Source: Leucobacter sp. G161
Lineage (GTDB): Bacteria > Actinomycetota > Actinomycetes > Actinomycetales > Microbacteriaceae
NCBI RefSeq assembly: GCF_001482305.1
Contig: NZ_LOHP01000047.1
Span: 1-64,000, forward strand
Direction: 5' to 3'
Length of the DNA: 64,000 bases
A program made the position numbers and the translations under genes. Positions 1 to 64,000 of this stretch are shown here, piece after piece. Position 1 is the first letter of the stretch; each line of letters opens with the position of its first letter. Under the pieces are notes generated by a model, which had not been told where the DNA came from, did not search any database, and saw only the letters and a list, made by a program, of their open reading frames with translations.

Positions 1-1117
1 GTAGCTCCGCGATCGCTGCCGCCCAGGTGTCGGGGTCGTCTCCTGACACGAGCACGCCGGTCTCGCCGTCGATGACGGCCTCTCGCAGCCCGCCCACGGC
101 GCGAGCGATCACGGGGACACCGCTGGCCGCCGCTTCGAGAGCAACGAGGCCAAACGTCTCGGTCTGCGAGGGAACGAGCACGAGGCTCGCACGGCGGATC
201 CGCTTCGCGAGTTCGGGGCGAGGCAGCGCGCCGTCGAACGCGGTCGTCCCGAGCACCCCCAGTCGAGCAGCCTGGTCGTGCAGGCCACGCGCGTAGTCGT
301 CGCCGTCCGGTGGTGACGCACCGATAATGCGCAGGCTCGGACGTTCCGCAGCTGGGATCGCTGCGACCGCGGCGATAGCGAGGTCGAATGCTTTGAGCGG
401 GTGCAGCCGGCCAACCGTCAACACCTCCGCGAGGCCCCCGTCGCGCAGCCACTCGGCGCGCTCCCGACACTCGTCCTGCGAGCACGGCCGGAAGAGCTCC
501 GCGTCGACGCCGAGCGGGACGACGAGCACTCGTGCGGGGTCGCCGCCGAGATCCGCAACGATCTCGCGTCGCTCGGCCTCGCTCACCGCCACCAGCAGAT
601 CCGCTTCGCGCGCAAGCCACCGCTCCCCCGGCAGCCGGCCAGGAGATTCGGGCCGCTCCCCCGGCTGTGCCGAAGCCTCGGCGACCGCGATCGAGTGGAA
701 GCTCTGTACGAGCGGCACCCCGGCCCGCCGTGCGACGGGCAGCGCGGCGATCCCAGAAAACCAGTGCTCTGCGTGCAACAGGTCAACCGGCGCATGCGCG
801 AGCACCCCGGCGAGCGCGGTCTCGAACGCGGGAAGCACCGACTCGTGGTCGCCCTTCGCGAGCAGCCGTGCCGGGCCTGCGTCGAGGTGGATGACGGTGA
901 GGCCGGGTGCGAGCTCAACAACCTCGGCGGCCGTCTCGTCCGCCCGCCGTGTGAAGATTCGCACCGTGTGCCCAGCGCGGGCGAGCGCATGCGCCTGCGC
1001 CCGCACGACCACGTTCATGCCACCGGCGTCCTTCGTACCCGGCACGTCGAGCGGCGAGGTGTGGAGCATGACGAAGCCAATGCGCAGTCGCTGCGTTTCC
1101 CCGATAACACCCATCAT
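1..1117 (-). CDS. Glycosyltransferase family 4, MshA-like (3' end outside window)
   Basis: The reverse strand reads as an open frame from two adjacent ATG codons (1117, 1114) to the window edge, about 372 codons. It begins with a GT-B N-terminal strand followed by GTKDAGGMNVVVRAQAHAL, which resembles the GGMN loop of MshA-type enzymes. The C-terminal donor-binding part has ETFGLVALEAAASGVPVIA and GGLREAVIDGETGVLV, typical of GT4. MshA makes the first mycothiol intermediate from UDP-GlcNAc and inositol phosphate, but other GT4 enzymes share these motifs, so the substrate is not settled. Its start lies 13 bp downstream of the ocd-like stop with only a weak AGGGGA upstream, so it may have its own promoter. 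Confidence 0.8.
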   Translation of the reverse strand, partial: MMGVIGETQRLRIGFVMLHTSPLDVPGTKDAGGMNVVVRAQAHALARAGHTVRIFTRRADETAAEVVELAPGLTVIHLDAGPARLLAKGDHESVLPAFETALAGVLAHAPVDLLHAEHWFSGIAALPVARRAGVPLVQSFHSIAVAEASAQPGERPESPGRLPGERWLAREADLLVAVSEAERREIVADLGGDPARVLVVPLGVDAELFRPCSQDECRERAEWLRDGGLAEVLTVGRLHPLKAFDLAIAAVAAIPAAERPSLRIIGASPPDGDDYARGLHDQAARLGVLGTTAFDGALPRPELAKRIRRASLVLVPSQTETFGLVALEAAASGVPVIARAVGGLREAVIDGETGVLVSGDDPDTWAAAIAEL

Positions 1118-1130
1118 ACGAGCGTATCCC

Positions 1131-2060
1131 CTAGTTCGGCGGGGTGAGTCCCGACGCGACCGCGAGATCCTGCCAGGACATGCCCGTGCCCTTGAAGACG
1201 TTCGGGCGCTGCGGGTCGCGCGCGATGTCGCCGCGCACGAGCGCGGCGAGGCCCTGCAGCGCATCCATGTCGAGATTGCCCTCGGCAGCAGCCATGATGA
1301 CGTCGCCGGCCTCCCGCAGCGCGGTCTCATGGTCTTCGACGACGACAAGCGACCGCCCCATGAGGTCGCCTGGCAGCTCGCGCCGGTCGGCCTCGTGAGA
1401 GCCCATTGCCGCGACGCACGCGCCGTCCTTGATGAGTGTGCCGTCGAACACCGGATCCTGCGCAGACGTCGCGCAGAGCACGATGTCTGCGTCCGCAACA
1501 TCGCCAGGTACGCCCAGGGTCGCGGTGATGCCGAGCTCCGCGAGCTGCGCAATCGCGGGCGCGGTGCGCTCCGGGTTGCGTCCGACGAGCCGAATGTCGG
1601 TGAGGTCGCGAATCTTGGTGAACGCAACCACGTGGTCGACGGCCTGCGGGCCGCTGCCGAATACGACAAGCCGGGTCGCCTCGGGAGCCGCGAGCCTGTC
1701 AACAGCGACCGCGGTCGTCGCGGGCGTGCGGATCACGGTGAGCGCCGATCCGTCGACGAGCAGCTGCGGGGTCAGTGTCGCAGCATCCATGAGCAGGTAG
1801 AGCGCCTGGATACGCGGCAGCCCCTGTGCCGGGTTGTCCGGCGACACCGATGCAATCTTCACGCCCACCGACTGGCCCAGGCTTGACGGCATGAGCAGCA
1901 GATGTCCTGCCCCCGCGTCGACCGACTGTCGTGCCGGGTCATCGGCAGGGTTGAACCCCTCAAGCAGTGCGCGCTCGATGAGCCCGCGCGCGGTGTCGGG
2001 GTTGATCTGCGCGCGCACCTCGGCGGCGGAGAGGAACGGGAGTCCGGTCGGGGCAATCAT
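1131..2060 (-). CDS. Ornithine cyclodeaminase / mu-crystallin family protein
   Basis: This 309-residue protein has the family layout: an N-terminal dimerisation part (LSAAEVRAQI), the conserved segment VGVKIASVSPDNP near residue 66, then a Rossmann NAD-binding core (VVFGSGPQAVDHVVAF, about 132-147). Family members include ornithine cyclodeaminase, alanine dehydrogenase and delta1-pyrroline-2-carboxylate or ketimine reductases; sequence alone does not separate them. It is the third gene of brnQ-dadA-ocd, 16 bp after the dadA-like stop. Next to an amino-acid importer and a D-amino-acid-dehydrogenase-like enzyme, a ketimine or pyrroline-2-carboxylate reductase role is plausible; this is inference. 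Confidence 0.85.
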   Translation of the reverse strand: MIAPTGLPFLSAAEVRAQINPDTARGLIERALLEGFNPADDPARQSVDAGAGHLLLMPSSLGQSVGVKIASVSPDNPAQGLPRIQALYLLMDAATLTPQLLVDGSALTVIRTPATTAVAVDRLAAPEATRLVVFGSGPQAVDHVVAFTKIRDLTDIRLVGRNPERTAPAIAQLAELGITATLGVPGDVADADIVLCATSAQDPVFDGTLIKDGACVAAMGSHEADRRELPGDLMGRSLVVVEDHETALREAGDVIMAAAEGNLDMDALQGLAALVRGDIARDPQRPNVFKGTGMSWQDLAVASGLTPPN

Positions 2061-2076
2061 GAGGGTTTCCTTCGTG

Positions 2077-3318
2077 TTAGAACCGGTCGGCGGAGATGCC
2101 GCGGAGCTGCTCCGGGCGTGCCACGCCGGTCGCCAGCTCAGCGATGAGCTTGCCCGTCGTCGGGGCGAGGCTGATCCCGAGCATAACGTGCCCGGTCGCG
2201 ACGAGCACGTTGGGGTGCTTCGAGAGCGGGCCGATAATTGGCACCCCGTCCGGGGTCATCGGCCGCAGCCCGGTCCAGGGCTCGGGCGCCCGTTCCAGGT
2301 CGGGCCAGCCCTCGAAGTACGAGTTCACGCCAGTGAGGATCCCGCCGGCGCGGCGCGGTTTGATCGACTCGTCGAGCCCGCCGAAGCCCATGGTGCCCGC
2401 GAGACGGACCCGGTCGTTGAGCGGTGTGATCGCGACCTTCGCCTCCGCGAGATACATCGGCTTCGTCGGCCCGCCAGCCACGATCGGAAAATCGTAGCCG
2501 TAGCCCTTGCCAGACTGCAGCGGGATGCGTGCGCCGATGCCGCGCAGCACCTCGTTACTCCAAGCGCCGGCCGCGACAACGATCTTGTCGGCGCGCAGCG
2601 TCTCCGCCCCGACGCGCACGGTGACCTCGCCACCCGCGCCCTGCTCGAGTGCTGCGGCGGTGCCGAGGCGGATCTCGACGCCGAGCTTGCGGCAGGCGTC
2701 CGCGAGCCCGTGCACGAACGAGCCGGGGTCGACCGAGCGATCCCCGCGTGACTCGATGCCGGCGACAACGTTGTCCGAGAGCTCCGGCAGATGCCCGCGC
2801 AGATCCTGCTCGGTCATGTGCCGCCACGAGAACCCGGGCAGCTTCCCGTCGAGCAGCTCGAGCTCACGGACCCGGCCGTCGACGTGGCTCGCGTCGGTGA
2901 AGAGCATCGCGAGCGGCTCCTGGTGCTGCTCAAACTCGACGCCCTCGGCGGCGAGCTCGTCAAAGTCGGACAGCGCGGTCGCGCTGAGCCCGGCGAGCAC
3001 CGCCGACCCCTCGCGGAACTTCGCGTCCGTGCAGCTCCGCAGCATGCGCAGCATGAAGCCGATGAAGCTCGGCTTCAGCGACGGCGTGACGTACAGCGGG
3101 CTGTCCGGCTGCACCATCCACCTCATCGCCTGCAGCATCATGCCCGGGGCGGGCACGGGCGTCGACATGCTCGGAATGAGCCAGCCGGCGTTGTGCCCCG
3201 ACGCCTTCGCCGCGAGCGGGGCCTCGTCAATGACGGTGACCTCACAACCCGACTTCCGGAGGTAATAGGCGGAGGCGAGGCCGACAGCGCCGGCCCCGAT
3301 CACGATCACGCGGGTCAT
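2077..3318 (-). CDS. FAD-dependent D-amino-acid dehydrogenase-like oxidoreductase (DadA family)
   Basis: The 413-residue protein starts with an ADP-binding fold, VIVIGAGAVGLASAYYLR (residues 4-21), followed by the family motif KASGHNAGWLIPS. A DAO-type body follows, with the C-terminal GLRPMTPDGVPIIG and ATGHVMLGISLAPTTG that contact flavin. DadA-type enzymes oxidise D-amino acids to imino acids and pass electrons to the respiratory chain. Proline, hydroxyproline and other substrates occur in the family, so none is assigned. The ATG overlaps the brnQ stop by 4 bp (ATGA), which implies translational coupling. Confidence 0.85.
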   Translation of the reverse strand: MTRVIVIGAGAVGLASAYYLRKSGCEVTVIDEAPLAAKASGHNAGWLIPSMSTPVPAPGMMLQAMRWMVQPDSPLYVTPSLKPSFIGFMLRMLRSCTDAKFREGSAVLAGLSATALSDFDELAAEGVEFEQHQEPLAMLFTDASHVDGRVRELELLDGKLPGFSWRHMTEQDLRGHLPELSDNVVAGIESRGDRSVDPGSFVHGLADACRKLGVEIRLGTAAALEQGAGGEVTVRVGAETLRADKIVVAAGAWSNEVLRGIGARIPLQSGKGYGYDFPIVAGGPTKPMYLAEAKVAITPLNDRVRLAGTMGFGGLDESIKPRRAGGILTGVNSYFEGWPDLERAPEPWTGLRPMTPDGVPIIGPLSKHPNVLVATGHVMLGISLAPTTGKLIAELATGVARPEQLRGISADRF

Positions 3319-4724
3319 TCGGTGGGTACGCCTTTCGCTACGGGGTGCGCAGAAACGGAGTCTTCGTCAATGACGGAGATGTGTGCGGTGCGGTCAATTG
3401 CGGGCTCGCCCTTCGCGCGGCCAATGAGGTAGCCGATGACGCCGCCGAGAATTGCCGGCAGGATCCAGCCGCCGTTATCGGCGAACATCGGCAGCCAAGC
3501 AAAGGCGGCGTTGAGCTCGTCGACGAGGAAGCCCGCGGCCTTGACCGCGTCGAGGATTGCGATCGCGCCAGCACCGATCGTGGCTCCGATGTACACGGCC
3601 CTGCGGCCGCCGAAGAAGCGGTCGAAGAGTGCGAGCACGATGAGGGTCATGCCCAGCGGATACAGCAGGAACAGGATCGGCAGCGCGGCCGAGAGCACCG
3701 CCTGCAGACCGAAGTTCGCGAACACGAGGCCGGCAGCCGCGTGGATCCACACCCAGGTCTTATACGACACCTTCGGGAAGCGCTTCGCGAAGAAGTCGGC
3801 GACCGCGGTGAGGCAGGCGACGAGCGTCGTGATGCCGGTGAGGAAGATCACGAGGCCGATCATCAGCACACCCGGGTAGCCGAGCAGGGTGCGCGCGGCT
3901 TCCGAAATGACGGTGCCGCCGTTGTCGGGGCGGCCGATCGAGTCGACGCTCGATCCGCCGATCCACGCGAGCGAAATGTGCAGCAGCGCGAGGCCAATGA
4001 TCGTGATGATGCCGGCCTTGAGGAACGTCATCGAGATGCCCTTGCGGCTCGAAATGCCCTGGCCGCGGATCGACTGGATGAAGACGCCGGCGAACACGAG
4101 GGCTGCGAGCGCATCCATCGTGAGGTATCCCTCGGTGAAGCCCTTGATGAAGGCACCGTCGCGGTACGGGTCGACTGCGTCGTGCAGCTCACCCATCGGC
4201 GTAACAATCGACTTCACGACGATCACGATGAGCAGCACCGAGAAGATCGGGGTAATCACCTTGCCAACGCGGTCGACAAGCTTCGACGGGGTGAGCGACA
4301 GGTAGACGCCAAGCAGCGTGAAGATCACGGAGAAGATGAGCAGCGCCCACGGGCCCTGCGTCAGCCCCTCGCCGAGGATCGGCTTCACCGAGATTTCGTA
4401 GACCACTGAGGTGGTGCGCGGGTTCACGTACAGCGGCCCGAGCGCGAGGAACAGCAGTAGGCAGAAGATGAACGAGAACGCGGGGTGCACGCGCGATGCG
4501 AGCTGCTCGACGGTGCCGCCCGCCATGGTGAGCGCGATGATCGCGAGCAGCACGAGGCCGACGCCGGTCACGAGGAATCCCGTCATCGGGATCCACATCT
4601 CGTTGCCGGCGGCCTGTCCGACCATCGGGGCGAAGATCGTATTGCCTGCGCCGAGGAACATCGCAAAGAGCAGCAGCCCCAGCGCGAGCATCTGGAACGG
4701 TGAAAGCTTCTTGTCGCCGGTCAT
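3315..4724 (-). CDS. brnQ: Branched-chain amino acid:cation symporter, LIVCS family
   Basis: The 469-residue membrane protein begins MTGDKKLSPFQMLALGLLLF and has the BrnQ signature AMFLGAGNTIFAP near residue 20, then about 12 hydrophobic helices, the usual size for this family. Members import Leu, Ile and Val with Na+ or H+. The frame stays open upstream to 5258, into the divergent pucR gene, but that extension is low-complexity shadow sequence, so the ATG at 4724 is chosen. This ATG has no good Shine-Dalgarno of its own; its ATG overlaps the stop of a short upstream reading frame that does. First gene of the brnQ-dadA-ocd operon. Confidence 0.9.
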   Translation of the reverse strand: MTGDKKLSPFQMLALGLLLFAMFLGAGNTIFAPMVGQAAGNEMWIPMTGFLVTGVGLVLLAIIALTMAGGTVEQLASRVHPAFSFIFCLLLFLALGPLYVNPRTTSVVYEISVKPILGEGLTQGPWALLIFSVIFTLLGVYLSLTPSKLVDRVGKVITPIFSVLLIVIVVKSIVTPMGELHDAVDPYRDGAFIKGFTEGYLTMDALAALVFAGVFIQSIRGQGISSRKGISMTFLKAGIITIIGLALLHISLAWIGGSSVDSIGRPDNGGTVISEAARTLLGYPGVLMIGLVIFLTGITTLVACLTAVADFFAKRFPKVSYKTWVWIHAAAGLVFANFGLQAVLSAALPILFLLYPLGMTLIVLALFDRFFGGRRAVYIGATIGAGAIAILDAVKAAGFLVDELNAAFAWLPMFADNGGWILPAILGGVIGYLIGRAKGEPAIDRTAHISVIDEDSVSAHPVAKGVPTE

Positions 4725-4780
4725 CGCTGGCAGCCGTTCGCCAGGCACGTGATGTGCGGCGTGAAAGTCGTGAGTTGCAC
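4721..4780 (-). CDS. Short upstream ORF / leader peptide of brnQ
   Basis: A GTG at 4780 follows directly after a strong Shine-Dalgarno (AAGGAGGAGACC) and opens a 19-codon frame reading VQLTTFTPHITCLANGCQR. Its TGA overlaps the brnQ ATG (ATGA, 4721-4724). The spacing and overlap suggest that ribosomes loading on the leader deliver translation to brnQ, and that leader translation could regulate it. There is no obvious run of Leu, Ile or Val codons, so classic attenuation is not shown. Alternatively the GTG is fortuitous and the SD works at a distance. No protein function is claimed. Confidence 0.5.
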   Translation of the reverse strand: MQLTTFTPHITCLANGCQR

Positions 4781-4794
4781 GGTCTCCTCCTTGA

Positions 4795-4892
4795 GGTGGC
4801 AAAAATAGGTGCGGGGCGCGAGCGCTCCCGCACGTCGGCTTAATCAAAGCACGTTCAGCCCAGCCCGCGCACCGTGCAAGGTGGCAAATATT
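4795..4892. promoter_or_regulatory. Repeated GGTGGCAAA sites between brnQ and pucR
   Basis: The block GGTGGCAAAAATA (4795-4807) recurs as GGTGGCAAATATT (4880-4892). The two lie 85 bp apart in the same orientation in the divergent intergenic region, one near each gene. This arrangement fits a regulator, probably the PucR-type protein encoded alongside, binding both sides of the shared control region. Binding is inferred. Confidence 0.4.
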
Positions 4893-4904
4893 TGCGCCTA
4901 TCAT
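4884..4904 (+). promoter_or_regulatory. Likely leaderless promoter of pucR with a palindromic operator
   Basis: A perfect 12-bp palindrome, GCAAATATTTGC (4884-4895), sits just before a -10-like TATCAT (4899-4904). The hexamer ends 7 bp before the ATG at 4912 and there is no Shine-Dalgarno. That spacing is typical of leaderless transcripts in actinobacteria. A palindrome in the promoter spacer would suit autoregulation. Confidence 0.45.
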
Positions 4905-4911
4905 TATCACT

Positions 4912-6624
4912 ATGCACGAACCCTTCGATCGCATTGGCCCGCTCGCTGCCGAACCCCGAACCGCGGTGGGGCTCGAGGAGCTCGTCGCCGCGCTCGATTC
5001 CGCGGTACGCGAGGTCGTGCTGCCCCGCCCGGGCGCGAACCCGAGTATCGGCACAGTCGCACTCATCGAACCCTCAGACCTCACCCCGCAACCCTGGGCC
5101 GCACCGCACGCAGACCTCGTGCTCTTCGTCGGCGTCGACGCTGACCTCGTTGAGCGGTGGCTCACCGCGCACACGCAGTACCGTTCGCCCGAACGGCCCC
5201 TCGCGCTCATGCTCAGGGAAGACACCGATTCCGAGGCCATCAGGGCCGCGGCGGGCAAGGCCCAGATCGCGCTCGTCGTCGTCGATCAGCTCGCACGTTG
5301 GGACGTGCTGCTGGCTGCCATGTCGCGCCGCCTCGACCGCGCGCAGCTCCGCGCAGCGGCCACCATCGGCGCCGGCGCCAGCTCGACATTTAGCGACCTC
5401 TCGGAGCTCGCATCGGTGATCGCCGAGGGCGCAGGCGGCATGGTGACCATCGAGCGGCCAGACTCGAGCGTGCTCGCGTATTCCCCCTCTGACGGCACCG
5501 CCGACGACCTCCGCATTCGCGCGATCCTCGGCCGCGAGGCGCCGGCGGACTCCATGCGGTTGCTCAATGAGTGGGGCGTGATGCGCACGATCCAGACCTC
5601 GCGCGAGGTGGTCTCGGTGCCAGCGCATGCCGCGCTCGGCATGCGCCCCAGGCTCGTCACCGGGATTCACTCGCCCTCGGGGAAATTCATCGGCTCGATT
5701 TGGCTGCAGGAGGGAGCGCACGGGTTCAGTAGCGACGCGGCGACGATCGTCCGCGGTGGCGCGGGCGCTGCCGCGCGCGTGCTTACCAGGGACGCGGACG
5801 CGCCCTCCGCCGCTGAGATGATGCTGCAGCGCGTCTTCGGGGAACACGGTGGCGTCGACGCGGGCACCGCGGCCGCGTTCCTCGAACTCCCGGACTTCGG
5901 CGACGCAGCAGTTATCGCCGTCACCCCGTCCCGCACCGACGACCGAGCGGGCCAGGAGGCAATGGCCGAGATTGCGCGCATGCTCCGACTCCACGTCGGT
6001 GCGTTCGCGCCCCAGGCCCGCTTCGTACTCATGGGGTCGCGGGCGTACGCCCTCCTCCCCCAGCTCCAACACCCGCACCGCCTCGAGGAGTGGGCGGAGC
6101 AGCTTGTGACGCGATTCGATCCACACCCGAAGCTCGCTGGCACCCCGCTCCACCTCGCGCTCGTCGCCCCGGTCGAGGGCTTCGAGCAGGTCGCGGGGGC
6201 GCGGGCCGAGGCCGACCGCGTCCTCGACGCCACGCGCGACAGCGACACCCGGGTGACGTCGTTCCGCGCATCGCGGACCTCCGTGCTCCTGCGGGAGGCC
6301 GTGCACCTACTCAGCGAGCGGCCTGAGCTCGTCGATCCGCGCATCGCGACACTCGCAGACTACGACCGCCGCTTCGACGCCGACCTCCTCATGACGCTCG
6401 ACACCTACATCGACGCCGGCTGCAACGCGCGGGAGGCTGCGCGTCTCCTCGACGTGCACCCGAATACGCTGAGATACCGGGTGAGCCGAGCGCAGGAACT
6501 CACCGGCTTCGACCTCGCACGGTCCGAGGACCGGCTCCTCGTCGCGCTGCAGCTCGCGATGCGCAGCCGCCTGACCTCATCTGTTCGGGCACGGGGAGCC
6601 GCCGTTATGGAGCCACCACTGTGA
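4912..6624 (+). CDS. PucR-family transcriptional regulator
   Basis: The 570-residue regulator has an N-terminal sensor region, a middle GGDEF-like/PucR domain (about 300-430), and a C-terminal PucR helix-turn-helix. The last contains [16 protein letters not shown] followed by [20 protein letters not shown] (about 495-530), the family hallmark. Members usually activate nearby catabolic or transport genes. It is divergent from brnQ-dadA-ocd, so amino-acid use is the likely target rather than purines; this is inference from position. Its 3' end overlaps the convergent vapC-like gene by 20 bp. Confidence 0.88.
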
Positions 6625-7045
6625 GCTCGACATCGGGCCAAGCAACGCTCGCTGAGAGCCACCGCGCCGCTGCCGACATCTGTGTATCGTAGGTAACAAT
6701 CGTGTGCGCCGCCATGCCGATAGCCAGCCCTAAGTGCAGGGCATCCAGAGACTTGACATGGCACCCAATCAACTGGGCACGCCGGACAACGCGATCGTCG
6801 ATAGTCGCGACCCGGGGAACACCGTCCCAGAGCTCTGCGACCGCGGATCGCAGCTGGGCCGCTAGTTGCCTATTGCCGCTGAGGTGTTCGCGGACCGCAA
6901 TGCGTTCACATTCGAGCGCGTTGAGATTGCTGAGAACGATACGGTCCCACATGGAGTGGGTGTCGAAGTACTCACTGATCCGCTGGCTTGAGTCATGGTT
7001 CGAATCTAGGAGCCGTACGAGCGCGGACGTGTCGACGTAGATCAT
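6605..7045 (-). CDS. PIN-domain ribonuclease toxin, VapC-like
   Basis: The 146-residue protein starts [14 protein letters not shown], the usual PIN-domain opening. The acidic residues expected for metal-dependent RNA cleavage are present: Asp5, a Glu around 45-47, Asp101 in KSLDALHL, and Asp120 in TYDTQM. VapC toxins cleave tRNA or rRNA until neutralised by the cognate antitoxin. The ATG overlaps the upstream stop as TGATG, the usual coupling in antitoxin-toxin pairs. Its RNA target cannot be told from sequence. Confidence 0.87.
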
Positions 7046-7350
7046 CAGTAGGTTTCGGCCTCCCGTGTCTCACGCAGCACCTCGGCGGGCCTCCCGCCCA
7101 TGGGTCTCCGTGCGGCTGCGAACCGCTCGCGGGCCGTTCGCGACTGTGCAGCGACTTCCTCCTCTGCCTGCAGAAGTGCGAGCAACTCACGCGCGGCTTC
7201 GACGTTGGCGGGGACGATGTAACTCTGGATTCTCCCGGATTTGCCGAACGTCACTGGCGTGACAAGAACACCATCACGTGACGCACGTAAGATCTGCCCC
7301 GAACGTTGGTGTACTTCGCGGGCTGAGACAGGTTTCGCCATGTGTTGCAT
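7045..7350 (-). CDS. Antitoxin of the VapC-like toxin (Phd/YefM-like N-terminus)
   Basis: This is about 101 residues from the ATG at 7350, which is preceded by GGAGG with about 5 bp spacing; ATGs at 7365 and 7341 are weaker choices. The N-terminal KPVSAREVHQRSGQILRASR resembles Phd/YefM-type DNA-binding antitoxins. The charged helical C-terminus (AELLALLQAEEEVAAQSRT region) would wrap the toxin. It precedes and overlaps the PIN gene. Family assignment is moderate; the antitoxin role rests mainly on context. Confidence 0.72.
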   Translation of the reverse strand: MQHMAKPVSAREVHQRSGQILRASRDGVLVTPVTFGKSGRIQSYIVPANVEAARELLALLQAEEEVAAQSRTARERFAAARRPMGGRPAEVLRETREAETY

Positions 7351-7454
7351 TCGAACCTCCGGCATGTTGTCCTGACGATTTTACCATCGAGAGGTTGAAC
7401 GCGTGGGGCCGTCTACACACTCGGGAGGCGGTCGTCAGGAGCGCTCACCACAGC

Positions 7455-8732
7455 TCAGCCGTCACCGAGCAGGTCGAACAGCTTCAGCGCAAGCGAGATC
7501 TCCATCCCGTTCACAGGCTCTCCGCCGCGCTCCTGCTCGAACCGGGCAACCCGCTGCCTGACGGTGTTGCGGTGCAGCCCGAGCACCTCGGCGGTCTTCG
7601 AGGAGTTCTCCCCCGTCGCGTAGAACGTGGCGAGCGTCTCGCGCAGGGCGGCGTGCTGCTCGCCGCTGGCCGCAACGGGGCCGAGGATCTCGTGCGTCCA
7701 GGTGATCGCGCTCTTCGGGTCGTGCATGAGCAGCGACAGGAACCCGACGTCGGGGTCGCTGAACGCGACGAGCTGCGATTCGCGGAAGCGCTGCGCGCCG
7801 AGCGCCACGAGCCGAGCTTTCGTTGCCTGTTCGTGGCTGCGCCGAAAGCCGGCGACACCGTGCGCCGGCACACCAATGGCGACGCGAATGTTGTTCGCCT
7901 CCTCCGATTCGGCAAGCTTCGCTACCCGCGCGAGCGTCTCGGCGGAGAGGTCAAGCGTCGGGGTCGCGACCCACGCCCACGCCGTCATCCGGTCGGCCGC
8001 GGTGATGAGCGGGGGCTTCGGGGAGCCGAGAATCGCGGCGATTCGGCGAAGCAGCTGGTCGATCTGGCGCTGCTCGTCGGTATCGGAGGTGTCGAACTCG
8101 AGCCACGCGATGAGGGCGACGTGGTGCTGCTCGAGGGAGTACTTCGTGCGGGATTCGAAGCCCGCCGCAGAGATCGGCTCACCGCGCAGCGTCTTGAGCA
8201 CGGCGGCGGCGTTCGTGACCGCTCGCGCCGTCCACCACTTCGCCTGCTCGGCGACATACACGTCGGTGACGTACTGGAGCATCCAGTCGATGTAGTTGTG
8301 GATGACGTCCGTGATCCACCGCACGAGGTTCATCTGCTGGTCTTTGTCTTCGAGCCCGAGGCCGTCGACGACGTCGATCCCGCGCCGGACGACAAGCGAT
8401 TGTCCGAGGTAGTAGGCCCGCGTGAGCGAGCCGAGCTGCACGTCTTGCTGCGCGAGGCGCATCGCGTACTCGACGGCGGCCGTGCTCGGCTGCACCGATT
8501 CGATCGCTATGTCGTTCGTCAGGATGTGGCCGATGGTCCACACGTTTCCGTCGACGCTGGCGCGCAACATCTGGATCATCTGCGCATCCTTGTCGAGCCC
8601 CGACACCCGCTCCGACAGCAGGTCGGTCATCTCCTCGACAATCTGCGGGGTCATCTCTTGGATGATGTGCCCGACCCGCACGATGAGCTCGCGCATCTCG
8701 CGGTCGTGCTCGGCGCTCTCCGGCCTGCTCAT
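7455..8732 (-). CDS. PucR-type helix-turn-helix regulator of cassette 1
   Basis: From the ATG at 8732 this is a 425-residue protein. The N-terminal part (MRELIVRVGHIIQEMTPQIV onward) looks like a helical sensor domain. The C-terminus has SSKTAEVLGLHRNTVRQRVA (about 385-405), the PucR-type HTH. The frame extends to 8852, but ATG 8732 overlaps the FAD-oxidoreductase stop (ATGA) and is the clear start. It is closely related to the regulator at 54215-55480. Lying last in the operon, it probably autoregulates the cassette. The inducer is unknown. Confidence 0.85.
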   Translation of the reverse strand: MSRPESAEHDREMRELIVRVGHIIQEMTPQIVEEMTDLLSERVSGLDKDAQMIQMLRASVDGNVWTIGHILTNDIAIESVQPSTAAVEYAMRLAQQDVQLGSLTRAYYLGQSLVVRRGIDVVDGLGLEDKDQQMNLVRWITDVIHNYIDWMLQYVTDVYVAEQAKWWTARAVTNAAAVLKTLRGEPISAAGFESRTKYSLEQHHVALIAWLEFDTSDTDEQRQIDQLLRRIAAILGSPKPPLITAADRMTAWAWVATPTLDLSAETLARVAKLAESEEANNIRVAIGVPAHGVAGFRRSHEQATKARLVALGAQRFRESQLVAFSDPDVGFLSLLMHDPKSAITWTHEILGPVAASGEQHAALRETLATFYATGENSSKTAEVLGLHRNTVRQRVARFEQERGGEPVNGMEISLALKLFDLLGDG

Positions 8733-10177
8733 GCGGTCACCGTCTCGAGCGGAGTGCGGCTGCCTCGCGCAAGCACGCTGAGCGCGCGGTTCGCCGCATT
8801 GAAGCCGCCCATGCCGTGGATCCCCGGGCCGGGAGGCGTCGCCGCAGAGCACAGGTAGACGCCGGAGACCCCGGTGTCATAGGGCTGCGCGCTGAGTCGG
8901 GGCCCGAGGAGGAACTGCAGCGGCGATTTTGCACCCGTGAGGATGTCGCCACCGATGAAGTTCGGATTTTCGGTTTCACTCTCGGCCGGCGTGCGCGCGC
9001 TCAGCGCGACGATCCGCTCGCGGAAGCCGGGCGCAAAGCGCTCGATCTGCGCGATGATCGCCTCGGTTGCGTCGCCCGTGTAGCCGTTGGGCACGTGTGC
9101 GTAGGCGTAGATCGGGTGGATGGAGCCATTTGCGCGCGACGGATCGGCCGCCGCCTGCTGCCCGACGAGCACGAAGGGCCGCTCGGGCATCTGCCCGGCA
9201 GCCACCTGTTTCTCGGTGGCGATGATCTCTTCTGCCGTGCCGCCAGCGTGCACGGTGCCCGCATGCGCGAGCTCGGGGTCGCGCCACGGGATCCCGCCGT
9301 CGACGGCGAAATCGACCTTGAACGCGGCAGGGCCCGGCTTGAATGAGCGGTACGCGCGGCGCGCGCCCTGCGGCTGCTGCTCGGCGAGGATGCTCGCTGC
9401 GGCCCGCGGGTGCACGTCGAGGATCGTAATGTCCCGCGGCGGCAGTTCGTGCAGTCTGGTCACGAGCGTTCCGGTCTCAAACTTCACCCCCATGCCGCGG
9501 AGCATGGCGACGAGCGCGTCGGTGAAGCGGCCGGTGCCGCCCTCGACGACGGGCCAGCCCACGGCGTGCCCCGCGATGATGATGCCCGCGCCGATGCCGG
9601 TCACGAGCGGGAGGGTGAGCGGCTGCAACGCATGGGCAGCGACCCCCATAAACAGGGCGCGTGCGCGCTCCTCACGGAAGAGCTTCCCGACGAGGGCCGG
9701 CGGGGGCCCGGCAACGAGCCCCATCCTGGCGAGCAGCAGCGGGTGCCTCGGCACCCGGAGCATCGGCGACATGATGACGCCGGAGAGCCTGTCGAAGGCG
9801 CGGGACGATGGCCCGAACGCCGCTTCCCAGCGCGCACCGTCGCGGCCGAGGCCCGCCGCGGTCTCGGCAACGGAGGTGCGCAGGATCCCGGGCTCGCCCC
9901 GGTCGAGCGGGTGCCCGGCATCGATCGGCGCGTAGGCCCACCGCACGCCCATCGCCTGCAGGTCGAGGGTGTGAAAGAACGCCGATCCGGGAGCCATCGG
10001 GTGCACGGCCGCGCAGTGATCCTGCACGAGCCCCGCGAGGGGGGACTCGACCGAGCGAGCGCCCCCTCCGAGCTGATCCGCGGCCTCAACGACGGTGACG
10101 TCGACGCCCGCGCGGGCGAGCACGGTCGCGGCAGCGAGCCCGTTCGGCCCGCTACCAACTACGACCGCTGTGGTCAT
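8729..10177 (-). CDS. Phytoene-desaturase-like FAD/NAD(P) oxidoreductase (COG1233), cassette 1
   Basis: The 482-residue flavoprotein begins with a dinucleotide-binding fold, VVVGSGPNGLAAATVLARAG (residues 6-25), then VVEAADQLGGGARS, the usual GG-doublet region of the amine oxidase/phytoene desaturase superfamily. The C-terminal motif GVYLCSAATPPGPGIHGMGG is the flavin-closing segment of that superfamily. No carotenoid genes are nearby, so carotenoid desaturation is unlikely; oxidation or saturation of a lipid-like or acyl substrate fits the ligase neighbour better (inference). Its start overlaps the DUF3556 stop by 4 bp. The paralogue at 55477-56925 has identical length. Confidence 0.85.
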   Translation of the reverse strand: MTTAVVVGSGPNGLAAATVLARAGVDVTVVEAADQLGGGARSVESPLAGLVQDHCAAVHPMAPGSAFFHTLDLQAMGVRWAYAPIDAGHPLDRGEPGILRTSVAETAAGLGRDGARWEAAFGPSSRAFDRLSGVIMSPMLRVPRHPLLLARMGLVAGPPPALVGKLFREERARALFMGVAAHALQPLTLPLVTGIGAGIIIAGHAVGWPVVEGGTGRFTDALVAMLRGMGVKFETGTLVTRLHELPPRDITILDVHPRAAASILAEQQPQGARRAYRSFKPGPAAFKVDFAVDGGIPWRDPELAHAGTVHAGGTAEEIIATEKQVAAGQMPERPFVLVGQQAAADPSRANGSIHPIYAYAHVPNGYTGDATEAIIAQIERFAPGFRERIVALSARTPAESETENPNFIGGDILTGAKSPLQFLLGPRLSAQPYDTGVSGVYLCSAATPPGPGIHGMGGFNAANRALSVLARGSRTPLETVTA

Positions 10178-12141
10178 CGCTCCCGTACCTCCACAAGCAC
10201 CTCTGATTCCGCCACGAACTGATTCAGCGCCGCGGTATCAACCCCGAGCACCGCTGCGTCTGGCCCAACAATATCGGTTGCGGTGAAGCGCAGCTGCTCG
10301 AACTCGGGCGACCGCCAGGTGACCGTCAGCGGGATCGGGCCGTTCGGCAGCCACGGCTGCTCGGAGACGGCATCCTTCACCTGCCAACGCCCAGTCTCGA
10401 CGACGCCGAGCGCTGCGTCGATGATCTTGTAGTTCTGGTGCCCGCGCCACAGCGCCTCGGACTCCACCCAGGCAACGATGAACTCGCCCGGCTCGAACTG
10501 CGCCTGCTCCTGGATCGCTTCGATGAGCCCCTCGTCGTGCAGGTGCCCCTCACCGAAGTTGAAGCCGAGCATCGCGTTGCAGCCGAACTCGGCCTCGCGC
10601 ACGCGGCGGTGATTGATGTCTGGCACCCGATCCAGCAGCACGGAGAACAGCCCGCGCCCCTGGCTGTGCAGCGACCGCCAGCCAATCGTCATCTGGAGGA
10701 ACGTCTCCGCGAGCGGGTACGGCAGCCCCATGGTCTGCAGCTGCTCGATCTGGTCCGTTGTCGGGCGGTACACCCGGCGCAGCTTCTGCTCGGCGTCCGG
10801 GTGGATCGCCCAGAGCGCCGACGCCCAGTTGCCGCCGTACTGGCGCAGCGATGCAAGGAACGACACCTTATCGGGGCGGATCGAGCCGAAGATCACGAAG
10901 AACAGCGGGATCGCGATCACCGCGAACGGCAGCCACGGCTGCGACATGTCGAACACGCTGAAGCCGGCCGAGTTCGGGTAGCCGATGAAGAAGATGAGGG
11001 CGCAGATGGCGAACAGCATGTTCCACTCGAGCGGAACCGCGAGCGGGAACGTCGAGATGATGAACAGGCAGAAGCCCACCATGAGCAGCGTCGCGAGCGT
11101 CACCGTGAGCTGGCCGCCAAACGACGAGCCGACGACGAACAGCATCACGAGGGGAGCCCCGATCTCGACGATCGTGCCGAGCACGTGCGCGATGAGGTGT
11201 GCGGGGCGGCTCGGCCGGAGGTCTGCCCCGTCGAAGTCCTTGTACATCGACTTCTTCAGCCAGCGCGGCGGCCAGAACGGGGTGTTGCTGAGCATCGGCG
11301 GGATGACGAGGCTGAAGTGCCGGTTGAGCTTCGAGAAGCCTGCACCGACCCAAACCGTGACGAGGAAGATCTTCAGCGCGATGATCATGTCTGTCACCTC
11401 GAAGAAGCCAGGGAACACGATGAAGAACACGATCGGCAGCAGGTACTGCTCCGCGCGGGCCGCGAGGAAGATCGTCTTGTCACGCAGACCGATGAGCAGC
11501 AACAACACCACGGCAAACACGAGCGGCGTCGTCTGGATGAGCTGGAAGCTCTCGGCGTGCTGGGAGAGCCAGGTCGGTACGCCGTTCGCGGGGTCGGTGA
11601 GGAACACCTGGAACCGGCCGAGAGCGGGCAGGGATGCTGCCGTCTGTCCCGGCGAGAAGAGTGCGATGCCCATCGCGAACAGGAATCCGAAGTACAAGAA
11701 CACGTCGAAGACGGTACGGCGGTTGCCGCCCGTGAACGGGATCCACTTGTACGGGCGCATCTTGATGGTTCCGGGACGCGCCCAGAACAGGATCCCCCCG
11801 GTGAGTGGGCCGAACTTTCCGGCGAGCGGCCCCCAGGAGCCCGCGACGCCGATTGCGTCGAGCAGCATCGTCATGACGAGCAGCTTCTGGTACACGATGG
11901 GGTTCATCCACCACGAGCCCGGGTCGAGCGGATTGAGCTGCGAGGTCAGCGTGACGAGCAGCAGGCCGCCGATGAGCCAGGCGCCGAATACCTTCGCGAG
12001 GTACAGCACCGAGATGTTTTTGGCCGCGCCGAAACCCCACTCTGCCCACTGGGCAGTGAGGACTTTCAGGCGCTCCTGCAGCGGGCGCTGGATGAACGTT
12101 TCCGGTTCCACATTGGGGAACCGATTATCTGTAAAACCCAT
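10174..12141 (-). CDS. DUF3556-type multi-pass membrane protein, cassette 1
   Basis: This is a 655-residue protein with many hydrophobic segments between about 45 and 440, including WWMNPIVYQKLLVMTMLLDA and LFAICALIFFIGYPNSAGFS. A soluble C-terminal domain follows, with QGRGLFSVLLDRVPDINHRR and FGCNAMLGFNFGEGHLHD. From memory it matches the actinobacterial DUF3556 transmembrane family, whose function I do not know. A good Shine-Dalgarno (AAAGGAGTTGTC) precedes the ATG. It lies between a ligase and an FAD oxidoreductase and overlaps the latter, suggesting a membrane platform or transporter in a lipid-like pathway; that is inference. The paralogue is at 56922-58913. Confidence 0.8.
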   Translation of the reverse strand: MGFTDNRFPNVEPETFIQRPLQERLKVLTAQWAEWGFGAAKNISVLYLAKVFGAWLIGGLLLVTLTSQLNPLDPGSWWMNPIVYQKLLVMTMLLDAIGVAGSWGPLAGKFGPLTGGILFWARPGTIKMRPYKWIPFTGGNRRTVFDVFLYFGFLFAMGIALFSPGQTAASLPALGRFQVFLTDPANGVPTWLSQHAESFQLIQTTPLVFAVVLLLLIGLRDKTIFLAARAEQYLLPIVFFIVFPGFFEVTDMIIALKIFLVTVWVGAGFSKLNRHFSLVIPPMLSNTPFWPPRWLKKSMYKDFDGADLRPSRPAHLIAHVLGTIVEIGAPLVMLFVVGSSFGGQLTVTLATLLMVGFCLFIISTFPLAVPLEWNMLFAICALIFFIGYPNSAGFSVFDMSQPWLPFAVIAIPLFFVIFGSIRPDKVSFLASLRQYGGNWASALWAIHPDAEQKLRRVYRPTTDQIEQLQTMGLPYPLAETFLQMTIGWRSLHSQGRGLFSVLLDRVPDINHRRVREAEFGCNAMLGFNFGEGHLHDEGLIEAIQEQAQFEPGEFIVAWVESEALWRGHQNYKIIDAALGVVETGRWQVKDAVSEQPWLPNGPIPLTVTWRSPEFEQLRFTATDIVGPDAAVLGVDTAALNQFVAESEVLVEVRER

Positions 12142-12266
12142 GACAACTCCTTTGGTGACAGGTTTTCTGGCGAACTACGGGTGGTGTGCGGCGTGTTTTG
12201 GGTGCCGCAAGGAAGGGCGTCACCCGGGCGTTCGCCGGGGACCCCTGTGTGAGTGGCGGGGCGCCG
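12142..12266 (-). other. Spacer between the ligase and DUF3556 genes, cassette 1
   Basis: This 125-bp spacer holds a bulged GC-rich inverted repeat (around 12221-12240) and, next to the DUF3556 start, a segment close to that of cassette 2 (58914-59044), with CTGTCACCAA before the Shine-Dalgarno. I see no gene in it. Confidence 0.4.
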
Positions 12267-13763
12267 CTAGACGCTCACCGCCACGGGCTGAACTGCGGCG
12301 ACCGGCGCGGTGCGCCGCCGCAGTTCGGGTTTGTCGATCTTGCCGACCGGATTACGTGGCAGGTCCGCAACGATCTCCAGGCGAGCAGGCACCTTAATCT
12401 TCATGAGCCCAGCAGCGCAGTGCGCGAGCAGTTCCTCGCTGCTGACGCTCGCCCCGGGCTGCGGCAAGACGTACGCGACCGGCACCTCGCCGAGGGACGC
12501 GTGGACGGCACCGACGACGGCAGACTCGAGCACGGCTGGGTGCTGGGCGAGGTGGGCCTCGATCTCCTTCGGGTACAGGTTTTCGCCCCCGCGAATGATC
12601 ATGTCCTTGATGCGATCCACAATCTTGAGGTAGCCATCCCCGTCGAGCACACCGACGTCACCGGTGCGAAGCCAGCCGTCAACGATGGTCTCTGCGGTCG
12701 CGTCGGGCCTGCCGAAATAGCCGCGCATAACGGTTGGGCCGCTGATCCAGACCTCGCCGCGCTCCCCCGTCGGCACTGCCGCTCCGAGCGAATCCACGAG
12801 CTTGATCTGTTGGCCGGCGATGGCCGGGCCGACAGTGCCGAGCTTGTGCGGGCCGCGCAGCGGAATGCATGCCGATGCGCAGGTCGATTCGGTGAGGCCG
12901 TAGCCCTCAATGATGTGCAATCCGAAGCGGTCGCCGCTGAGTTGCAGCAGCTCTGCCGACACGGGGGCCGCGCCGCAGATCACAAAGCGCACCGAACCGA
13001 AGTCGGGCTGCTGCTCGGCGGGGAGTTCGACGAGTCGCGCGAGGATCGCCGGAACCACCGAGAAGTACGTGGGTTGGAACCTGGCGACTGCGTCAACCAA
13101 TACCGCGGGAGTGAACCGCTGCATCACCACGGTGGACCCGCCGACGAGTATCGGTGCGAGCCAGCTCACGCAGATCGCGTTCACGTGGAACATCGGTAGC
13201 ACCACCAGCGCACGATCCACCGCGGTGAGCTCGAGGTGCTCCGCCAGCCCGCTCGTCATGGCGTGGAGGTTGGCGTGGTCGAGCATAACGCCCTTCGGTT
13301 GTCCTGTGGAGCCGCTCGTGTAGATGAGCAACGCGAGCTGCGAGGGCGGGGTGACCGGTGTCGGGACCGTGCCGCTGGCGCTCGTCCGCATCGCGGAGAC
13401 ATCGAGGCGAGTCACATCCAGAGGCGTGTCCGCGGGGAGCACCTCGGCGGAGGTGAGCAGCAGCTTCGTCGTCGAGTCGGCGAGCTGGTACTGCAGTTCG
13501 CGGCCCGTGAAAGTGGTGTTGATGGGTGTGGCTACGGCACCGAGCAGCCACGCCCCGAGGATGCCGAGCAGCAGTTCGACGCTGTTCTCCAGCATGATCC
13601 CGACGACGTCGCCCTCGCCGATGCCGGCCTCCGCGAACTGCTCCGCGGTAGCGCGGGCACGAGCGTCGACCTCTTGATAGGTCAGCATGCCGCGCTCGTC
13701 GCCGAGGCATTCGTGGCGTGTGCCAGCTGCGGGAGATTCCCAGAGTAGGTGTTTCAGCCTCAT
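12267..13763 (-). CDS. AMP-dependent acyl-CoA synthetase/ligase, cassette 1
   Basis: The 498-residue enzyme has all the expected ANL motifs: P-loop YTSGSTGQPKG (148-158), GYGLTEST (288 on), the linker region LKIVDRIKDMIIRGGENLYP (379-398), and the catalytic lysine in NPVGKIDKPEL (Lys475). It would activate a carboxylic acid to acyl-AMP and then acyl-CoA. The start at 13763 is chosen over ATG 13769 because GAAAGG is spaced 7 bp from it, and the paralogue starts at the equivalent codon. It is the first gene of cassette 1, 125 bp upstream of DUF3556. The substrate is unknown. Confidence 0.9.
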   Translation of the reverse strand: MRLKHLLWESPAAGTRHECLGDERGMLTYQEVDARARATAEQFAEAGIGEGDVVGIMLENSVELLLGILGAWLLGAVATPINTTFTGRELQYQLADSTTKLLLTSAEVLPADTPLDVTRLDVSAMRTSASGTVPTPVTPPSQLALLIYTSGSTGQPKGVMLDHANLHAMTSGLAEHLELTAVDRALVVLPMFHVNAICVSWLAPILVGGSTVVMQRFTPAVLVDAVARFQPTYFSVVPAILARLVELPAEQQPDFGSVRFVICGAAPVSAELLQLSGDRFGLHIIEGYGLTESTCASACIPLRGPHKLGTVGPAIAGQQIKLVDSLGAAVPTGERGEVWISGPTVMRGYFGRPDATAETIVDGWLRTGDVGVLDGDGYLKIVDRIKDMIIRGGENLYPKEIEAHLAQHPAVLESAVVGAVHASLGEVPVAYVLPQPGASVSSEELLAHCAAGLMKIKVPARLEIVADLPRNPVGKIDKPELRRRTAPVAAVQPVAVSV

Positions 13764-13812
13764 TGCCATCCTTTCCCAGTGGTCCTCAATGACCGGTTTC
13801 CGGGGTGCACTC

Positions 13813-13864
13813 GCAATGCTACGAGGCAGATTCTGGGCCGTCCTTGCCGTTGTTGGCCCAGCTC
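13813..13864 (-). promoter_or_regulatory. Conserved promoter element of cassette 1
   Basis: Two blocks, GCAATGCTACGAG (13813-13825) and GCCGTTGTTGGCCCAGCTC (13846-13864), occur upstream of the ligase gene. The same two blocks with the same 33-bp start-to-start distance lie upstream of cassette 2 (59892-59943), although surrounding bases differ. On the coding strand the first block contains TAGCAT, a plausible -10. No good -35 is visible, which suggests an activator-dependent promoter with the 19-bp block as operator. Confidence 0.6.
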
Positions 13865-13974
13865 TGCGCGCACAGTGTGCAGTTTGCATATGCGCGCGCG
13901 AGCAGTCAGATGTGCGGCACTTTTGGGGCGACTACGATTACGCTCACCGTCACACCCCGAGGAGAGTTTGCACC

Positions 13975-14748
13975 GTGTCCCACACGCCCTTCTTCCGCAC
14001 CCCGAGCGCCCGCAGGGCGATCCTCCCCCTCGCGGTCGCTGCAACCCTCACATTGCTCGCAGGGTGCGCCGCTGAGCCTCCCGCTCCCACCCCCACACCG
14101 GCACCCCCGACGCCCTCGTCCGAGCCGAGCGCGCCGGCAACGCCAGACCCGCAGGCGAACGCGGATCTCGCCGCGGCGATCGCCGCGAACGACGGGCCCG
14201 CGACACTGTCAGCGATCGAGCGCGGAGCCGACATCGAGTTGCGCGGCGAGGGCGGAATGACCCCACTCATCGCGGCGACCAAAGCAGGCGCCGTCGCAGC
14301 GGCCACGGCGCTCATCGAGGCCGGCGCCAACGTGAACACGCAAGACGACATCCAGGACAGCGCCTACCTGTACGCTGGGGCCGAAGGCTATGCAGAGATC
14401 CTCGCGCTCACGCTCACGCACGGAGCTGACCTCGCGAGCACGAACCGGTTTGGCGGCACCGCGCTCATTCCTGCCGGCGAGCACGGCCATGTTGGTGTGA
14501 CGAAGCTGCTGCTCGAGGCAGGCATCGATCCCGACCACGTCAACGACCTCGGCTGGACCGCGCTCCAAGAAGCGGTGCTCCTCGGAACCGACGGGCCGGA
14601 GCATCAGGAGACCGTGCGGCTGCTGCTCGCAGGCGGTGCAGACCCTGATCTTCGCGACGGCGAGGGCAACACCCCGCTCGCAAATGCCGAGGCGCGTGGC
14701 TCGTGGGCGCTGGCGGAGCTCATTCGCGGTGCGGGCGGCGGGTACTAG
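13975..14748 (+). CDS. Ankyrin-repeat lipoprotein
   Basis: A GTG at 13975, preceded by GAGGAG, opens a 257-residue protein. It has a basic N-terminus, a hydrophobic stretch and the lipobox LLAGC, so it should be a diacylglyceryl-anchored surface lipoprotein. A Pro/Thr/Ser-rich spacer (about 35-60) leads into four to five ankyrin repeats, for example GGMTPLIAATKAGAVAAATA and GWTALQEAVLLG. Such proteins usually mediate protein contacts outside the membrane; no partner is evident. It is divergent from cassette 1 and converges on allB with 9 bp between stops. An in-frame extension to 13687 is antisense to the ligase gene and rejected. Confidence 0.85.
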   Translation: MSHTPFFRTPSARRAILPLAVAATLTLLAGCAAEPPAPTPTPAPPTPSSEPSAPATPDPQANADLAAAIAANDGPATLSAIERGADIELRGEGGMTPLIAATKAGAVAAATALIEAGANVNTQDDIQDSAYLYAGAEGYAEILALTLTHGADLASTNRFGGTALIPAGEHGHVGVTKLLLEAGIDPDHVNDLGWTALQEAVLLGTDGPEHQETVRLLLAGGADPDLRDGEGNTPLANAEARGSWALAELIRGAGGGY

Positions 14749-14757
14749 GGGGCGACG

Positions 14758-16131
14758 TCAGCTCCCGAGCATGCCGCGTCGAATGAGTTCGCCGTGCGGG
14801 TCATTCCCCGTGACGAGCCGCCCACGAAGATAGGTGCTGCGCACCACACCCGACAGCGCTCTGCCGGCGTACGGCGTGATCGGGTTCTTGTGATGGAGCT
14901 TGGCGGGGTCAACAACGAACGCGTCGTCAGCAGCAAAGATGACGAAGTCGGCATCATTCCCCGGCGCGATCATCCCTTTGCCGGTGAGACCGACGTTCGC
15001 GGCAGGCTTGGTCGACATCCACGAGATGACCTGTTCGAGCGACACACCGCGGTGACGGGCCTCGGTCCAAATCACCGGGAGCTCGAGCTGCAGCGAGGAC
15101 ACCCCGCCCCACGCCACCGCGAAGTCACCGTTCTCGGGGTCCTTGAGTTCGGGGGTGGACGGCGAGTGGTCAGAGGCAATGTAGTCGATCGTTCCATCGA
15201 GCAGCCCCTCCCACAGCAGCTCACGGTTGTGCGCCTCCCGGATTGGCGGGCAGCATTTGTAGGCGGTTCCGCCCGCGGGGATCTCCTCTGCGGTCAATGC
15301 GAGGTAGTGGGGGCACGTCTCGACGGTCAGCCGCACACCGTCACGTTTCGCTGAGCGAATCATCGGCAGGGCGTCGGATGACGACAGGTGCAGAATGTGC
15401 GCCCGTGCCCCCGTCCAGCGTGCACGCTCGATCACCTCCGAGATCGCAAGGTTCTCGGCTCCGCGCGGCCGGGAGTGGAGGAAGCGGTCGTACACGTCCC
15501 CCTCGGGTGACGGGGCGCGGTCAATCGCGCGCGAGTCCTCAGCGTGCACAATGAGCATCGCGTCGTAGGTGAGCAGTTCACGCATGACTGCTTCCATCTC
15601 GTCAGCGTCGAGAGGTGGAAATTCGTCGACACCCGAGTGCAGCAAGAAGCACTTGAATCCGAACACACCGGCGTCGTGGAGCCCACGCAGGTCGCCAATG
15701 CTGCCGGGAATCGCGCCACCCCAGAATCCGACGTCGACGTGAGACTGCGGCGCAGCCACCTCTCGCTTCGCTTGCAGCCCCGCGACGTTCACGGTCGGGG
15801 GGATGCTGTTCAGCGGCATGTCAACGATGGTCGTCACCCCGCCAGCAGCAGCCGCACGCGTCGCCGAGTCGAAGCCCTCCCACTCAGTACGGCCCGGCTC
15901 GTTCACGTGCACGTGCGTGTCAACGAGCCCGGGGATGAGTGTCTCATCATCGCCGAGGTCGATCGTTTCCTTGCCCACCAGGCCGTTGCCCAATGGTTCG
16001 AGCGCAATGATCCGGCCGTTGCGCACTCCGACCTCACGCGGCCGGATCCCCGACGTTGTGACGACGCGCTCACCCCGAATGACGAGGTCGAAGGCATCAT
16101 GCTGGGGCTGGGTATCAGTGGCGTTGGTCAC
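14758..16131 (-). CDS. allB: Allantoinase
   Basis: The enzyme hydrolyses allantoin to allantoate. From the GTG at 16131 it is 457 residues with cyclic-amidohydrolase metal motifs: HVHVNEPG (His73, His75), the likely carboxylated lysine in GFKCFL (Lys160), VHAEDS (His196), ARAHILHLSS and ASDHSPS. The sequence matches allantoinase better than dihydroorotase. GATGGAG lies 5 bp before GTG 16131; an alternative GTG at 16176 overlapping the gcl end is possible. It is the last gene of hyi-glxR-gcl-allB. Confidence 0.9.
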   Translation of the reverse strand: MTNATDTQPQHDAFDLVIRGERVVTTSGIRPREVGVRNGRIIALEPLGNGLVGKETIDLGDDETLIPGLVDTHVHVNEPGRTEWEGFDSATRAAAAGGVTTIVDMPLNSIPPTVNVAGLQAKREVAAPQSHVDVGFWGGAIPGSIGDLRGLHDAGVFGFKCFLLHSGVDEFPPLDADEMEAVMRELLTYDAMLIVHAEDSRAIDRAPSPEGDVYDRFLHSRPRGAENLAISEVIERARWTGARAHILHLSSSDALPMIRSAKRDGVRLTVETCPHYLALTAEEIPAGGTAYKCCPPIREAHNRELLWEGLLDGTIDYIASDHSPSTPELKDPENGDFAVAWGGVSSLQLELPVIWTEARHRGVSLEQVISWMSTKPAANVGLTGKGMIAPGNDADFVIFAADDAFVVDPAKLHHKNPITPYAGRALSGVVRSTYLRGRLVTGNDPHGELIRRGMLGS

Positions 16132-16192
16132 GGGGACTCCATCGTCGATTCTGCGGTGCGTCTCATCCGGAAACACGGTGAGCACCCCCTTA

Positions 16193-17998
16193 TTATGGCG
16201 TGTTGATCGCGTCGGCTGGCTGCTTGAGCAGGATCGTCGCGGTGGGGGCATCCTCTGGGCATTCAGCCAGCTCTTCGAACTCGTTGATCGCGTCGATCGA
16301 CGTGCCACTCATCGAGATGTTCGTGATCCGTTCGAGGATGACCTCGACGACCACGGGAACTTGGAACTCACTCATGAGATCCTTCGCGCGGATCAACGCC
16401 GCTCCCAGATCCTCGACCTCGCGCACACGAATCGCCTTACAGCCGAGCCCCTCGGCGACCTTGATGTGGTCGACGCCGTACCCCTCCGTTTCCGGGCTGT
16501 TGACGTTGTCGAACGCAAGCGAGACGTGGTAATCCATTTCGAAGCCGCGCTGCGCCTGGCGAATGAGACCGAGATACGAGTTGTTGACGACGACATGAAT
16601 GTACGGCAGTTTGAACTGGGCGCCGACCGCAAGCTCTTCGATCATGAACTGGAAGTCGTAGTCCCCTGACAGCGCGACAACCGGCGTGTGCGGGTCGGCG
16701 ACGACCACCCCGAGGGCGGCCGGCAGCGTCCACCCGAGCGGCCCGGCCTGCCCGCAGTTGATCCAGTGCCGCGGCTTGTAGACGTGGAGCATCTGGGCAC
16801 CGGCAATCTGCGACAGCCCGATGGTGGTGACGTACCTGGTGTCGCGCCCGAAGGCCTTGTTCATCTCCTGGTACACGCGCTGCGGTTTGATGGGCACGTT
16901 GTCGAAGTTCGTCTTGCGTTGCAGCGTTCCCTTGCGGTCCTGCGTCTCGGTGACCCACGCGCTGCGATCGGGCAGCGTGCCTGCGGCCCTGCGCTCGAGT
17001 GCGGCCGCTAAGAGGCCGTCGATCGCCGCCCCGGCATCGGACACGATGCCGAGATCCGGCGAGAACACCCGCCCGATCTGCGTGGGCTCGATGTCGATGT
17101 GCACGAACTTGCGCCCGGCCGTGTAGACGTCGAGGTCGCCCGTGTGGCGGTTCGCCCACCGGTTGCCGAGCCCGATCACGAGGTCGCTCGCGAGGAGGTT
17201 CTCATTCCCGTAGCGGTGCTGGGTCTGCAGCCCGACCATGCCAGCCATCAGTCGGTGATCGTCGGGAATGGTGCCCCAGCCCATCAGGGTGGGGATGACC
17301 GGGATGTCAAGCGCTTCGGCGAGCTCAACGAACGCGTCCGAGGCGTTCGCGTTGATAATGCCCCCGCCGGCAACGATCACCGGTCGTTCTGCTGCGTCAA
17401 GCATGGCAAGCACGGTGTCGATCTGGGCCTTGCTCGCGGCAGGTCGGGCGATCGGCAGCGGCTCATAGAGATCGATATCGAACTCGATCATGGTCTGCTG
17501 CACGTCGATGGGCAGGTCAATGAGTACGGGGCCCGGTCGACCCGACCGCATGAGGTAGAAGGCCTGCTGGAACGTTCCGGGAACCTGCCCAGCCTCGAGC
17601 ACAGTCTTCGCCATCTTCGTCACTGGTTTCGCGATTGAGGCGATGTCGACGGCCTGGAAATCTTCCTTGTCGAGCTTGGCCACCGGCGCCTGGCCCGTGA
17701 TGCACAAGATCGGGATCGAATCGGCGGCTGCCGAATACATGCCGGTGATCATGTCGGTGCCGGCGGGGCCAGACGTACCGACGCAGATCCCAATGTTCCC
17801 CGGCTGTGCTCGGGTGTACCCCTCAGCCATGTGCGAGGCACCCTCGACGTGCCTGGCGAGCACGTGTTTGATGCCGCCGTGCGCACGCATCGCGGAATAG
17901 AACGGGTTAATAGCGGCGCCCGGGAGGCCAAAAGCCTGCGTCGCGCCTTCCTTTTCGAGGATGAGGACCGCTGCATCAACAGCGCGCATCTGTGCCAT
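16193..17998 (-). CDS. gcl: Glyoxylate carboligase (tartronate-semialdehyde synthase)
   Basis: This ThDP enzyme joins two glyoxylates into tartronate semialdehyde and CO2. The 601-residue protein has Val51 in [17 protein letters not shown], where most ThDP enzymes have a catalytic Glu; this substitution is the known hallmark of Gcl. The ThDP-binding part [18 protein letters not shown] and [12 protein letters not shown] is present near the C-terminus. It sits between glxR and allB, the standard glyoxylate-to-glycerate arrangement. Confidence 0.96.
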
Positions 17999-18072
17999 GA
18001 GGTGAATCCTTTGTGAGACTGGGACACAACGAGTGTGCCGTCGAGGCGGGGCTTCGTTGCCCCTGGGTTATG

Positions 18073-18129
18073 CCGGGGCCGGTGCGACAGAAGTGTGAGT
18101 TCTAACGGTAGGGTTCGCACCGGCTCCGG
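18073..18129 (-). terminator. Large hairpin between glxR and gcl
   Basis: A 15-bp stem (18073-18087 with 18115-18129, one G-U pair) encloses a 27-nt loop containing a small inner repeat, AGAA/TTCT. It begins 9 nt after the glxR stop on the transcript. No U-run follows, so it may be a Rho-independent-like terminator of the actinobacterial type, or an RNA-processing/stability element that sets gcl apart from glxR. Confidence 0.5.
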
Positions 18130-18138
18130 GGTCTAGTG

Positions 18139-19026
18139 TCAGGCGCGCGTCGAGCGGCCCGAGAGTTCTTCGACGAGGAGGAGCAGCGCCGAGTGGTCGA
18201 GTGAGCCGTAGCCCTTCGCGCGGGCCGCCGCCATAATCTGAGCGGTCGCTGCGCCGAGCGGAATATGCACGCCCGCCTCGCGCGCGGCGCTCGTCACGAT
18301 GCCGAGATCCTTGTGGTGCAGGTCGATCCGGAATCCCGGATCAAATTCGCGAGCTCGCATTGAGGCCCCCTTGCGCTCAAAGATTGTGTTTCCGGCGAGT
18401 CCGCCGGCGAGGACCGCAAATGCTGCCTCGGTGTCGACGCCGTGTGCTTCGAGGAACACGAGCGACTCGGCGACAAGTTGAATGGTGCCGGCGACGATGA
18501 GCTGGTTCGCAGCTTTCACGGTCTGACCTGAGCCGGCGGGGCCGACGTGCACGATGGTGGTGCCGACCGCCTCAAGAATCGGGCGGAGCTCGGCGACGTC
18601 GGCGGCATCGCCGCCGACCATGATCGAGAGCACGCCTTCGACCGCTCCCGCTTCGCCGCCGGAAACGGGCGCGTCGACGGCGCGAATACCACTCGCTGCG
18701 GCGTCGGCCGCGAGCCGCGCGGAGACATCCGGCCGGATCGATGAGAAGTCGACCCAGACGGAGCCCGCCTTGGCGTTCGCGAAGATGCCGTCTGGGCCAC
18801 TCACGACAGCTTCAACGTCTGGGGAGTCCGGCACCATCGTCAGGATGACGTCCGCCGCAGCGACTGCCTCCGCGACCGAGGCGGCCCCGTTGCCACCAGC
18901 CGCAACGAGCGCATCAATCTTTGGCTGACTGCGGTTGTATCCGGTGACGGAGTAGCCAGCAGCCAGAAGGTTCTTTGCCATGGGGAGGCCCATGATTCCG
19001 AGGCCAATGAAGGCGATATTCGACAT
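18139..19026 (-). CDS. glxR: 2-hydroxy-3-oxopropionate (tartronate semialdehyde) reductase
   Basis: It reduces tartronate semialdehyde to D-glycerate with NAD(P)H. The 295-residue beta-hydroxyacid dehydrogenase begins with FIGLGIMGLPMAKNL, has the substrate signature DAPVSGGEAGA (about 117-127), and the catalytic lysine in GSGQTVKAANQLIV (about Lys171). Position next to gcl and hyi supports GlxR/GarR over other 3-hydroxyacid dehydrogenases. It should not be confused with the CRP-type regulator also named GlxR. Confidence 0.93.
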   Translation of the reverse strand: MSNIAFIGLGIMGLPMAKNLLAAGYSVTGYNRSQPKIDALVAAGGNGAASVAEAVAAADVILTMVPDSPDVEAVVSGPDGIFANAKAGSVWVDFSSIRPDVSARLAADAAASGIRAVDAPVSGGEAGAVEGVLSIMVGGDAADVAELRPILEAVGTTIVHVGPAGSGQTVKAANQLIVAGTIQLVAESLVFLEAHGVDTEAAFAVLAGGLAGNTIFERKGASMRAREFDPGFRIDLHHKDLGIVTSAAREAGVHIPLGAATAQIMAAARAKGYGSLDHSALLLLVEELSGRSTRA

Positions 19027-19061
19027 GTTCTGCCTTTCTCAGTGTGTGGGAGACGCGGGGT

Positions 19062-19841
19062 CTATCCGAAGTTCTTGGTCCAGGCGAACGGATCATCCGT
19101 GGCCTGCTTGTACTCGAGGCCGATATGGCCGGCATAGCCGAGTTCACGGCTTCTCGCGATCCAGCGCGCGAGCGGCAGGTCGCCGGTGCCCGGCTCACCG
19201 CGCCCTGGTGCGTCAGCAATCTGAATGTGTCCGAAGTCTGCTGCGTGCTGTTCGATGACAGCGGCAACATCGTCACCGTTGACCGCAAGGTGATAGAAAT
19301 CTGCGAGCAGCTTGACGTTGTCGACGTCGAGCTTGGCAATGACTTCGAGGGCCTGCGCAGCGGTGGTGATGGGGTAGCCGGGGGCCCCCGAGACGGGCTC
19401 GAGCAGCACGACTCCGCCGATGCGCGCGACGCCCTCGGCCGCCGCCGTGAGGTTCTTCAGCGCCAGTTCGTCTTGCGCCTCGGCGGCGTGCTCGGCCTGC
19501 CGCAGCCCATACAGCGCGTTGAATGCGCGGGTGCCGAGGCGCTCGCCGATACCAACGACAACGTCGATGTTGTCCTTGAATTCGCCGCACCGCCCCTTCC
19601 AGGAGACGAGACCGCGGTCGCCCGCGGGCATGTCACCCGCAAAGAAGTTCAGCCCCGTGAGCTGCACGCCCGCGTCTTCAATCGCACGCACGAAGGCATC
19701 GACCTCGGCGTCAGCCGGAACGGCCTCCGCGAACGGCCACCAAAACTCCACCGCATCAAACCCAGCCGCTTTGACCGCAGCCGGGCGCTCAAGCAGTGGC
19801 AGCTCCGTGAGGAGGATGGATGCGTTGACGGTGTACAACAT
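19062..19841 (-). CDS. hyi: Hydroxypyruvate isomerase
   Basis: This TIM-barrel protein of 259 residues interconverts hydroxypyruvate and tartronate semialdehyde. It begins MLYTVNASILLTELPLLERP and carries ISVLEPVSG-like and HIQIADAPGRGEPGTG segments conserved in Hyi. The frame opens at 19928, but ATG 19841 matches the family N-terminus and has AGG 9 bp upstream. First gene of hyi-glxR-gcl-allB, under an operator-containing promoter just upstream. Confidence 0.92.
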   Translation of the reverse strand: MLYTVNASILLTELPLLERPAAVKAAGFDAVEFWWPFAEAVPADAEVDAFVRAIEDAGVQLTGLNFFAGDMPAGDRGLVSWKGRCGEFKDNIDVVVGIGERLGTRAFNALYGLRQAEHAAEAQDELALKNLTAAAEGVARIGGVVLLEPVSGAPGYPITTAAQALEVIAKLDVDNVKLLADFYHLAVNGDDVAAVIEQHAADFGHIQIADAPGRGEPGTGDLPLARWIARSRELGYAGHIGLEYKQATDDPFAWTKNFG

Positions 19842-19930
19842 GTGATCAACCTGACTTCCTTGTGCAGGGCGAATCGCTTCGCCGATCGCGACTTCCGTTT
19901 CGCTTCTGCTCTCGATTAGAACTTTCACGA

Positions 19931-19989
19931 TGTGGAAGAAAACTTCTATGTTATGGAATTATCGTAGTTCGCCGATCCGGCGATGTCAA
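19931..19989 (-). promoter_or_regulatory. Promoter and predicted IclR operator of the hyi-gcl operon
   Basis: On the coding strand a perfect -35 TTGACA (19989-19984), a 17-bp spacer and TACGAT (19966-19961) form a good sigma-A-type promoter. Just downstream lies the partial dyad GTGGAA-N6-TTCTAT (19932-19949, + strand), with half-site TRTGGAA repeated 21 bp apart (19931, 19952). The same layout occurs at the malic enzyme promoter. An operator below the start site implies repression. Confidence 0.7.
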
Positions 19990-20021
19990 TGGCGAACGCG
20001 CAGTTTCCTCACGACACAACA

Positions 20022-20061
20022 GCGCCGGGCCGACCCCTGAACTACGGAGTCGGCCCGGCGC
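20022..20061 (-). terminator. Terminator after allE
   Basis: A perfect 13-bp stem (20022-20034 with 20049-20061) with a 14-nt loop begins 15 nt after the allE stop on the transcript. It separates the allE operon from the hyi promoter. Confidence 0.75.
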
Positions 20062-20076
20062 AGTGATGCAGCGAAC

Positions 20077-20892
20077 TCAGAGTTCGATCTGGCGGTTCAC
20101 ATCCTTGTACAGCAGGTAGCGGAACTTCCCCGGGCCGCCCGCATAGCAAGCCTGCGGACAGAAGGCTCGCAGCGAGAAGTAATCGCCGGCCTGCAGCTCC
20201 ACCCAGTCGTCGTTGAGGCGGTAGACCGCATTCCCCTCGAGCACGTAGATGCCGTGCTCCATGACGTGAGTTTCCAGGAATGGGATCTTCGCCCCGGGCT
20301 CAAATGTCACGACGGTCACGTGCATGTCGTACGCAAGGTCGTCGGGATCGAAGAATCGCGTAGTCGACCACCGACCGTCAGTCCCCTCCATAGCGCCCGG
20401 TGTGATGTCGCCCTCGTTCCCGATGAGCGTGCGAGGCGTCAGCCCAGCAACAGGCTCATATCGCTTTCGGAACCAGTGAAACTGTCCGGCGACCTCGCCC
20501 GTATTGCGTAGCTTCCAGGGGGTGCCCGCGGGAAGAAACCCGTAGCCACCGGGGCTCAGCGAGTGGTCCTCACCGTCAACCCAGAGCGTGAACTCGCCCG
20601 ACAGCACAAAGATGAAGCCCTCGACCTCGGCCTGCGGCTCGGGCGCATCCGATCCGCCGCCGGGCTCAACCTCAAGAATCGCTTGGGCAAACGTCGTTGC
20701 ACCTCCCGCGACCGGTCGATTGAGAATCCACGACCGCGTCTTTTCCCAGCCGGGGTAGAAGCTCGTGACGATGTCTCGCATGACCGAGCCGGGAATGACG
20801 GTGTACGCATTCTTGACGATCGCTGCAGAGCCCAGGGAGTCGGTCTGCGGCGGCATCGTTGCATCGACCGTTGCGTAGCTAGGCGAATTCAT
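20077..20892 (-). CDS. allE: (S)-ureidoglycine aminohydrolase
   Basis: AllE releases ammonia from ureidoglycine to give (S)-ureidoglycolate. The 271-residue bicupin has a first cupin around 65-150 (VEGFIFVLSGEFTLWVDGE) and a second with the metal-binding set THVMEHGIYVLEGNAVYRL, then the typical C-terminal RAFCPQACYAGG. The length matches the family. The ATG overlaps the DUF6986 stop by 4 bp, so the two are coupled. Allantoate amidohydrolase, which would make its substrate, is not in the window. Confidence 0.92.
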   Translation of the reverse strand: MNSPSYATVDATMPPQTDSLGSAAIVKNAYTVIPGSVMRDIVTSFYPGWEKTRSWILNRPVAGGATTFAQAILEVEPGGGSDAPEPQAEVEGFIFVLSGEFTLWVDGEDHSLSPGGYGFLPAGTPWKLRNTGEVAGQFHWFRKRYEPVAGLTPRTLIGNEGDITPGAMEGTDGRWSTTRFFDPDDLAYDMHVTVVTFEPGAKIPFLETHVMEHGIYVLEGNAVYRLNDDWVELQAGDYFSLRAFCPQACYAGGPGKFRYLLYKDVNRQIEL

Positions 20893-22208
20893 CGTTCCTC
20901 ATTTCCTTCGTTCGTGGTGGCGACGCCGCTCTGGCCGCGCCTCGGGTAGGCAATTTCCAACAGTGCCTGCGGGCTGATACCGACAGTGTCGGCAAGCTCA
21001 GCCTGCGAGACTGCCCCTGATTGCAGGCCTCTCGCGAGGAACGCTGCGAGCGGCCTCGCGGTCGCTGGTTCGTCGAGGAAGCCTTCGGTGTTTTGCTCGA
21101 CGTAGTTTCGCAGGCGCGTCGACACCTCGGTGACGCCATGCCTGAAAAAGGCATAGCTCGCGGCAAACCGGCTCGGGAGATGCGCGGGGTGCAGATCCCA
21201 GCCCTGATAGTAGGCACGCTCAAGCGATCGCCGCACGAGCCGCCCGTGCAGCTGCCACGTCGGCACCGGGCTCGCACTGTCTCCCGCAGGGATCACGTTG
21301 GTCGAGCCGTCAGACAGGCGCACACCCGTACCAGCCACCGCGACCTGCATGACCTCCTTGGCGAAGTCAGCCGCGGGGTGTTCGAGCGACTGCTGCGCCG
21401 CTGCAACACCCAGCGAAGCGGAATAGTCATAGGTGCCGTAGTGCAGCCCGGAGATCCTGCCAGCGCCGCGGCGCAGAAAGCGAGCGATCGGCAATGTTCC
21501 GTCAGCCGCGATAATCACCTGCGGCGTCTCAATCTGCACCTCAAATCGCAACTGCCCTGGGGCGAGCCCGAGGTCCTGTTCCAGCCGCTCAACGAGCATC
21601 ACCATGACGTGCACCTGCTCGACCGTTGACACCTTCGGCAGCGTCAGGATGAACCCCGCGGGCTGTTCACCAGCACCGATCTCCTCGACGAGCGCCGTCA
21701 AGAACAGGTCGAGGGTGCGCATGCCGCGCGTTCGCGTATCTGCTTCGAAACACTTAAATCGGATCCCCACGTACGGTGGCGCGCTCCCGGCCGCGAGATC
21801 CGCAGCGAGCGTCCGAGCAGCTGTGACCGCCGCCTCATCCTCGGCTTCGTCGCCGCGGTCACCGAATCCATCTTCAAAGTCGATCCGCAGATCCTCGATG
21901 GGTTCAGTCGCGAGCTTCTCGCGCACACGGTCAATAACCGCGTCACGCTCACCCGTGGGCAGCTCGAGCGCATCGGCGAGCGCCGCGTACCCACCGGCTG
22001 TCGCGACGTACTCCTCCGCCCGTCGCCCCCACTCCTGCGCGATCCCGACGCGGTAGTGCTGCGCCGGGATATACACAGTGTGGATCGGTTGGCGTGCGCC
22101 ATCATCACCCGGGTAGGCGGTTTCGAGCAGCTGATCCGTGGGAGTCAGCCATTCAGTTGCAACCTCGAAATCACGCTCCGTGAACGTCGTCCGAAACGGT
22201 TCAGCCAC
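20889..22208 (-). CDS. CitE/HpcH-like aldolase-lyase family protein (DUF6986)
   Basis: From the GTG at 22208 (TTGGAGG 6 bp upstream) this is a 439-residue protein. It has TIM-barrel features of the HpcH/HpaI/CitE superfamily: LRIDFEDGFGDRGDEAEDEA, the substrate-binding RFKCFE, and acidic metal-ligand candidates in FEVQIETPQVI and LHYGTYDYSASLG. From memory, proteins like this are named DUF6986 or 'aldolase' and sit in actinobacterial purine loci; their reaction is unproven. It lies between malic enzyme and allE. CitE-like enzymes handle malate- or citramalate-type C-C bonds, so glyoxylate condensation or ureidoglycolate cleavage are candidates (inference). Confidence 0.75.
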   Translation of the reverse strand: MAEPFRTTFTERDFEVATEWLTPTDQLLETAYPGDDGARQPIHTVYIPAQHYRVGIAQEWGRRAEEYVATAGGYAALADALELPTGERDAVIDRVREKLATEPIEDLRIDFEDGFGDRGDEAEDEAAVTAARTLAADLAAGSAPPYVGIRFKCFEADTRTRGMRTLDLFLTALVEEIGAGEQPAGFILTLPKVSTVEQVHVMVMLVERLEQDLGLAPGQLRFEVQIETPQVIIAADGTLPIARFLRRGAGRISGLHYGTYDYSASLGVAAAQQSLEHPAADFAKEVMQVAVAGTGVRLSDGSTNVIPAGDSASPVPTWQLHGRLVRRSLERAYYQGWDLHPAHLPSRFAASYAFFRHGVTEVSTRLRNYVEQNTEGFLDEPATARPLAAFLARGLQSGAVSQAELADTVGISPQALLEIAYPRRGQSGVATTNEGNEER

Positions 22209-22323
22209 TGTTACCTCCAACTCGCTCGCGGCATGCCGGGAGCGTATGAAACGACGCGTACTCTTCGATGAGAACGCTTCCATTCTCGCGCATTGCGATC
22301 TCCGCCATCGTCTCGGACCCGCG
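22209..22323 (-). other. Spacer between malic enzyme and DUF6986 genes
   Basis: This 115-bp spacer contains GAGAACGCTTCCATTCTC (from about 22270), a short inverted repeat. It may be a weak internal hairpin or operator. No gene or clear terminator is visible, so read-through from the malic enzyme gene is likely. Confidence 0.35.
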
Positions 22324-23730
22324 CTAGTTGCCGGCCGGCGCTGCGGCTGAGGCGCGCGCAGTCTCGACGATTGCCGCCGCGACGTCTCGGGTTACCTTGC
22401 GATCAAACACACTCGGAATGATGAAGCTCGGGTTGAGCTCCTCGTCCGAGACGTTCTGGCTGATGGCCCGTGCTGCGGCGACGAGCATCTCATCCGTAAT
22501 ATCCGAGACGCCTGCGTCGAGCAGCCCACGGAAGACACCGGGGAAGGCAAGCACGTTATTGATCTGGTTCGGGTAGTCGCTGCGGCCCGTCGCAACGACG
22601 GCCGCGTGCTGACCCGCAACGGCAGGATCGATTTCAGGGTCGGGGTTCGCGAGCGCAAACACGATCGCGTCAGACGCCATGCTCTGCACGTCCGCTGCGG
22701 TGAGCACATCCGGCGCAGACACGCCAATGAACACGTCGGCGCCGCGGACCGCGTCAGACAGCGTGCCGGTCACGTTCTCGGGGTTCGTGTGCTCGGCGAT
22801 CCACTTGCGGTGCGGATCGCTGTGCTCGTGGTCGCGCGCGACGATGCCCGCGCGGCCAGCCGCGACGATGTGCGTCACACCGGAGGCCTGGAGCAGCTGG
22901 ATGATCGCGTTGCCTGCGGCGCCAACACCCGAGACGGCCACGCGGATGTCTTCGATCCGCTTGCCGACCACGCGCAGCGCGTTGTTCAGGGCAGCGAGCA
23001 CGACGATCGCGGTTCCGTGCTGGTCATCGTGGAACACGGGAATGTCGAGTTCCTCGCGGAGCCGCGCCTCGATTTCGAAGCAGCGCGGTGCCGAGATGTC
23101 CTCAAGGTTCACGCCGCCGTAGACGGGCGCGATCGCTTTGACGATCATGACGATCTCTTCGACGTCCTTCGTATCCAGGCACACGGGCCAGGCGTCGACG
23201 TCTGCGAACTGCTTGAACAACGCTGCCTTGCCCTCCATCACCGGCAGCGCGGCCTCGGGGCCAATGTCTCCGAGCCCAAGCACCGCCGTGCCGTCGGTGA
23301 CGACGGCGATCGTGTTGCGCTTCACCGTGAGGTTTCGTGCGAGCGAGCGGTCTTCGGCGATAGCCTTCGAGACCCGCGCAACACCTGGGGTGTAGGCACG
23401 TGAGAGATCGTCACGGTTGCGCAGCTCGAGCTTCGGGACGACCTCGAGCTTGCCTCCCAAGTGAATGAGGAAGGTGCGGTCGCTCACATGCTCGACCTCG
23501 ACGCCGGACACCGCGTTCAGCGCCGCAGTCACTTCGTCAACGTGGGCTGGTGACGAGGTGTTCGCGGTCATATCGATCACCATGGATTCGGGATGCGATT
23601 CCACGACGTCCACTCCGGTGATCTGCGCGCCGGCCGCGCCTGCGGCTGCGACGATTTCGCTGGTGACCGTGTAGCCAGACGGGGTCTTGAGCCTGATGGT
23701 CACGGAATAGCCGGGACTGGGAGTTGCCAT
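22324..23730 (-). CDS. NAD-type malic enzyme with N-terminal ACT-like domain
   Basis: It oxidatively decarboxylates malate to pyruvate. The 468-residue protein opens with an ACT-like domain (about 9-85: YSVTIRLKTPSGYTVTSEIV). The malic domain follows with YTPGVARVSKAIAED and VFHDDQHGTAIVVLAALNNA, then the dinucleotide-binding SGVGAAGNAIIQLLQ and FALANPDPEIDPA. The ATG at 23730 follows GAGGAGGATCATC; a long in-frame extension is antisense to the IclR gene and rejected. It heads malic enzyme-DUF6986-allE, divergent from IclR, so it belongs to the purine regulon. Confidence 0.92.
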   Translation of the reverse strand: MATPSPGYSVTIRLKTPSGYTVTSEIVAAAGAAGAQITGVDVVESHPESMVIDMTANTSSPAHVDEVTAALNAVSGVEVEHVSDRTFLIHLGGKLEVVPKLELRNRDDLSRAYTPGVARVSKAIAEDRSLARNLTVKRNTIAVVTDGTAVLGLGDIGPEAALPVMEGKAALFKQFADVDAWPVCLDTKDVEEIVMIVKAIAPVYGGVNLEDISAPRCFEIEARLREELDIPVFHDDQHGTAIVVLAALNNALRVVGKRIEDIRVAVSGVGAAGNAIIQLLQASGVTHIVAAGRAGIVARDHEHSDPHRKWIAEHTNPENVTGTLSDAVRGADVFIGVSAPDVLTAADVQSMASDAIVFALANPDPEIDPAVAGQHAAVVATGRSDYPNQINNVLAFPGVFRGLLDAGVSDITDEMLVAAARAISQNVSDEELNPSFIIPSVFDRKVTRDVAAAIVETARASAAAPAGN

Positions 23731-23790
23731 GATGATCCTCCTCGATCTGCAAACGTTTGTGGGCGAGTGCCCGAACCACAACTTCCACGA

Positions 23791-23849
23791 TGTGGATATA
23801 TATTTCTGTTGTGTGGAATAATAGTACGACTCGGTGACGCCCCTGGCAA
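23791..23849 (-). promoter_or_regulatory. Promoter and predicted IclR operator of the malic enzyme operon
   Basis: Coding-strand -35 TTGCCA (23849-23844), a 17-bp spacer and TACTAT (23826-23821) match the hyi promoter layout. The operator GTGGAT-N6-TTCTGT (23792-23809) and the half-site TGTGGAA at 23812 repeat the 21-bp spacing. About 35 of 47 bases align without gaps to 19920-19966. It also lies upstream of the divergent iclR gene, so it could control both directions. Confidence 0.7.
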
Positions 23850-23970
23850 GCACTATTCGCTGACGGACCCCGCACTGCACCGTGCCCCTGATGCCCGGTA
23901 TGACGTCCCCGTGCACAAAGCACCCCCGCCGGGTACTGTGAACGCAACAGCAAACACGAAGGAATACCCC

Positions 23971-24723
23971 ATGGCATCTCAGACTCAGGGCGGCGTACAG
24001 TCCGTGGAACGCGCGTTTGACCTCCTCGAGGTGCTGACTGACGCCGGCGGTGCGCTCTCGCTGAGCGACCTCGCAGACCGCTGCGCACTGCCGCTGCCAA
24101 CGATCCACCGCCTGGCAAAGACCCTCACCGGTCGCGGATACATTCGTCAGCTGGGCGACCGGCGCTATGCCCTCGGTACCCGGCTGATGCGGTTCGGTGA
24201 CGGCGCAAGCACACAGCTCGGGGTCTTTGCGCGGCCGCAGCTGGCCGCCCTGGTCTCCGAGCTTGAGGAGTCCGCAAATATGGCCGTTCGTGAGGCCGAC
24301 CAGGTCCTCTATATTGCGCAGGTCCCGTCGCCACACACGATGCGCATGTTCACCGAGGTCGGCAAACGCGCACCCATGCACAACACTGGTGTTGGCAAGG
24401 CCATCCTGTCGCAGCTCGACGAGCGCACCGTGCGGAGCATCGTGACGCAGGCTGGCATGCCTCGCGCAACAGAGAAGAGCATCGGCTCGATCGAGGTGCT
24501 GCTGCCCGAGCTGGAGCGCATTCGCGAGCGCGGCTACGCCATCGACGACAACGAGCAGGAAATTGGGGTGCGCTGCTTCGCCGTCGCCGTCCCGAACGCT
24601 CCCACCCCGATGGCAATCTCGGTCTCCGGGCCGACGTCTCGAGTCGACGAGGCGTTCGGGCTGCGCGCGGTGCCGCTGCTGCAGCGCGCCGCACGCACGA
24701 TCTCGGAGTCGTTCACGCAGTGA
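23971..24723 (+). CDS. IclR-family regulator of the purine/glyoxylate genes
   Basis: The 250-residue regulator has a winged HTH (about 10-70: VERAFDLLEVL, SLSDLADRCALPLPTIHRLA) and the IclR effector domain (GKRAPMHNTGVGKAILSQL, ERIRERGYAIDDNEQEIGVR, AVPNAPTPMAISVSGP). GAAGGA precedes ATG 23971; the longer frame to 23593 runs antisense to malic enzyme. It resembles AllR, which senses glyoxylate or allantoin, in family and location. The operators at 19932, 23792 and 31020 are its likely targets. Effector and mode of action are inferred. Confidence 0.88.
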   Translation: MASQTQGGVQSVERAFDLLEVLTDAGGALSLSDLADRCALPLPTIHRLAKTLTGRGYIRQLGDRRYALGTRLMRFGDGASTQLGVFARPQLAALVSELEESANMAVREADQVLYIAQVPSPHTMRMFTEVGKRAPMHNTGVGKAILSQLDERTVRSIVTQAGMPRATEKSIGSIEVLLPELERIRERGYAIDDNEQEIGVRCFAVAVPNAPTPMAISVSGPTSRVDEAFGLRAVPLLQRAARTISESFTQ

Positions 24724-24771
24724 TCCGCGAGGCCGCGCACGCGTAGGCGTGCCAGCCCCACGGCACCACAT

Positions 24772-27495
24772 TCAGGCGTCGCCGCCCGCGCTCCCGGTCG
24801 TGCCCGCGGTCACGTCCGCCAAGCGATACCGCTCTGCGGCGTCACGCGCGGTGCCGCCCGGCAGCACGCTGTCGAGTTCGAGCCCCTCGAGTGTGCGCAC
24901 CACGATTGACTCAACATCGACGCGGAAGTATCTCCGGGCCGCGGCCCGCGTGTCCGAGAACCCGAAGCCATCAGTCCCCAGCGAGAGGAACCGGCCCGGA
25001 CTGTATTGCGCAATCTGGTCTTGCACCTGACGCATGTAGTCGCTCACGGCGATAACGGGGCCTCCGCTGCCCTCACGCAACCGTTGCGTGACGTATGGCT
25101 CACGCGCCGCCTCGCCCGAGAGCACTGCCTCGTCTGCGAGCATCGCGTCACGCCTGAGTTCCGTCCACGAGGTGACGGACCAGACATCAGCAGCAACGCC
25201 CCAGTCGGCTGCAAGGAGCCGCTGCGCCTCGATCGCCCACGGCACCGCCACTCCAGAAGCAAGGATCTGCGCGGGATGGACACCCGCGTCCGCTTTCGCG
25301 ACGCGATGCATCCCGCGGAGGATCCCGGCTGCGTCGACATCAGCTGGCTCTGCCGGTTGCACGATGGGCTCGTTGTACACCGTCAGGTAGTACATGACGT
25401 TCGGGTCGGGGTGCTCGCCGCCATACATCCGCGCGAACCCATCGCGCACGATGTGTGCGAGTTCGTACCCGTAGGCGGCGTCATAGCTGATGACCGCGGG
25501 GTTCGTCGCAGCCAGCAGCGGCGAGTGCCCGTCACCGTGCTGCAATCCTTCGCCCTGCAGGGTGGTGCGCCCTGCGGTTGCGCCGATGACGAACCCGCGC
25601 GCCATCTGGTCGCCCGCCGCCCAGAACGAGTCGCCCGTGCGTTGGAACCCGAACATCGAGTAGAAGACATACACCGGGATCAGCGGTTCGCCGTGCGTGG
25701 CGTAGGCGCTGCCTGCCGCAGTGAACGCCGCAACCGCGCCGGCCTCGTTGATCCCGACGTGCAGGATCTGGCCGGAGGTCGACTCCTTGTATGCAAGCAG
25801 CAGCTCGCGGTCAACGGACATGTACGTGTGCCCCTGCGGGTTATAGATCTTGGCCGTCGGGAAGTACGCGTCCATACCAAACGTGCGCGCCTCATCAGGG
25901 ATGATCGGCACGACACGATGCCCCATTCCCGTATCGCGCAGCAGCTCACGCAGGATGCGCGCGAAGGCCATCGTCGTTGCAGCCTGCTGCTTCCCCGACC
26001 CCTTGCGGGCAAGCGCGTAGGCGCTCTCATCAGGCACGGGAATCTGCGTGTACTTCGACCGCCGCTCAGGCACCGGACCGCCGAGTGCCCTGCGCCGTTC
26101 GAGCATGTACTCGAGCTCGGGAGAACCCGGCTCGGGGCGGAAGTACGGCGGCGCGTAGACATCCTGCTCGAGCGCTGCATCGGTGATGGGGATCCGCAGC
26201 AGATCCCGAAAGTCCATGAGGTCCTTCGAGGTGAGTTTCTTCATCTGGTGCGACGCCATGCGGCCCTCGAAGCTCGGGCCGAGCTTGTACCCCTTCACGG
26301 TTTTCACCAGGAGCACTGTCGGCTGTCCGCGATGCTCGCTCGCGGCCTTAAACGCCGAATACAGCTTGCGGTAGTCGTGGCCACCGCGTCGCAGGTTCCA
26401 CACCTGCTCGTCGCTATAGTCGGCGACGAGTTTCGCGGTACGGGGGTCCCGGCCGAAAAAGTGGTCACGGACGAAGGCCCCGGACTCAGCCTTGTATGTC
26501 TGAAAGTCGCCGTCTGGCGTCGCGTTCATGAGGTCAACGAGCGCACGGTCATGATCGACCGCAAGCAGGTCGTCCCATTCGCGCCCCCACAGCACCTTGA
26601 TGACGTTCCAGCCAGCGCCCCGGAAGAAGCCCTCGAGCTCCTGCACGATCTTCCCGTTGCCTCGCACTGGCCCATCAAGCCGCTGCAGATTGCAGTTGAT
26701 GACAAAGTTCAGGTTGTCGAGACCGTCGTTCGCCGCGAGCTGCAGCATGCCGCGCGACTCCGGCTCGTCCATCTCGCCGTCGCCGAGAAACGCCCACACC
26801 TGCTGCTCGGAGGTGTCCTTGATGCCGCGGGCCGCGAGGTAGCGGTTCGACTGGGCCTGGTAGATCGCGTTCATGGGCCCCAGCCCCATGGACACCGTCG
26901 GGTACTCCCAGTAGTCAGGGAGGAGTCGCGGGTGCGGGTAGCTCGGGAGCCCGTGTCCCGCCCGGGATCGCTCCTGCCGGAACCCGTCCATGTGGGCCTC
27001 AGTGAGCCGGCCCTCTACGAATGACCTGGCATACATTCCCGGGGACGCGTGCCCCTGGAAGAACACCTGGTCTCCGCCCGAGGGATGATCCTTCCCGCGG
27101 AAGAAATGGTTGAATCCGGTCTCGTAAATCGTCGCCGCACCCGCGTAGGTCGCGATGTGACCGCCGACGCCGATCTCAGGGCGTTGGGCGCGGTGCACCA
27201 TGACGGCTGCGTTCCACCGAATCCAGGCGCGGTAGCGGCGTTCAGCGGCCTCATCGCCAGGGTAGTCGGCGTCGGCCGAAGCAGGGATAGTGTTCACGTA
27301 GTCCGTGGTGATGGAGCCGGCGTCGGGTAGTCCCGGATCGCCAACACGCTCCCTCATTTCACTGAGGAGCGCGGTAGCACGTTCGGTGCCGCGCGCAGCG
27401 ACAAGACCATCAATCGATTCAATCCACTCCGCTGTTTCCTCAGCGTCGAGATCAACGTGGTCTGCTGCAGCCGGCTGTTGCGCGTCCCGCTCCAT
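24772..27495 (-). CDS. aceE: Pyruvate dehydrogenase E1 component, homodimeric type
   Basis: It decarboxylates pyruvate and acetylates the E2 lipoyl group. The protein is about 907 residues from ATG 27495, typical for AceE. It shows [18 protein letters not shown] at the N-terminus, [20 protein letters not shown], and the ThDP motif [10 protein letters not shown] ending in [16 protein letters not shown]. The frame extends to GTG 27543, but a promoter-like sequence overlaps that part, so 27495 is preferred. E2 and E3 genes are not in the window. Placement inside the purine block next to malic enzyme suggests a dedicated second copy; whether the genome has another is unknown. Confidence 0.9.
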
Positions 27496-27534
27496 GGTGC
27501 GGAGACGGAACCGCTGCGGTGGTGTGTCGGAGGA

Positions 27535-27562
27535 GGTATACACGACTACTCATTTCATTCAA
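27535..27562 (-). promoter_or_regulatory. Likely aceE promoter
   Basis: On the coding strand TTGAAT (27562-27557), a 16-bp spacer and TATACC (27540-27535) form a reasonable promoter immediately after the strong terminator. Transcription would begin near 27528, downstream of GTG 27543, which favours ATG 27495 as the aceE start. Confidence 0.5.
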
Positions 27563-27563
27563 G

Positions 27564-27606
27564 ACGCGAGGCGGAGGGCGGGGACGCCCCGCCCTCCGCC
27601 TCGCGT
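27564..27606 (-). terminator. 20-bp perfect hairpin between purine permease and aceE
   Basis: The arms 27564-27583 and 27587-27606 pair perfectly over 20 bp with a 3-nt loop. The structure starts 4 nt after the permease stop on the transcript, followed by TCTTGAATG. It is the strongest hairpin I found here and should end the uraD-to-permease transcript. Confidence 0.85.
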
Positions 27607-27610
27607 GCAG

Positions 27611-29179
27611 CTACTTCTGGGTGTTCACGTTTCCCGTGTCAGGCCGGACACGGTCGACCGTGGGAATGTGCAACGACGATGTGACGTCGCCGGTCTCGTC
27701 GATTCGCTCCACCGGCACCTCAACGCCGTCCTTCGAGTAGAGCTTGCCGCCGACGAAGGTATCGCCGTCCTCGAGCGCGCGGATCTCGTCCTCGCGCACC
27801 ATGCGCGGCGGGCTTGCGGCGAACGCATTTTTGTTTCGCGATTTCCCAAACTGAATCTCATTGAAAATGATGTTCAGAATGATCGCCATGATCGCGGCCG
27901 AAGAAATCCCGGAGTGGAAGATGACCTCGAACCAGTTGGGGAACTGGCTGTAGATGTCAGGCTTCACGATGGGGAGCATGCCAAACGCGAGGCTCGTGGC
28001 AACGATGATGAGGTTCATGTTGTCCCTGTACGAGACCTTCGACAGCGTTCGAATCCCTGAGGCAGCGACCGAGCCGAAGAGCACGATACCGGCCCCACCG
28101 AGCACCTCCATCGGGATCGCTCCCGCGACGCGTCCCATGATCGGCAGCAGGCCGAGGATGACGAGGATCCCGCCACCGGCGGTGACGACGAACCTGCTCC
28201 GGACGCCGGTGATCGCAACCAGCCCAACGTTCTGCGCGAAGGCAGACTGCGTGAACGAGTTGAAGATCGGCGACACGATGCTCGCGATCATGTCAGCGCG
28301 CAGCCCGTTCGCGATGCGCTTCGAGTTCACCTTCGACCCGGTGATCTCACCGACCGCGAGGATGTCAGCCGCCGTCTCCGTGAGGATCACGAGCACCACG
28401 ATGAACATCGACACCGTTGAGGCAACGTGGAACTCCGGCCACCCGAAAGCAAACGGTGTGGGAAGCGCGAAGATCTCGCCCTCGAGGACCCCCGAGAAGT
28501 CCGCGATCCCCATCGGAATCGCGACGATCGTGCCGACGACAAGACCGACGAGCACCGCCAGCCGGGCGAGCATGCCCTGGCCGAGTTTGCTGCAGACGAT
28601 CACGATGAGGAGGGTGAGCGCTGCGAGCCCGATCCCCTTCATCGAACCGTAGTCATCGGCCGATGCATTGCCGCCCATAATCCAGTTTCCGGCGACGGGC
28701 ATGAGTGTCAGCCCGATGGAGGTGATGACCACACCGGTGACCACTGGCGGGAAAAAGCGGATGATCTGTGCGAAGAACGGCGTGATGATGAAACCGAGTA
28801 TCGAGGCGAGCAGCACTGCGCCAAAGATCTCGTTGATGGTTCCGCCGCCGGCGACAATCGCCGACATCGTCGACACGGATGCGAACGAGACGCCCTGCAC
28901 CAGTGGCAGTTTCGAGCCAAAGAAGGGGATCCCGACGCTCTGCAGAATCGTGGCGAGACCGCCGATAAACAGACAGCAGGCGATGAGCATGCCGATTTGA
29001 TCCGGCGTCGCGCCGATGGCGCTTCCGATGATGAGCGGTGGCGCGATGATCCCGCCGTACATCGTGAGTACGTGTTGCAGCCCGTAGGCGATCGTGCGCC
29101 CCAGCGGCAGGCGCTCGTTTTCTGGTTCACCCTCAACATTGATGGTGCCGGGGAACTCCCCCGTACGTGTTTTCCTCAT
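27611..29179 (-). CDS. NCS2-family purine (urate/xanthine) permease
   Basis: The 522-residue protein has about 12-14 hydrophobic segments. NCS2 markers include YGLQHVLTMYGGIIAPPLII (about 33-52) and the motif QNVGLVAITGVRSRFVVTAGG, with preceding FTQSAFAQNVG. NCS2 members carry uracil, xanthine or urate with H+; next to uricase, urate is likeliest. The start at 29179 follows GAGGAGGTCAGCA. The C-terminal 90 residues are a hydrophilic extension (DEIRALEDGDTFVGGKLYSK) beyond the usual core. Confidence 0.9.
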   Translation of the reverse strand: MRKTRTGEFPGTINVEGEPENERLPLGRTIAYGLQHVLTMYGGIIAPPLIIGSAIGATPDQIGMLIACCLFIGGLATILQSVGIPFFGSKLPLVQGVSFASVSTMSAIVAGGGTINEIFGAVLLASILGFIITPFFAQIIRFFPPVVTGVVITSIGLTLMPVAGNWIMGGNASADDYGSMKGIGLAALTLLIVIVCSKLGQGMLARLAVLVGLVVGTIVAIPMGIADFSGVLEGEIFALPTPFAFGWPEFHVASTVSMFIVVLVILTETAADILAVGEITGSKVNSKRIANGLRADMIASIVSPIFNSFTQSAFAQNVGLVAITGVRSRFVVTAGGGILVILGLLPIMGRVAGAIPMEVLGGAGIVLFGSVAASGIRTLSKVSYRDNMNLIIVATSLAFGMLPIVKPDIYSQFPNWFEVIFHSGISSAAIMAIILNIIFNEIQFGKSRNKNAFAASPPRMVREDEIRALEDGDTFVGGKLYSKDGVEVPVERIDETGDVTSSLHIPTVDRVRPDTGNVNTQK

Positions 29180-29267
29180 TGCTGACCTCCTCGTCGGCAT
29201 GATGGCGTGTAGGAATCGTGTGCCTGAAGCGGGGCGGCCACCCTACAAGCCGCCCCGCCACGACGCG

Positions 29268-30173
29268 CTAGATAAAGGCGGGAACGCCCTTCCAGATCTT
29301 GTCCGTGTCGCCGAGGGACTCGCGGCGGAGCGTTCCCTCGATCAGGCCATACGGGCTGTGCGCAGCCCAGAAGACCTCGTTGTCGTTCTCCATCTCGTAT
29401 GGCGTGAAATCGACGACGAAGTGGTGGAGATTCGGCATCGAGAATTTGATCTCATCGATCTCGGGATGCGCTTCCATGACTGCCTTACCCATGAGGTACT
29501 GCGTCTCCTGGAGCGCTCGTGAGTAGTGGTTCGTGAACGTCTCGAGCAGGATCTTCTTGACCGAATCAAACGTCGCGTTGAAGTCGACATCGACAGTGTT
29601 GTAGAGCCAGCGCGCAGTGACGCTCGTCGCAAGGATGCGGTCAGTGGTCTCGGCCAGCGTCGTGTACTGGTCGACCGGGAACCCGACGAAGCCCGACTGC
29701 GTCGTCTTCAGCACCGACAGGTCCTGGAGACCGGAGATGACGTACTTCGAATCGCCATCAATCTTCACGACGGCCGTGCGAGTTTCACCGCCCGATCCAC
29801 CGCGGTAGAACGAGTGGTCGTGGCCCTTGCCATCGACCTCGATCCGGTCCCAGCTCACCTGCCGTGCGCCCCAGCGGCCGCCCGAGACCCACTCGAAGTC
29901 GTCGACGAAGTGCTGACCGAGCCGAAGCAGGAAGTCCTCGGGGGACCCGACGCCGGCCTTCGCAAACGCAAACACCGTGTTCTTCTGGGTGTCTGTCGGC
30001 ACGACGTGCTCGTTGTTGCCCTCGTAGTACGCGGAGGCAAAGTCGCCGTGCAGCTGCGAGACGACCGTGAGGTCTTCGATGGTGTGACGGTCGCCGTCCT
30101 TGGTGACGCGCACCAGGTGGTTTTCGGCTTTGCCGAACTGATTTTCGCCAAGCACAATGTTGGAATGTGACAT
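29268..30173 (-). CDS. Urate oxidase (uricase)
   Basis: Cofactor-free uricase converts urate to 5-hydroxyisourate and H2O2. The 301-residue protein has Lys15 in NQFGKAEN, the catalytic Thr60-Asp61 in PTDTQKNTVFAFAK, and the C-terminal His in NLHHFVVDFTPY. SGGRWGARQ and RGGSGGETRTA also fit bacterial uricases. It is followed by HIUase... in reverse genomic order: uraD, HIUase and uricase are transcribed in that order with 6 bp between HIUase and uricase, then the permease. Confidence 0.96.
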   Translation of the reverse strand: MSHSNIVLGENQFGKAENHLVRVTKDGDRHTIEDLTVVSQLHGDFASAYYEGNNEHVVPTDTQKNTVFAFAKAGVGSPEDFLLRLGQHFVDDFEWVSGGRWGARQVSWDRIEVDGKGHDHSFYRGGSGGETRTAVVKIDGDSKYVISGLQDLSVLKTTQSGFVGFPVDQYTTLAETTDRILATSVTARWLYNTVDVDFNATFDSVKKILLETFTNHYSRALQETQYLMGKAVMEAHPEIDEIKFSMPNLHHFVVDFTPYEMENDNEVFWAAHSPYGLIEGTLRRESLGDTDKIWKGVPAFI

Positions 30174-30179
30174 ATCTAC

Positions 30180-30506
30180 TTAACTCCCTCGGTAGGTTGA
30201 ATATGCGAACGGGCTGAGAAGAACAGGGACGTGGTAGTGCGGTTCCCCGTGACGCACCGTGAAGTGGATCGTGACGACCGGATAGAACGTCGGCGTATTG
30301 ATGCGCTCGAAGTAGGGCGCCACCGCGAAGTGGAGGCTGTACGCACCGGGCGCGAGTGATTCCGGGCCGAGTTCGCCGATGCGCCCGTCGGCGTCAGTCA
30401 CGCCGGTCGCGAGTTCTCGCCCAGCGGCGTCAAACAGCTTCACGTCAATCCCTGCGGCGGGGCTGCCGAGCGCGGCATCGAGAACGTGGGTGGTGATGAG
30501 ACTCAT
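30180..30506 (-). CDS. 5-hydroxyisourate hydrolase (transthyretin-like)
   Basis: It hydrolyses 5-hydroxyisourate to OHCU. The 108-residue protein has the catalytic set His7 (TTHVLD), Arg42 (DGRIGEL) and His92 (HYHVPVLLSP), and ends with the diagnostic YRGS tetrapeptide (105-108). Its ATG overlaps the uraD stop by 4 bp. Confidence 0.96.
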   Translation of the reverse strand: MSLITTHVLDAALGSPAAGIDVKLFDAAGRELATGVTDADGRIGELGPESLAPGAYSLHFAVAPYFERINTPTFYPVVTIHFTVRHGEPHYHVPVLLSPFAYSTYRGS

Positions 30507-30997
30507 CCTTCAAGCACTCCTCTCAGTCGAAGAAGCGCGATCTGCCTGAGCTGTTCGATCGCCTCCTCAGTTTCTTGATCATCAGAATTGTTGAGTCGGC
30601 GGTTGAGTTCGGTCAGGATCTCGTTCGCCCCTCGGCCTGCTGCACGGATGAGGAACACTCGGCCGAACCGCTGCTCGTACGCTCGGTTCCCAGCGAGCAT
30701 CTGTGAGCCGGAGACGCTGTTCAGCCCGACTCCGGCCTGCTCGTTGCGCGACATCGTCGCTTCCGAGGTGGTCCCTGCGGCCTGGTCGCCGATGCGGGGG
30801 TGGTGGGCGAGCGCATGCTCGAGATCTGCTGCGGTCCAGCCCGCCGCGGCATCGGCCGCCCTGGCGAGAGCGTCCTCGACGGAGGCGTACGGCCTCCCGT
30901 CGACGACGGCTTTCACCCATTCATCATTGTCAACGCAGGGCCGAACGAGCCCAGCAGCCGCTCCCGGATCAAGGGCATTAAACGATGCAAGCGACAT
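30503..30997 (-). CDS. uraD: OHCU decarboxylase
   Basis: It decarboxylates 2-oxo-4-hydroxy-4-carboxy-5-ureidoimidazoline to (S)-allantoin. The 164-residue all-helical protein has the catalytic His66 in HHPRIGD and Glu86 in SRNEQAG, both diagnostic. First gene of uraD-HIUase-uricase-permease, with a predicted IclR site just upstream. Confidence 0.95.
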   Translation of the reverse strand: MSLASFNALDPGAAAGLVRPCVDNDEWVKAVVDGRPYASVEDALARAADAAAGWTAADLEHALAHHPRIGDQAAGTTSEATMSRNEQAGVGLNSVSGSQMLAGNRAYEQRFGRVFLIRAAGRGANEILTELNRRLNNSDDQETEEAIEQLRQIALLRLRGVLEG

Positions 30998-31019
30998 TGC
31001 CTACCTTTAATTTCGTATT

Positions 31020-31037
31020 GTGGAAATTTAATTCCGT
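31020..31037. promoter_or_regulatory. Third predicted IclR operator, between uraD and the SDR gene
   Basis: GTGGAA-N6-TTCCGT (31020-31037) matches the sites at 19932 and 23792 (consensus GTGGAW-N6-TTCYRT). It lies 23 bp upstream of uraD and could also affect the divergent SDR gene. I could not place a convincing -35/-10 pair here. Confidence 0.55.
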
Positions 31038-31122
31038 GCTTTGATATTGGTAGCTAAGCACACCAAGCTAGCTGCCGACAAGCTCAATTTCGTACTTTCA
31101 CAGAGAGCGGGGCCGGATCTCC

Positions 31123-31896
31123 ATGCCACAGCAGCAAACCAACAACGCTCCCACCGCCGTCATCACCGGTGCGGGCACCGGTATCGGCGCCGCGGTGGCC
31201 CGGGAACTCTCACGCAACGGCTGGCAGCTCGCCCTCATCGGCCGCAACCACGCCACTCTCGAGGCGACGCGGAACAGTCTGCACGCCCCCGACCTCGCCC
31301 TCACGAGCCCTGCCGACATCACCCAAGCGGACGAGGTCACCGCGGCGTTCGCGGCGGTGCTCGACCGCTTCGGGAGGATCGACCTCCTCTTCAACAACGC
31401 CGGCATTCCCGGACCAACAGGCAGGATCGACGAGATCACCGTTGCTGACTGGGAGGACACCCTGCGGGTCAATCTCACGGGAACCTTTCTGTGCGCTGCA
31501 GCAGCGTTCTCCGCCATGAGTACACAGGTTCCACAGGGAGGTCGCATCATCAACAATGGCTCAATCGCAGCGCGCACTCCGAGGCCGCACGCCGCCGCGT
31601 ACGCAGTCGCCAAGCACGGCATTGCCGGGCTCAGCAAGTCGATCGCGTTAGACGGCCGCGCACTCGGCATCACCTGCACCCAGCTCGACATCGGCAACGC
31701 CGCAACCGAGCTCCTGACTGGCTTCGGCAGCGATGCAGGCTCACTACAGCCCGACGGGAGCCGACTCAGGGAGCCCTCGTTTCCACCCGAGCACGTTGCC
31801 CGCATGGTTGCGGGAATTGCGGCCCTCGACCCGAGGACCGCAGTGCCCGAGCTCGTGATCACGGCGGCGGGCATGCCGTACGACGGTCGGGGTTAA
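31123..31896 (+). CDS. SDR-family oxidoreductase near the urate genes
   Basis: This 257-residue classical short-chain dehydrogenase has TGAGTGIGAAVARELSR (15-31), NNAGIPGPTG (about 91), catalytic Ser in INNGSIAART and YAVAKHGIAG with Tyr and Lys. It would reduce or oxidise a carbonyl/alcohol using NAD(P). It is divergent from uraD across a predicted IclR site, so it may act on a purine-breakdown intermediate; no substrate is evident. Its 3' end overlaps the convergent bcp gene by 4 bp. Confidence 0.85.
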   Translation: MPQQQTNNAPTAVITGAGTGIGAAVARELSRNGWQLALIGRNHATLEATRNSLHAPDLALTSPADITQADEVTAAFAAVLDRFGRIDLLFNNAGIPGPTGRIDEITVADWEDTLRVNLTGTFLCAAAAFSAMSTQVPQGGRIINNGSIAARTPRPHAAAYAVAKHGIAGLSKSIALDGRALGITCTQLDIGNAATELLTGFGSDAGSLQPDGSRLREPSFPPEHVARMVAGIAALDPRTAVPELVITAAGMPYDGRG

Positions 31897-32372
31897 GCCC
31901 CGAGTGACTCCCTGAGACGCCCCACGTGCCCCTGGGGGTCGACGTTGTATTCAGCGGAGAGGATGCGGCCCTCCGCGTCGAGCACAAACGTGGATCGGAT
32001 CGCGCCGACCATGGCGGTACCGCCCACCACCTTTTCGCCCCAGGCGCCGAGCGCCTTCGCTGCAGCATGGTCCGGGTCACTCAGCAGCGCAAAACCGAGG
32101 GATTCCTCCGCCGAGAAGCGCGCCAGCGTTTCGATGTCGTCGCCTGAGACCCCAACGACCTGGTAGCCGGCCGCCGCGAGACTGCCCAGGTTGTCTCGGA
32201 AATCGCATGCCTCCGTGGTGCACCCCGGAGTAAAGGCGGCTGGGTAGAAGTACAGCACTGTTGCGGTTCCCCGAAAGCTCTCGAGGGAGACGGGTGCCCC
32301 ATCGAGCCCGACGAATTCGACGTTCGCTGGAACGTCCCCCGGCTGCAGCCGGGCCTGTGTAGCGGTCATCAT
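31893..32372 (-). CDS. bcp: Thioredoxin-dependent peroxiredoxin, Bcp/PrxQ type
   Basis: This small thiol peroxidase reduces H2O2 and organic peroxides. From ATG 32372 (AAAGG 6 bp upstream) it has about 159 residues. The peroxidatic Cys51 is in FTPGCTTEACDF, with a second cysteine at Cys56, five residues on, as in PrxQ proteins that form an intramolecular disulfide. The uricase upstream region makes H2O2, so proximity may be useful, though coregulation is not shown. Confidence 0.9.
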   Translation of the reverse strand: MMTATQARLQPGDVPANVEFVGLDGAPVSLESFRGTATVLYFYPAAFTPGCTTEACDFRDNLGSLAAAGYQVVGVSGDDIETLARFSAEESLGFALLSDPDHAAAKALGAWGEKVVGGTAMVGAIRSTFVLDAEGRILSAEYNVDPQGHVGRLRESLGA

Positions 32373-32582
32373 TGTCCACCTTTCACGCACCGACTCGCGG
32401 CGCAGTCAATTACCCAGTTTCCACCAAGCGGAAAAAGTATTCCAAAGTGTGCTTCACGGTATCAGCTAGCCAGCACCGGCTCAAGACCCGAAACGCTGCT
32501 ATCTGGGATGTCCACTGCCGCGAACCCGAAGCCTGTGTGCCAGCGGTAGACTCGCGCCTGTGATTCAACGCGAAGGGATGCC

Positions 32583-32930
32583 ATGCCAGTAATCGCCATT
32601 CTCGCAGTTCTGCTCGTGGTCTACGTGCTCCGGATCGTCATCGGGCTGTTCACAAAACCGCTGGCGACGCTCGCGCGTATCGGTAGCCTGCTATGTAATC
32701 TACTCGGGCTTATCGCGCTCACGTTGTTCGGGTTTGGCGTTGCCTACCAACTGGAGTGGAGCGAAGTTCCGATCGAACTTGGCATCACCGTTAGCGCGGG
32801 CGCCGGGGTGCTCCTATTCTTCGCGCTATCGGCTTGGTTCACGAGATCGCGGCGGCGCTCAGAACTCCGGAAGCTACAGCGCGACTACGACGCCGTGCTA
32901 CGCAGCGAGGACCGCAGAAACCAGCGCTAG
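32583..32930 (+). CDS. Small three-helix membrane protein
   Basis: The 115-residue protein has hydrophobic stretches at about 3-22, 35-55 and 66-86 and a basic C-terminal tail (RSRRRSELRKLQRDYDAVLR). AACGCGAAGGGATGCC precedes the ATG with GAAGG spaced about 4 bp. I do not recognise the family and assign no function. It stands alone between bcp and a LysR gene. Confidence 0.65.
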   Translation: MPVIAILAVLLVVYVLRIVIGLFTKPLATLARIGSLLCNLLGLIALTLFGFGVAYQLEWSEVPIELGITVSAGAGVLLFFALSAWFTRSRRRSELRKLQRDYDAVLRSEDRRNQR

Positions 32931-32999
32931 ATCCGCCACCGCTCACCTGCATGAGACCGCCCTGTGCCGACCATACGCCGAACCCTGTTGTGCACAACG

Positions 33000-33881
33000 T
33001 CACCCTGTCAGCCTCGATAACGCAGTGATGACAGCCCGCACGCCAACGTCCTGCTCAGCGCTTCGCCGTACCACCGCGAGCAAGCTCCGCGACTGCTCAG
33101 GCGGCAGCGCAACATAGGTTCCGGATCCACGCAGCAGCTCGGGCGTCAACGCCGGAATGAACGCGGCCGCAGCACCCGACGCAACGAACGAGCACTGCAC
33201 TACGACGTCAGAGGTCTCGTGCGCCACGAGGGGTTCGAACCCGAGCAGATGGCAGAACGATTCGGCCCAGGCACGGGCGGGGCTCCCCTTAGCTTCGAAC
33301 ACCCACGGCCGATCAGCAAGCCAGCGCGGATCGCCGCTGTATCCCCAACCCATGGGCACACCGAGCAGCATGGGGTCCCTGCCGAGCGCTGTCTCCTGCA
33401 GCTCCGGGTGCGGTCCGGTAGTCTGCCCGGGATAGCGCTCGACAACCGCTACGTCGATCTCGCGCGATCGCAGCGCCGGGAGTGAGTGCTCGGGTTCGGC
33501 CTGCAGACACTGCACGCGTAAATGCGGCGTCTGCTCCCCCAGCTGCGCCAACAGCTTCGGGAAGTACGCGAGGCAACCGGTCTGGAACGAGGCGACCGAC
33601 ACCGTTCCTCGCACCTCGTCCCGCGTGGCCGCGAGCGCCGAGCGGATCTCTTCCCAGTTTTCGAGCAGTTGTGGGCCGCGCTGCACGAGCAACTCTCCCG
33701 CCGCAGTCAGACGCAACAGCCGTCCGTGCGGCTCGAGCAGCGGCGTGCCGAGCTCATCCGCGAGCCGTTCGAGCTGCTGCGACACCGCCGACGTGCTGTA
33801 CTGCGAGGTCTGGGCGACAGCCGCGATCGTACCCAGGCGCGCAAAATCAAGAAACGTCTGCAGCCTCCGAAAGTCCGACAC
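33000..33881 (-). CDS. LysR-family transcriptional regulator
   Basis: The 293-residue protein starts with a LysR winged HTH (RRLQTFLDFARLGTIAAVAQ, then YSTSAVSQQLERLADELG) and a periplasmic-binding-type effector domain (about 90-290). It is divergent from the diaminopropionate ammonia-lyase-like gene with 80 bp between starts and is its likely regulator. Confidence 0.9.
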   Translation of the reverse strand: MSDFRRLQTFLDFARLGTIAAVAQTSQYSTSAVSQQLERLADELGTPLLEPHGRLLRLTAAGELLVQRGPQLLENWEEIRSALAATRDEVRGTVSVASFQTGCLAYFPKLLAQLGEQTPHLRVQCLQAEPEHSLPALRSREIDVAVVERYPGQTTGPHPELQETALGRDPMLLGVPMGWGYSGDPRWLADRPWVFEAKGSPARAWAESFCHLLGFEPLVAHETSDVVVQCSFVASGAAAAFIPALTPELLRGSGTYVALPPEQSRSLLAVVRRSAEQDVGVRAVITALSRLTG

Positions 33882-33920
33882 TCTACTCTCCCAAATTTGC
33901 GGGCATAATCATCCCATATT

Positions 33921-33937
33921 ATCCGCTTTTATCGGAT
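33921..33937. promoter_or_regulatory. Dyad in the lysR/ammonia-lyase intergenic region
   Basis: ATCCG-N7-CGGAT (33921-33937) is a clean inverted repeat midway between the two divergent starts, the place and size expected for a LysR binding site. Confidence 0.5.
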
Positions 33938-33961
33938 GGACTTCGTTGCCAGACTGCAAGC

Positions 33962-35071
33962 ATGTACACCTCAGCATCAATCTTCCTGAACCCCAATGCC
34001 CGGCATGCCCGGCTCGCCCGTCCAGCCAGTGATATCCAGGCCTTCCACCGTGGCCTGCCCGGATATGCACCGACCCCGCTCGTTGATCTCCCCGACATCG
34101 CCAGTGAACTTCACCTCGGCCGCGTTCTCATCAAGGACGAATCGTCGCGTCTTGGTCTGCCCGCGTTCAAAGTGCTCGGCGCATCATACGCAATCGCGCG
34201 CGCTCTCTCCGAACGCTGGGGCAGCGACCGAACGATGTCGCTCGCAGAGCTGCAGGCTGCGACGTCTGCTCACCCCCCGGTCACGCTGTTCGCCGCGACA
34301 GACGGGAACCATGGCCGCGCGGTCGCACACACTGCGAGATTGATCGGCATCCCCTGCCAGGTATTCTATCCCGACTCGCTCACTGACTCTGCGATGGCAG
34401 CAATTGCCTCGGAAGGCCCGGCGACCCAGGGGCTCCCGCTCCCCTACGACGATGTCGTGGCCGCGATGCGGGCCGCTGCCGAGGCGTTCGGTCCTGAGGC
34501 GCTCATCATCCAGGACACCGCTTGGGACGGCTACCGTGAAATCCCGGGTTGGATCGTCGACGGATACAGCACAATGCTCATGGAACTCGACGTTCAACTG
34601 GCGGCGACTGGCGCTGACGCGGTTGATCTTGTCCTCGCGCCGGCCGGCGTCGGCTCGCTCGCGCAGGCGATCGTCGCCCATTTCCGGACCGGCGATAGTA
34701 CGCCGCCGGCCGTAGCGGTCGTCGAACCCGTCGCCGCGCCCACGATCTTCCACGCCCTCACCGTCGGTAAGCCTGAGCCCATCGAAACCGGAACAACAGT
34801 CATGCTTGGTCTCAATTGCGGGACCCCATCGGATCTCGCTTGGCCCGTGCTGCGCGCAGGGACTGATGTGTCCGTACTCGTTGAGGACGAGGATGCGCGC
34901 GACGCCGTCGAAACTCTGCACCGTTCAGGGGTCGACGCGGGCCCGTGCGGCGCCTCCACCCTCGCCGGTCTTTGGCGCGTCATAGCTGGGGCGCGCGAGG
35001 AGCTACAGCTCAACGAACGGAGCACGGTCGTGCTGTTCAATACCGAAAGTCTGAGCGCAAACCCACTATGA
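33962..35071 (+). CDS. Diaminopropionate ammonia-lyase-like PLP enzyme
   Basis: This is a fold-type II PLP enzyme of 369 residues. The Schiff-base lysine is Lys70 in RLGLPAFKVLGASYA, matching the diaminopropionate ammonia-lyase motif. TDGNHGRAVAHTARL and GAPAGVGSLAQAI-type glycine loops also fit. The family converts 2,3-diaminopropionate to pyruvate and two ammonia. Threonine/serine dehydratase-like activity cannot be excluded. The start at ATG 33962 replaces a longer frame that overlaps lysR. Convergent with the RraA-like gene, with a hairpin between. Confidence 0.82.
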   Translation: MYTSASIFLNPNARHARLARPASDIQAFHRGLPGYAPTPLVDLPDIASELHLGRVLIKDESSRLGLPAFKVLGASYAIARALSERWGSDRTMSLAELQAATSAHPPVTLFAATDGNHGRAVAHTARLIGIPCQVFYPDSLTDSAMAAIASEGPATQGLPLPYDDVVAAMRAAAEAFGPEALIIQDTAWDGYREIPGWIVDGYSTMLMELDVQLAATGADAVDLVLAPAGVGSLAQAIVAHFRTGDSTPPAVAVVEPVAAPTIFHALTVGKPEPIETGTTVMLGLNCGTPSDLAWPVLRAGTDVSVLVEDEDARDAVETLHRSGVDAGPCGASTLAGLWRVIAGAREELQLNERSTVVLFNTESLSANPL

Positions 35072-35081
35072 CTCGCGTAGA

Positions 35082-35112
35082 GGCTGATCCCGGGCACCGT
35101 CCGGGATCAGCC
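35082..35112. terminator. Bidirectional terminator between two convergent genes
   Basis: A perfect 12-bp stem (35082-35093 with 35101-35112) and 7-nt loop lies between the convergent ammonia-lyase and RraA-like genes, 10 and 13 bp from their stops. It can serve both strands. Confidence 0.8.
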
Positions 35113-35125
35113 CCTGGACTGGCAG

Positions 35126-35806
35126 TTAGCTGACCGAAATATTCAGATCAGCAATGAGCTCCGTCGCCCCGCTCAGATCACCAAGCAGCCCGCCCGCAAC
35201 GATCGCACGCAGCAGCTCCGGCTCCTGGGCATCGTCGACGAGCGCGGTATCCCACACAGCGTCGAGTGATTCGCGGCTCAGCGCAAGCACCCCGTTCGCG
35301 TCGGCGAGAACAAGATACCCTGACTCAACACTCACCCCACCGCACACGATCGGCACTCCGATGCCACCACCACCAGCCCCGAGTAGCTTCGTCGTCAGTA
35401 CGCTCGTACCGCGGGCGTAGACGGGCACACCGATGCGTGTGAGTTCGTCAATGTCGGTCACGACCCCGTCGACGATGACGCCGGCCGCGCCGCGCACTTT
35501 GAGCTGAGTCGCAACAACTTCACCGAGCGGCGCATGGAGCCGATCGCCTCCGGTGTCGATGACCATCACCTGACCGGGCAGAATCATTCCCGCAGCATGA
35601 TGGAGCGCAGTCGAGTCTGTGGCCGTCGTTCGCACGGTCACGGCCGGCCCGACGATTGACCGCCCCGAAGACACGAGACACCGAATCTCGGGGTCCACGA
35701 AGCCCTCCTCGAGGTAGTGACCGAGCGTGGGAAAACTCAGCGCTGCGATGCTCTCGACCGTTTCGGCGGGCAGCGTGGGTGGGACCCCTCGTACTGTCAC
35801 CCTCAT
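35126..35806 (-). CDS. RraA-like/HMG aldolase-family protein
   Basis: The 226-residue protein matches the RraA-like class II aldolase family: VGPAVTVRTTATDSTALHHA, then GDRLHAPLGEVVATQLKVRG and GVIVDGVVTDIDELTRIG, where the family's Asp and Arg act on metal and substrate. Members include 4-hydroxy-4-methyl-2-oxoglutarate/oxaloacetate lyases and proteins without lyase activity. It is last in the nine-gene dpp operon, its ATG overlapping the RpiR stop. A pyruvate- or oxaloacetate-releasing step is plausible. Confidence 0.82.
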   Translation of the reverse strand: MRVTVRGVPPTLPAETVESIAALSFPTLGHYLEEGFVDPEIRCLVSSGRSIVGPAVTVRTTATDSTALHHAAGMILPGQVMVIDTGGDRLHAPLGEVVATQLKVRGAAGVIVDGVVTDIDELTRIGVPVYARGTSVLTTKLLGAGGGGIGVPIVCGGVSVESGYLVLADANGVLALSRESLDAVWDTALVDDAQEPELLRAIVAGGLLGDLSGATELIADLNISVS

Positions 35807-36780
35807 TGCATCAGTCCTTCTTCTTTGTCGTTATCTGTGGCCGTCGGCGGCCCCTGCTCTGGCGCGTAACCGTTCTTCGTCTTTGGTGATCCGGGCTGTC
35901 GCCGAAGCGCCCGACGCATTTTCGTGAGCCTGCGCGACGTCACGAGCGCTGCCTCTGGGTTGACATGGCCCAGAGCCAACACGAGCGCATCAATCGCAAC
36001 CATTGAGGGGAGATTCTCACCGGTAAGCCCACCTGCAGAGCTCGCAGTGCGCAGCACACAGTCAACTCGATCGACATAGGCGTCACGATACTTATCGGTG
36101 AATAACAGGGTCGTGACGCCCCGTCGGCGCGCCTCAGCAAAGGCCACGTCGAGTTCGCTGAACTCACGACCTGGCGCGAAGGCCACCAGCAGGTCTCCTT
36201 CTCGTAGGCTCAGCAGCGCGTCCGCAAACGCAAACCCCATACCCTGTGCGGTACGCGCCAAGACGCCCTGCCGCAGCAGCTTCGTTGTGAGGTACTCGGC
36301 GGAAACCGACGAGACCCCAACGCCGTACGCATGCACGGTGGTTGCGGCGCTCACCATGCGCGCCGCACGCGAGAACGCTTCAGTTTCCAGATAGCTTCGC
36401 GAGGTCGCCAGCCGTTCTCTGGCCTCCTCGAACACGATGTCGAGGAGGCTGCTGTGTGACTCACGTTTCGTCACCGTGAGCTTCGTCGAAAGCCGATTGG
36501 TCGGGTGCACCGTCAGCGCGCGCTGCGACCCGAGCGCACGGCGCAGCTCAGGCCAGCCGTTGTAGCCAAGCGAACGTGCGGTGCGTACGACGGTCATGTC
36601 GCTCGCGCCGAGCGTCTCCCCGACTTGGACGGCGCTCATCAGCAGGGCCTGTGCTGGCTGCTCAGCAATGTACTTCGCCACCTTCGTCTCGCCGGCCGTC
36701 AGCTGCGGGAGCCGTTCTTGGATTCGCGCAAGCACGTCACCGGGGTTGTCGAGCTGCGGTTCCTGTTCCTCCCCACTCAC
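35803..36780 (-). CDS. MurR/RpiR-family regulator with SIS domain
   Basis: The 325-residue protein has an N-terminal RpiR HTH (LTAGETKVAKYIAEQP, VGETLGASDMTVVRTARSLG) and a SIS domain (about 130-270, VHAYGVGVSSVSAEYLTTKL), which senses phosphorylated or other small ligands. The C-terminal 40 residues are polar and unusual. It is inside the operon it probably controls, overlapping its neighbours by 4 bp on both sides. Confidence 0.88.
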   Translation of the reverse strand: MSGEEQEPQLDNPGDVLARIQERLPQLTAGETKVAKYIAEQPAQALLMSAVQVGETLGASDMTVVRTARSLGYNGWPELRRALGSQRALTVHPTNRLSTKLTVTKRESHSSLLDIVFEEARERLATSRSYLETEAFSRAARMVSAATTVHAYGVGVSSVSAEYLTTKLLRQGVLARTAQGMGFAFADALLSLREGDLLVAFAPGREFSELDVAFAEARRRGVTTLLFTDKYRDAYVDRVDCVLRTASSAGGLTGENLPSMVAIDALVLALGHVNPEAALVTSRRLTKMRRALRRQPGSPKTKNGYAPEQGPPTATDNDKEEGLMQ

Positions 36781-37649
36781 GATTGCACCGGTGCAGACGC
36801 ATTGTCAGCCGCCCGAGCACGCCGCAGCAGGTTCCGTAGCACCCTGAACGTCGGTTTCAGCAGGTGATAGCCTTCGTGGGCGACGCCCGGAACGAGATCG
36901 ACAGTCACCTCGTTACCGTTGCGCCGCAGCGACTCAGCGAGCGCTTCCAGCCTCACAATACGTGTCACCCCGGCAGCGTTAACCCCGGGAATGTACACAC
37001 GATGCCCCGGCTGCACCGAGATCTCCCACGTCGCGGTGTCTTCGTCGCCAACGATGAGGTTCGCAGGCACCCGAGCGACAGCTACCGGATCGAACGGGCG
37101 ACCAAACGTCTGCTCGAGTGCCGCCACGCCTGCTGGCCAGGGCAGCGTCTGATCGCACAGGGTAACGACGCCCGGCGAGACGATGGAAACTCCGAAGAGC
37201 CGCTCGGGGTAGGCGTATAGGAAGCGGTGTGTGAAGTGACCACCGCCCGAGAACCCTGTGAGGAAGAACGTGGCGAAGTCCTGCCGGTAGGCTTCCTCGA
37301 GTTCGCGCACCATGTCGAGCAATACGAGGTCGTAACGTGCATCTTCGGAGACAAGGTACTTGTAGGCGTCAAGGTCTCCCTGCTCTCCGATCCCAGCCGG
37401 GAAGAGCGGCACAAGCACGAAACACTGCTCGGCCTCAGCGAATTCGATGAACTCGTTGCGAAGCCGCGTCGCGTCGCGGCCCGTCCCATGAATGGCGACA
37501 ATGAGGGGGTAGTCCTTCGGTTCCGCCTCGTCGTAGCTTTCCGGGACGTATAGGCAGTACGAAAATCGCTGGTCCAGCCGACTCGCGAACACAGTTGTCG
37601 CCCCAAACTGGTAGAACGAGAGCCGCTTTCCGTTAGTAGTAGGCCTCAT
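36777..37649 (-). CDS. Alpha/beta hydrolase (esterase/PHB-depolymerase-like)
   Basis: The 290-residue protein has IVAIHGTGRDA as oxyanion-side loop, nucleophile Ser134 in LTGFSGGGHFT, an Asp candidate at 202/204 in VGDEDTATWE and His258 in GVAHEGYH. No signal peptide is seen, so it acts in the cytoplasm. Within an operon for peptide-like import and a C45 hydrolase it may cleave an ester or amide in the imported compound; inference. Confidence 0.83.
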   Translation of the reverse strand: MRPTTNGKRLSFYQFGATTVFASRLDQRFSYCLYVPESYDEAEPKDYPLIVAIHGTGRDATRLRNEFIEFAEAEQCFVLVPLFPAGIGEQGDLDAYKYLVSEDARYDLVLLDMVRELEEAYRQDFATFFLTGFSGGGHFTHRFLYAYPERLFGVSIVSPGVVTLCDQTLPWPAGVAALEQTFGRPFDPVAVARVPANLIVGDEDTATWEISVQPGHRVYIPGVNAAGVTRIVRLEALAESLRRNGNEVTVDLVPGVAHEGYHLLKPTFRVLRNLLRRARAADNASAPVQS

Positions 37650-38779
37650 GCTGTCTCCTTCGTTGCTGCTGTCATCGGTGACCCAGTGGGCGTATCGTCC
37701 GCAAACCCGAACAGGTGGTACTCGTGCCTGGACGGAGGGCCGCTCGCAACCCAGATCTGGCCGCGAGCGGGTTCAGCGATCACCGAGGTTACCGTCATAT
37801 TTCGATCCTCCTCGTCGATCTCGCGCGCATCGTCCTCAGGGTAAATCGAGAGCTCATTTCCAACATCACTGCGGTCGCGCAACAGCTCCGCGATCCCCGT
37901 AGGATCAAGCCCGCTCTCGCTCGCCATGATCGACCCGGTAAGCCGCCGGTAGCGAATCTGCGAGTTCTCCAGGAACGGATTCGCCTCGTGCTGCGAGAGA
38001 TGTTCATTGAGATAGTGGTTCGCGTGAGTCAAGAATCCGTGTTCGGCAGCAATCGCTACCATCTCATCAGAGGTATTCTCGAGGTCAACAGCGTTCCCTG
38101 CTGCATCGAGCATGATGACGTTGCGCGACGACGCGCGGTGCAACTCGCGCAGCGCTGCCTCGGCCTCGTGAACAGTGGAGTTGCGAAGCGCGACGCGGGT
38201 GTAGAGGTACCGGGGAAAGCCGTCACGCCAGCTGGCACAGTGCAGGTAGTTGCCAAAGACTCCGAGCCCCGCGTTATTGATGCCGATGTACGAGATTTGA
38301 CCGGCGGGAATAACCATGAGGAGTTCCGGTTCGTCCTCGACACTCAGCCGGACGACCGTCATCAGGTCGTGGTACATGGCGGGAAGGTCAGCATTCTGTC
38401 CGACAAAGCCCCGCCCCTCAGCCCCGCGCTCGGGCTGAATCGCAAAGGTCGTGCACTCCTGCTCGGCGCCATGCCGACCAACGAGCTGAACAAACACCTC
38501 GGCCCGGAGCTGCAGGAGGAACGCCGCGCCGAGCGAGATCCCAGCCCCCTCGGCGAGCCCGCGAATCTCTTCGTCAAGCCCGGCCGAGACCGCGCGAATA
38601 CCCTCCCGGTAGCCGAGTGCAGCAGCTTCGGCCTGCACGATAGAGATGCCTTGGCGATCAAATCGGCGCTGCAGTCGTTCGAGGTGCAGCAGAATCTTGG
38701 GCTGCAGCGCATCGCCGTGTTGTTTGCCGACCTCGAAATGCGTGCCAGAGAAGTGGTGGAAAGGGAAGTTGTCGGTCAC
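37646..38779 (-). CDS. C45-family acyltransferase/hydrolase (isopenicillin-N acyltransferase-like)
   Basis: A GTG at 38779 (AAAGGACTCATCT upstream) gives 377 residues. N-terminal FSGTHFEVGKQHG and the Ntn-type nucleophile Cys109 in QECTTFAI, followed by GFVGQNADLP, are typical of C45 proteins; most are self-processed just before the Cys. Relatives hydrolyse or transfer acyl groups on amides such as penicillins, acyl-homoserine lactones or N-acyl amino acids. It sits after the ATPase genes in the operon and overlaps the alpha/beta hydrolase by 4 bp. Confidence 0.85.
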   Translation of the reverse strand: MTDNFPFHHFSGTHFEVGKQHGDALQPKILLHLERLQRRFDRQGISIVQAEAAALGYREGIRAVSAGLDEEIRGLAEGAGISLGAAFLLQLRAEVFVQLVGRHGAEQECTTFAIQPERGAEGRGFVGQNADLPAMYHDLMTVVRLSVEDEPELLMVIPAGQISYIGINNAGLGVFGNYLHCASWRDGFPRYLYTRVALRNSTVHEAEAALRELHRASSRNVIMLDAAGNAVDLENTSDEMVAIAAEHGFLTHANHYLNEHLSQHEANPFLENSQIRYRRLTGSIMASESGLDPTGIAELLRDRSDVGNELSIYPEDDAREIDEEDRNMTVTSVIAEPARGQIWVASGPPSRHEYHLFGFADDTPTGSPMTAATKETA

Positions 38780-38820
38780 AGATGAGTCCTTTCGGAACGG
38801 TAGAAAGAGTGTGCTGGTGT

Positions 38821-39669
38821 TCACCGAGCGAGCCGGGCAAGCCGATCCCGCTGCTTCGCGCGCGCGATCGTCGGGTTCGCGATCGGCACGGCATCGATGA
38901 GTGCCCTGGTGTAGCTGTCCTGGGGGTTACTGATCACTGCTGCCGTGCCTCCGGCTTCAACGATCCGACCCTTGTTGAGGACGATGATGCGGGACGCGAG
39001 CTTGCGCGCCGTCGCGAGGTCGTGCGTAATGAAGAGCATTGAGAGGCCCTCGTCTTCGTTGAGTTCTTGGAGCACCTGCGCCACCTGGGCCTGGATCGAG
39101 ACGTCGAGTGAGGCAAGCGCCTCGTCTGCGACGAGCAGTTTGGGCCTGGCGGCAAGCGCTCGGGCAATGCCAACGCGCTGTCGTTGCCCACCCGAGAGTT
39201 CGGCAGGCAGCCGGTCATACATGTCGCCGCCAAGGCGCACCCTGCTGAGCAGTGAACGGGCAACATCGTGGCGTTCAGCCGCGGGCAGGTCGCCCGTGAT
39301 CTTCAGCGCTTCCGCGACGGCATCCCCAATACGCATTCGCGGGTTGAGCGACGAGTACGGGTCTTGGAAAACCATTTGATAGTTGTGCCGGTGCGCGCGA
39401 CTCTCGCTGCCCTTCAGAGCGTGTATATCCTGCCCCTCGAAGCGCACCTGGCCTGCGGCGGGCTTGAGCATGCCGAGCAGGAGACGGCCGATCGTCGATT
39501 TACCTGAACCGCTCTCACCGACGAGGGCGATGATCTCGCCCCGCCCGATCGTGAAGCTCACATCGTGCACGGCGAGCTGTGGCTCGATCGCGCGGGAAAA
39601 CAGTGCGCGGCGTCGCGGATAGGCGTAACTCAGGTGGTCGACCGTGACGAGTGGATCTGTGGCGTTCAT
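38821..39669 (-). CDS. Peptide/nickel-type ABC transporter ATP-binding protein (DppF-like)
   Basis: The 282-residue ATPase has Walker A GESGSGKST (about 51-59), Q-loop FQDPYSSLNPRM, signature [15 protein letters not shown] and Walker B LLVADEALASLD. The motif DEALASLD replaces the common DEPVSALD but keeps the catalytic Glu. The C-terminal DSYTRALIDAVP is a shortened oligopeptide-type tail. It overlaps dppD by 4 bp and is 41 bp upstream of the C45 gene. Confidence 0.92.
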   Translation of the reverse strand: MNATDPLVTVDHLSYAYPRRRALFSRAIEPQLAVHDVSFTIGRGEIIALVGESGSGKSTIGRLLLGMLKPAAGQVRFEGQDIHALKGSESRAHRHNYQMVFQDPYSSLNPRMRIGDAVAEALKITGDLPAAERHDVARSLLSRVRLGGDMYDRLPAELSGGQRQRVGIARALAARPKLLVADEALASLDVSIQAQVAQVLQELNEDEGLSMLFITHDLATARKLASRIIVLNKGRIVEAGGTAAVISNPQDSYTRALIDAVPIANPTIARAKQRDRLARLAR

Positions 39670-40484
39670 CGCGTATTTCCTTCCGTCTCAGTGTCTGCGT
39701 CGAACAGCGTCGGCGTCGCCGCCAACAGCTGCTGGGTGTAGTCGTGCTCAGGATGAAAGAAGATCTCGTCGGCGGTACCGGATTCAACAAGTCTGCCGTT
39801 GCGCAGCACCGCGACGCGGTCAGCGAGGCCGGCCACGACACCGAGGTCGTGGGTGATCCACATCACCGTCATGTCAAGCTCCCGACGGAGCGTTGCAATG
39901 AGGTCGAGGATCTGCTGCTGGATGGTGACGTCGAGCGCGGTCGTTGGCTCATCAGCGATGAGCACTTTCGGTCCACAGCTGAGTGCAAGCGCAATCATGA
40001 CGCGCTGTCGCTGGCCGCCAGAAAACTCGTGCGGGTAGCTTCGGAGCCGCGCAGCCGCGTCGGGGATACCCACCTGTTCGAGCAACTCGACCGTGCGCTG
40101 CTTCGCTTGTGCGGTGCTGAGCTTGCGATGGGCGCGCAACACGAGCTCGAACTGTTGTTGCAGGTTGAGAGTGGGGTTGAGCGCCGCCATTGCGTCTTGC
40201 GGCACGAGCGCGATCTCGCTCCCGTTCAGTCGCCGTCGCGCCTTCGCGTCCAGGTTCAGGAGGCTCTGTCCTTCGAGCCGAACATCGCCACCGAGCACGC
40301 TGATGCCGGGAGGGAGGAGGCCCATGACGGCGAGCATGCTCAGGGTTTTTCCGGAACCGCTCTCACCGACGAGTGCGGTCGCACTGCCCTCGTCAACGGC
40401 GATCGATACGCCGTCAACCAGCACCTTGCCTGTCGATTCAAACCCGATGGTGAGATTTGCTATTTCAAGCATGGGGGTGCTCAT
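39666..40484 (-). CDS. Peptide/nickel-type ABC transporter ATP-binding protein (DppD-like)
   Basis: From ATG 40484 (GAAAGGAG 8 bp upstream) it has 272 residues with Walker [10 protein letters not shown]-loop [13 protein letters not shown], signature [15 protein letters not shown] and Walker [13 protein letters not shown]. The second ATPase of the importer, coupled by ATGA overlaps to dppC and dppF. Confidence 0.92.
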
Positions 40485-41377
40485 GCTGCGTGCTCCTTTC
40501 GTCCCTGAATGGCCTTGTTGAGGCCCTCCCCTATGAAGTTCACTGAGAGGATGACCAGGAAGATCATGACGCCGGGGAAGAACCCGCGCCACCACTGCCC
40601 GCCGCTAATGACAGCACGCTGGGCCTCCTCGAGCAGCCCGCCCCATGTCGCTTGCGGCGCTTGAAAGCCAAGCCCAAGGAACGAGAGCGCAGACTCGGTG
40701 AGCACAGCAGAGGCGATCCCGAGCGTTGCCGCGACAAAGATCGGCGCGAGCGCGTTCGGCAAGATGTGGGCTGCGATGAGCCGCAGATCGGTCGCACCGA
40801 GCCCCCGAGCTGCCTGCACGAAATCAGCCTTCTTCAGGCTCAGAATGCTCGCGCGCAAGAGGCGCGCAGTCGTCATCCAGCTAAACGCCGAGATCGCGAG
40901 AATGATCGAAGTGAAGCCTGGGCCGATGAGCGCGACGAGCAAAATCACAACGAAAAGCGCAGGCATCGAGTAGAACACATCGGCGATCCGCATGAGGAGA
41001 TTGTCAACCCACCCGCCGAAATAGCCGGCGATAGCGCCAACAACGATGCCGAGCGTGATGGCGACGCCGACCGCAATGAGTGCGACAGTAATCGTGAGCC
41101 GGCCGCCGTCGAGCACACGCGCAAGTACGTCTCGTCCGAGTTCGTCAGTGCCCATGAGGTGCACGAGCGAGGGCGCCTGGCCCTTCGCTGAAAGATCGAT
41201 CTGTTCGGGGGTGAACGACACGACGAGCGGCCCGACAAATACGAACAGCAGCAGGGCGACGAACGTGATTAGGCCGATTCTTGCGGGGATGCTCCGCCAG
41301 AACAGTGCCGTGAATCCCGACGCGGCGGGCCGCGCAACGCGCACGACCTGAGTTTTGGGAGCGGTGATCCTATTCAT
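40481..41377 (-). CDS. Peptide-type ABC transporter permease (DppC-like)
   Basis: The 298-residue permease begins at ATG 41377 (AAGGATCAGCT upstream), overlapping dppB by 8 bp. It has an N-terminal membrane anchor, the short DppC periplasmic motif GTDELGRDVLARVLDGGR, and the cytoplasmic EAA loop QAARGLGATDLRLIAAHILP, with about six helices. Confidence 0.92.
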   Translation of the reverse strand: MNRITAPKTQVVRVARPAASGFTALFWRSIPARIGLITFVALLLFVFVGPLVVSFTPEQIDLSAKGQAPSLVHLMGTDELGRDVLARVLDGGRLTITVALIAVGVAITLGIVVGAIAGYFGGWVDNLLMRIADVFYSMPALFVVILLVALIGPGFTSIILAISAFSWMTTARLLRASILSLKKADFVQAARGLGATDLRLIAAHILPNALAPIFVAATLGIASAVLTESALSFLGLGFQAPQATWGGLLEEAQRAVISGGQWWRGFFPGVMIFLVILSVNFIGEGLNKAIQGRKEHAA

Positions 41378-42338
41378 AGCTGATCCTTGGGTCGAGGCGG
41401 CTGTACACGACATCCGCGAAGAGGTTGGCGAGCAGCACTAGCAGGGCGGCAATCATGAGAATTCCGAGGAGCACCGGGTAGTCACGCATGTCGGCGGATT
41501 CAACAAATAGGCGCCCCATCCCGGGCAATCCAAAGATCGTCTCGGTCACCACCGCGCCGAGGAAAAGCTCAGGGAGCATGAGCACCGCAATTGTGACGAC
41601 GGGGAGGGAAGCATTCTTCAGCACATGGCTACGAATGACTGTGGACTCTGGCAGGCCGCTGGCACGGGCCGACCGCACGAAATCCTTGTCGAGAACTTCG
41701 ATGACCGAAGAGCGGACGTGGCGGGCGAGCCCGGCGATCGACACGAGTACGAGGGAGAGCACCGGGAGCACGAGATGCTTCGCCAGATCAAGTGCCGCTC
41801 CGACCCCGTCGTGGGACGCGCGAAGGTCACGAAGCCCGGAACTTGGCAGCCAACCGAGGCTGTAAGAGAAGATGAAGATGAGCATCAGTGCAAGCCAGAA
41901 TCCTGGTACTGCGAGACCCGCGTAAGTGAGTCCCGTCGCGAGATGGTCGAACCAGCCGTCCTTGCGAATACCCGAGTTCACTCCGATGAGCAATGCGAAC
42001 AACAGCGAGAACGCAAACGCGGTCAACGTGAGGAGCAGGGTGGTCGGTACGCGCTCCCCAATCACACTGAGCACGGGTCGCCCGGTGAGGTACGAACTCC
42101 CCCAATCGCCTGTAACGACACCCTTGAGCCAGGTGAAGTATTGCAGCACGATCGGATCGTCTAGGCCGTACCGGCCGCGCAACCGTTCGAGTTGCGCGGC
42201 CGTTGCGGTGGAGGCTCCGCCCTCCCCCATCGACATCGGGCCGCCGGGTGTCATCTGCATAAGCAGAAACACCAGCACACTTATGCCAAGCAGTAGTGGA
42301 ATCGACTGCAGAAGTCGACGCAGTAGGTACGAAGCCAT
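41370..42338 (-). CDS. Peptide-type ABC transporter permease (DppB-like)
   Basis: From ATG 42338 it has 322 residues, starting MASYLLRRLLQSIPLLLGIS as in DppB/OppB. EAA-loop sequence RSARASGLPESTVIRSHVLK and the closing LDPRISYE are typical. It starts 5 bp after the binding-protein stop with only a weak Shine-Dalgarno, so coupling is likely. Confidence 0.92.
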   Translation of the reverse strand: MASYLLRRLLQSIPLLLGISVLVFLLMQMTPGGPMSMGEGGASTATAAQLERLRGRYGLDDPIVLQYFTWLKGVVTGDWGSSYLTGRPVLSVIGERVPTTLLLTLTAFAFSLLFALLIGVNSGIRKDGWFDHLATGLTYAGLAVPGFWLALMLIFIFSYSLGWLPSSGLRDLRASHDGVGAALDLAKHLVLPVLSLVLVSIAGLARHVRSSVIEVLDKDFVRSARASGLPESTVIRSHVLKNASLPVVTIAVLMLPELFLGAVVTETIFGLPGMGRLFVESADMRDYPVLLGILMIAALLVLLANLFADVVYSRLDPRISYE

Positions 42339-42343
42339 CGGGG

Positions 42344-44056
42344 TTACTTGTCCGTTCCCGCGAATGCCCAGTTGACGGAGCTCGTGGTGTCCCACGGCCC
42401 ATTCCAGGCATCGTCAGTGACACCACTGAGATTCGATGACCACGCCCATGCGGTGGGGGCAGCGTAGATCGGGATCGCTGGGCGCTCTGCAGCAAAGAGC
42501 GCGTTCGCTGAGTGCACTGCTTCGGCGCGCGCCTTGGGGTCCATCTCGGAGGCGACAGTCGCGACAAGCGCGTCGTACTCCGGGTTGCTCCACCATGCGT
42601 ACGAGTACCCCGCTGATTCGGGCCCACTCGGGATGCTCTGCGTCTCAAACTCCACCATCCACTCGGTGGGGTCCGGCAACTTGCCTGCTCGCGACATCAT
42701 AATGTCGTAGCTGCCGGTTGACAGCAGGCCGCCGTCTTTCGCGTCACCGAACATGAGGTTCGATGGCACGTTCTCGATGATGGTCTCGATGCCAACCTCC
42801 TTCAGGTTCTGTTGGATGACCTGCTGGTAGAGGGCACGCACTTCGTCACCGCTGATGGTCTGGAACTTGACTGACGCGCGTACGCCGTCTTTAGCGCGCA
42901 CCCCGTCGTTGCCGAGCTCCCAGCCTGCACTCTCGAGCACCTTCTGGGCTTGCTTCGGGTCGTAGGGCGCGGTCTTCGTGAGTTCACCGCCGACGCCCGC
43001 GTACACGAGCGAATTGCTGAGCGTGCCGAACCCGCCGAGCACGTCGTTGAGCACGCCTTCACGGTCGATGGCCAAGTCAATGGCCTCGCGAACCGCGGCA
43101 TCACCGAGCACGGGATGCGGCGTTCCCAGCTGGCCCTTTTCGGAGTTGTTCAGCCAGAGCCACTCGACGTGTCCAGTGCTCGTTGGCTTCTCGTTGAGCA
43201 CGATCGGGGCGCCCGCGTCGACGGCCTCAGCCACCTCATCGAGATCGCCTGCGGTCATCCCAAACACGAGGTCGAAGTCTCCGCGGGTGAACCCGTTGAC
43301 CGCCGTAGTGAGGTCGGGATTGATCTTCACGGTCACGCCGTCGAGCTTCGGCTGCTGGTCGGCACGCCAGTAATGTTCGTTGCGCACGAAGGTGATCTCA
43401 TCGCCCGAGATCCATTCCGAGATCTTGAATGGGCCTGTTCCCGTTGGCTCACGTAGCTCAGGGTCGTCTGCTGCGATGTTCGGGCCATCAAAGCGATGCT
43501 TCGGGAGCACCTGTTTGAACAGGTTGAGGTAGTTCGGCTGCGTCTGCATGAATGTCACCGCGATGGTGTGCGGATCGACGACCTCGTATGAGGCAATCGA
43601 GCTGTACTCGGTGTCGAGAATGGCGAGCGTGTCAGGCTGCTTCGTGACATCGATGGTGAAGGCGAGGTCCGCTGACGTGAAAGGTTCACCGTCTGACCAT
43701 GTGATGCCCTCGTGGAGCGGGTAGGTGACAGTCAGCCCGTCCTCGCTGATCAGGCCGTTCTCCTTCGTCGGGAGCTCTGCAGCAAGGTTCGGCACCCGCT
43801 CTCCGGTATCAAGCGTTGTGAACAGCGACTCCACGGCGAACGCGTACGTCAGGTTCGCTCCGCTCTGAGTGCTGAACAAGGGGCTCAGCATGCCGGGTTC
43901 CTGCGTGAGTGCGACGACTGCAATTCCGCCGGTTTGCGTCGCTGGGGCGTCTGCCGCTGGCGAAGAACATCCCGCCAGCACGAGCGCCGCGGCGAACCCC
44001 ACCGCCGCTGCTTGTATCGCTCTCGCCTTTCGGGGAGAGCCGTTCGTGTGTTTCAA
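42344..44056 (-). CDS. Extracellular solute-binding lipoprotein, family 5
   Basis: A TTG at 44056 opens a 570-residue protein with a basic N-terminus, hydrophobic helix and lipobox LAGC (Cys30). The family-5 fold follows, with LTVTYPLHEGITWSDGEPFT (about 105-125) and GTGPFKISEW. It captures the operon's substrate outside the membrane; peptides, amides or opines are typical. TTG overlaps the stop of a three-codon frame (ATG at 44062, MEP) sited after AGGAAAGG. The frame extends to 44113 across two hairpins; that extension is rejected because the signal peptide starts at 44056. Confidence 0.88.
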   Translation of the reverse strand: MKHTNGSPRKARAIQAAAVGFAAALVLAGCSSPAADAPATQTGGIAVVALTQEPGMLSPLFSTQSGANLTYAFAVESLFTTLDTGERVPNLAAELPTKENGLISEDGLTVTYPLHEGITWSDGEPFTSADLAFTIDVTKQPDTLAILDTEYSSIASYEVVDPHTIAVTFMQTQPNYLNLFKQVLPKHRFDGPNIAADDPELREPTGTGPFKISEWISGDEITFVRNEHYWRADQQPKLDGVTVKINPDLTTAVNGFTRGDFDLVFGMTAGDLDEVAEAVDAGAPIVLNEKPTSTGHVEWLWLNNSEKGQLGTPHPVLGDAAVREAIDLAIDREGVLNDVLGGFGTLSNSLVYAGVGGELTKTAPYDPKQAQKVLESAGWELGNDGVRAKDGVRASVKFQTISGDEVRALYQQVIQQNLKEVGIETIIENVPSNLMFGDAKDGGLLSTGSYDIMMSRAGKLPDPTEWMVEFETQSIPSGPESAGYSYAWWSNPEYDALVATVASEMDPKARAEAVHSANALFAAERPAIPIYAAPTAWAWSSNLSGVTDDAWNGPWDTTSSVNWAFAGTDK

Positions 44057-44080
44057 GGCTCCATTACCTTTCCTGCTTCG

Positions 44081-44122
44081 TCTACCGGCCGAGGCCGGTA
44101 GACCCCCGAGCAACCCTCGGGG
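44081..44122 (-). promoter_or_regulatory. Tandem hairpins in the leader of the binding-protein gene
   Basis: On the transcript a 7-bp hairpin (arms 44104-44110 and 44116-44122) is followed at once by a perfect 10-bp palindrome (44081-44090 with 44093-44102), 25 nt before the TTG start. They could protect the mRNA end or regulate translation. The loops do not match any riboswitch I recognise. Confidence 0.5.
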
Positions 44123-44148
44123 AAGCTGAACATTGTGATGTTGTGCGT

Positions 44149-44172
44149 CTCCACATTGATGCTTATGTGGAG
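44149..44172. promoter_or_regulatory. Likely operator dyad, CTCCACAT-N8-ATGTGGAG
   Basis: The perfect 8-bp inverted repeat (44149-44156 with 44165-44172) is the best operator candidate in the divergent region. The RpiR regulator in the dpp operon or the Lrp regulator after the fusion gene are candidate binders; neither is shown. Confidence 0.5.
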
Positions 44173-44377
44173 GTCATCATCTTATGGTCCGGCAGCAGTA
44201 CCAAGAAAGACGCGGAAGTATCAATGTTGTGAGATTTACGAAGTAGCACTATTTCCGCCTCAGAAACCACGGATATCGAAATCTGAGCGGTTTTCTTCTG
44301 CCCTCCGCAGCCAGAATGATTGCCGCTCCCGCGGGTCTTTTTCGCCCCGGGCCACGCACTTCACGATCGGAGTCACC

Positions 44378-45916
44378 TTGAAAATCGCCGCCGGCCAGTT
44401 CGCGCCAACATCGAACGTCCAGTCCAACCTCGCCACCATTGAGGCGCTCGCCAGCGAGGCTGCAGCAGCCGCAGTGGCGCTCCTGGTGCTTCCGGAGGAA
44501 GCGATGGCCTCAACAGGCCTCATTGATGGTTCGCTCGCCCCCGTCGCAAACGAGCACTGGTCAACGTTCAGCGACGGTCTCACACGCATCGCGGCCGCGC
44601 ACAGCATCGCCCTCGTCGCGTCGGGCCTCGAACCGAGTGGTTACGACCGCCCCTACAACACGATGCTCGCTGTCGATTCCACCGGCGAGGTCGCCGGCCG
44701 CTACCGGAAACTGCATCTCTACGATGCGTTCGCTTACCAGGAGTCCGCACGGATCATGCCCGGTAACGAGTTGCCGCCAGTGGTGAGCCTGGCGGGCCGC
44801 GCTGTCGGGCTCGTGAACTGCTACGACATCAGGTTCCCGGAGCTCACCCGTTCACTCATCGACGCCGGTGCTGAGATCATTGCCGTGGCTGCTGCGTGGA
44901 TGACGGGTCGAGGCAAAGAAGACCATTGGGAGACGCTGCTCCGGGCACGCGCCATCGAAAACACAGTGTGGGTCGCCGCAAGCAGCAGTGCTGCTCCGGA
45001 ATGCGTTGCGGGCAGCAAAGTCATTGATCCGTTGGGAATCGTCGTTGCCGACGCAGGCGAAACTGATACCGGGTGGTGCGCTGCGCAGGCAACCGCAGGT
45101 CGCGTCGCGCAGGTGCGCTCGGTGCTGCCGGCCCTCGCCAACCGGCGCATCGCCCTGCACTGCGCAGTCACCCCGAAACTCTTCATGAAGGCAGCGGTGA
45201 ATGGAGGGCGCGAACTCAGCGAGACTCCGCACGTAGCTCTCACGCCGGAGGGTATCGCTGCCGAAGCTGTGGCTGCGGTCCGACAGGGCGCTGATGTTGT
45301 CCACGCACACGCACGTACACCAGACGGCGGCCAGACGATCGCTCCAGAGCACATTGCAGCCATGGTCCGGGCCGTGCGCGAGCACGACCCGCGCATCATC
45401 GTCGGCACCACAACGGGGCTCTGGACCTGCGAGGGCCACGCCGACCGGATGGCGCAGATCCGTTCGTGGCCTGAAGAATGGCTCCCCGATTTCGCATCGG
45501 TCGCCTTCTGCGAAGAGGGTGCAGCCGAGGCGGCTCAAGCAGTCGTCGACCGCGGCATGACCCTCGAGAGCGCGGTGTGGTCTCTCGATGATGTGCCAGC
45601 GTTGCTCGCTTCGCCAACACTCCACGACAACGTGCGTGTGCTCATCGAGCCGCTTGCCGAGGACCCCGCAGAGGCCATCAGAGACTGTCGGGCGATGGCC
45701 TCGGCGCTGCGGGCCGGCGGCGTGACTGCGCCCCTCCTGTACCACGGGCTTGAGGGTACGACTTGGCCGGTGGTACGCGCCGCGATTGAAGACGGTGCCG
45801 AGGTGCGCGTCGGCATCGAGGACGTGATCACTAACGAGGACGGAAAGCTCGCAACTAACGCGCAGCAGGTCGACGAGGCGCTGCGGATCTACGAGGAGAT
45901 CTTCTCAACACGGTAG
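44378..45916 (+). CDS. Fusion of nitrilase-family amidohydrolase and BKACE (DUF849) enzyme
   Basis: A TTG at 44378, 5 bp after CGGAG, opens a single 512-residue frame. Residues 1-260 are a carbon-nitrogen hydrolase: Glu40 in LVLPEEAM, Lys111 in RYRKLHLYD and Cys148 in NCYDIRFPE form the catalytic set. Residues 267-512 are a compact BKACE domain: KAAVNGGRELSETPHVALTP, metal-binding His309 and His311 in DVVHAHAR, and Glu481 in VRVGIEDVI. BKACE enzymes cleave beta-keto acids with acetyl-CoA. The amidase half would release ammonia from an amide, perhaps feeding the other half. Divergent from the dpp operon. I know of no such fusion. Confidence 0.85.
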   Translation: MKIAAGQFAPTSNVQSNLATIEALASEAAAAAVALLVLPEEAMASTGLIDGSLAPVANEHWSTFSDGLTRIAAAHSIALVASGLEPSGYDRPYNTMLAVDSTGEVAGRYRKLHLYDAFAYQESARIMPGNELPPVVSLAGRAVGLVNCYDIRFPELTRSLIDAGAEIIAVAAAWMTGRGKEDHWETLLRARAIENTVWVAASSSAAPECVAGSKVIDPLGIVVADAGETDTGWCAAQATAGRVAQVRSVLPALANRRIALHCAVTPKLFMKAAVNGGRELSETPHVALTPEGIAAEAVAAVRQGADVVHAHARTPDGGQTIAPEHIAAMVRAVREHDPRIIVGTTTGLWTCEGHADRMAQIRSWPEEWLPDFASVAFCEEGAAEAAQAVVDRGMTLESAVWSLDDVPALLASPTLHDNVRVLIEPLAEDPAEAIRDCRAMASALRAGGVTAPLLYHGLEGTTWPVVRAAIEDGAEVRVGIEDVITNEDGKLATNAQQVDEALRIYEEIFSTR

Positions 45917-46004
45917 CGACGTGGGTCCCCGCCCAGTCTCTGAGCCGGGCGGGGCCAACCCTTGGAATACACTGTCCCAAGCAGAGTCGCGAGGAGGGGG
46001 AGCG

Positions 46005-46484
46005 GTGATCGATCAGCACGATGCATCAATCCTCGCAATACTTGGCCGCGACGGCCGCACCCCCTATACCGCGATCGCGGCGCAGCTCGACCTCAGCGAG
46101 GGCACTGTCCGTAACCGGGTGCACCGTTTGTTGCAGAGCGGCCTGCTCGTCATCGTCGCACTCTGTAACCCGCTCTCCCTTGGAATGCAGGCGTTGCGGC
46201 TCTTCATCACTGTCGATCACCCAGCCCGCGTCGAAACTGTATGTCTCGAACTCGCGCAGCTCGCACACACCAATCGCGTCTCATCGGGCACCGGCTCAAA
46301 AGAGGTCTACGTCGAGCTCACTTGCTCCACGCTTGCCGAAGCGCAGCGGGTGCTCGACACGGTGCGCTGCATCGACGGGGTCGCAGAGATGCAAACCTCG
46401 ATCCTCACCCGCTTTGAAAAGGATCATTCGTGGCGCGGGCTCCGCGGGGGCAGTGGGCAACGGTCTGTTCCCGGGAGAGGATGA
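46005..46484 (+). CDS. Lrp/AsnC-family regulator
   Basis: A GTG at 46005, after GAGGAGGGGGAG, gives 159 residues. The AsnC HTH is at about 5-50 (IDQHDASILAILGRDGRTPY, LSEGTVRNRVHRLLQSG) and an AsnC ligand (RAM) domain follows. It sits 88 bp after the nitrilase-BKACE gene in the same direction and may regulate it. Convergent with a second Lrp gene 6 bp away. Confidence 0.88.
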   Translation: MIDQHDASILAILGRDGRTPYTAIAAQLDLSEGTVRNRVHRLLQSGLLVIVALCNPLSLGMQALRLFITVDHPARVETVCLELAQLAHTNRVSSGTGSKEVYVELTCSTLAEAQRVLDTVRCIDGVAEMQTSILTRFEKDHSWRGLRGGSGQRSVPGRG

Positions 46485-46490
46485 GGCGCG

Positions 46491-46943
46491 TCAGTCTCCC
46501 CAGACGTAGGAGTCTTTCACGATCTCACCGGTGCGCATCGACTCGATGCGCCGCACCCCTTCGTAAGCGGGCAACTCGATCTTCACGAAGCGCTGGAATG
46601 CGCTGAGGTTCTGAAATACAACGTCAAGGAACAGGTCTGCGGCACCAACCGATTCGGCTACGAGTCGCACCTCTGGCAACGCCGCGAGCTGACTCGCAAG
46701 CGAGGCTGTGGCCCCGCCAACGACCTGCACTGCAATGTGTCCTTCCACGGTTCCAACCGAGTGGAGGTCTGCGAGACCGACGACCTGCAAAATGCCCAGC
46801 TCAGACAGCCTGGCAAACCGGGAGCGTACCGTTGACTCGCTCACCTCGAGCTCCGCAGCGATCTGGCGGAACGGCCGCCGCCCGTTCTCCCGCAACAAAT
46901 CGATGATCTTGCGATCGATGCCGTCCGCGACCTGCATTTCCAC
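46491..46943 (-). CDS. Lrp/AsnC-family regulator
   Basis: A GTG at 46943, 7 bp after GAGGAGG, gives a 150-residue protein with the AsnC HTH (IDRKIIDLLRENGRRPFRQI, VSESTVRSRFARLSELGIL) and a RAM domain (about 68-145). Its partner at 46005-46484 is only distantly similar. Lrp-type proteins sense amino acids or related acids. Target unknown. Confidence 0.88.
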   Translation of the reverse strand: MEMQVADGIDRKIIDLLRENGRRPFRQIAAELEVSESTVRSRFARLSELGILQVVGLADLHSVGTVEGHIAVQVVGGATASLASQLAALPEVRLVAESVGAADLFLDVVFQNLSAFQRFVKIELPAYEGVRRIESMRTGEIVKDSYVWGD

Positions 46944-47040
46944 TCGGTGCCCTCCTCCATGCTTCGATCATGCTGACCTAACACATCAGCTCGTGACACC
47001 AGTTAATCGTGTTTCGCTAACAGGACAATGCTCGTATGCG

Positions 47041-47688
47041 CTAAATCCACCCCTGCTGCCACGCCTGCTCGGCCGCATCCCGCCGGTTTGCAGCTCCGAG
47101 CTTGGTCATCGCCGCTGAGAGGTAGTTGCGCACCGTGCCCGTCGACAGAAACAGCGCCTCGGCAATGTCCTGCACGCTCGACGAGGTGCGGGTCACCCGC
47201 AGCACGTCGAGCTCGCGTTCCGTGAGCGGACAGCGTTCAGCGGTGAGTGCAGCGGCAGCAATCTCCGGGTCAATGTAACGCTTGCCAGCTGCGACATCGC
47301 GGATCACGTCAGCGAGTTCGCCGGCGGGCATTGACTTCGGCACGAAGCCAGATATGCGGGCAGCCAGCGCCCTGCGGAGCACCCCGGGCCGCGCATGCCT
47401 GGTCACGATGATCACCCGAACCTCGGGAGCTTCGGCGATGATCTTTTCGGCGGCCTCGATGCCGTCGGCGCGGGGCATTTCGAGGTCGAGCAGGCACACA
47501 TCGGGCAGCAGTCCGAGCGTGAGCTCCGCCGCCATCACCCCGTCATCGGCTCCGGCAACGATCTCGATGTCGGGCTCGAGCCCCAGCAGCGCTTCGAGCG
47601 CTCCTCGAATGAGCTGCTCGTCGTCGGCGATGAGCAGACGGATCGGCGCCTGCCGCGGCATCTCTCCCTGCGGTGTTCCAAAGCTCAC
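47041..47688 (-). CDS. NarL-type response regulator
   Basis: A GTG at 47688 overlapping the kinase stop (GTGA) gives 215 residues; an ATG at 47661 with GGGAG is an alternative. The receiver has DDE (22-24), phospho-acceptor Asp68 in CLLDLEMP and Lys in FVPKSMP. A LuxR HTH closes the protein (LTERELDVLRVTRTSSSVQD, STGTVRNYLSAAMTKL). It pairs with the adjacent DesK-like kinase. The organisation resembles DesKR, which senses membrane state. Confidence 0.9.
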   Translation of the reverse strand: MSFGTPQGEMPRQAPIRLLIADDEQLIRGALEALLGLEPDIEIVAGADDGVMAAELTLGLLPDVCLLDLEMPRADGIEAAEKIIAEAPEVRVIIVTRHARPGVLRRALAARISGFVPKSMPAGELADVIRDVAAGKRYIDPEIAAAALTAERCPLTERELDVLRVTRTSSSVQDIAEALFLSTGTVRNYLSAAMTKLGAANRRDAAEQAWQQGWI

Positions 47689-48920
47689 TGTGCTCCCCCT
47701 TCTCCATCCCCCACGGACTCCGGCACCCACACGGTGAGGGTGAATGTCGCCGCCCCGGCCTCGTCTTGCTCGCCAAGCTCCGTGGCGAGCGTGCCGCCGA
47801 CCTCAGCCAGGCGCGCGCGAAGCCCAGCGACTCCGCTCCCAGCGGGGCGGGCGTGCAGCGCGGCTGCTTCGCCGACCCCGTTATTGGTCACGGTCAGTGT
47901 CACCCCGCCGCGAACGGCCGCCAGCACGATCGATGCCCGAGTCGCCTCACTGTGCCGCAGAATGTTCGTGGTCGCTTCCCGCACCACGAACGCAAGCGTG
48001 CGCCGCGCTTCGAGGCTCGAGGGCATCGCCGCGATCTCAAGCGTGCAGGCAGCTCCCGACAGCGTGAGTACTTCACTCGCGTTCTCGAGTTCGTTCCGCA
48101 GTTCGACGTCGCGCAGCCCGGAGACGAGCGTGCGGGTCTCCTCCATCGCTTCCTTCGCGATGAGGCGGATCTCGCCGGCCTGACCTGCGGCGTACTCCGG
48201 CTTCATGGCGAGCGTGCGCTCGACGAGCTCTGCTTTGAGCGCGATCACCTGCAGGTGATGCCCCTGGATGTCGTGCAGATCGGCGGCAAACCGCAGCCGC
48301 TCCTGGGTGACCGCGAGCTCCGCTGCGAGGTGTCGGGCCTCGTCGAGCCGCGCGACCACGCGCCAGAACCACAGGCTCGAGATGAGCATGAGGGGCAGCG
48401 CTGCGCTGTACACCGCGATGAGCACCGTGGCCGCGCTCCGCTCCGTTTCTCCCCGCGCTTCCCCAAACCAGCCGGACAGCACAAGCGGCACCAGCATGAG
48501 CGCGAGCGACGCGAAAATGATCCACCAGCGCAGCCGCTTGCTCGCGACCAACGCGAACAGTACGCCTGAGAACCACAGCTGAACGGCCGCGAAGAACGCA
48601 CCCTCGCTCACGACGAACGCCGTCGCCCAAGAAATGACCGCCGGCGCGAACAGCGCGATCGTCCATCCAATGTGAGGAAGCCCGCTGCCCGAATCGGAGC
48701 GCAAGAACCAGCAGTAGCGGATCCTCGTCGCGGCTGCCGCGACACTCAGCAGCACGAGCACGAGCATCGTCTTCGAGCGAGTGTCTGCAAAGCGCGACAG
48801 CAAGTCGCTGATGATGAGCAGGTCGAGCAGCACATACAAGGCCACGATCGAGCCCAGCGTGTAGTTCCACGTCGCATTCACCCCGGCAAAGGGTGCGGGC
48901 GCGTTCGAATGGGCAGACAT
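47685..48920 (-). CDS. DesK-like sensor histidine kinase
   Basis: The 411-residue protein (ATG 48920; ATG 48932 also possible) has about five or six N-terminal membrane helices, then the HisKA_3 phospho-acceptor in RFAADLHDIQGHHLQVIALK and an ATPase domain (REATTNILRHSEATRA, SGVAGLRARL). The HDxxGHxLQ motif groups it with DesK-like thermosensing kinases. A -10-like TATGCT ends 7 bp before ATG 48920, suggesting a leaderless transcript. Confidence 0.88.
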   Translation of the reverse strand: MSAHSNAPAPFAGVNATWNYTLGSIVALYVLLDLLIISDLLSRFADTRSKTMLVLVLLSVAAAATRIRYCWFLRSDSGSGLPHIGWTIALFAPAVISWATAFVVSEGAFFAAVQLWFSGVLFALVASKRLRWWIIFASLALMLVPLVLSGWFGEARGETERSAATVLIAVYSAALPLMLISSLWFWRVVARLDEARHLAAELAVTQERLRFAADLHDIQGHHLQVIALKAELVERTLAMKPEYAAGQAGEIRLIAKEAMEETRTLVSGLRDVELRNELENASEVLTLSGAACTLEIAAMPSSLEARRTLAFVVREATTNILRHSEATRASIVLAAVRGGVTLTVTNNGVGEAAALHARPAGSGVAGLRARLAEVGGTLATELGEQDEAGAATFTLTVWVPESVGDGEGGAQ

Positions 48921-48982
48921 GAGTGTCAGCATACGGGCAGATTCGGGCGCAGAACGCCCCAGCGGGGAGCGTCCGCGAGACC

Positions 48983-48998
48983 TGTGACAAATGTCACG
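48983..48998. promoter_or_regulatory. CRP/GlxR-type site
   Basis: TGTGACAAATGTCACG (48983-48998) matches the CRP-type consensus TGTGA-N6-TCACA with one mismatch. It lies about 60 bp upstream of the histidine kinase gene and 138 bp upstream of the divergent membrane-protein gene. Confidence 0.5.
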
Positions 48999-49135
48999 GG
49001 TGACCGGTGCAGATCCTCACCGCGATGCATGACGTGGCGGCACTACTGCGGCGAGCGCGCTCACGAAATCATTGGACTATCGCAGCATTCCGGTGTTGCC
49101 CACACACCGTGATCCACGTCCCACGAAAGGCAGTC

Positions 49136-49612
49136 ATGATCGACACGCTCCAGGATTTCACCGCTTCGTTCCCCGAGTTTCTGCAGTGGCTCGGGGTGAT
49201 GATCATCGCGGCGATACCGTTCGTCGAATCGTACTTCGGCTCAGCCGTCGGCGTGATCATCGGCGTCAACCCTGCGATCGCAGTGGGTGCGGCGATCATC
49301 GGCAACATCATCTCGATGCTCGTCTTCGTGCTGTCGGCGCACGGAATCCGCTCGAAGGCGACCCAGGGCAGGGCGCCGAAAGAGCTCAGCCCGAGCCGTG
49401 CAAAGCTCAAGGCGCGCTTCGACCGCTACGGCGTGCCCGGTGTGAGCCTGCTCGGGCAGCTGTTCCTCCCGAGCCAGATCACCTCGGCCGCAATGGTATC
49501 GTTCGGCGCACCAAAGAACCAGGTGATCCTCTGGCAGATCATCTCGATCATCATGTGGGGCATCATCTTCGGCGTGCTGGCATCGCTCGGACTCTCGGCG
49601 CTCCAGCGCTAA
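49136..49612 (+). CDS. Small multidrug-export-like membrane protein
   Basis: From ATG 49136 (GAAAGGCAGTC upstream) this is a 158-residue protein with about four helices: FLQWLGVMIIAAIPFVESYF, GVIIGVNPAIAVGAAIIGNI, a middle basic loop, and SLLGQLFLPSQITSAAMVSF. It matches the 'putative small multi-drug export' (COG2426) family; no transport has been shown for many members. Confidence 0.75.
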   Translation: MIDTLQDFTASFPEFLQWLGVMIIAAIPFVESYFGSAVGVIIGVNPAIAVGAAIIGNIISMLVFVLSAHGIRSKATQGRAPKELSPSRAKLKARFDRYGVPGVSLLGQLFLPSQITSAAMVSFGAPKNQVILWQIISIIMWGIIFGVLASLGLSALQR

Positions 49613-49623
49613 TCGGGGAGCTC

Positions 49624-49663
49624 GCAGGGCCCGGGGTGAGCGTGCGCTCGCCCCGGGCCCTGC
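49624..49663 (+). terminator. Terminator after the small membrane-protein gene
   Basis: An 18-bp stem with one G-U pair (49624-49641 with 49646-49663) and a 4-nt loop starts 11 bp after the stop codon. Confidence 0.8.
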
Positions 49664-49682
49664 CGTCTGCGCCCCGCCACGC

Positions 49683-49692
49683 TGAACGTTCA
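49683..49692. promoter_or_regulatory. Upstream LacI-type operator
   Basis: TGAACGTTCA is a perfect 10-bp palindrome with the central CG typical of LacI-family operators. A matching half occurs 128 bp downstream at the promoter, which would allow looping. Confidence 0.5.
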
Positions 49693-49810
49693 GTACTCTT
49701 CAGTACGGTCAGCGCCCCCAGGTCCACGGTGCTGCGGCGAACTCGCGAGCACGCCTCACGCTCGGGCCTGCGTTCCACCGCACGAGAGGCGATATCCTCG
49801 GAAACGGCAC

Positions 49811-49846
49811 TGAACGTTGCTTAACCCTTTCGGTGTCCCGTGTAAT
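49811..49846 (+). promoter_or_regulatory. Promoter of the lacI-MFS-SDR-BKACE operon with overlapping operator
   Basis: TGAACGTTGC (49811-49820), related to the 49683 palindrome, overlaps a -35 TTGCTT (49817-49822). A 18-bp spacer leads to TGTAAT (49841-49846). Binding here would block RNA polymerase, giving LacI-type repression. Confidence 0.55.
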
Positions 49847-49900
49847 GGGCTGAGAACACGTCAGCGGTGACCGGCGAGAAAACTCGCCGCGAAGGGGGCA

Positions 49901-50959
49901 ATGATGCCAGGCAGCATCCACGAAGCGGAGGGACGACCCGCTCGGGTCTCCGCCGCCGCAGTGGCGCGCGCCTCAGGAGTGTCCCCCGCGTCCGTGAGTT
50001 ACGTCATGAACGGCAGGCCCGGCGTCTCCGACGAAACCCGCCGCCACGTTGTGCAGGTCGCCAACGAGCTCGGTTTCCGTCCCTCCGGGAAGAACGCGGG
50101 CCGCGATCCGCTGCTCACCCGCGTGGTCGGACTCATCCTCCCGAACATCGTGAACCAGATGTACACCGGGTGGGCGCAGCACATTATTAGCGCCACCGCG
50201 GCCAAGGGCTTCGAGGTCTTCGTGGCCACGACCCAGGACGATCCTGAGGCGCTGGCCCAGGTCGCCGGAACCCTTGCCGCCCGCAACGTCGACGGCGTCA
50301 TCATCGCCGCCGCGCTCCGCGAGGATTCGCGCGCCCTGCGCACGCTCCGTCACAACCGGATCCCCTACGTCTGTCTGTCCCGGCGCTCCGATCACCTGCC
50401 AGGCGACTTCGTTGGCATCGACGACGATGCCGCGGCGACCGAGCTTATGCGCCACGTACTCGACCATGGGTACCGTGACATCGCGACAGTCATCGGGCCG
50501 AGGTTCTCCACCGCTTCCCTCGCGCGCGAACAGGCCTTCGTGCGAACCGCCCAGGCCGCCGGAGTGACCGTGACCGGTGCGTGGAAGGTGAGCACCCGCT
50601 TGAACGCCGACGGCGGGCGGATCGCCGCGGAGCAACTGCTCGGTTCGGATCACCCGCCGCGCGCCATCGTCTGCGGCTCCGACGAGATCGCGATCGGGGT
50701 GATGGAGCACGCGCTCTCCCTCGGGCTGCGCATCCCCGAAGACATCGCAGTTGTCGGCAGCGACGGCACTCCGCACAGTCGGTCGAGGCTCATCGGGCTG
50801 ACGACGATCGTGCAGCCGGTCAAGGAGATGGCCGAGCGATCCTTCGCGCTCCTCCTCGACCAGATCACCCACCCGAGAACAACGTTTACTCACTCGGTGT
50901 GCGAACACCGACTCCACCTCGGCCGCACCTGCGGCTGCCAACCAGACACAGCCGTCTAA
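49901..50959 (+). CDS. LacI-family transcriptional regulator
   Basis: The 352-residue protein has an N-terminal LacI HTH and hinge (SAAAVARASGVSPASVSYVM, NGRPGVSDETRRHVVQVANE) and a periplasmic-binding-type core (about 70-345). Two start ATGs (49901, 49904) follow AAGGGGG; the second has better spacing. First gene of a catabolic operon with MFS, SDR and BKACE genes. The ligand is probably the imported substrate or its keto product. Confidence 0.92.
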   Translation: MMPGSIHEAEGRPARVSAAAVARASGVSPASVSYVMNGRPGVSDETRRHVVQVANELGFRPSGKNAGRDPLLTRVVGLILPNIVNQMYTGWAQHIISATAAKGFEVFVATTQDDPEALAQVAGTLAARNVDGVIIAAALREDSRALRTLRHNRIPYVCLSRRSDHLPGDFVGIDDDAAATELMRHVLDHGYRDIATVIGPRFSTASLAREQAFVRTAQAAGVTVTGAWKVSTRLNADGGRIAAEQLLGSDHPPRAIVCGSDEIAIGVMEHALSLGLRIPEDIAVVGSDGTPHSRSRLIGLTTIVQPVKEMAERSFALLLDQITHPRTTFTHSVCEHRLHLGRTCGCQPDTAV

Positions 50960-51024
50960 CCGCCGGTTTCTTAGTCCAGGGCGCCAAGCCCGGTCTTGCC
51001 GTGCCCCGATCAGAAAGCAGCCCC

Positions 51025-52347
51025 ATGTCCAGCACCGTTTCCGCCCCCAAGATGCGGTCACCAGAGCAGATCAACCGGGTCATTTTCCGGCGCATCATGC
51101 CCCTGCTGATCGCCGCATACGTGATGGCCTTCATTGACCGCACGAACATCGGGATGGCCAAAGACCGGCTCGAGATCGACGTCGGCATCTCAGCCGCGTC
51201 GTACGGCATCGGCGCCGGCCTGTTCTTCCTCACCTACGCACTCTCAGAGATCCCGTCGAACCTCATCATGCACAAGGTCGGAGCGAGGTTCTGGATCGTG
51301 CGCATCATGGTCACCTGGGGGCTCCTCTCCGCCGCCATGATGTTCGTGCAGGGCGAGTGGAGCTTCTATATTCTGCGCATGCTGCTCGGCGTCGCTGAGG
51401 CCGGCCTCTTCCCTGGCGTGATCTACTTCATCACGCAGTGGTTCATGGTGAAGGATCGTGCGAAGGCGAACGGCATGTTCCTGCTCGGCGTCTCAGTCGC
51501 CAACATCATCGGCGCCCCGCTCGCAGGCGTGCTTCTCAACCTCGACGGTGTTGCCGGTCTGCACGGCTGGCAGTGGATGTTCCTCTTGGAGGGCCTGCCC
51601 TCGTGCTTCCTCGCGATCTTCATCTGGAAGTTCCTGCCGAACAAACCCACCGAGGCCAAGTTCCTCACGAAGGAAGAGGCTGAGGATCTCGAGGCACGCA
51701 TCCTCGCGGAGGAGCTCGCAGGAGCCCAAGCCTCCGGCAACTCGAAGCTGCGGCATGTCCTCAAGGACAAGCAGATCCTGCTCGTCGTCGCCATCTACTT
51801 CACCCACCAGATCGCCGTCTATGCGCTGAGCTTCTTCCTGCCCTCGATCATCGGCAGCTACGGGACGCTGAGCACGATCCAGATCGGACTACTCACCTCG
51901 GTGCCGTGGATCTTCTCCGCCGTCGGCGCGCTCCTGCTACCGCGCCTCGCGACCACCGCAACCCGTTCCCGGATGATCGCGACGACGACCATGGTCGGCA
52001 TCGTGGCCGGCTTCACACTGGGCGCGCTCGGCGGCCCGCTCCTCGGCATGCTCGGTTTCTGCCTCGCGGCGTTCAACTTCTTCGCGCTGCAGCCGATCCT
52101 GTTCACCTACCCGGCGACGCGGCTCTCCGGCGCCGCACTCGCCGGCGGCATCGCCTTCGTGAACACGATCGGCCTGCTCGGCGGCTTCCTCGGCCCGTAC
52201 ATCATGGGCTTCATGGAGGGCCTCACCGGCAGCAAGGTCGCCGGCCTCTGGTTTGTGGTCGCGATGTGTGTCATCGGTGCCGTACTCACGCGCTTCCTCA
52301 AGCGTGGCGCCGAGAACCCCGCAGCGTCAGCCGTCGCGCCGCACTAG
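51025..52347 (+). CDS. MFS transporter, anion:cation symporter (ACS) type
   Basis: The 440-residue protein has 12 helices and the ACS-type opening PLLIAAYVMAFIDRTNIGMA (about 32-51), with the loop motif KDRLEIDVGISAASYGIG. Relatives import organic anions such as phthalate, tartrate, galactonate or carnitine-like acids. ATG 51025 has a weak GAAAG upstream. A 65-bp gap follows lacI, and the SDR gene lies 47 bp downstream. Confidence 0.9.
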   Translation: MSSTVSAPKMRSPEQINRVIFRRIMPLLIAAYVMAFIDRTNIGMAKDRLEIDVGISAASYGIGAGLFFLTYALSEIPSNLIMHKVGARFWIVRIMVTWGLLSAAMMFVQGEWSFYILRMLLGVAEAGLFPGVIYFITQWFMVKDRAKANGMFLLGVSVANIIGAPLAGVLLNLDGVAGLHGWQWMFLLEGLPSCFLAIFIWKFLPNKPTEAKFLTKEEAEDLEARILAEELAGAQASGNSKLRHVLKDKQILLVVAIYFTHQIAVYALSFFLPSIIGSYGTLSTIQIGLLTSVPWIFSAVGALLLPRLATTATRSRMIATTTMVGIVAGFTLGALGGPLLGMLGFCLAAFNFFALQPILFTYPATRLSGAALAGGIAFVNTIGLLGGFLGPYIMGFMEGLTGSKVAGLWFVVAMCVIGAVLTRFLKRGAENPAASAVAPH

Positions 52348-52394
52348 CGGCCACCTCCGTCATCCACGCAGTTCAGTAGAAAGTGACCCCTCGC

Positions 52395-53174
52395 ATGACC
52401 ACCAACAGACTCGACCTCACCGGAACCCGCGTTCTCGTCACTGCGGGGGCGGCCGGCATCGGCCTCGCGATCGCCACCGAGTTCCGCGCGCTCGGCGCAC
52501 GCGTCCTCGTGACCGATATCAACAGCGACGCAGTGCACGCGGCGCAGGCCGCTGGCTTCGCTGCCGCCGTGAGTGACGTCTCCGACGAGCCCCAGGTGGT
52601 TGCCCTGGCCGAGCAGGTCACGGCGGAGCTCGGCGGGCTCGACGTGCTGGTAAATAACGCCGGGATCGCCGGGCCAACCGGCCCCATCGAGAGCCTCGAT
52701 TCGGCGGCCTGGCGTGCCACCTTCGACGTCAACGTCCACGGACAGTTCTACTGCATCAAGCACCTGCTGCCGCTGCTGCGGGAATCGGCCGATGCGAGCA
52801 TCATCAACCTCGCGTCCGCCGCCGGACGGCTCGGCATGGCCGGCCGGAGCCCATACTCGGCGTCGAAGTGGGCGGTGGTCGGACTCACCAAGACGCTCGC
52901 GATCGAGCTCGGGTCGGAGGGGATCCGCGTGAACGCGATCTGCCCTGGCGCGGTGAATGGGCCCCGCATCCAGTCAGTGATCGAGGCGAAGGCTGACATG
53001 CTCGGACAGTCCGTCGAAGAGGTGTCCGCGCTGTACCACGGGCAGTCGTCGCTGAACCGGCTCGTCGAAGCACAGGACATCGCCGACATGGCCGTGTTCC
53101 TCGCGAGCCCCCTCGCACGCATGATCAACGGCCAGGCCATGGCCATCGACGGCAACACCGAAAAGCTGTACTGA
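52395..53174 (+). CDS. SDR-family dehydrogenase of the BKACE operon
   Basis: The 259-residue SDR has a modified cofactor loop VTAGAAGIGLAIATEF, NNAGIAGPTG, catalytic Ser in NLASAAGRLG and YSASKWAVVG, and the C-terminal INGQAMAIDGNTEKLY. The TGxxxGIG motif is TAGAAGIG here. The most direct role is oxidation of an imported 3-hydroxy acid to the beta-keto acid used by the next gene product. The ATG at 52395 is preferred over GTG 52383. Confidence 0.87.
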   Translation: MTTNRLDLTGTRVLVTAGAAGIGLAIATEFRALGARVLVTDINSDAVHAAQAAGFAAAVSDVSDEPQVVALAEQVTAELGGLDVLVNNAGIAGPTGPIESLDSAAWRATFDVNVHGQFYCIKHLLPLLRESADASIINLASAAGRLGMAGRSPYSASKWAVVGLTKTLAIELGSEGIRVNAICPGAVNGPRIQSVIEAKADMLGQSVEEVSALYHGQSSLNRLVEAQDIADMAVFLASPLARMINGQAMAIDGNTEKLY

Positions 53175-53227
53175 CCCGGTCCCGCACCTGAGATCCGCCA
53201 ACCACTCCCCGTAAAGGAACCCGATTC

Positions 53228-54160
53228 ATGGCAACCGCTCGCAAAGTCATCATCACCTCCGCCGTCACCGGCGCGATCCACACGCCCTCGATGTCACCGC
53301 ATCTCCCGGTCACGGCCGACGAGATCGCTGACGCCGCTATTGGGGCCGCCGAGGCTGGCGCGGCGATCGTCCACATGCACGCGCGGCACCCGGAAGATGG
53401 TCGGCCCTCACAGGATCCCGCGCACTTCGAACCGATCCTCGCCAGGCTCAAGGCGAACACCGACGCCGTCATCAACATCACCACCGGCGGCTCCCCGCAC
53501 ATGACTGTCGAGGAGCGGATGCGCCCCGTCATGGCGTTCTCCCCCGAACTCGCCTCACTGAACATGGGCTCCATGAACTTCGGGCTGTACCCGATGCTCG
53601 ACCGCTTCTCCGAGTTCACCCACGAGTGGGAGCGGCAGGGCCTCGAGAACTCGCGCGACCTAGTGTTCAAGAACACCTTCGCCGACATCGAACGCATCCT
53701 CGAGATCGGCAACGCGAACGATACCCGATTCGAGTTCGAGTGCTATGACATCTCGCACCTGAACAACCTCGCGCACTTCCACGCGCGAGGGCTCGCCAGG
53801 GGTCCGTTGTTCGTGCAATCGGTGTTCGGTTTGCTCGGCGGTATCGGCGGGCACCCCGAAGACCTCATGCACATGCGCCGCACCGCCGACCGGCTCTTCG
53901 GTGAGGCCTACGAGTGGTCGATCCTGGGTGCGGGGCGCAACCAGCTGCCGCTCGCCACCATCGGCTCCGCCATGGGATCGCACGTGCGCGTCGGGCTCGA
54001 GGATTCGCTCTGGATCGGGCCTGGCCAGCTTGCCGTGTCGAACGCCGAGCAGGTCTCCCGCATCCGCACCATCCTCGAGGCGCTGAACTTCGAGGTCGCG
54101 ACGCCCGACGAGGCGCGCGAGATGCTGCAGCTCAAGGGCAGAGACAAGGTCGGCTTCTAG
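53228..54160 (+). CDS. BKACE (beta-keto acid cleavage enzyme, DUF849)
   Basis: This 310-residue enzyme matches full-length 3-keto-5-aminohexanoate cleavage-type proteins: SAVTGAIHTPSMSPHLPVTA, metal-binding His49 and His51 in IVHMHARHPEDG, and Glu258 in VRVGLEDSLW. BKACEs combine a beta-keto acid with acetyl-CoA to give acetoacetate and a shortened CoA ester; known substrates include dehydrocarnitine and 3-keto-5-aminohexanoate. GTAAAGG precedes the ATG. Preceded by SDR and MFS importer genes; specificity unknown. Confidence 0.93.
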   Translation: MATARKVIITSAVTGAIHTPSMSPHLPVTADEIADAAIGAAEAGAAIVHMHARHPEDGRPSQDPAHFEPILARLKANTDAVINITTGGSPHMTVEERMRPVMAFSPELASLNMGSMNFGLYPMLDRFSEFTHEWERQGLENSRDLVFKNTFADIERILEIGNANDTRFEFECYDISHLNNLAHFHARGLARGPLFVQSVFGLLGGIGGHPEDLMHMRRTADRLFGEAYEWSILGAGRNQLPLATIGSAMGSHVRVGLEDSLWIGPGQLAVSNAEQVSRIRTILEALNFEVATPDEAREMLQLKGRDKVGF

Positions 54161-54214
54161 CCCCAGGGGCGCCTCCCAGAAGCTCACGCCACCGGCGAAG
54201 CCGCAGCGGCCCCG

Positions 54215-55480
54215 CTACTCCCCGAGCAGCTCGCACAGCCTGAGCGCGAGCGAGATCTCGAGGCTGTTCTGCGGCCGTGACCCGCGCTCCAGCTCGAACC
54301 TCCCGACCCGCTGGCGCACGGTGTTGCGGTGCAGACCCAGCTCCTCAGCAGTGCGCGAAATGTTCCCGCCCGTCGCGTAGTAGGTGGCGAGCGTCTCACG
54401 CATCGCGGCGTTCCCCTCGCCGCTGGCCGCAACCGGGCCGAGCACATTCCTCGTCCAGGTCGCCGCACCGCGGGAGTCGTGCATGATGAGCGACAGAATG
54501 CCGACGTCGGGGTCGCTGAATGCGACGAGTCGTTCTTCTCGATACCGCTGCGTGCCGAGGGCGACGAGTCTCGCCTTCGCGGCTTGTTCGTGGCTCTGCC
54601 GGAACCCCGCGATGCCGTGGCCGGGAGAGCCGACGGCGACGCGAATGTTCCGCGCGTCCTCCGAGGCGGCGAGGGTGTCAATGCGCGCGAGCGTCGCGGC
54701 ATCGAGTTCGCCCGACGGGATCGTCGCCCACGCCCAGGCGGTCGAGGGGTCGGAGGCGGTGATGAGCGGGGGCCGCGTTGACCGCACGAGCGAGGCCATG
54801 CGGCGCAGCAGCTGGTCGACGCGCTGCTGGTCCTCGGTGTCGTTGGTTTCGAGTTCGAGCCAGGCGATGAACGCGATGTGCTGCTGCTCGAGCTGGTATT
54901 TCGTGCGCGACTCGAAGCCCGCGACCGAGATCGCCTCGCCGCGCAGCACCTTCATCACCGCGGCCGCGTTCGTCACCGCGCGCGCCGTCCACCAGCGCGA
55001 CTGCTCGGCGACGTGCACCTTCGTCACGTACTGCAGGATCCAATCGAAGTAGTCGTGCGTCACCTCGGTGACGAGCCGCACGAGATTCATCTGGAGCTCT
55101 TTGTCCTCGAGCTCGAGCTGATCCACCGCGTCGATTCCGCGCCGCACGCACATGGCCTGGCCGAGATAGTAGGCGTGGGTGAGCGAGCCGAGCGGAATGT
55201 CGCGCTGCGCCAGGCGGATCGCGTACTCGACCGCGCCCGTGTTCGGCTGCATCGAGTCGACTCCGATGTCGTTGGTGAGCACGTGCCCGAGGGTCCACAC
55301 GTTGCCGTCGATGCTCGCGTGCAGGATCTCGATGAGTTGCGCGTCTTGCGCGAGGCCCGCGACGCGCTCGGCAAGCAGCTCCGTCATGTCCTCAACAATC
55401 TGGGGAGCCATCGCCTGCAGCTTCCGCCCGGCCTGCGCGACGAGTTCGCGCATCTGCACGTCGGTTCCGACTGGACTCAT
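54215..55480 (-). CDS. PucR-type helix-turn-helix regulator of cassette 2
   Basis: The 421-residue paralogue of 7455-8732 shares SIDGNVWTLGHVLTNDIGVD, YLGQAMCVRRGIDAVDQLEL and the C-terminal HTH GLHRNTVRQRVGRFELERG. The ATG overlaps the FAD gene stop by 4 bp. Both regulators persist intact, so the cassettes may be independently or cross-regulated. Confidence 0.86.
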   Translation of the reverse strand: MSPVGTDVQMRELVAQAGRKLQAMAPQIVEDMTELLAERVAGLAQDAQLIEILHASIDGNVWTLGHVLTNDIGVDSMQPNTGAVEYAIRLAQRDIPLGSLTHAYYLGQAMCVRRGIDAVDQLELEDKELQMNLVRLVTEVTHDYFDWILQYVTKVHVAEQSRWWTARAVTNAAAVMKVLRGEAISVAGFESRTKYQLEQQHIAFIAWLELETNDTEDQQRVDQLLRRMASLVRSTRPPLITASDPSTAWAWATIPSGELDAATLARIDTLAASEDARNIRVAVGSPGHGIAGFRQSHEQAAKARLVALGTQRYREERLVAFSDPDVGILSLIMHDSRGAATWTRNVLGPVAASGEGNAAMRETLATYYATGGNISRTAEELGLHRNTVRQRVGRFELERGSRPQNSLEISLALRLCELLGE

Positions 55481-56925
55481 GGGGCATACACCTCGATCTT
55501 CGGAGCGCTTCCCTGCGCCAGGTACCTGAGCGCACGCTGCGCGGAGTTAAATCCTCCCATGCCGTGGATGCCCGGGCCGGGAGGCGTGGCGGCCGAGCAC
55601 AGGTAGACGCCGGGAATGCCGGTGTCGTAGGGCTGCGCGTTGAGCCGGGGGCCGAGGAGAAACTGCAGCGGCGATTTTGCACCCGTGAGAATGTCGCCGC
55701 CAATGAAGTTCTCGTTCTCGGCGGCGCTCTCGGCTGGCGTGCGCGTGCTCAGGGCAACGATCCGCTCCCTGAAGCCGGGCGCAAAGCGCTCGATCTGCGC
55801 GATGATCGCCTCGGTCGCGTCGCCCGGGTACCCGGTTGGCACGTGTGCGTAGGCGTAGATCGGGTGGATGGAGCCGTTTGCCCGCGACGGATCGGCCGCC
55901 GCCTGTTGACCGACGAGTACGAAGGGCCGCTCGGGCATCTGCCCGGCAGCGACCTGGCCCTCGACCGCGATAATTTCCTCGGCGGTGCCGCCGAGGTGCA
56001 CGGTGCCGGCCTGCGCGATCTCGGGGTCGCGCCACGGGATCCCGCCGTCGACGGCGAAATCGACCTTGAACGCGGCAGGGCCAGGCTTGAACGAACGGTA
56101 CGCGCGGCGCGCGCCCTGCGGCTGCTGCTCGGCGAGGATGCTCGCTGCGGCCCGCGGGTGCACGTCGAGGATCGTGATGTCGCGCGGCGGCAGCTCGTAG
56201 AGCCGGTTGACCCGCACCCCGGTCTCGAATTTCACGCCGAGGCCGTGCAGCAGCCGGATGTGTGCGTCCGTGAATCGCCCGGTGCCGCCCTCAACGACGG
56301 GCCAGCCCACGGCGTGCCCGGCAATGATGATGCCGGCCCCGATGCCGGTCACGAGCGGCAACGTCAGTGGCTGCAGCGCGTGCGCAGCGACCCCCATGAA
56401 CAGGGCGCGTGCACGCTCCTCACGGAAGAACTTGCCGACGAGTGCCGGCGGGGGCCCGGCAACGAGCCCCATCCTGGCGAGCAACAGCGGGTGCCTCGGG
56501 ACCCGGAGCATCGGCGACATGATCACCGGAGACAGTCGGCCGAACTCGCGAGCGAGCGGTCCGAAGGCTGCTTCCCAACGCGCGCCGTCGCGCCCGAGCC
56601 CGGCCGCGGTGTCCCGCACCGACGTACGCAGCAGCCCGGGCTCACCGCGCTCCAGCGGGTGCGCGGCGTCGATCGGGGCGTACGCCCACCTCACCCCCAT
56701 CGCTTTGAGGTCGAGCGTCTGGAAGAAGGGGGACGCCGGAGCCATCGGGTGCACGGCCGCGCAGTGATCCTGTACGAGCCCCGCGAGGGGGGACTCGACC
56801 GAGCGAGCTCCCCCTCCGAGCTGGTTCGCGGCTTCGACGACGGTGACGTCAACGCCGGCGCGGGCGAGCACGGTCGCGGCAGCGAGCCCGTTCGGCCCGC
56901 TGCCGACGATGACCGCGGTCGTCAT
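55477..56925 (-). CDS. Phytoene-desaturase-like FAD/NAD(P) oxidoreductase, cassette 2
   Basis: The 482-residue protein begins VIVGSGPNGLAAATVLARAG and ends with YLCSAATPPGPGIHGMGG, as in cassette 1. An in-frame opening to 57798 is a shadow of DUF3556. At about 56020-56184 the DNA differs from 9272-9436 at only a few positions, far more alike than the rest of the cassette. Flavin-dependent oxidation of an unknown lipid-like substrate is the most that can be said. Confidence 0.86.
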   Translation of the reverse strand: MTTAVIVGSGPNGLAAATVLARAGVDVTVVEAANQLGGGARSVESPLAGLVQDHCAAVHPMAPASPFFQTLDLKAMGVRWAYAPIDAAHPLERGEPGLLRTSVRDTAAGLGRDGARWEAAFGPLAREFGRLSPVIMSPMLRVPRHPLLLARMGLVAGPPPALVGKFFREERARALFMGVAAHALQPLTLPLVTGIGAGIIIAGHAVGWPVVEGGTGRFTDAHIRLLHGLGVKFETGVRVNRLYELPPRDITILDVHPRAAASILAEQQPQGARRAYRSFKPGPAAFKVDFAVDGGIPWRDPEIAQAGTVHLGGTAEEIIAVEGQVAAGQMPERPFVLVGQQAAADPSRANGSIHPIYAYAHVPTGYPGDATEAIIAQIERFAPGFRERIVALSTRTPAESAAENENFIGGDILTGAKSPLQFLLGPRLNAQPYDTGIPGVYLCSAATPPGPGIHGMGGFNSAQRALRYLAQGSAPKIEVYAP

Positions 56926-58913
56926 CGCTTGACGACCTCCACGAGCGTCTCCGACTCGGCGACGAACTGGTTCAGCGCCTGCGTGTTCACGCCGAGCGTG
57001 ACCGCGTCGTCCTCGGGTTCGGGCAGCGCGTCCGGGCCGACAATGTCGGTCGCGGTGAACTGCAGCTTCTCGAACTCGGGTGAGCGCCAGGTGACGGTGA
57101 GCGGGATCGGCCCCTCCGGCAGCCACGGCTGCGCCTCGGCGGCGTCCTTCACCTGCCAGCGACCGGTCTCGACGACCCCGAGCGCCGCGTCGATCATCTT
57201 GTAGTTCTGGAAGCCGCGCCACAGCGCCTCCGACTCGGCCCAGGCGACGATAAACTCGCCCGGTTCGAACTGCGCCTGCTCTTGGATCGCGGCGATGAGC
57301 TCCTCGTTGTGGAAGTGACCCTCGCCGAAGTTGAAGCCGATCATCGCGTTGCAGGCGAACTCGCCCTCGCGCACCCGGCGGTGGTCGACGTCTGGCACGT
57401 TCTTCAGCAGGATCGAGAACAGCCCGCGGCCCTGGGTGTGCAGCGCACGCCACGCGAGCGACATTTCGAAGAATGCCTCCGCCTGGATATACGGCATGCC
57501 CATCGCCTGGAACTGGTCGATCTGATCCTTCGTCGGGCGGAAGACGCGGTGCAGCTTCTTCTCGGCGTCGGGGTGGATCGCCCAGACGCCTGTCGCCCAG
57601 TTGCCACCGTACTGGCGGAGCGCTGCGAGGAACGACACCTTGTCGGGGCGGATCGATCCGAAGATCACGAAGAACAGCGGCACGGCGATGACGGCGAACG
57701 GCATCCACGGCTGCGACATGTCGAACACGCTGAAGCCGGCCGAGTTCGGGTAGCCGATGAAGAACACGACCGCGCAGATCGCGAACACCAGGTTCCACTC
57801 GAGGGGAACCGCGACCGGGAAGGTCGAGATGATGAAGAAGCAGAACCCGACCATGAGGAGCGTGGCGAGGGTCACCGTGAGCTGCCCGCCGAAGGCGTTG
57901 CCGGCGACGAAGAGCATGACGAGCGGCGCCCCTATCTCGACGATGGTGCCGAGGCCGTGCGCGAGGAGGTGCGCGAAGCCGCTCGGCAGCAGGTTGTCGT
58001 TGTCAAAGTCCTTGAAGGTTGCCTTCTTCAGCCAGCGCGGCGGCCAGAACGGGGTGTTGCCCATCATCGGCGGGATCACGGGGCTGAAGTGTCGGTTGAG
58101 CTTCGAGAAGCCCGCGCCCACCCACACCGCGATGAGGAAGATCTTGATTGCGATGATCATGTCACTCACCTCGAAGAAATTCGGGGCAACGATGAAGAAT
58201 ACGATCGGCAACGCGTACTGCTCCGAACGCGCGGCGAGGAAGATGATCTTGTCGCGCAACCCGATGAGCAGCAGGAAGGACAGGGCGAGGATCAGCGGGG
58301 TCGTCTGGATGAGCAGGAAGCTGTCGGCGTTCTGCGCGAGCCAGCTCGGCATGCCGTTCGCGGGGTCGGCGAGGAACGCCTGGAACCTGGCGAGCGCTGG
58401 CAGGGACGCCGCGGTCTGGCCGGGCGACAGCAGCGCGGTCGCCAGCGAGAACAGGAAGCCCCAGTACAGGAAGATGTCGACGAGCGTGCGGCGGTTGCCA
58501 CCGGTGAACGGGATCCACTTGTACGGGCTCATCTTGATCGTGCCGGGCCTCGACCAGAACAGGATTCCTCCCGTGTATGGACCGAACTTCCCGGCGAGCG
58601 GACCCCACGATCCACCCACGCCGATGGAGTCGAGCAGCATCGCGAGCACCACAAACTTTTGGTACACGATCGGGTTCGTCCACCATGAGGTGACCTCGAG
58701 CGGATTGAGGTGTGAGGTGAGGGTGATGAGCACAGCTCCGCCGAGCAGGAACCCGCCAAACAGCTTCACGAGATACATCACGGAGACCTTGCGCGCGGCG
58801 CCGAAGCCCCACTCGCCCCACTCCTTCGAGACAAATTTCAACCGGTTTTGCAGCGGACTGCGAATGAATGCTTCCGGATCCGTATTCGGCATCCGTGGCT
58901 GGCTATAACCCAT
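56922..58913 (-). CDS. DUF3556-type multi-pass membrane protein, cassette 2
   Basis: The 663-residue paralogue of 10174-12141 starts at ATG 58913 after AAGGGAGTTGTC. Shared segments include GSWGPLAGKFGP, GTIKMSPYKWIPFTGGNRRT and GYPNSAGFSVFDMSQPW. An eight-residue extension near the C-terminus (PEPEDDAVTLGVNTQALNQ region) differs from copy 1. Function unknown. Confidence 0.82.
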   Translation of the reverse strand: MGYSQPRMPNTDPEAFIRSPLQNRLKFVSKEWGEWGFGAARKVSVMYLVKLFGGFLLGGAVLITLTSHLNPLEVTSWWTNPIVYQKFVVLAMLLDSIGVGGSWGPLAGKFGPYTGGILFWSRPGTIKMSPYKWIPFTGGNRRTLVDIFLYWGFLFSLATALLSPGQTAASLPALARFQAFLADPANGMPSWLAQNADSFLLIQTTPLILALSFLLLIGLRDKIIFLAARSEQYALPIVFFIVAPNFFEVSDMIIAIKIFLIAVWVGAGFSKLNRHFSPVIPPMMGNTPFWPPRWLKKATFKDFDNDNLLPSGFAHLLAHGLGTIVEIGAPLVMLFVAGNAFGGQLTVTLATLLMVGFCFFIISTFPVAVPLEWNLVFAICAVVFFIGYPNSAGFSVFDMSQPWMPFAVIAVPLFFVIFGSIRPDKVSFLAALRQYGGNWATGVWAIHPDAEKKLHRVFRPTKDQIDQFQAMGMPYIQAEAFFEMSLAWRALHTQGRGLFSILLKNVPDVDHRRVREGEFACNAMIGFNFGEGHFHNEELIAAIQEQAQFEPGEFIVAWAESEALWRGFQNYKMIDAALGVVETGRWQVKDAAEAQPWLPEGPIPLTVTWRSPEFEKLQFTATDIVGPDALPEPEDDAVTLGVNTQALNQFVAESETLVEVVKR

Positions 58914-59044
58914 GACAACTCCCTTGGTGACAGGTATTTTTGGCAGACGAAGACTGGGCGTGTGGCGCGTTCGGGCACCACACGTCAGGGGTGTCACGCA
59001 GCACACGGCCGCGGGCCCCACAAGACGGAGGGTGAGCTGCGTCG
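58914..59044 (-). other. Spacer between ligase remnant and DUF3556, cassette 2
   Basis: The 131-bp spacer carries short inverted repeats (for example GTGTGGCGCGTTCGGGCACC with CACAC around 58960-58985). No gene is visible. It corresponds to 12142-12266. Confidence 0.4.
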
Positions 59045-59842
59045 CTAGACGCCGACCACCTGACGAGACGCACGGGCGAGCGGCGCGCGTCGCAGCCGCT
59101 CCTCGGGCGGGGACATGCCACCGGCTGGGTACGGCCGGAGTACATCGGCGAGGTCGGGGTGTATCGGGGACCGCCGCGCAAACACGGTGCTCCCGCCGAC
59201 GGTGAGCGGAGCCAGCCAGGCGGCGCACAACTCCGGAATTCCGGTCCAGGGGCGATCCACAACCTCGCGTGATCCCTGTTCCAGACCAGCGCGCTCGGCC
59301 GTCGTGGCAGCCAGCGCGTTCAGGTGCGCGTGATCGAGCAGGATGCCCTCAGGCAAGCGGCGAGTGCGGGTGAAGTCCATCATTTCTCCCGCGCTGGCGT
59401 AGCTACGCAGGGCGAACTGGGCGGCCGGAGTCTGCGGGTGGCGTGGCGCCCCGAGCGCGCGCTGCCGCATCTCCCTGGTCAGCACGACGGGCAGCCCCGA
59501 GCCGAGCACCGCTGCCCGCGCAGCGTCATCGGTGAGCAGGATCTTCGCTTCGGCATCACCGATCTGGAAGTACAGCTCGTGCTCGCTCGTCGCAGGATCG
59601 AGTGGAGCCGCGACGGCCCCGACCAGCCAGCTCGCGAGAACCCCGATCACGAATTCAATGCCGCTATCGAGCAGCACGCCGACGACATCGCCGGCGATGA
59701 TGCCACGCTCCGTCAACTGTTCGGCAAATGCCTGCGACAGCGTTTCGACGGCATCGTAGCTCAGCATCCGGGTCTCGTCCCCGAGACAGTCACGGGCGGT
59801 GCCAGCGGCGGGAGATTCCCAAAGCAGGTGCTGCAGCGTCAT
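59045..59842 (-). pseudogene. Internally deleted AMP-dependent ligase, cassette 2
   Basis: The open frame (265 residues) aligns to residues 1-230 of the cassette 1 ligase (MTLQHLLWESPAAGT at its start), then jumps to the extreme C-terminus (PEERLRRAPLARASRQVVGV against PELRRRTAPVAAVQPVAVSV). About 246 codons are missing, including GYGLTEST, the linker lysine and catalytic Lys475. The P-loop YTSGSTGQPKG is replaced by YASAGEMMDFTRTRRLPEG. It cannot be a working ligase. It keeps a full reading frame and the conserved upstream element, so it may be expressed as a pseudoenzyme; decay is simpler. Confidence 0.8.
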
Positions 59843-59891
59843 TGCTGTCCTTTCCGAGACGGTCATCGGTGACCGTGCCTCCGTAATAGAG

Positions 59892-59943
59892 GCAATGCTA
59901 CGAGCAGTCTGCGAGCAAAGGATGGCCGTTGTTGGCCCAGCTC
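59892..59943 (-). promoter_or_regulatory. Conserved promoter element of cassette 2
   Basis: GCAATGCTACGAG (59892-59904) and GCCGTTGTTGGCCCAGCTC (59925-59943) repeat the cassette 1 element with the same 33-bp spacing. On the coding strand TAGCAT is a possible -10. Conservation here, where flanking sequence has diverged, marks it as functional. Confidence 0.6.
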
Positions 59944-59983
59944 ATTTCCTCAGATGTACAAGTTTGGATCGGTCTCGCGTTTC

Positions 59984-61526
59984 TCACCAGTCGCTGGGCG
60001 CGTAGTCCTTCAGGAAGCAGCCGTACAGGTCCTCGCCAGCCTCACCGCGCACGACGGGATCGTAGACGCGCGCTGCGCCGTCGACGAGGTCGAGCGGGGC
60101 ATGGAACCCTTCCTCGGCCATGCGCACCTTCGTGAAGTGGGGGCGCTCGTCGGTGATCCACCCGGTATCGACCGCGGTCATGAGGATGCCGTCGGTCTCA
60201 AACATCTCCTCGGCGCTCGTGCGCGTGAGCATGTTGAGCGCGGCCTTCGCCATGTTTGTGTGCGGGTGTCCGGGGCCCTTGTATCGCCGCGAGAACACCC
60301 CCTCCATCGCGGAAACGTTGACGATGTAGGTTCGCCGCGCTGGCGAAGCCTGCATCGCTGCCCGCAGCCGACTGATGAGAATGAAGGGCGCGGTCGAATT
60401 GCACAGCTGCACCTCGAGCATTTCGATCGGGTCCACCTCTTGCACGTGCTGCACCCAGCTGTTCACGTGCGTCTCGTCAGGTACGAGACCACCAGCGTCG
60501 ATCGCGGAGCCGTCAGCGTGTTTCTCGAGCGACGAGGATCCGGGCGCCATCGCAAGCGCCGTCAGGTCGCTCGCGGTGAGACTCTGCGCGAAGCCGGCAG
60601 CGGTCCCAGCCGCGATCGTTCCGTCGAGTGCCGCCGCAGATACCGCGTCGAGCGCCACCGCGCCTCCGGCGCCGACCGAGGATTGCAGCGCGCGCGGGTG
60701 CAGCTCGGCCGGATGCCCGAGCGTTTCCGTTTCGGGGAACACCCCGGCGGGCAGCGGCTGCGACTCGGCGTCGGCGAGCAGGGAGTACGAGCCAGGCGAC
60801 CGGCGCACGGTCTGTGCCGCATTGTTGATGAGGATGTCGAGCGGCCCGCGGGCCGCGACCGAGTCGGCGAGCGCGATGACCTGCGAGGGATCGCGCAGGT
60901 CGATGCCGACGATGCGGAGCCTGTCGATCCAGTCAGCCGAATCCGGGAGCGACGCGAACCTGCGTGCGGCGTCGCGCGGGAACCGTGTCGTGATGGTCGT
61001 GTGCGCACCGTCACGGAGCAGCCTGAGCGCGATGTGCATGCCGATCTTCGCGCGCCCGGCCAGTGAGCAAGGCCCGCTTGCCGGTGAGGTCGGTGCGGGC
61101 GTCGCGCTTGCTGTGGTTGAACTCGGCGCAGCTCGGGCAGAGCTGATGATAGAACGCCTCAACCTGCGTGTACGGTTCCTTGCAGACGTAGCAGGCCTGC
61201 GGCTTGCGCAGCTCGCCGACGAACCGCGCCTCGGAGGTCGCGGCGAGATCCAGGCCGCGGGTCTCGTCGTCGATCCGGTCGGGTGCTCCCGTCGCGGTCG
61301 CCTCAATGACCGCGCGGTTCGCATCGGCGATGTCGTTGCGCTTGTGCCTGCGGCGCTCGCGCTTCGCCGACTTGTACATCGCCGAGGTCGCCTGCCGCAC
61401 CGCAATCACGTCGGGGTGCTCCGACGGCAGCTCGTGCACCCGGCCGATGACGCGCAGCGCGGTCGCAAGATCAGCGGGGTCAATCGGGCTTGGCACAGGC
61501 TGGGTCCCGGAGGGCGCATCGGTCAT
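59984..61526 (-). pseudogene. Frameshifted SDR with N-terminal zinc ribbon
   Basis: Two frames make one protein. 61526 to about 61060 encodes a charged N-terminus and a CYVC...CPSC treble-clef-like zinc ribbon leading to DLTGKRALLTG. About 61060 to 59984 continues with GRAKIGMHIALRLLRDGA, the SDR cofactor loop, and ends FLKDYAPSDW. The join needs one base removed near 61057-61060 (CCCGGCC where CCCGCC is expected), giving LLTGGRAKIG. The combined length is about 514 codons. YxxxK is TxxxK here (TNMAKAA), so the usual catalytic Tyr is absent. Either a real inactivating insertion or a sequence error. Confidence 0.75.
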
Positions 61527-61562
61527 TGCGCCAATTTTACGCTAGTCGGCTGCGACCGCCGA

Positions 61563-62585
61563 TCAGGTGAGCGGCGCCACCCCGAGGGCCTCCGCGAGCA
61601 GCTCGTGGGAACGGTTGCGATCTGTCGGGTCGGGGATCATGTTCTGCACCATCACCTCGTCTGCGCCGCTCTCCTCGACCATCTGTTCAAGGGTCTCGCG
61701 CACCTGCGCAGGGCTTCCCGCGACAAGCCTCGGCCACTCCCCACCGACGATGCTCGTGGGCTGATCGCGCTCGGCCTGCGTGAGCTCGGCGTGCGCGATG
61801 CCGGCCGCTGGCACCTTCGTCGCAAAGTCGCCGCGGCTGATGCGCGCGTAGTACGCCTTCGGCGAGCTCACGAGTCGTGCGGCCTCGGCTGGGGTCTCCC
61901 CGACGGTGACATTCACCGCGAGAATCGCACGTGGCGCCGCGAGCTCTGTCGCCCCCGGCTGGAACTGTTCACGATAGTGGCGAAGCGCAGGCGCTGCTCC
62001 GGCTGGGTTGATGAAGCCAGCGAAGGTGTAGCCGATGCCGAGCCCGGCCGCGAGATTCGATCCGGTCGGGCTGGATCCGAGCAGCCAGGTGTGTGGGACC
62101 TCCGGCACCGACGGGAGCAGCGTGGTGCTCGCGAAGGGGTGCTCAGGTGGGAAGCCGCCGGTGAGCCAGGCGACGGTCTCTGCGACCTGCTGCGGGTGGT
62201 CGGGCTGGGCCGGCGCCTGCCGATTCTGCTGCAGCGCAAGGTCAAGGACGGGGCCCGCGGTTGCCCGCCCCATTCCGAGGTCGACGCGCCCCGGGTACAT
62301 CGCTTCGAGCTGTTTGAACATCTCGGCGACTTTGAACGGACTGTAGTGATTCATGAGGACCGCCCCGGAGCCGACACGAATGGATGTGGTCTGTGCGCCG
62401 ACCGCGGCGATGAGGAGCTCCGGGTGGTGAGAAGCGCCCATCGTGCTCGCGTGGTGCTCGGCAAACCAGATCCGGTGATACCCCAAGCGCTCAACGTGCT
62501 GGGCGAATGCCACCGAGTCGGCGAGCGCCTGCGTCTCGCTCGTATCGGGGGCGACAACCCCCAGGTCAACCACTGACAGCCTCAT
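61563..62585 (-). CDS. LLM-class (luciferase-like) flavin-dependent oxidoreductase
   Basis: The 340-residue TIM-barrel protein begins MRLSVVDLGVVAPDTSETQA and has RIWFAEHHASTMGASHHPEL and GSGAVLMNHYSPFKVAEMF, typical of bacterial luciferase-like monooxygenases that use FMN (not F420). GAGGGAACACG precedes ATG 62585. Substrate unknown. It stands alone, with 36 bp to the frameshifted SDR. Confidence 0.88.
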   Translation of the reverse strand: MRLSVVDLGVVAPDTSETQALADSVAFAQHVERLGYHRIWFAEHHASTMGASHHPELLIAAVGAQTTSIRVGSGAVLMNHYSPFKVAEMFKQLEAMYPGRVDLGMGRATAGPVLDLALQQNRQAPAQPDHPQQVAETVAWLTGGFPPEHPFASTTLLPSVPEVPHTWLLGSSPTGSNLAAGLGIGYTFAGFINPAGAAPALRHYREQFQPGATELAAPRAILAVNVTVGETPAEAARLVSSPKAYYARISRGDFATKVPAAGIAHAELTQAERDQPTSIVGGEWPRLVAGSPAQVRETLEQMVEESGADEVMVQNMIPDPTDRNRSHELLAEALGVAPLT

Positions 62586-62745
62586 CGTGTTCCCTCGTCG
62601 CGTCGGGCGTGAGAACACTGGGCAGGTCGATTCCCAGTTTTCATCACGCACACGCGAATAACGCTACATCCGCAAACTGCAAACTGTGTGACTGTCGAGC
62701 GAATACCCCATTGCGCGATGGGGAGACCTTCTGATAATTGTTCGT

Positions 62746-63087
62746 CTACTGGGTCCCGTTGACGTGCACGACGGTGAGATGGATCTCTGCTGCGGAAAGC
62801 CCGTGCGCGGCGAGGAGCGTTTCAATCGCGAGGTGGACTCGCTCGAGCGTCTCGACGCTACTCACGGCCGCGCGCACGCCGAGCGCCGCCGTGACGCGCG
62901 GGCCCTCAGGAGTGAGTTCGAGCCGCACGAGCGGATCCGCACCACGGGATCCGCGCACGAGATCCGCACCCGCGCCGACCAGCTTCGCCACGGTCGACCC
63001 GGTCCGAAAGAGCGCGGTGACGCCCGGAACCGCGCGGATCGAGCCTTCGATCTCGGTCGCGAGCTGGTGTTCAGGTGCCTCGGTCAT
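62746..63087 (-). CDS. Asp23/Gls24-like small protein
   Basis: This 113-residue protein (EIEGSIRAVPGVTALFRTGS, RVTAALGVRAAVSSVETLER) resembles Asp23/Gls24 alkaline-shock-type proteins: an alternating beta-alpha fold without catalytic residues. Its ATG overlaps the next upstream gene's stop by 4 bp. Confidence 0.6.
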   Translation of the reverse strand: MTEAPEHQLATEIEGSIRAVPGVTALFRTGSTVAKLVGAGADLVRGSRGADPLVRLELTPEGPRVTAALGVRAAVSSVETLERVHLAIETLLAAHGLSAAEIHLTVVHVNGTQ

Positions 63088-63698
63088 TGTCCATTCTCTG
63101 TCTGTCTGGGTGTGTATTGAATATCCTGAATGACGACGTCTACCGCAGTGACGTTCAGTGTGGTGTGAGCTGTGAGGTGTGCTCGGATCTGAGTTCGAAC
63201 CTGCTCTGCGAGTTCAGCAATCGAAGCGCCGAACGGGACGCTCATTTCCGCGCGTACCCGGACAGGCTCCCCCACCTGCGTGACGTCGCCCTCAAGGGTG
63301 CATTTGCCGAGCAGCGCCCCGGGCACCGCTCGCTCTGCACTGCGGATGAGACCGCGCACGGCTCCCTCGGTGATGCCGGCGTCGGCGTTGGGAGCCGCCG
63401 ATGCGATGGGAATGCGTCGACCGGCTCGGGCGTCGAGCGTAATGTCGGTGAGAATGCGCTGTACCCAGAGCTCGTCTGCCTCCGGCTCCGCGGCGGTATC
63501 CGCGGCTAAGAGCTGAGGCGTCAGGCCTCTGAGCCGCTCGAGCGCGTCGAGTGCGATCTGGCAGCCGGCCGACTCGTCAATTAACGGGTCTGCCGGCAAG
63601 CGGCCCGCCTCGAGGTATTCGGAGAGCTCCTCGATGGTGTGTCCATCAAGATCTTCGGGACCTAACCCGAGGAGCCTGCGATGTTCATGTGCGTTCAC
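63084..63698 (-). CDS. Asp23/Gls24-type envelope-stress protein with N-terminal helical domain
   Basis: A GTG at 63698, with GGAGGAG 5 bp upstream and overlapping the sigma factor stop (GTGA), gives 204 residues; GTG 63704 is possible. The N-terminal half (HTIEELSEYLEAGRLPADPL, ESAGCQIALDALERLRGLTP) is like anti-sigma-type helical segments; the C-terminal half (SVPFGASIAELAEQVRTQIR, NVTAVDVVIQDIQY) is an Asp23 domain. Co-transcribed with an ECF sigma factor, so an anti-sigma or envelope-stress role is likely; inference. Confidence 0.65.
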   Translation of the reverse strand: MNAHEHRRLLGLGPEDLDGHTIEELSEYLEAGRLPADPLIDESAGCQIALDALERLRGLTPQLLAADTAAEPEADELWVQRILTDITLDARAGRRIPIASAAPNADAGITEGAVRGLIRSAERAVPGALLGKCTLEGDVTQVGEPVRVRAEMSVPFGASIAELAEQVRTQIRAHLTAHTTLNVTAVDVVIQDIQYTPRQTENGQ

Positions 63699-64000
63699 CG
63701 CCACTCCTCCATTCGAACAATAATGTCTTTGCGTGCGCGTGCGAGCTGCCCGCGCACGGTGGAAACGGAAATGCCGAGTTCCTCAGCAATCTCCTCGTAG
63801 CTATACTCTCCGATCTCCCGCAGCACCCAGCACTGGCGCTGGCCCACGGGTAACTCTTTGAGCGCTTCTCCCAGTGCTGCAACTCCCGCGCTGGCTTCGG
63901 CCTGGCGCGGAGGATCGGTGCGGTCTGGGGCTGAGACGTCGAGCTCTTCGACGTCAGCGTGTGGCCGCGTCGCGCGGATGCGATCGATCGCTTTGCGGCT
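63695..64000 (-). CDS. ECF RNA polymerase sigma factor (5' end outside window)
   Basis: The last 101 codons are present, ending MEEWR. Sigma region 4 is clear: ALKELPVGQRQCWVLREIGE, then YSYEEIAEELGISVSTVRGQ and LARARKDI, the helix-turn-helix that binds -35 elements. Region 2 lies beyond the edge. Its stop is overlapped by the Asp23-like gene, which may encode a regulator of this factor. Confidence 0.85.
   Translation of the reverse strand, partial: SRKAIDRIRATRPHADVEELDVSAPDRTDPPRQAEASAGVAALGEALKELPVGQRQCWVLREIGEYSYEEIAEELGISVSTVRGQLARARKDIIVRMEEWR

Follow-up and report, generated by a model that had tools for sequence, protein, structure and literature searches.

Nit2-type enzymes act on small omega-amides. 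For the DUF849 fold, passages of the work on BKACE15 (PMC11961710) give Glu171 as the proposed catalytic base, with Glu171Leu abolishing activity, and recall that Arg254 was once proposed as the BKACE base; in a passage of a preprint, all BKACEs are said to carry a Tyr two residues past Glu171 (PMC12871164). Other chemistry has been described in this fold as well, namely in the D-type cis-epoxysuccinate hydrolase (portions of PMC6429283) and in DUF849 groups termed 'not BKACE', one of which has decarboxylation activity according to a passage citing Bastard 2014 (PMC4922564).

Here we describe a gene of Leucobacter sp. G161 that joins a nitrilase/CN_hydrolase domain to a DUF849/BKACE domain in one protein; the fusion is real. 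The gene lies on contig C47 of a 3.55-Mb genome, within a stretch of 64,000 nucleotides that was analysed as a whole and is called the window below (Table 1). The ORF is open over its full extent from a GTG at 44135 to 45916, and the TTG at 44378 was taken as the start that is in register with the homologues. A linker of about a dozen residues separates the two halves. The CN_hydrolase domain (PF00795) was matched over aa 2-247 with an E value of 5.7e-42 and 144.3 bits against a Pfam gathering score of 23.2, and the BKACE domain (PF05853) over aa 267-507 with an E value of 1.1e-29 and 104.1 bits against 24.8. An earlier, preliminary description had read a single frame with two sets of catalytic residues here, which was borne out: both domains score over cut-off, and all six residues that it named (Glu40, Lys111, Cys148, His309, His311 and Glu481) are where it placed them and are identical in 5/5 fused homologues. 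Together with Glu122, the nitrilase set of Glu40, Lys111 and Cys148 is likewise present in all five fused sequences. The closest named homologue of the gene is from Leucobacter massiliensis (76%).

Table 1. The fusion gene and the genes of its cassette, in window positions
Feature	Position	Strand	Remarks
Nitrilase-DUF849 fusion gene	44378..45916	+	512 aa, TTG start, stop included
GGAG, likely Shine-Dalgarno, 5 nt 5' of the TTG start	44369..44372	+	Read from the sequence; putative
Nitrilase/CN_hydrolase half, aa 1-262	44378..45163	+	Glu40, Lys111, Glu122, Cys148; nearest to Nit1/Nit2-type amidases
Short DUF849/BKACE-like TIM barrel, aa 267-507	45176..45898	+	His309, His311, Glu481 Zn ligands by homology
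Lrp/AsnC regulator 1 of module	46005..46484	+	Pfam on longer ORF from 45921
Lrp/AsnC regulator 2 of module	46491..46943	-	
SBP_bac_5 solute-binding protein, dpp/opp-type importer	42344..44002	-	Start by gene caller; Pfam on longer ORF to 44113
dppB-like permease	41370..42278	-	Start by gene caller
dppC-like permease	40481..41377	-	Start by gene caller
dppD-like ATPase	39666..40472	-	Start by gene caller
dppF-like ATPase	38821..39669	-	
C45 family autoproteolytic acyltransferase/hydrolase	37646..38824	-	NF040521 over cut-off; PF03417; 2x1d relative
Alpha/beta hydrolase	36777..37649	-	Weak PHB-depolymerase-like match below cut-off; no Pfam match at E 0.001
RpiR/SIS regulator	35803..36780	-	
RraA-like protein	35126..35806	-	Thr117 aligned with aldolase Arg123; homologue of middle gene in unfused modules

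The barrel half, at about 240 aa, is shorter than the canonical DUF849 enzymes (275-310 aa), as it has neither the segment between strands 4 and 5 nor the C-terminal tail. We aligned 26 canonical barrels (one encoded in the window at 53228-54160, plus L096-L120) with 19 short members, leaving out one sequence (L124) that fitted neither group. The Glu171 column holds Glu in 26/26 canonical barrels and Ala or Gly in 19/19 short ones, the window residue being Ala399 (MAFFT, with global hhalign in agreement). Arg254, Glu258 and Asp259 are conserved in all 45 barrels, canonical and short together, and the first Glu of strand 5 in 18/19 short members. The short clade also has invariant residues of its own (over 16 rows), which include Asn275, Arg278, Trp364, Glu379, Glu424 and His456 of the window protein. 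The register around Glu171 matters, since a shift of two would retain Glu171 and lose the Tyr173 position; an earlier profile-to-single-sequence hhalign did not align the Glu171 strand to the same place. A former assignment, in which Glu397 corresponded to Glu171 and the catalytic Tyr was lost, was replaced after 29 loci (L096-L124) were added, and Glu397 now aligns with Glu169 and Ala399 with Glu171. Position 173 is a Phe in 25 of the 26 canonical members, so a Tyr at this position was not used as a criterion.

Judged by alignment, the window barrel has lost the canonical BKACE base; its Zn-ligand motif is intact. Its best NCBIfam KCE score is 73.5 bits against a cut-off of 382, and no named KCE/BKACE equivalog was reached. 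Among the 12 and 15 PDB sequences matched, there was no solved structure of the short clade and none shorter than 275 aa. A model of the isolated barrel, made without an alignment, had a pLDDT of 63.1, and its Foldseek matches (Kce, 3no5 and 3fa5) confirm the fold only.

These features bear on the pathway of the preliminary description, by which the amidase would release a beta-keto acid for a true BKACE barrel to cleave with acetyl-CoA, with channelling between the two sites. The Pfam match over cut-off, the retained Zn ligands (HxH and Glu481) with Arg477 and Asp482, and the linked steps that the fusion suggests all favour a true BKACE, but Ala399 stands in place of the catalytic base, the strand 4-5 segment is missing and the KCE score falls far short of its cut-off, and we regard this pathway as unlikely. 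In particular, with Ala or Gly in the Glu171 column throughout the short clade and with other chemistries present in DUF849, cleavage with acetyl-CoA by the short barrel is itself unlikely. The barrel half is probably a Zn-dependent, CoA-independent lyase, decarboxylase or hydrolase.

The canonical BKACE of the window, at 53228-54160, scores 445 bits to BKACE15 (8rio) and 502 bits to 3e49. It follows genes for a LacI regulator, an MFS transporter and an SDR dehydrogenase, and the whole (49901-54160) looks like a separate catabolic cluster leading from a hydroxy acid to a beta-keto acid. Elsewhere in the window, a set of four genes (PucR-type regulator, FAD oxidoreductase, DUF3556 membrane protein and AMP-ligase-like protein) occurs twice, at 7455-13769 and 54215-59866, with 68, 89, 77 and 43% identity between copies (6/8 proteins were run against Pfam); the AMP-ligase-like protein of the second set looks short.

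For the nitrilase half, the best NCBIfam match is deaminated glutathione amidase (NF033621), which at 230.4 bits falls short of its cut-off of 355, and the best phmmer match is 1ems. The AlphaFold model of the fusion has a mean pLDDT of 90.6 and a pTM of 0.60, with low confidence in the linker (251-270). In Foldseek this half was best matched by structures of yeast Nit2, some of them in complex with alpha-ketoglutarate or oxaloacetate; 7elf, 4hg3 and 4hg5 headed the list. This likeness suggests that the half acts like an omega-amidase, on the amide of a polar acid. Carnitinamide, nicotine-derived ketoglutaramate, pantothenate and asparagine-derived oxosuccinamate were considered as substrates and dropped, as no result favours one of them, and the 'natural product' of the preliminary description is conjecture.

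The fusion gene stands in a cassette of the order RraA - RpiR - alpha/beta hydrolase - C45 - dppF,D,C,B - SBP // fusion - Lrp - Lrp. All 12 genes are present in each of the other four genomes in which we found the fusion, in keeping with the earlier grouping of the fusion with the divergent dpp importer, the two hydrolases (C45 and alpha/beta) and the RraA-like gene. The RraA-like gene is thus retained in the fusion cassettes, as the gene of the divergent dpp operon that lies farthest from the fusion. Just past the Lrp pair, the window encodes a two-component system (HisKA_3 kinase and LuxR-type regulator, 47041-48932), for which the other four fused loci had no listed match.

The RraA-like protein had been put down as an aldolase. 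Its Thr117-Asp118 align with Arg123-Asp124 of the Pseudomonas putida HMG/CHA aldolase (3noj), and Thr replaces the Arg in 22/22 aligned members of the subfamily. In the HMG/CHA aldolase, the substitution R123K is given in a passage of PMC5065237 as lowering kcat 181-fold. To go by this residue, the RraA-like protein is probably not an ordinary pyruvate aldolase.

The preliminary description proposed a database search for the same order of domains, and this order recurs in four other genomes of the 54 in the genus. The five (the window genome, G398, G400, G412 and G416) all carry the fusion in frame and free of stops, the other four proteins being 74-76% identical to that of the window. In a family sample (n=398), a full-length match to the fusion was found only in the window genome among the best-scoring matches listed, and in a phylum sample (n=396) no other genome matched at E 1e-70. 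No report of the fusion in print was seen in searches of the open-access literature, which took in two broader result lists in part.

Outside the fused lineage the parts occur as separate genes. Among 45 loci from the genus and family samples (L030-L074), nitrilase and barrel are encoded by separate genes in 30, four are fused and 11 have a nitrilase match only. An RraA-like gene lies between the nitrilase and barrel genes in 30/30 unfused loci and is absent from between the halves in 4/4 fused ones. Thirteen named loci (L009-L020 and L023), which cover Mycolicibacterium, Microbacterium, Agromyces, Leucobacter and Microtetraspora and may overlap the sampled genomes, keep this gene order and have homologous importer genes upstream of it; this importer has an SBP_bac_8 protein and an ABC ATPase with TOBE_2 in L009, the one locus profiled with Pfam. 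All 13 have homologues of both Lrp regulators; in 12 of the loci these lie downstream, and in L016 they stand upstream of the importer genes. C45, the alpha/beta hydrolase, RpiR and SBP_bac_5 had no match at E 1e-8 in the 13 loci with about 5 kb of flank.

The window genome has one unfused copy of the module as well, on contig C55, where an extra nitrilase gene (L029, 9954-10781) lies just beyond the nitrilase - RraA - BKACE genes. In trees of 17 rows, the fused copies form one clade with 100/99 support whichever part is taken (nitrilase, RraA or BKACE), apart from the unfused Leucobacter copies. Since fused and unfused Leucobacter copies do not group, the two types in the window genome would be old paralogues, or one of them was acquired. 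The unfused three-gene order elsewhere and the displaced RraA-like gene of the fusion cassette together point to a lineage-specific join of two module enzymes. On balance, we favour a gene fusion of single origin in one Leucobacter lineage, which joined the outer two enzymes of an actinobacterial three-enzyme module.

Relatives of the short DUF849 barrel are also found on plasmids of rhizobia, Deinococcus and haloarchaea. Seven regions were viewed of 50 matched records (L091-L094 and L125-L127), and an annotated nitrilase was nearby in 0/7, in a PLSDB gene table that is incomplete; the link to a nitrilase is therefore one seen in actinobacteria only. In the four plasmid barrels that were aligned (L091-L094), Glu is absent from the Glu171 position. 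For the RraA-like protein, eight plasmid regions were viewed of 128 matched records (L088-L090, L095 and L128-L131). A CN-hydrolase gene adjoins the RraA-like gene in 4/8 and lies about 5 kb off in one (Cupriavidus pBB1); one of the eight has no annotated CN-hydrolase, and two, both without annotation, gave no tblastn match to the fusion at E 1e-5. The four adjoining pairs stand beside TRAP, tricarboxylate-type or MFS transporter genes with no barrel seen nearby. Across the five regions with nitrilase and RraA-like genes (L088, L095, L128, L129 and L131), the neighbouring transporter genes are of the dpp, TRAP, tricarboxylate or MFS kind, again with no DUF849 gene seen nearby.

The explanation that we consider best, and hold with modest confidence, couples an omega-amidase-like nitrilase to a Zn barrel acting without acetyl-CoA, in one catabolic module. 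The dpp importer would take up an amide-bearing conjugate, which, to go by gene context alone, the C45 and alpha/beta hydrolases may trim. The nitrilase half, as an omega-amidase of the Nit1/Nit2 kind, would then split the side-chain amide of an oxo- or hydroxy-acid with release of ammonia or an amine, and the Zn barrel would break or decarboxylate the resulting polar acid, either without acetyl-CoA or by means of a base other than Glu171. The RraA-like protein would act in the same pathway, and the fusion would fix the two activities at 1:1.

The two steps might also run in the reverse order, with the barrel acting on a substrate that bears an amide and the nitrilase half subsequently hydrolysing a small amide product. 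The order of reactions is not fixed by the order of the genes or of the fused domains, and small omega-amides are what Nit2-type enzymes accept; we nevertheless give this order a rather low probability. Lower still is the probability that the fusion serves co-expression or stability only, with two activities that are not consecutive. The mutual orientation of the domains is not confident in the AlphaFold model (pTM and linker as above), the unfused modules have a third enzyme gene between the two, and the seven plasmid neighbourhoods viewed have short barrels without an annotated nitrilase, all of which would fit such a role, but the two genes are co-located in every one of the 30 unfused loci and the other four fused cassettes have kept the entire gene set.

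Over ten pairs of fused genes, pN/pS ranged from 0.27 to 0.41 in the nitrilase half and from 0.14 to 0.22 in the barrel half, ratios that indicate purifying selection on both and so argue against a frameshift artefact. An error of sequencing or assembly, or a frameshift joining two genes, which the preliminary description named as what would refute it, is practically excluded: no evidence in its support was found, the same frame is kept without stops in four further genomes (five assemblies in all, from different species), pN is well below pS in either half, and no RraA-like gene lies between the halves. An internal re-start that would yield two proteins is unlikely too, as no Shine-Dalgarno-like stretch precedes the ATG at codon 270. 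The other four fused genes encode I, L or V here, and the start codon of the stand-alone barrels is not retained in the fusion.

The fusion suggests that the nitrilase and the zinc-barrel enzyme work in the same nutrient-breakdown pathway. As a Rosetta-stone link, it would place the nitrilase and the DUF849 barrel in one pathway, to which the module that they share would add the RraA-like protein; in other Microbacteriaceae, and in some actinobacteria besides, this pathway is found in unfused form. The fusion also flags a DUF849 subgroup that is annotated as '3-keto-5-aminohexanoate cleavage protein' and whose aligned members are without the base needed in BKACE15. Tentatively, the short DUF849 clade may be a distinct CoA-independent Zn enzyme with a Glu/Glu/His site of its own, the nitrilase - RraA(Thr) - short-DUF849 set may constitute an undescribed pathway of carboxamide catabolism, and the Leucobacter fusion may mark its two sequential enzymes. 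With a single bifunctional protein and a single conserved cassette to work on, the search for the substrate becomes tractable.

The system most like the cassette is the unfused module (pot-like importer - nitrilase - RraA - BKACE - Lrp - Lrp), whose three enzymes and both regulators are homologous to those of the fusion cassette in all 13 named loci; it differs in having two genes instead of one and another type of importer (as profiled in L009). With the Nit1/Nit2 omega-amidases (yeast and mouse Nit2, NitFhit), the nitrilase half shares the fold, the Cys-Glu-Glu-Lys residues and a CYDIRFPEL stretch. In contrast to NitFhit, its C-terminal partner is a DUF849 barrel rather than Fhit, and in contrast to Nit1/Nit2 in general, it sits in a cassette with an importer and scores under the NCBIfam cut-off. 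The BKACE/Kce enzymes have in common with the window barrel the TIM barrel, the HxH...Glu Zn ligands and the Arg and Asp of the RxGxED motif (Arg477 and Asp482), whereas the window barrel is shorter, has Ala in the Glu171 column and carries its own invariant Glu379, Glu424 and His456. The D-type cis-epoxysuccinate hydrolase (5zmu and 5zmy), a metal-dependent hydrolase of the DUF849 fold, is the best phmmer PDB match of an unfused short member, but it has Glu14 as third metal ligand and other catalytic residues (portions of PMC6429283). Known BKACEs had been called stand-alone in the preliminary description, and uniqueness of the fusion among them would be too strong a claim: NCBIfam models a bifunctional 3-aminobutyryl-CoA ammonia lyase/KCE (NF052389), also a DUF849 domain fused to a catabolic enzyme, although with a different partner. 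Taken singly, neither part of the Leucobacter protein is thus of a new kind, one being an amidase of the Nit type and the other a divergent DUF849 barrel; what is new is their fusion in one bacterial lineage.
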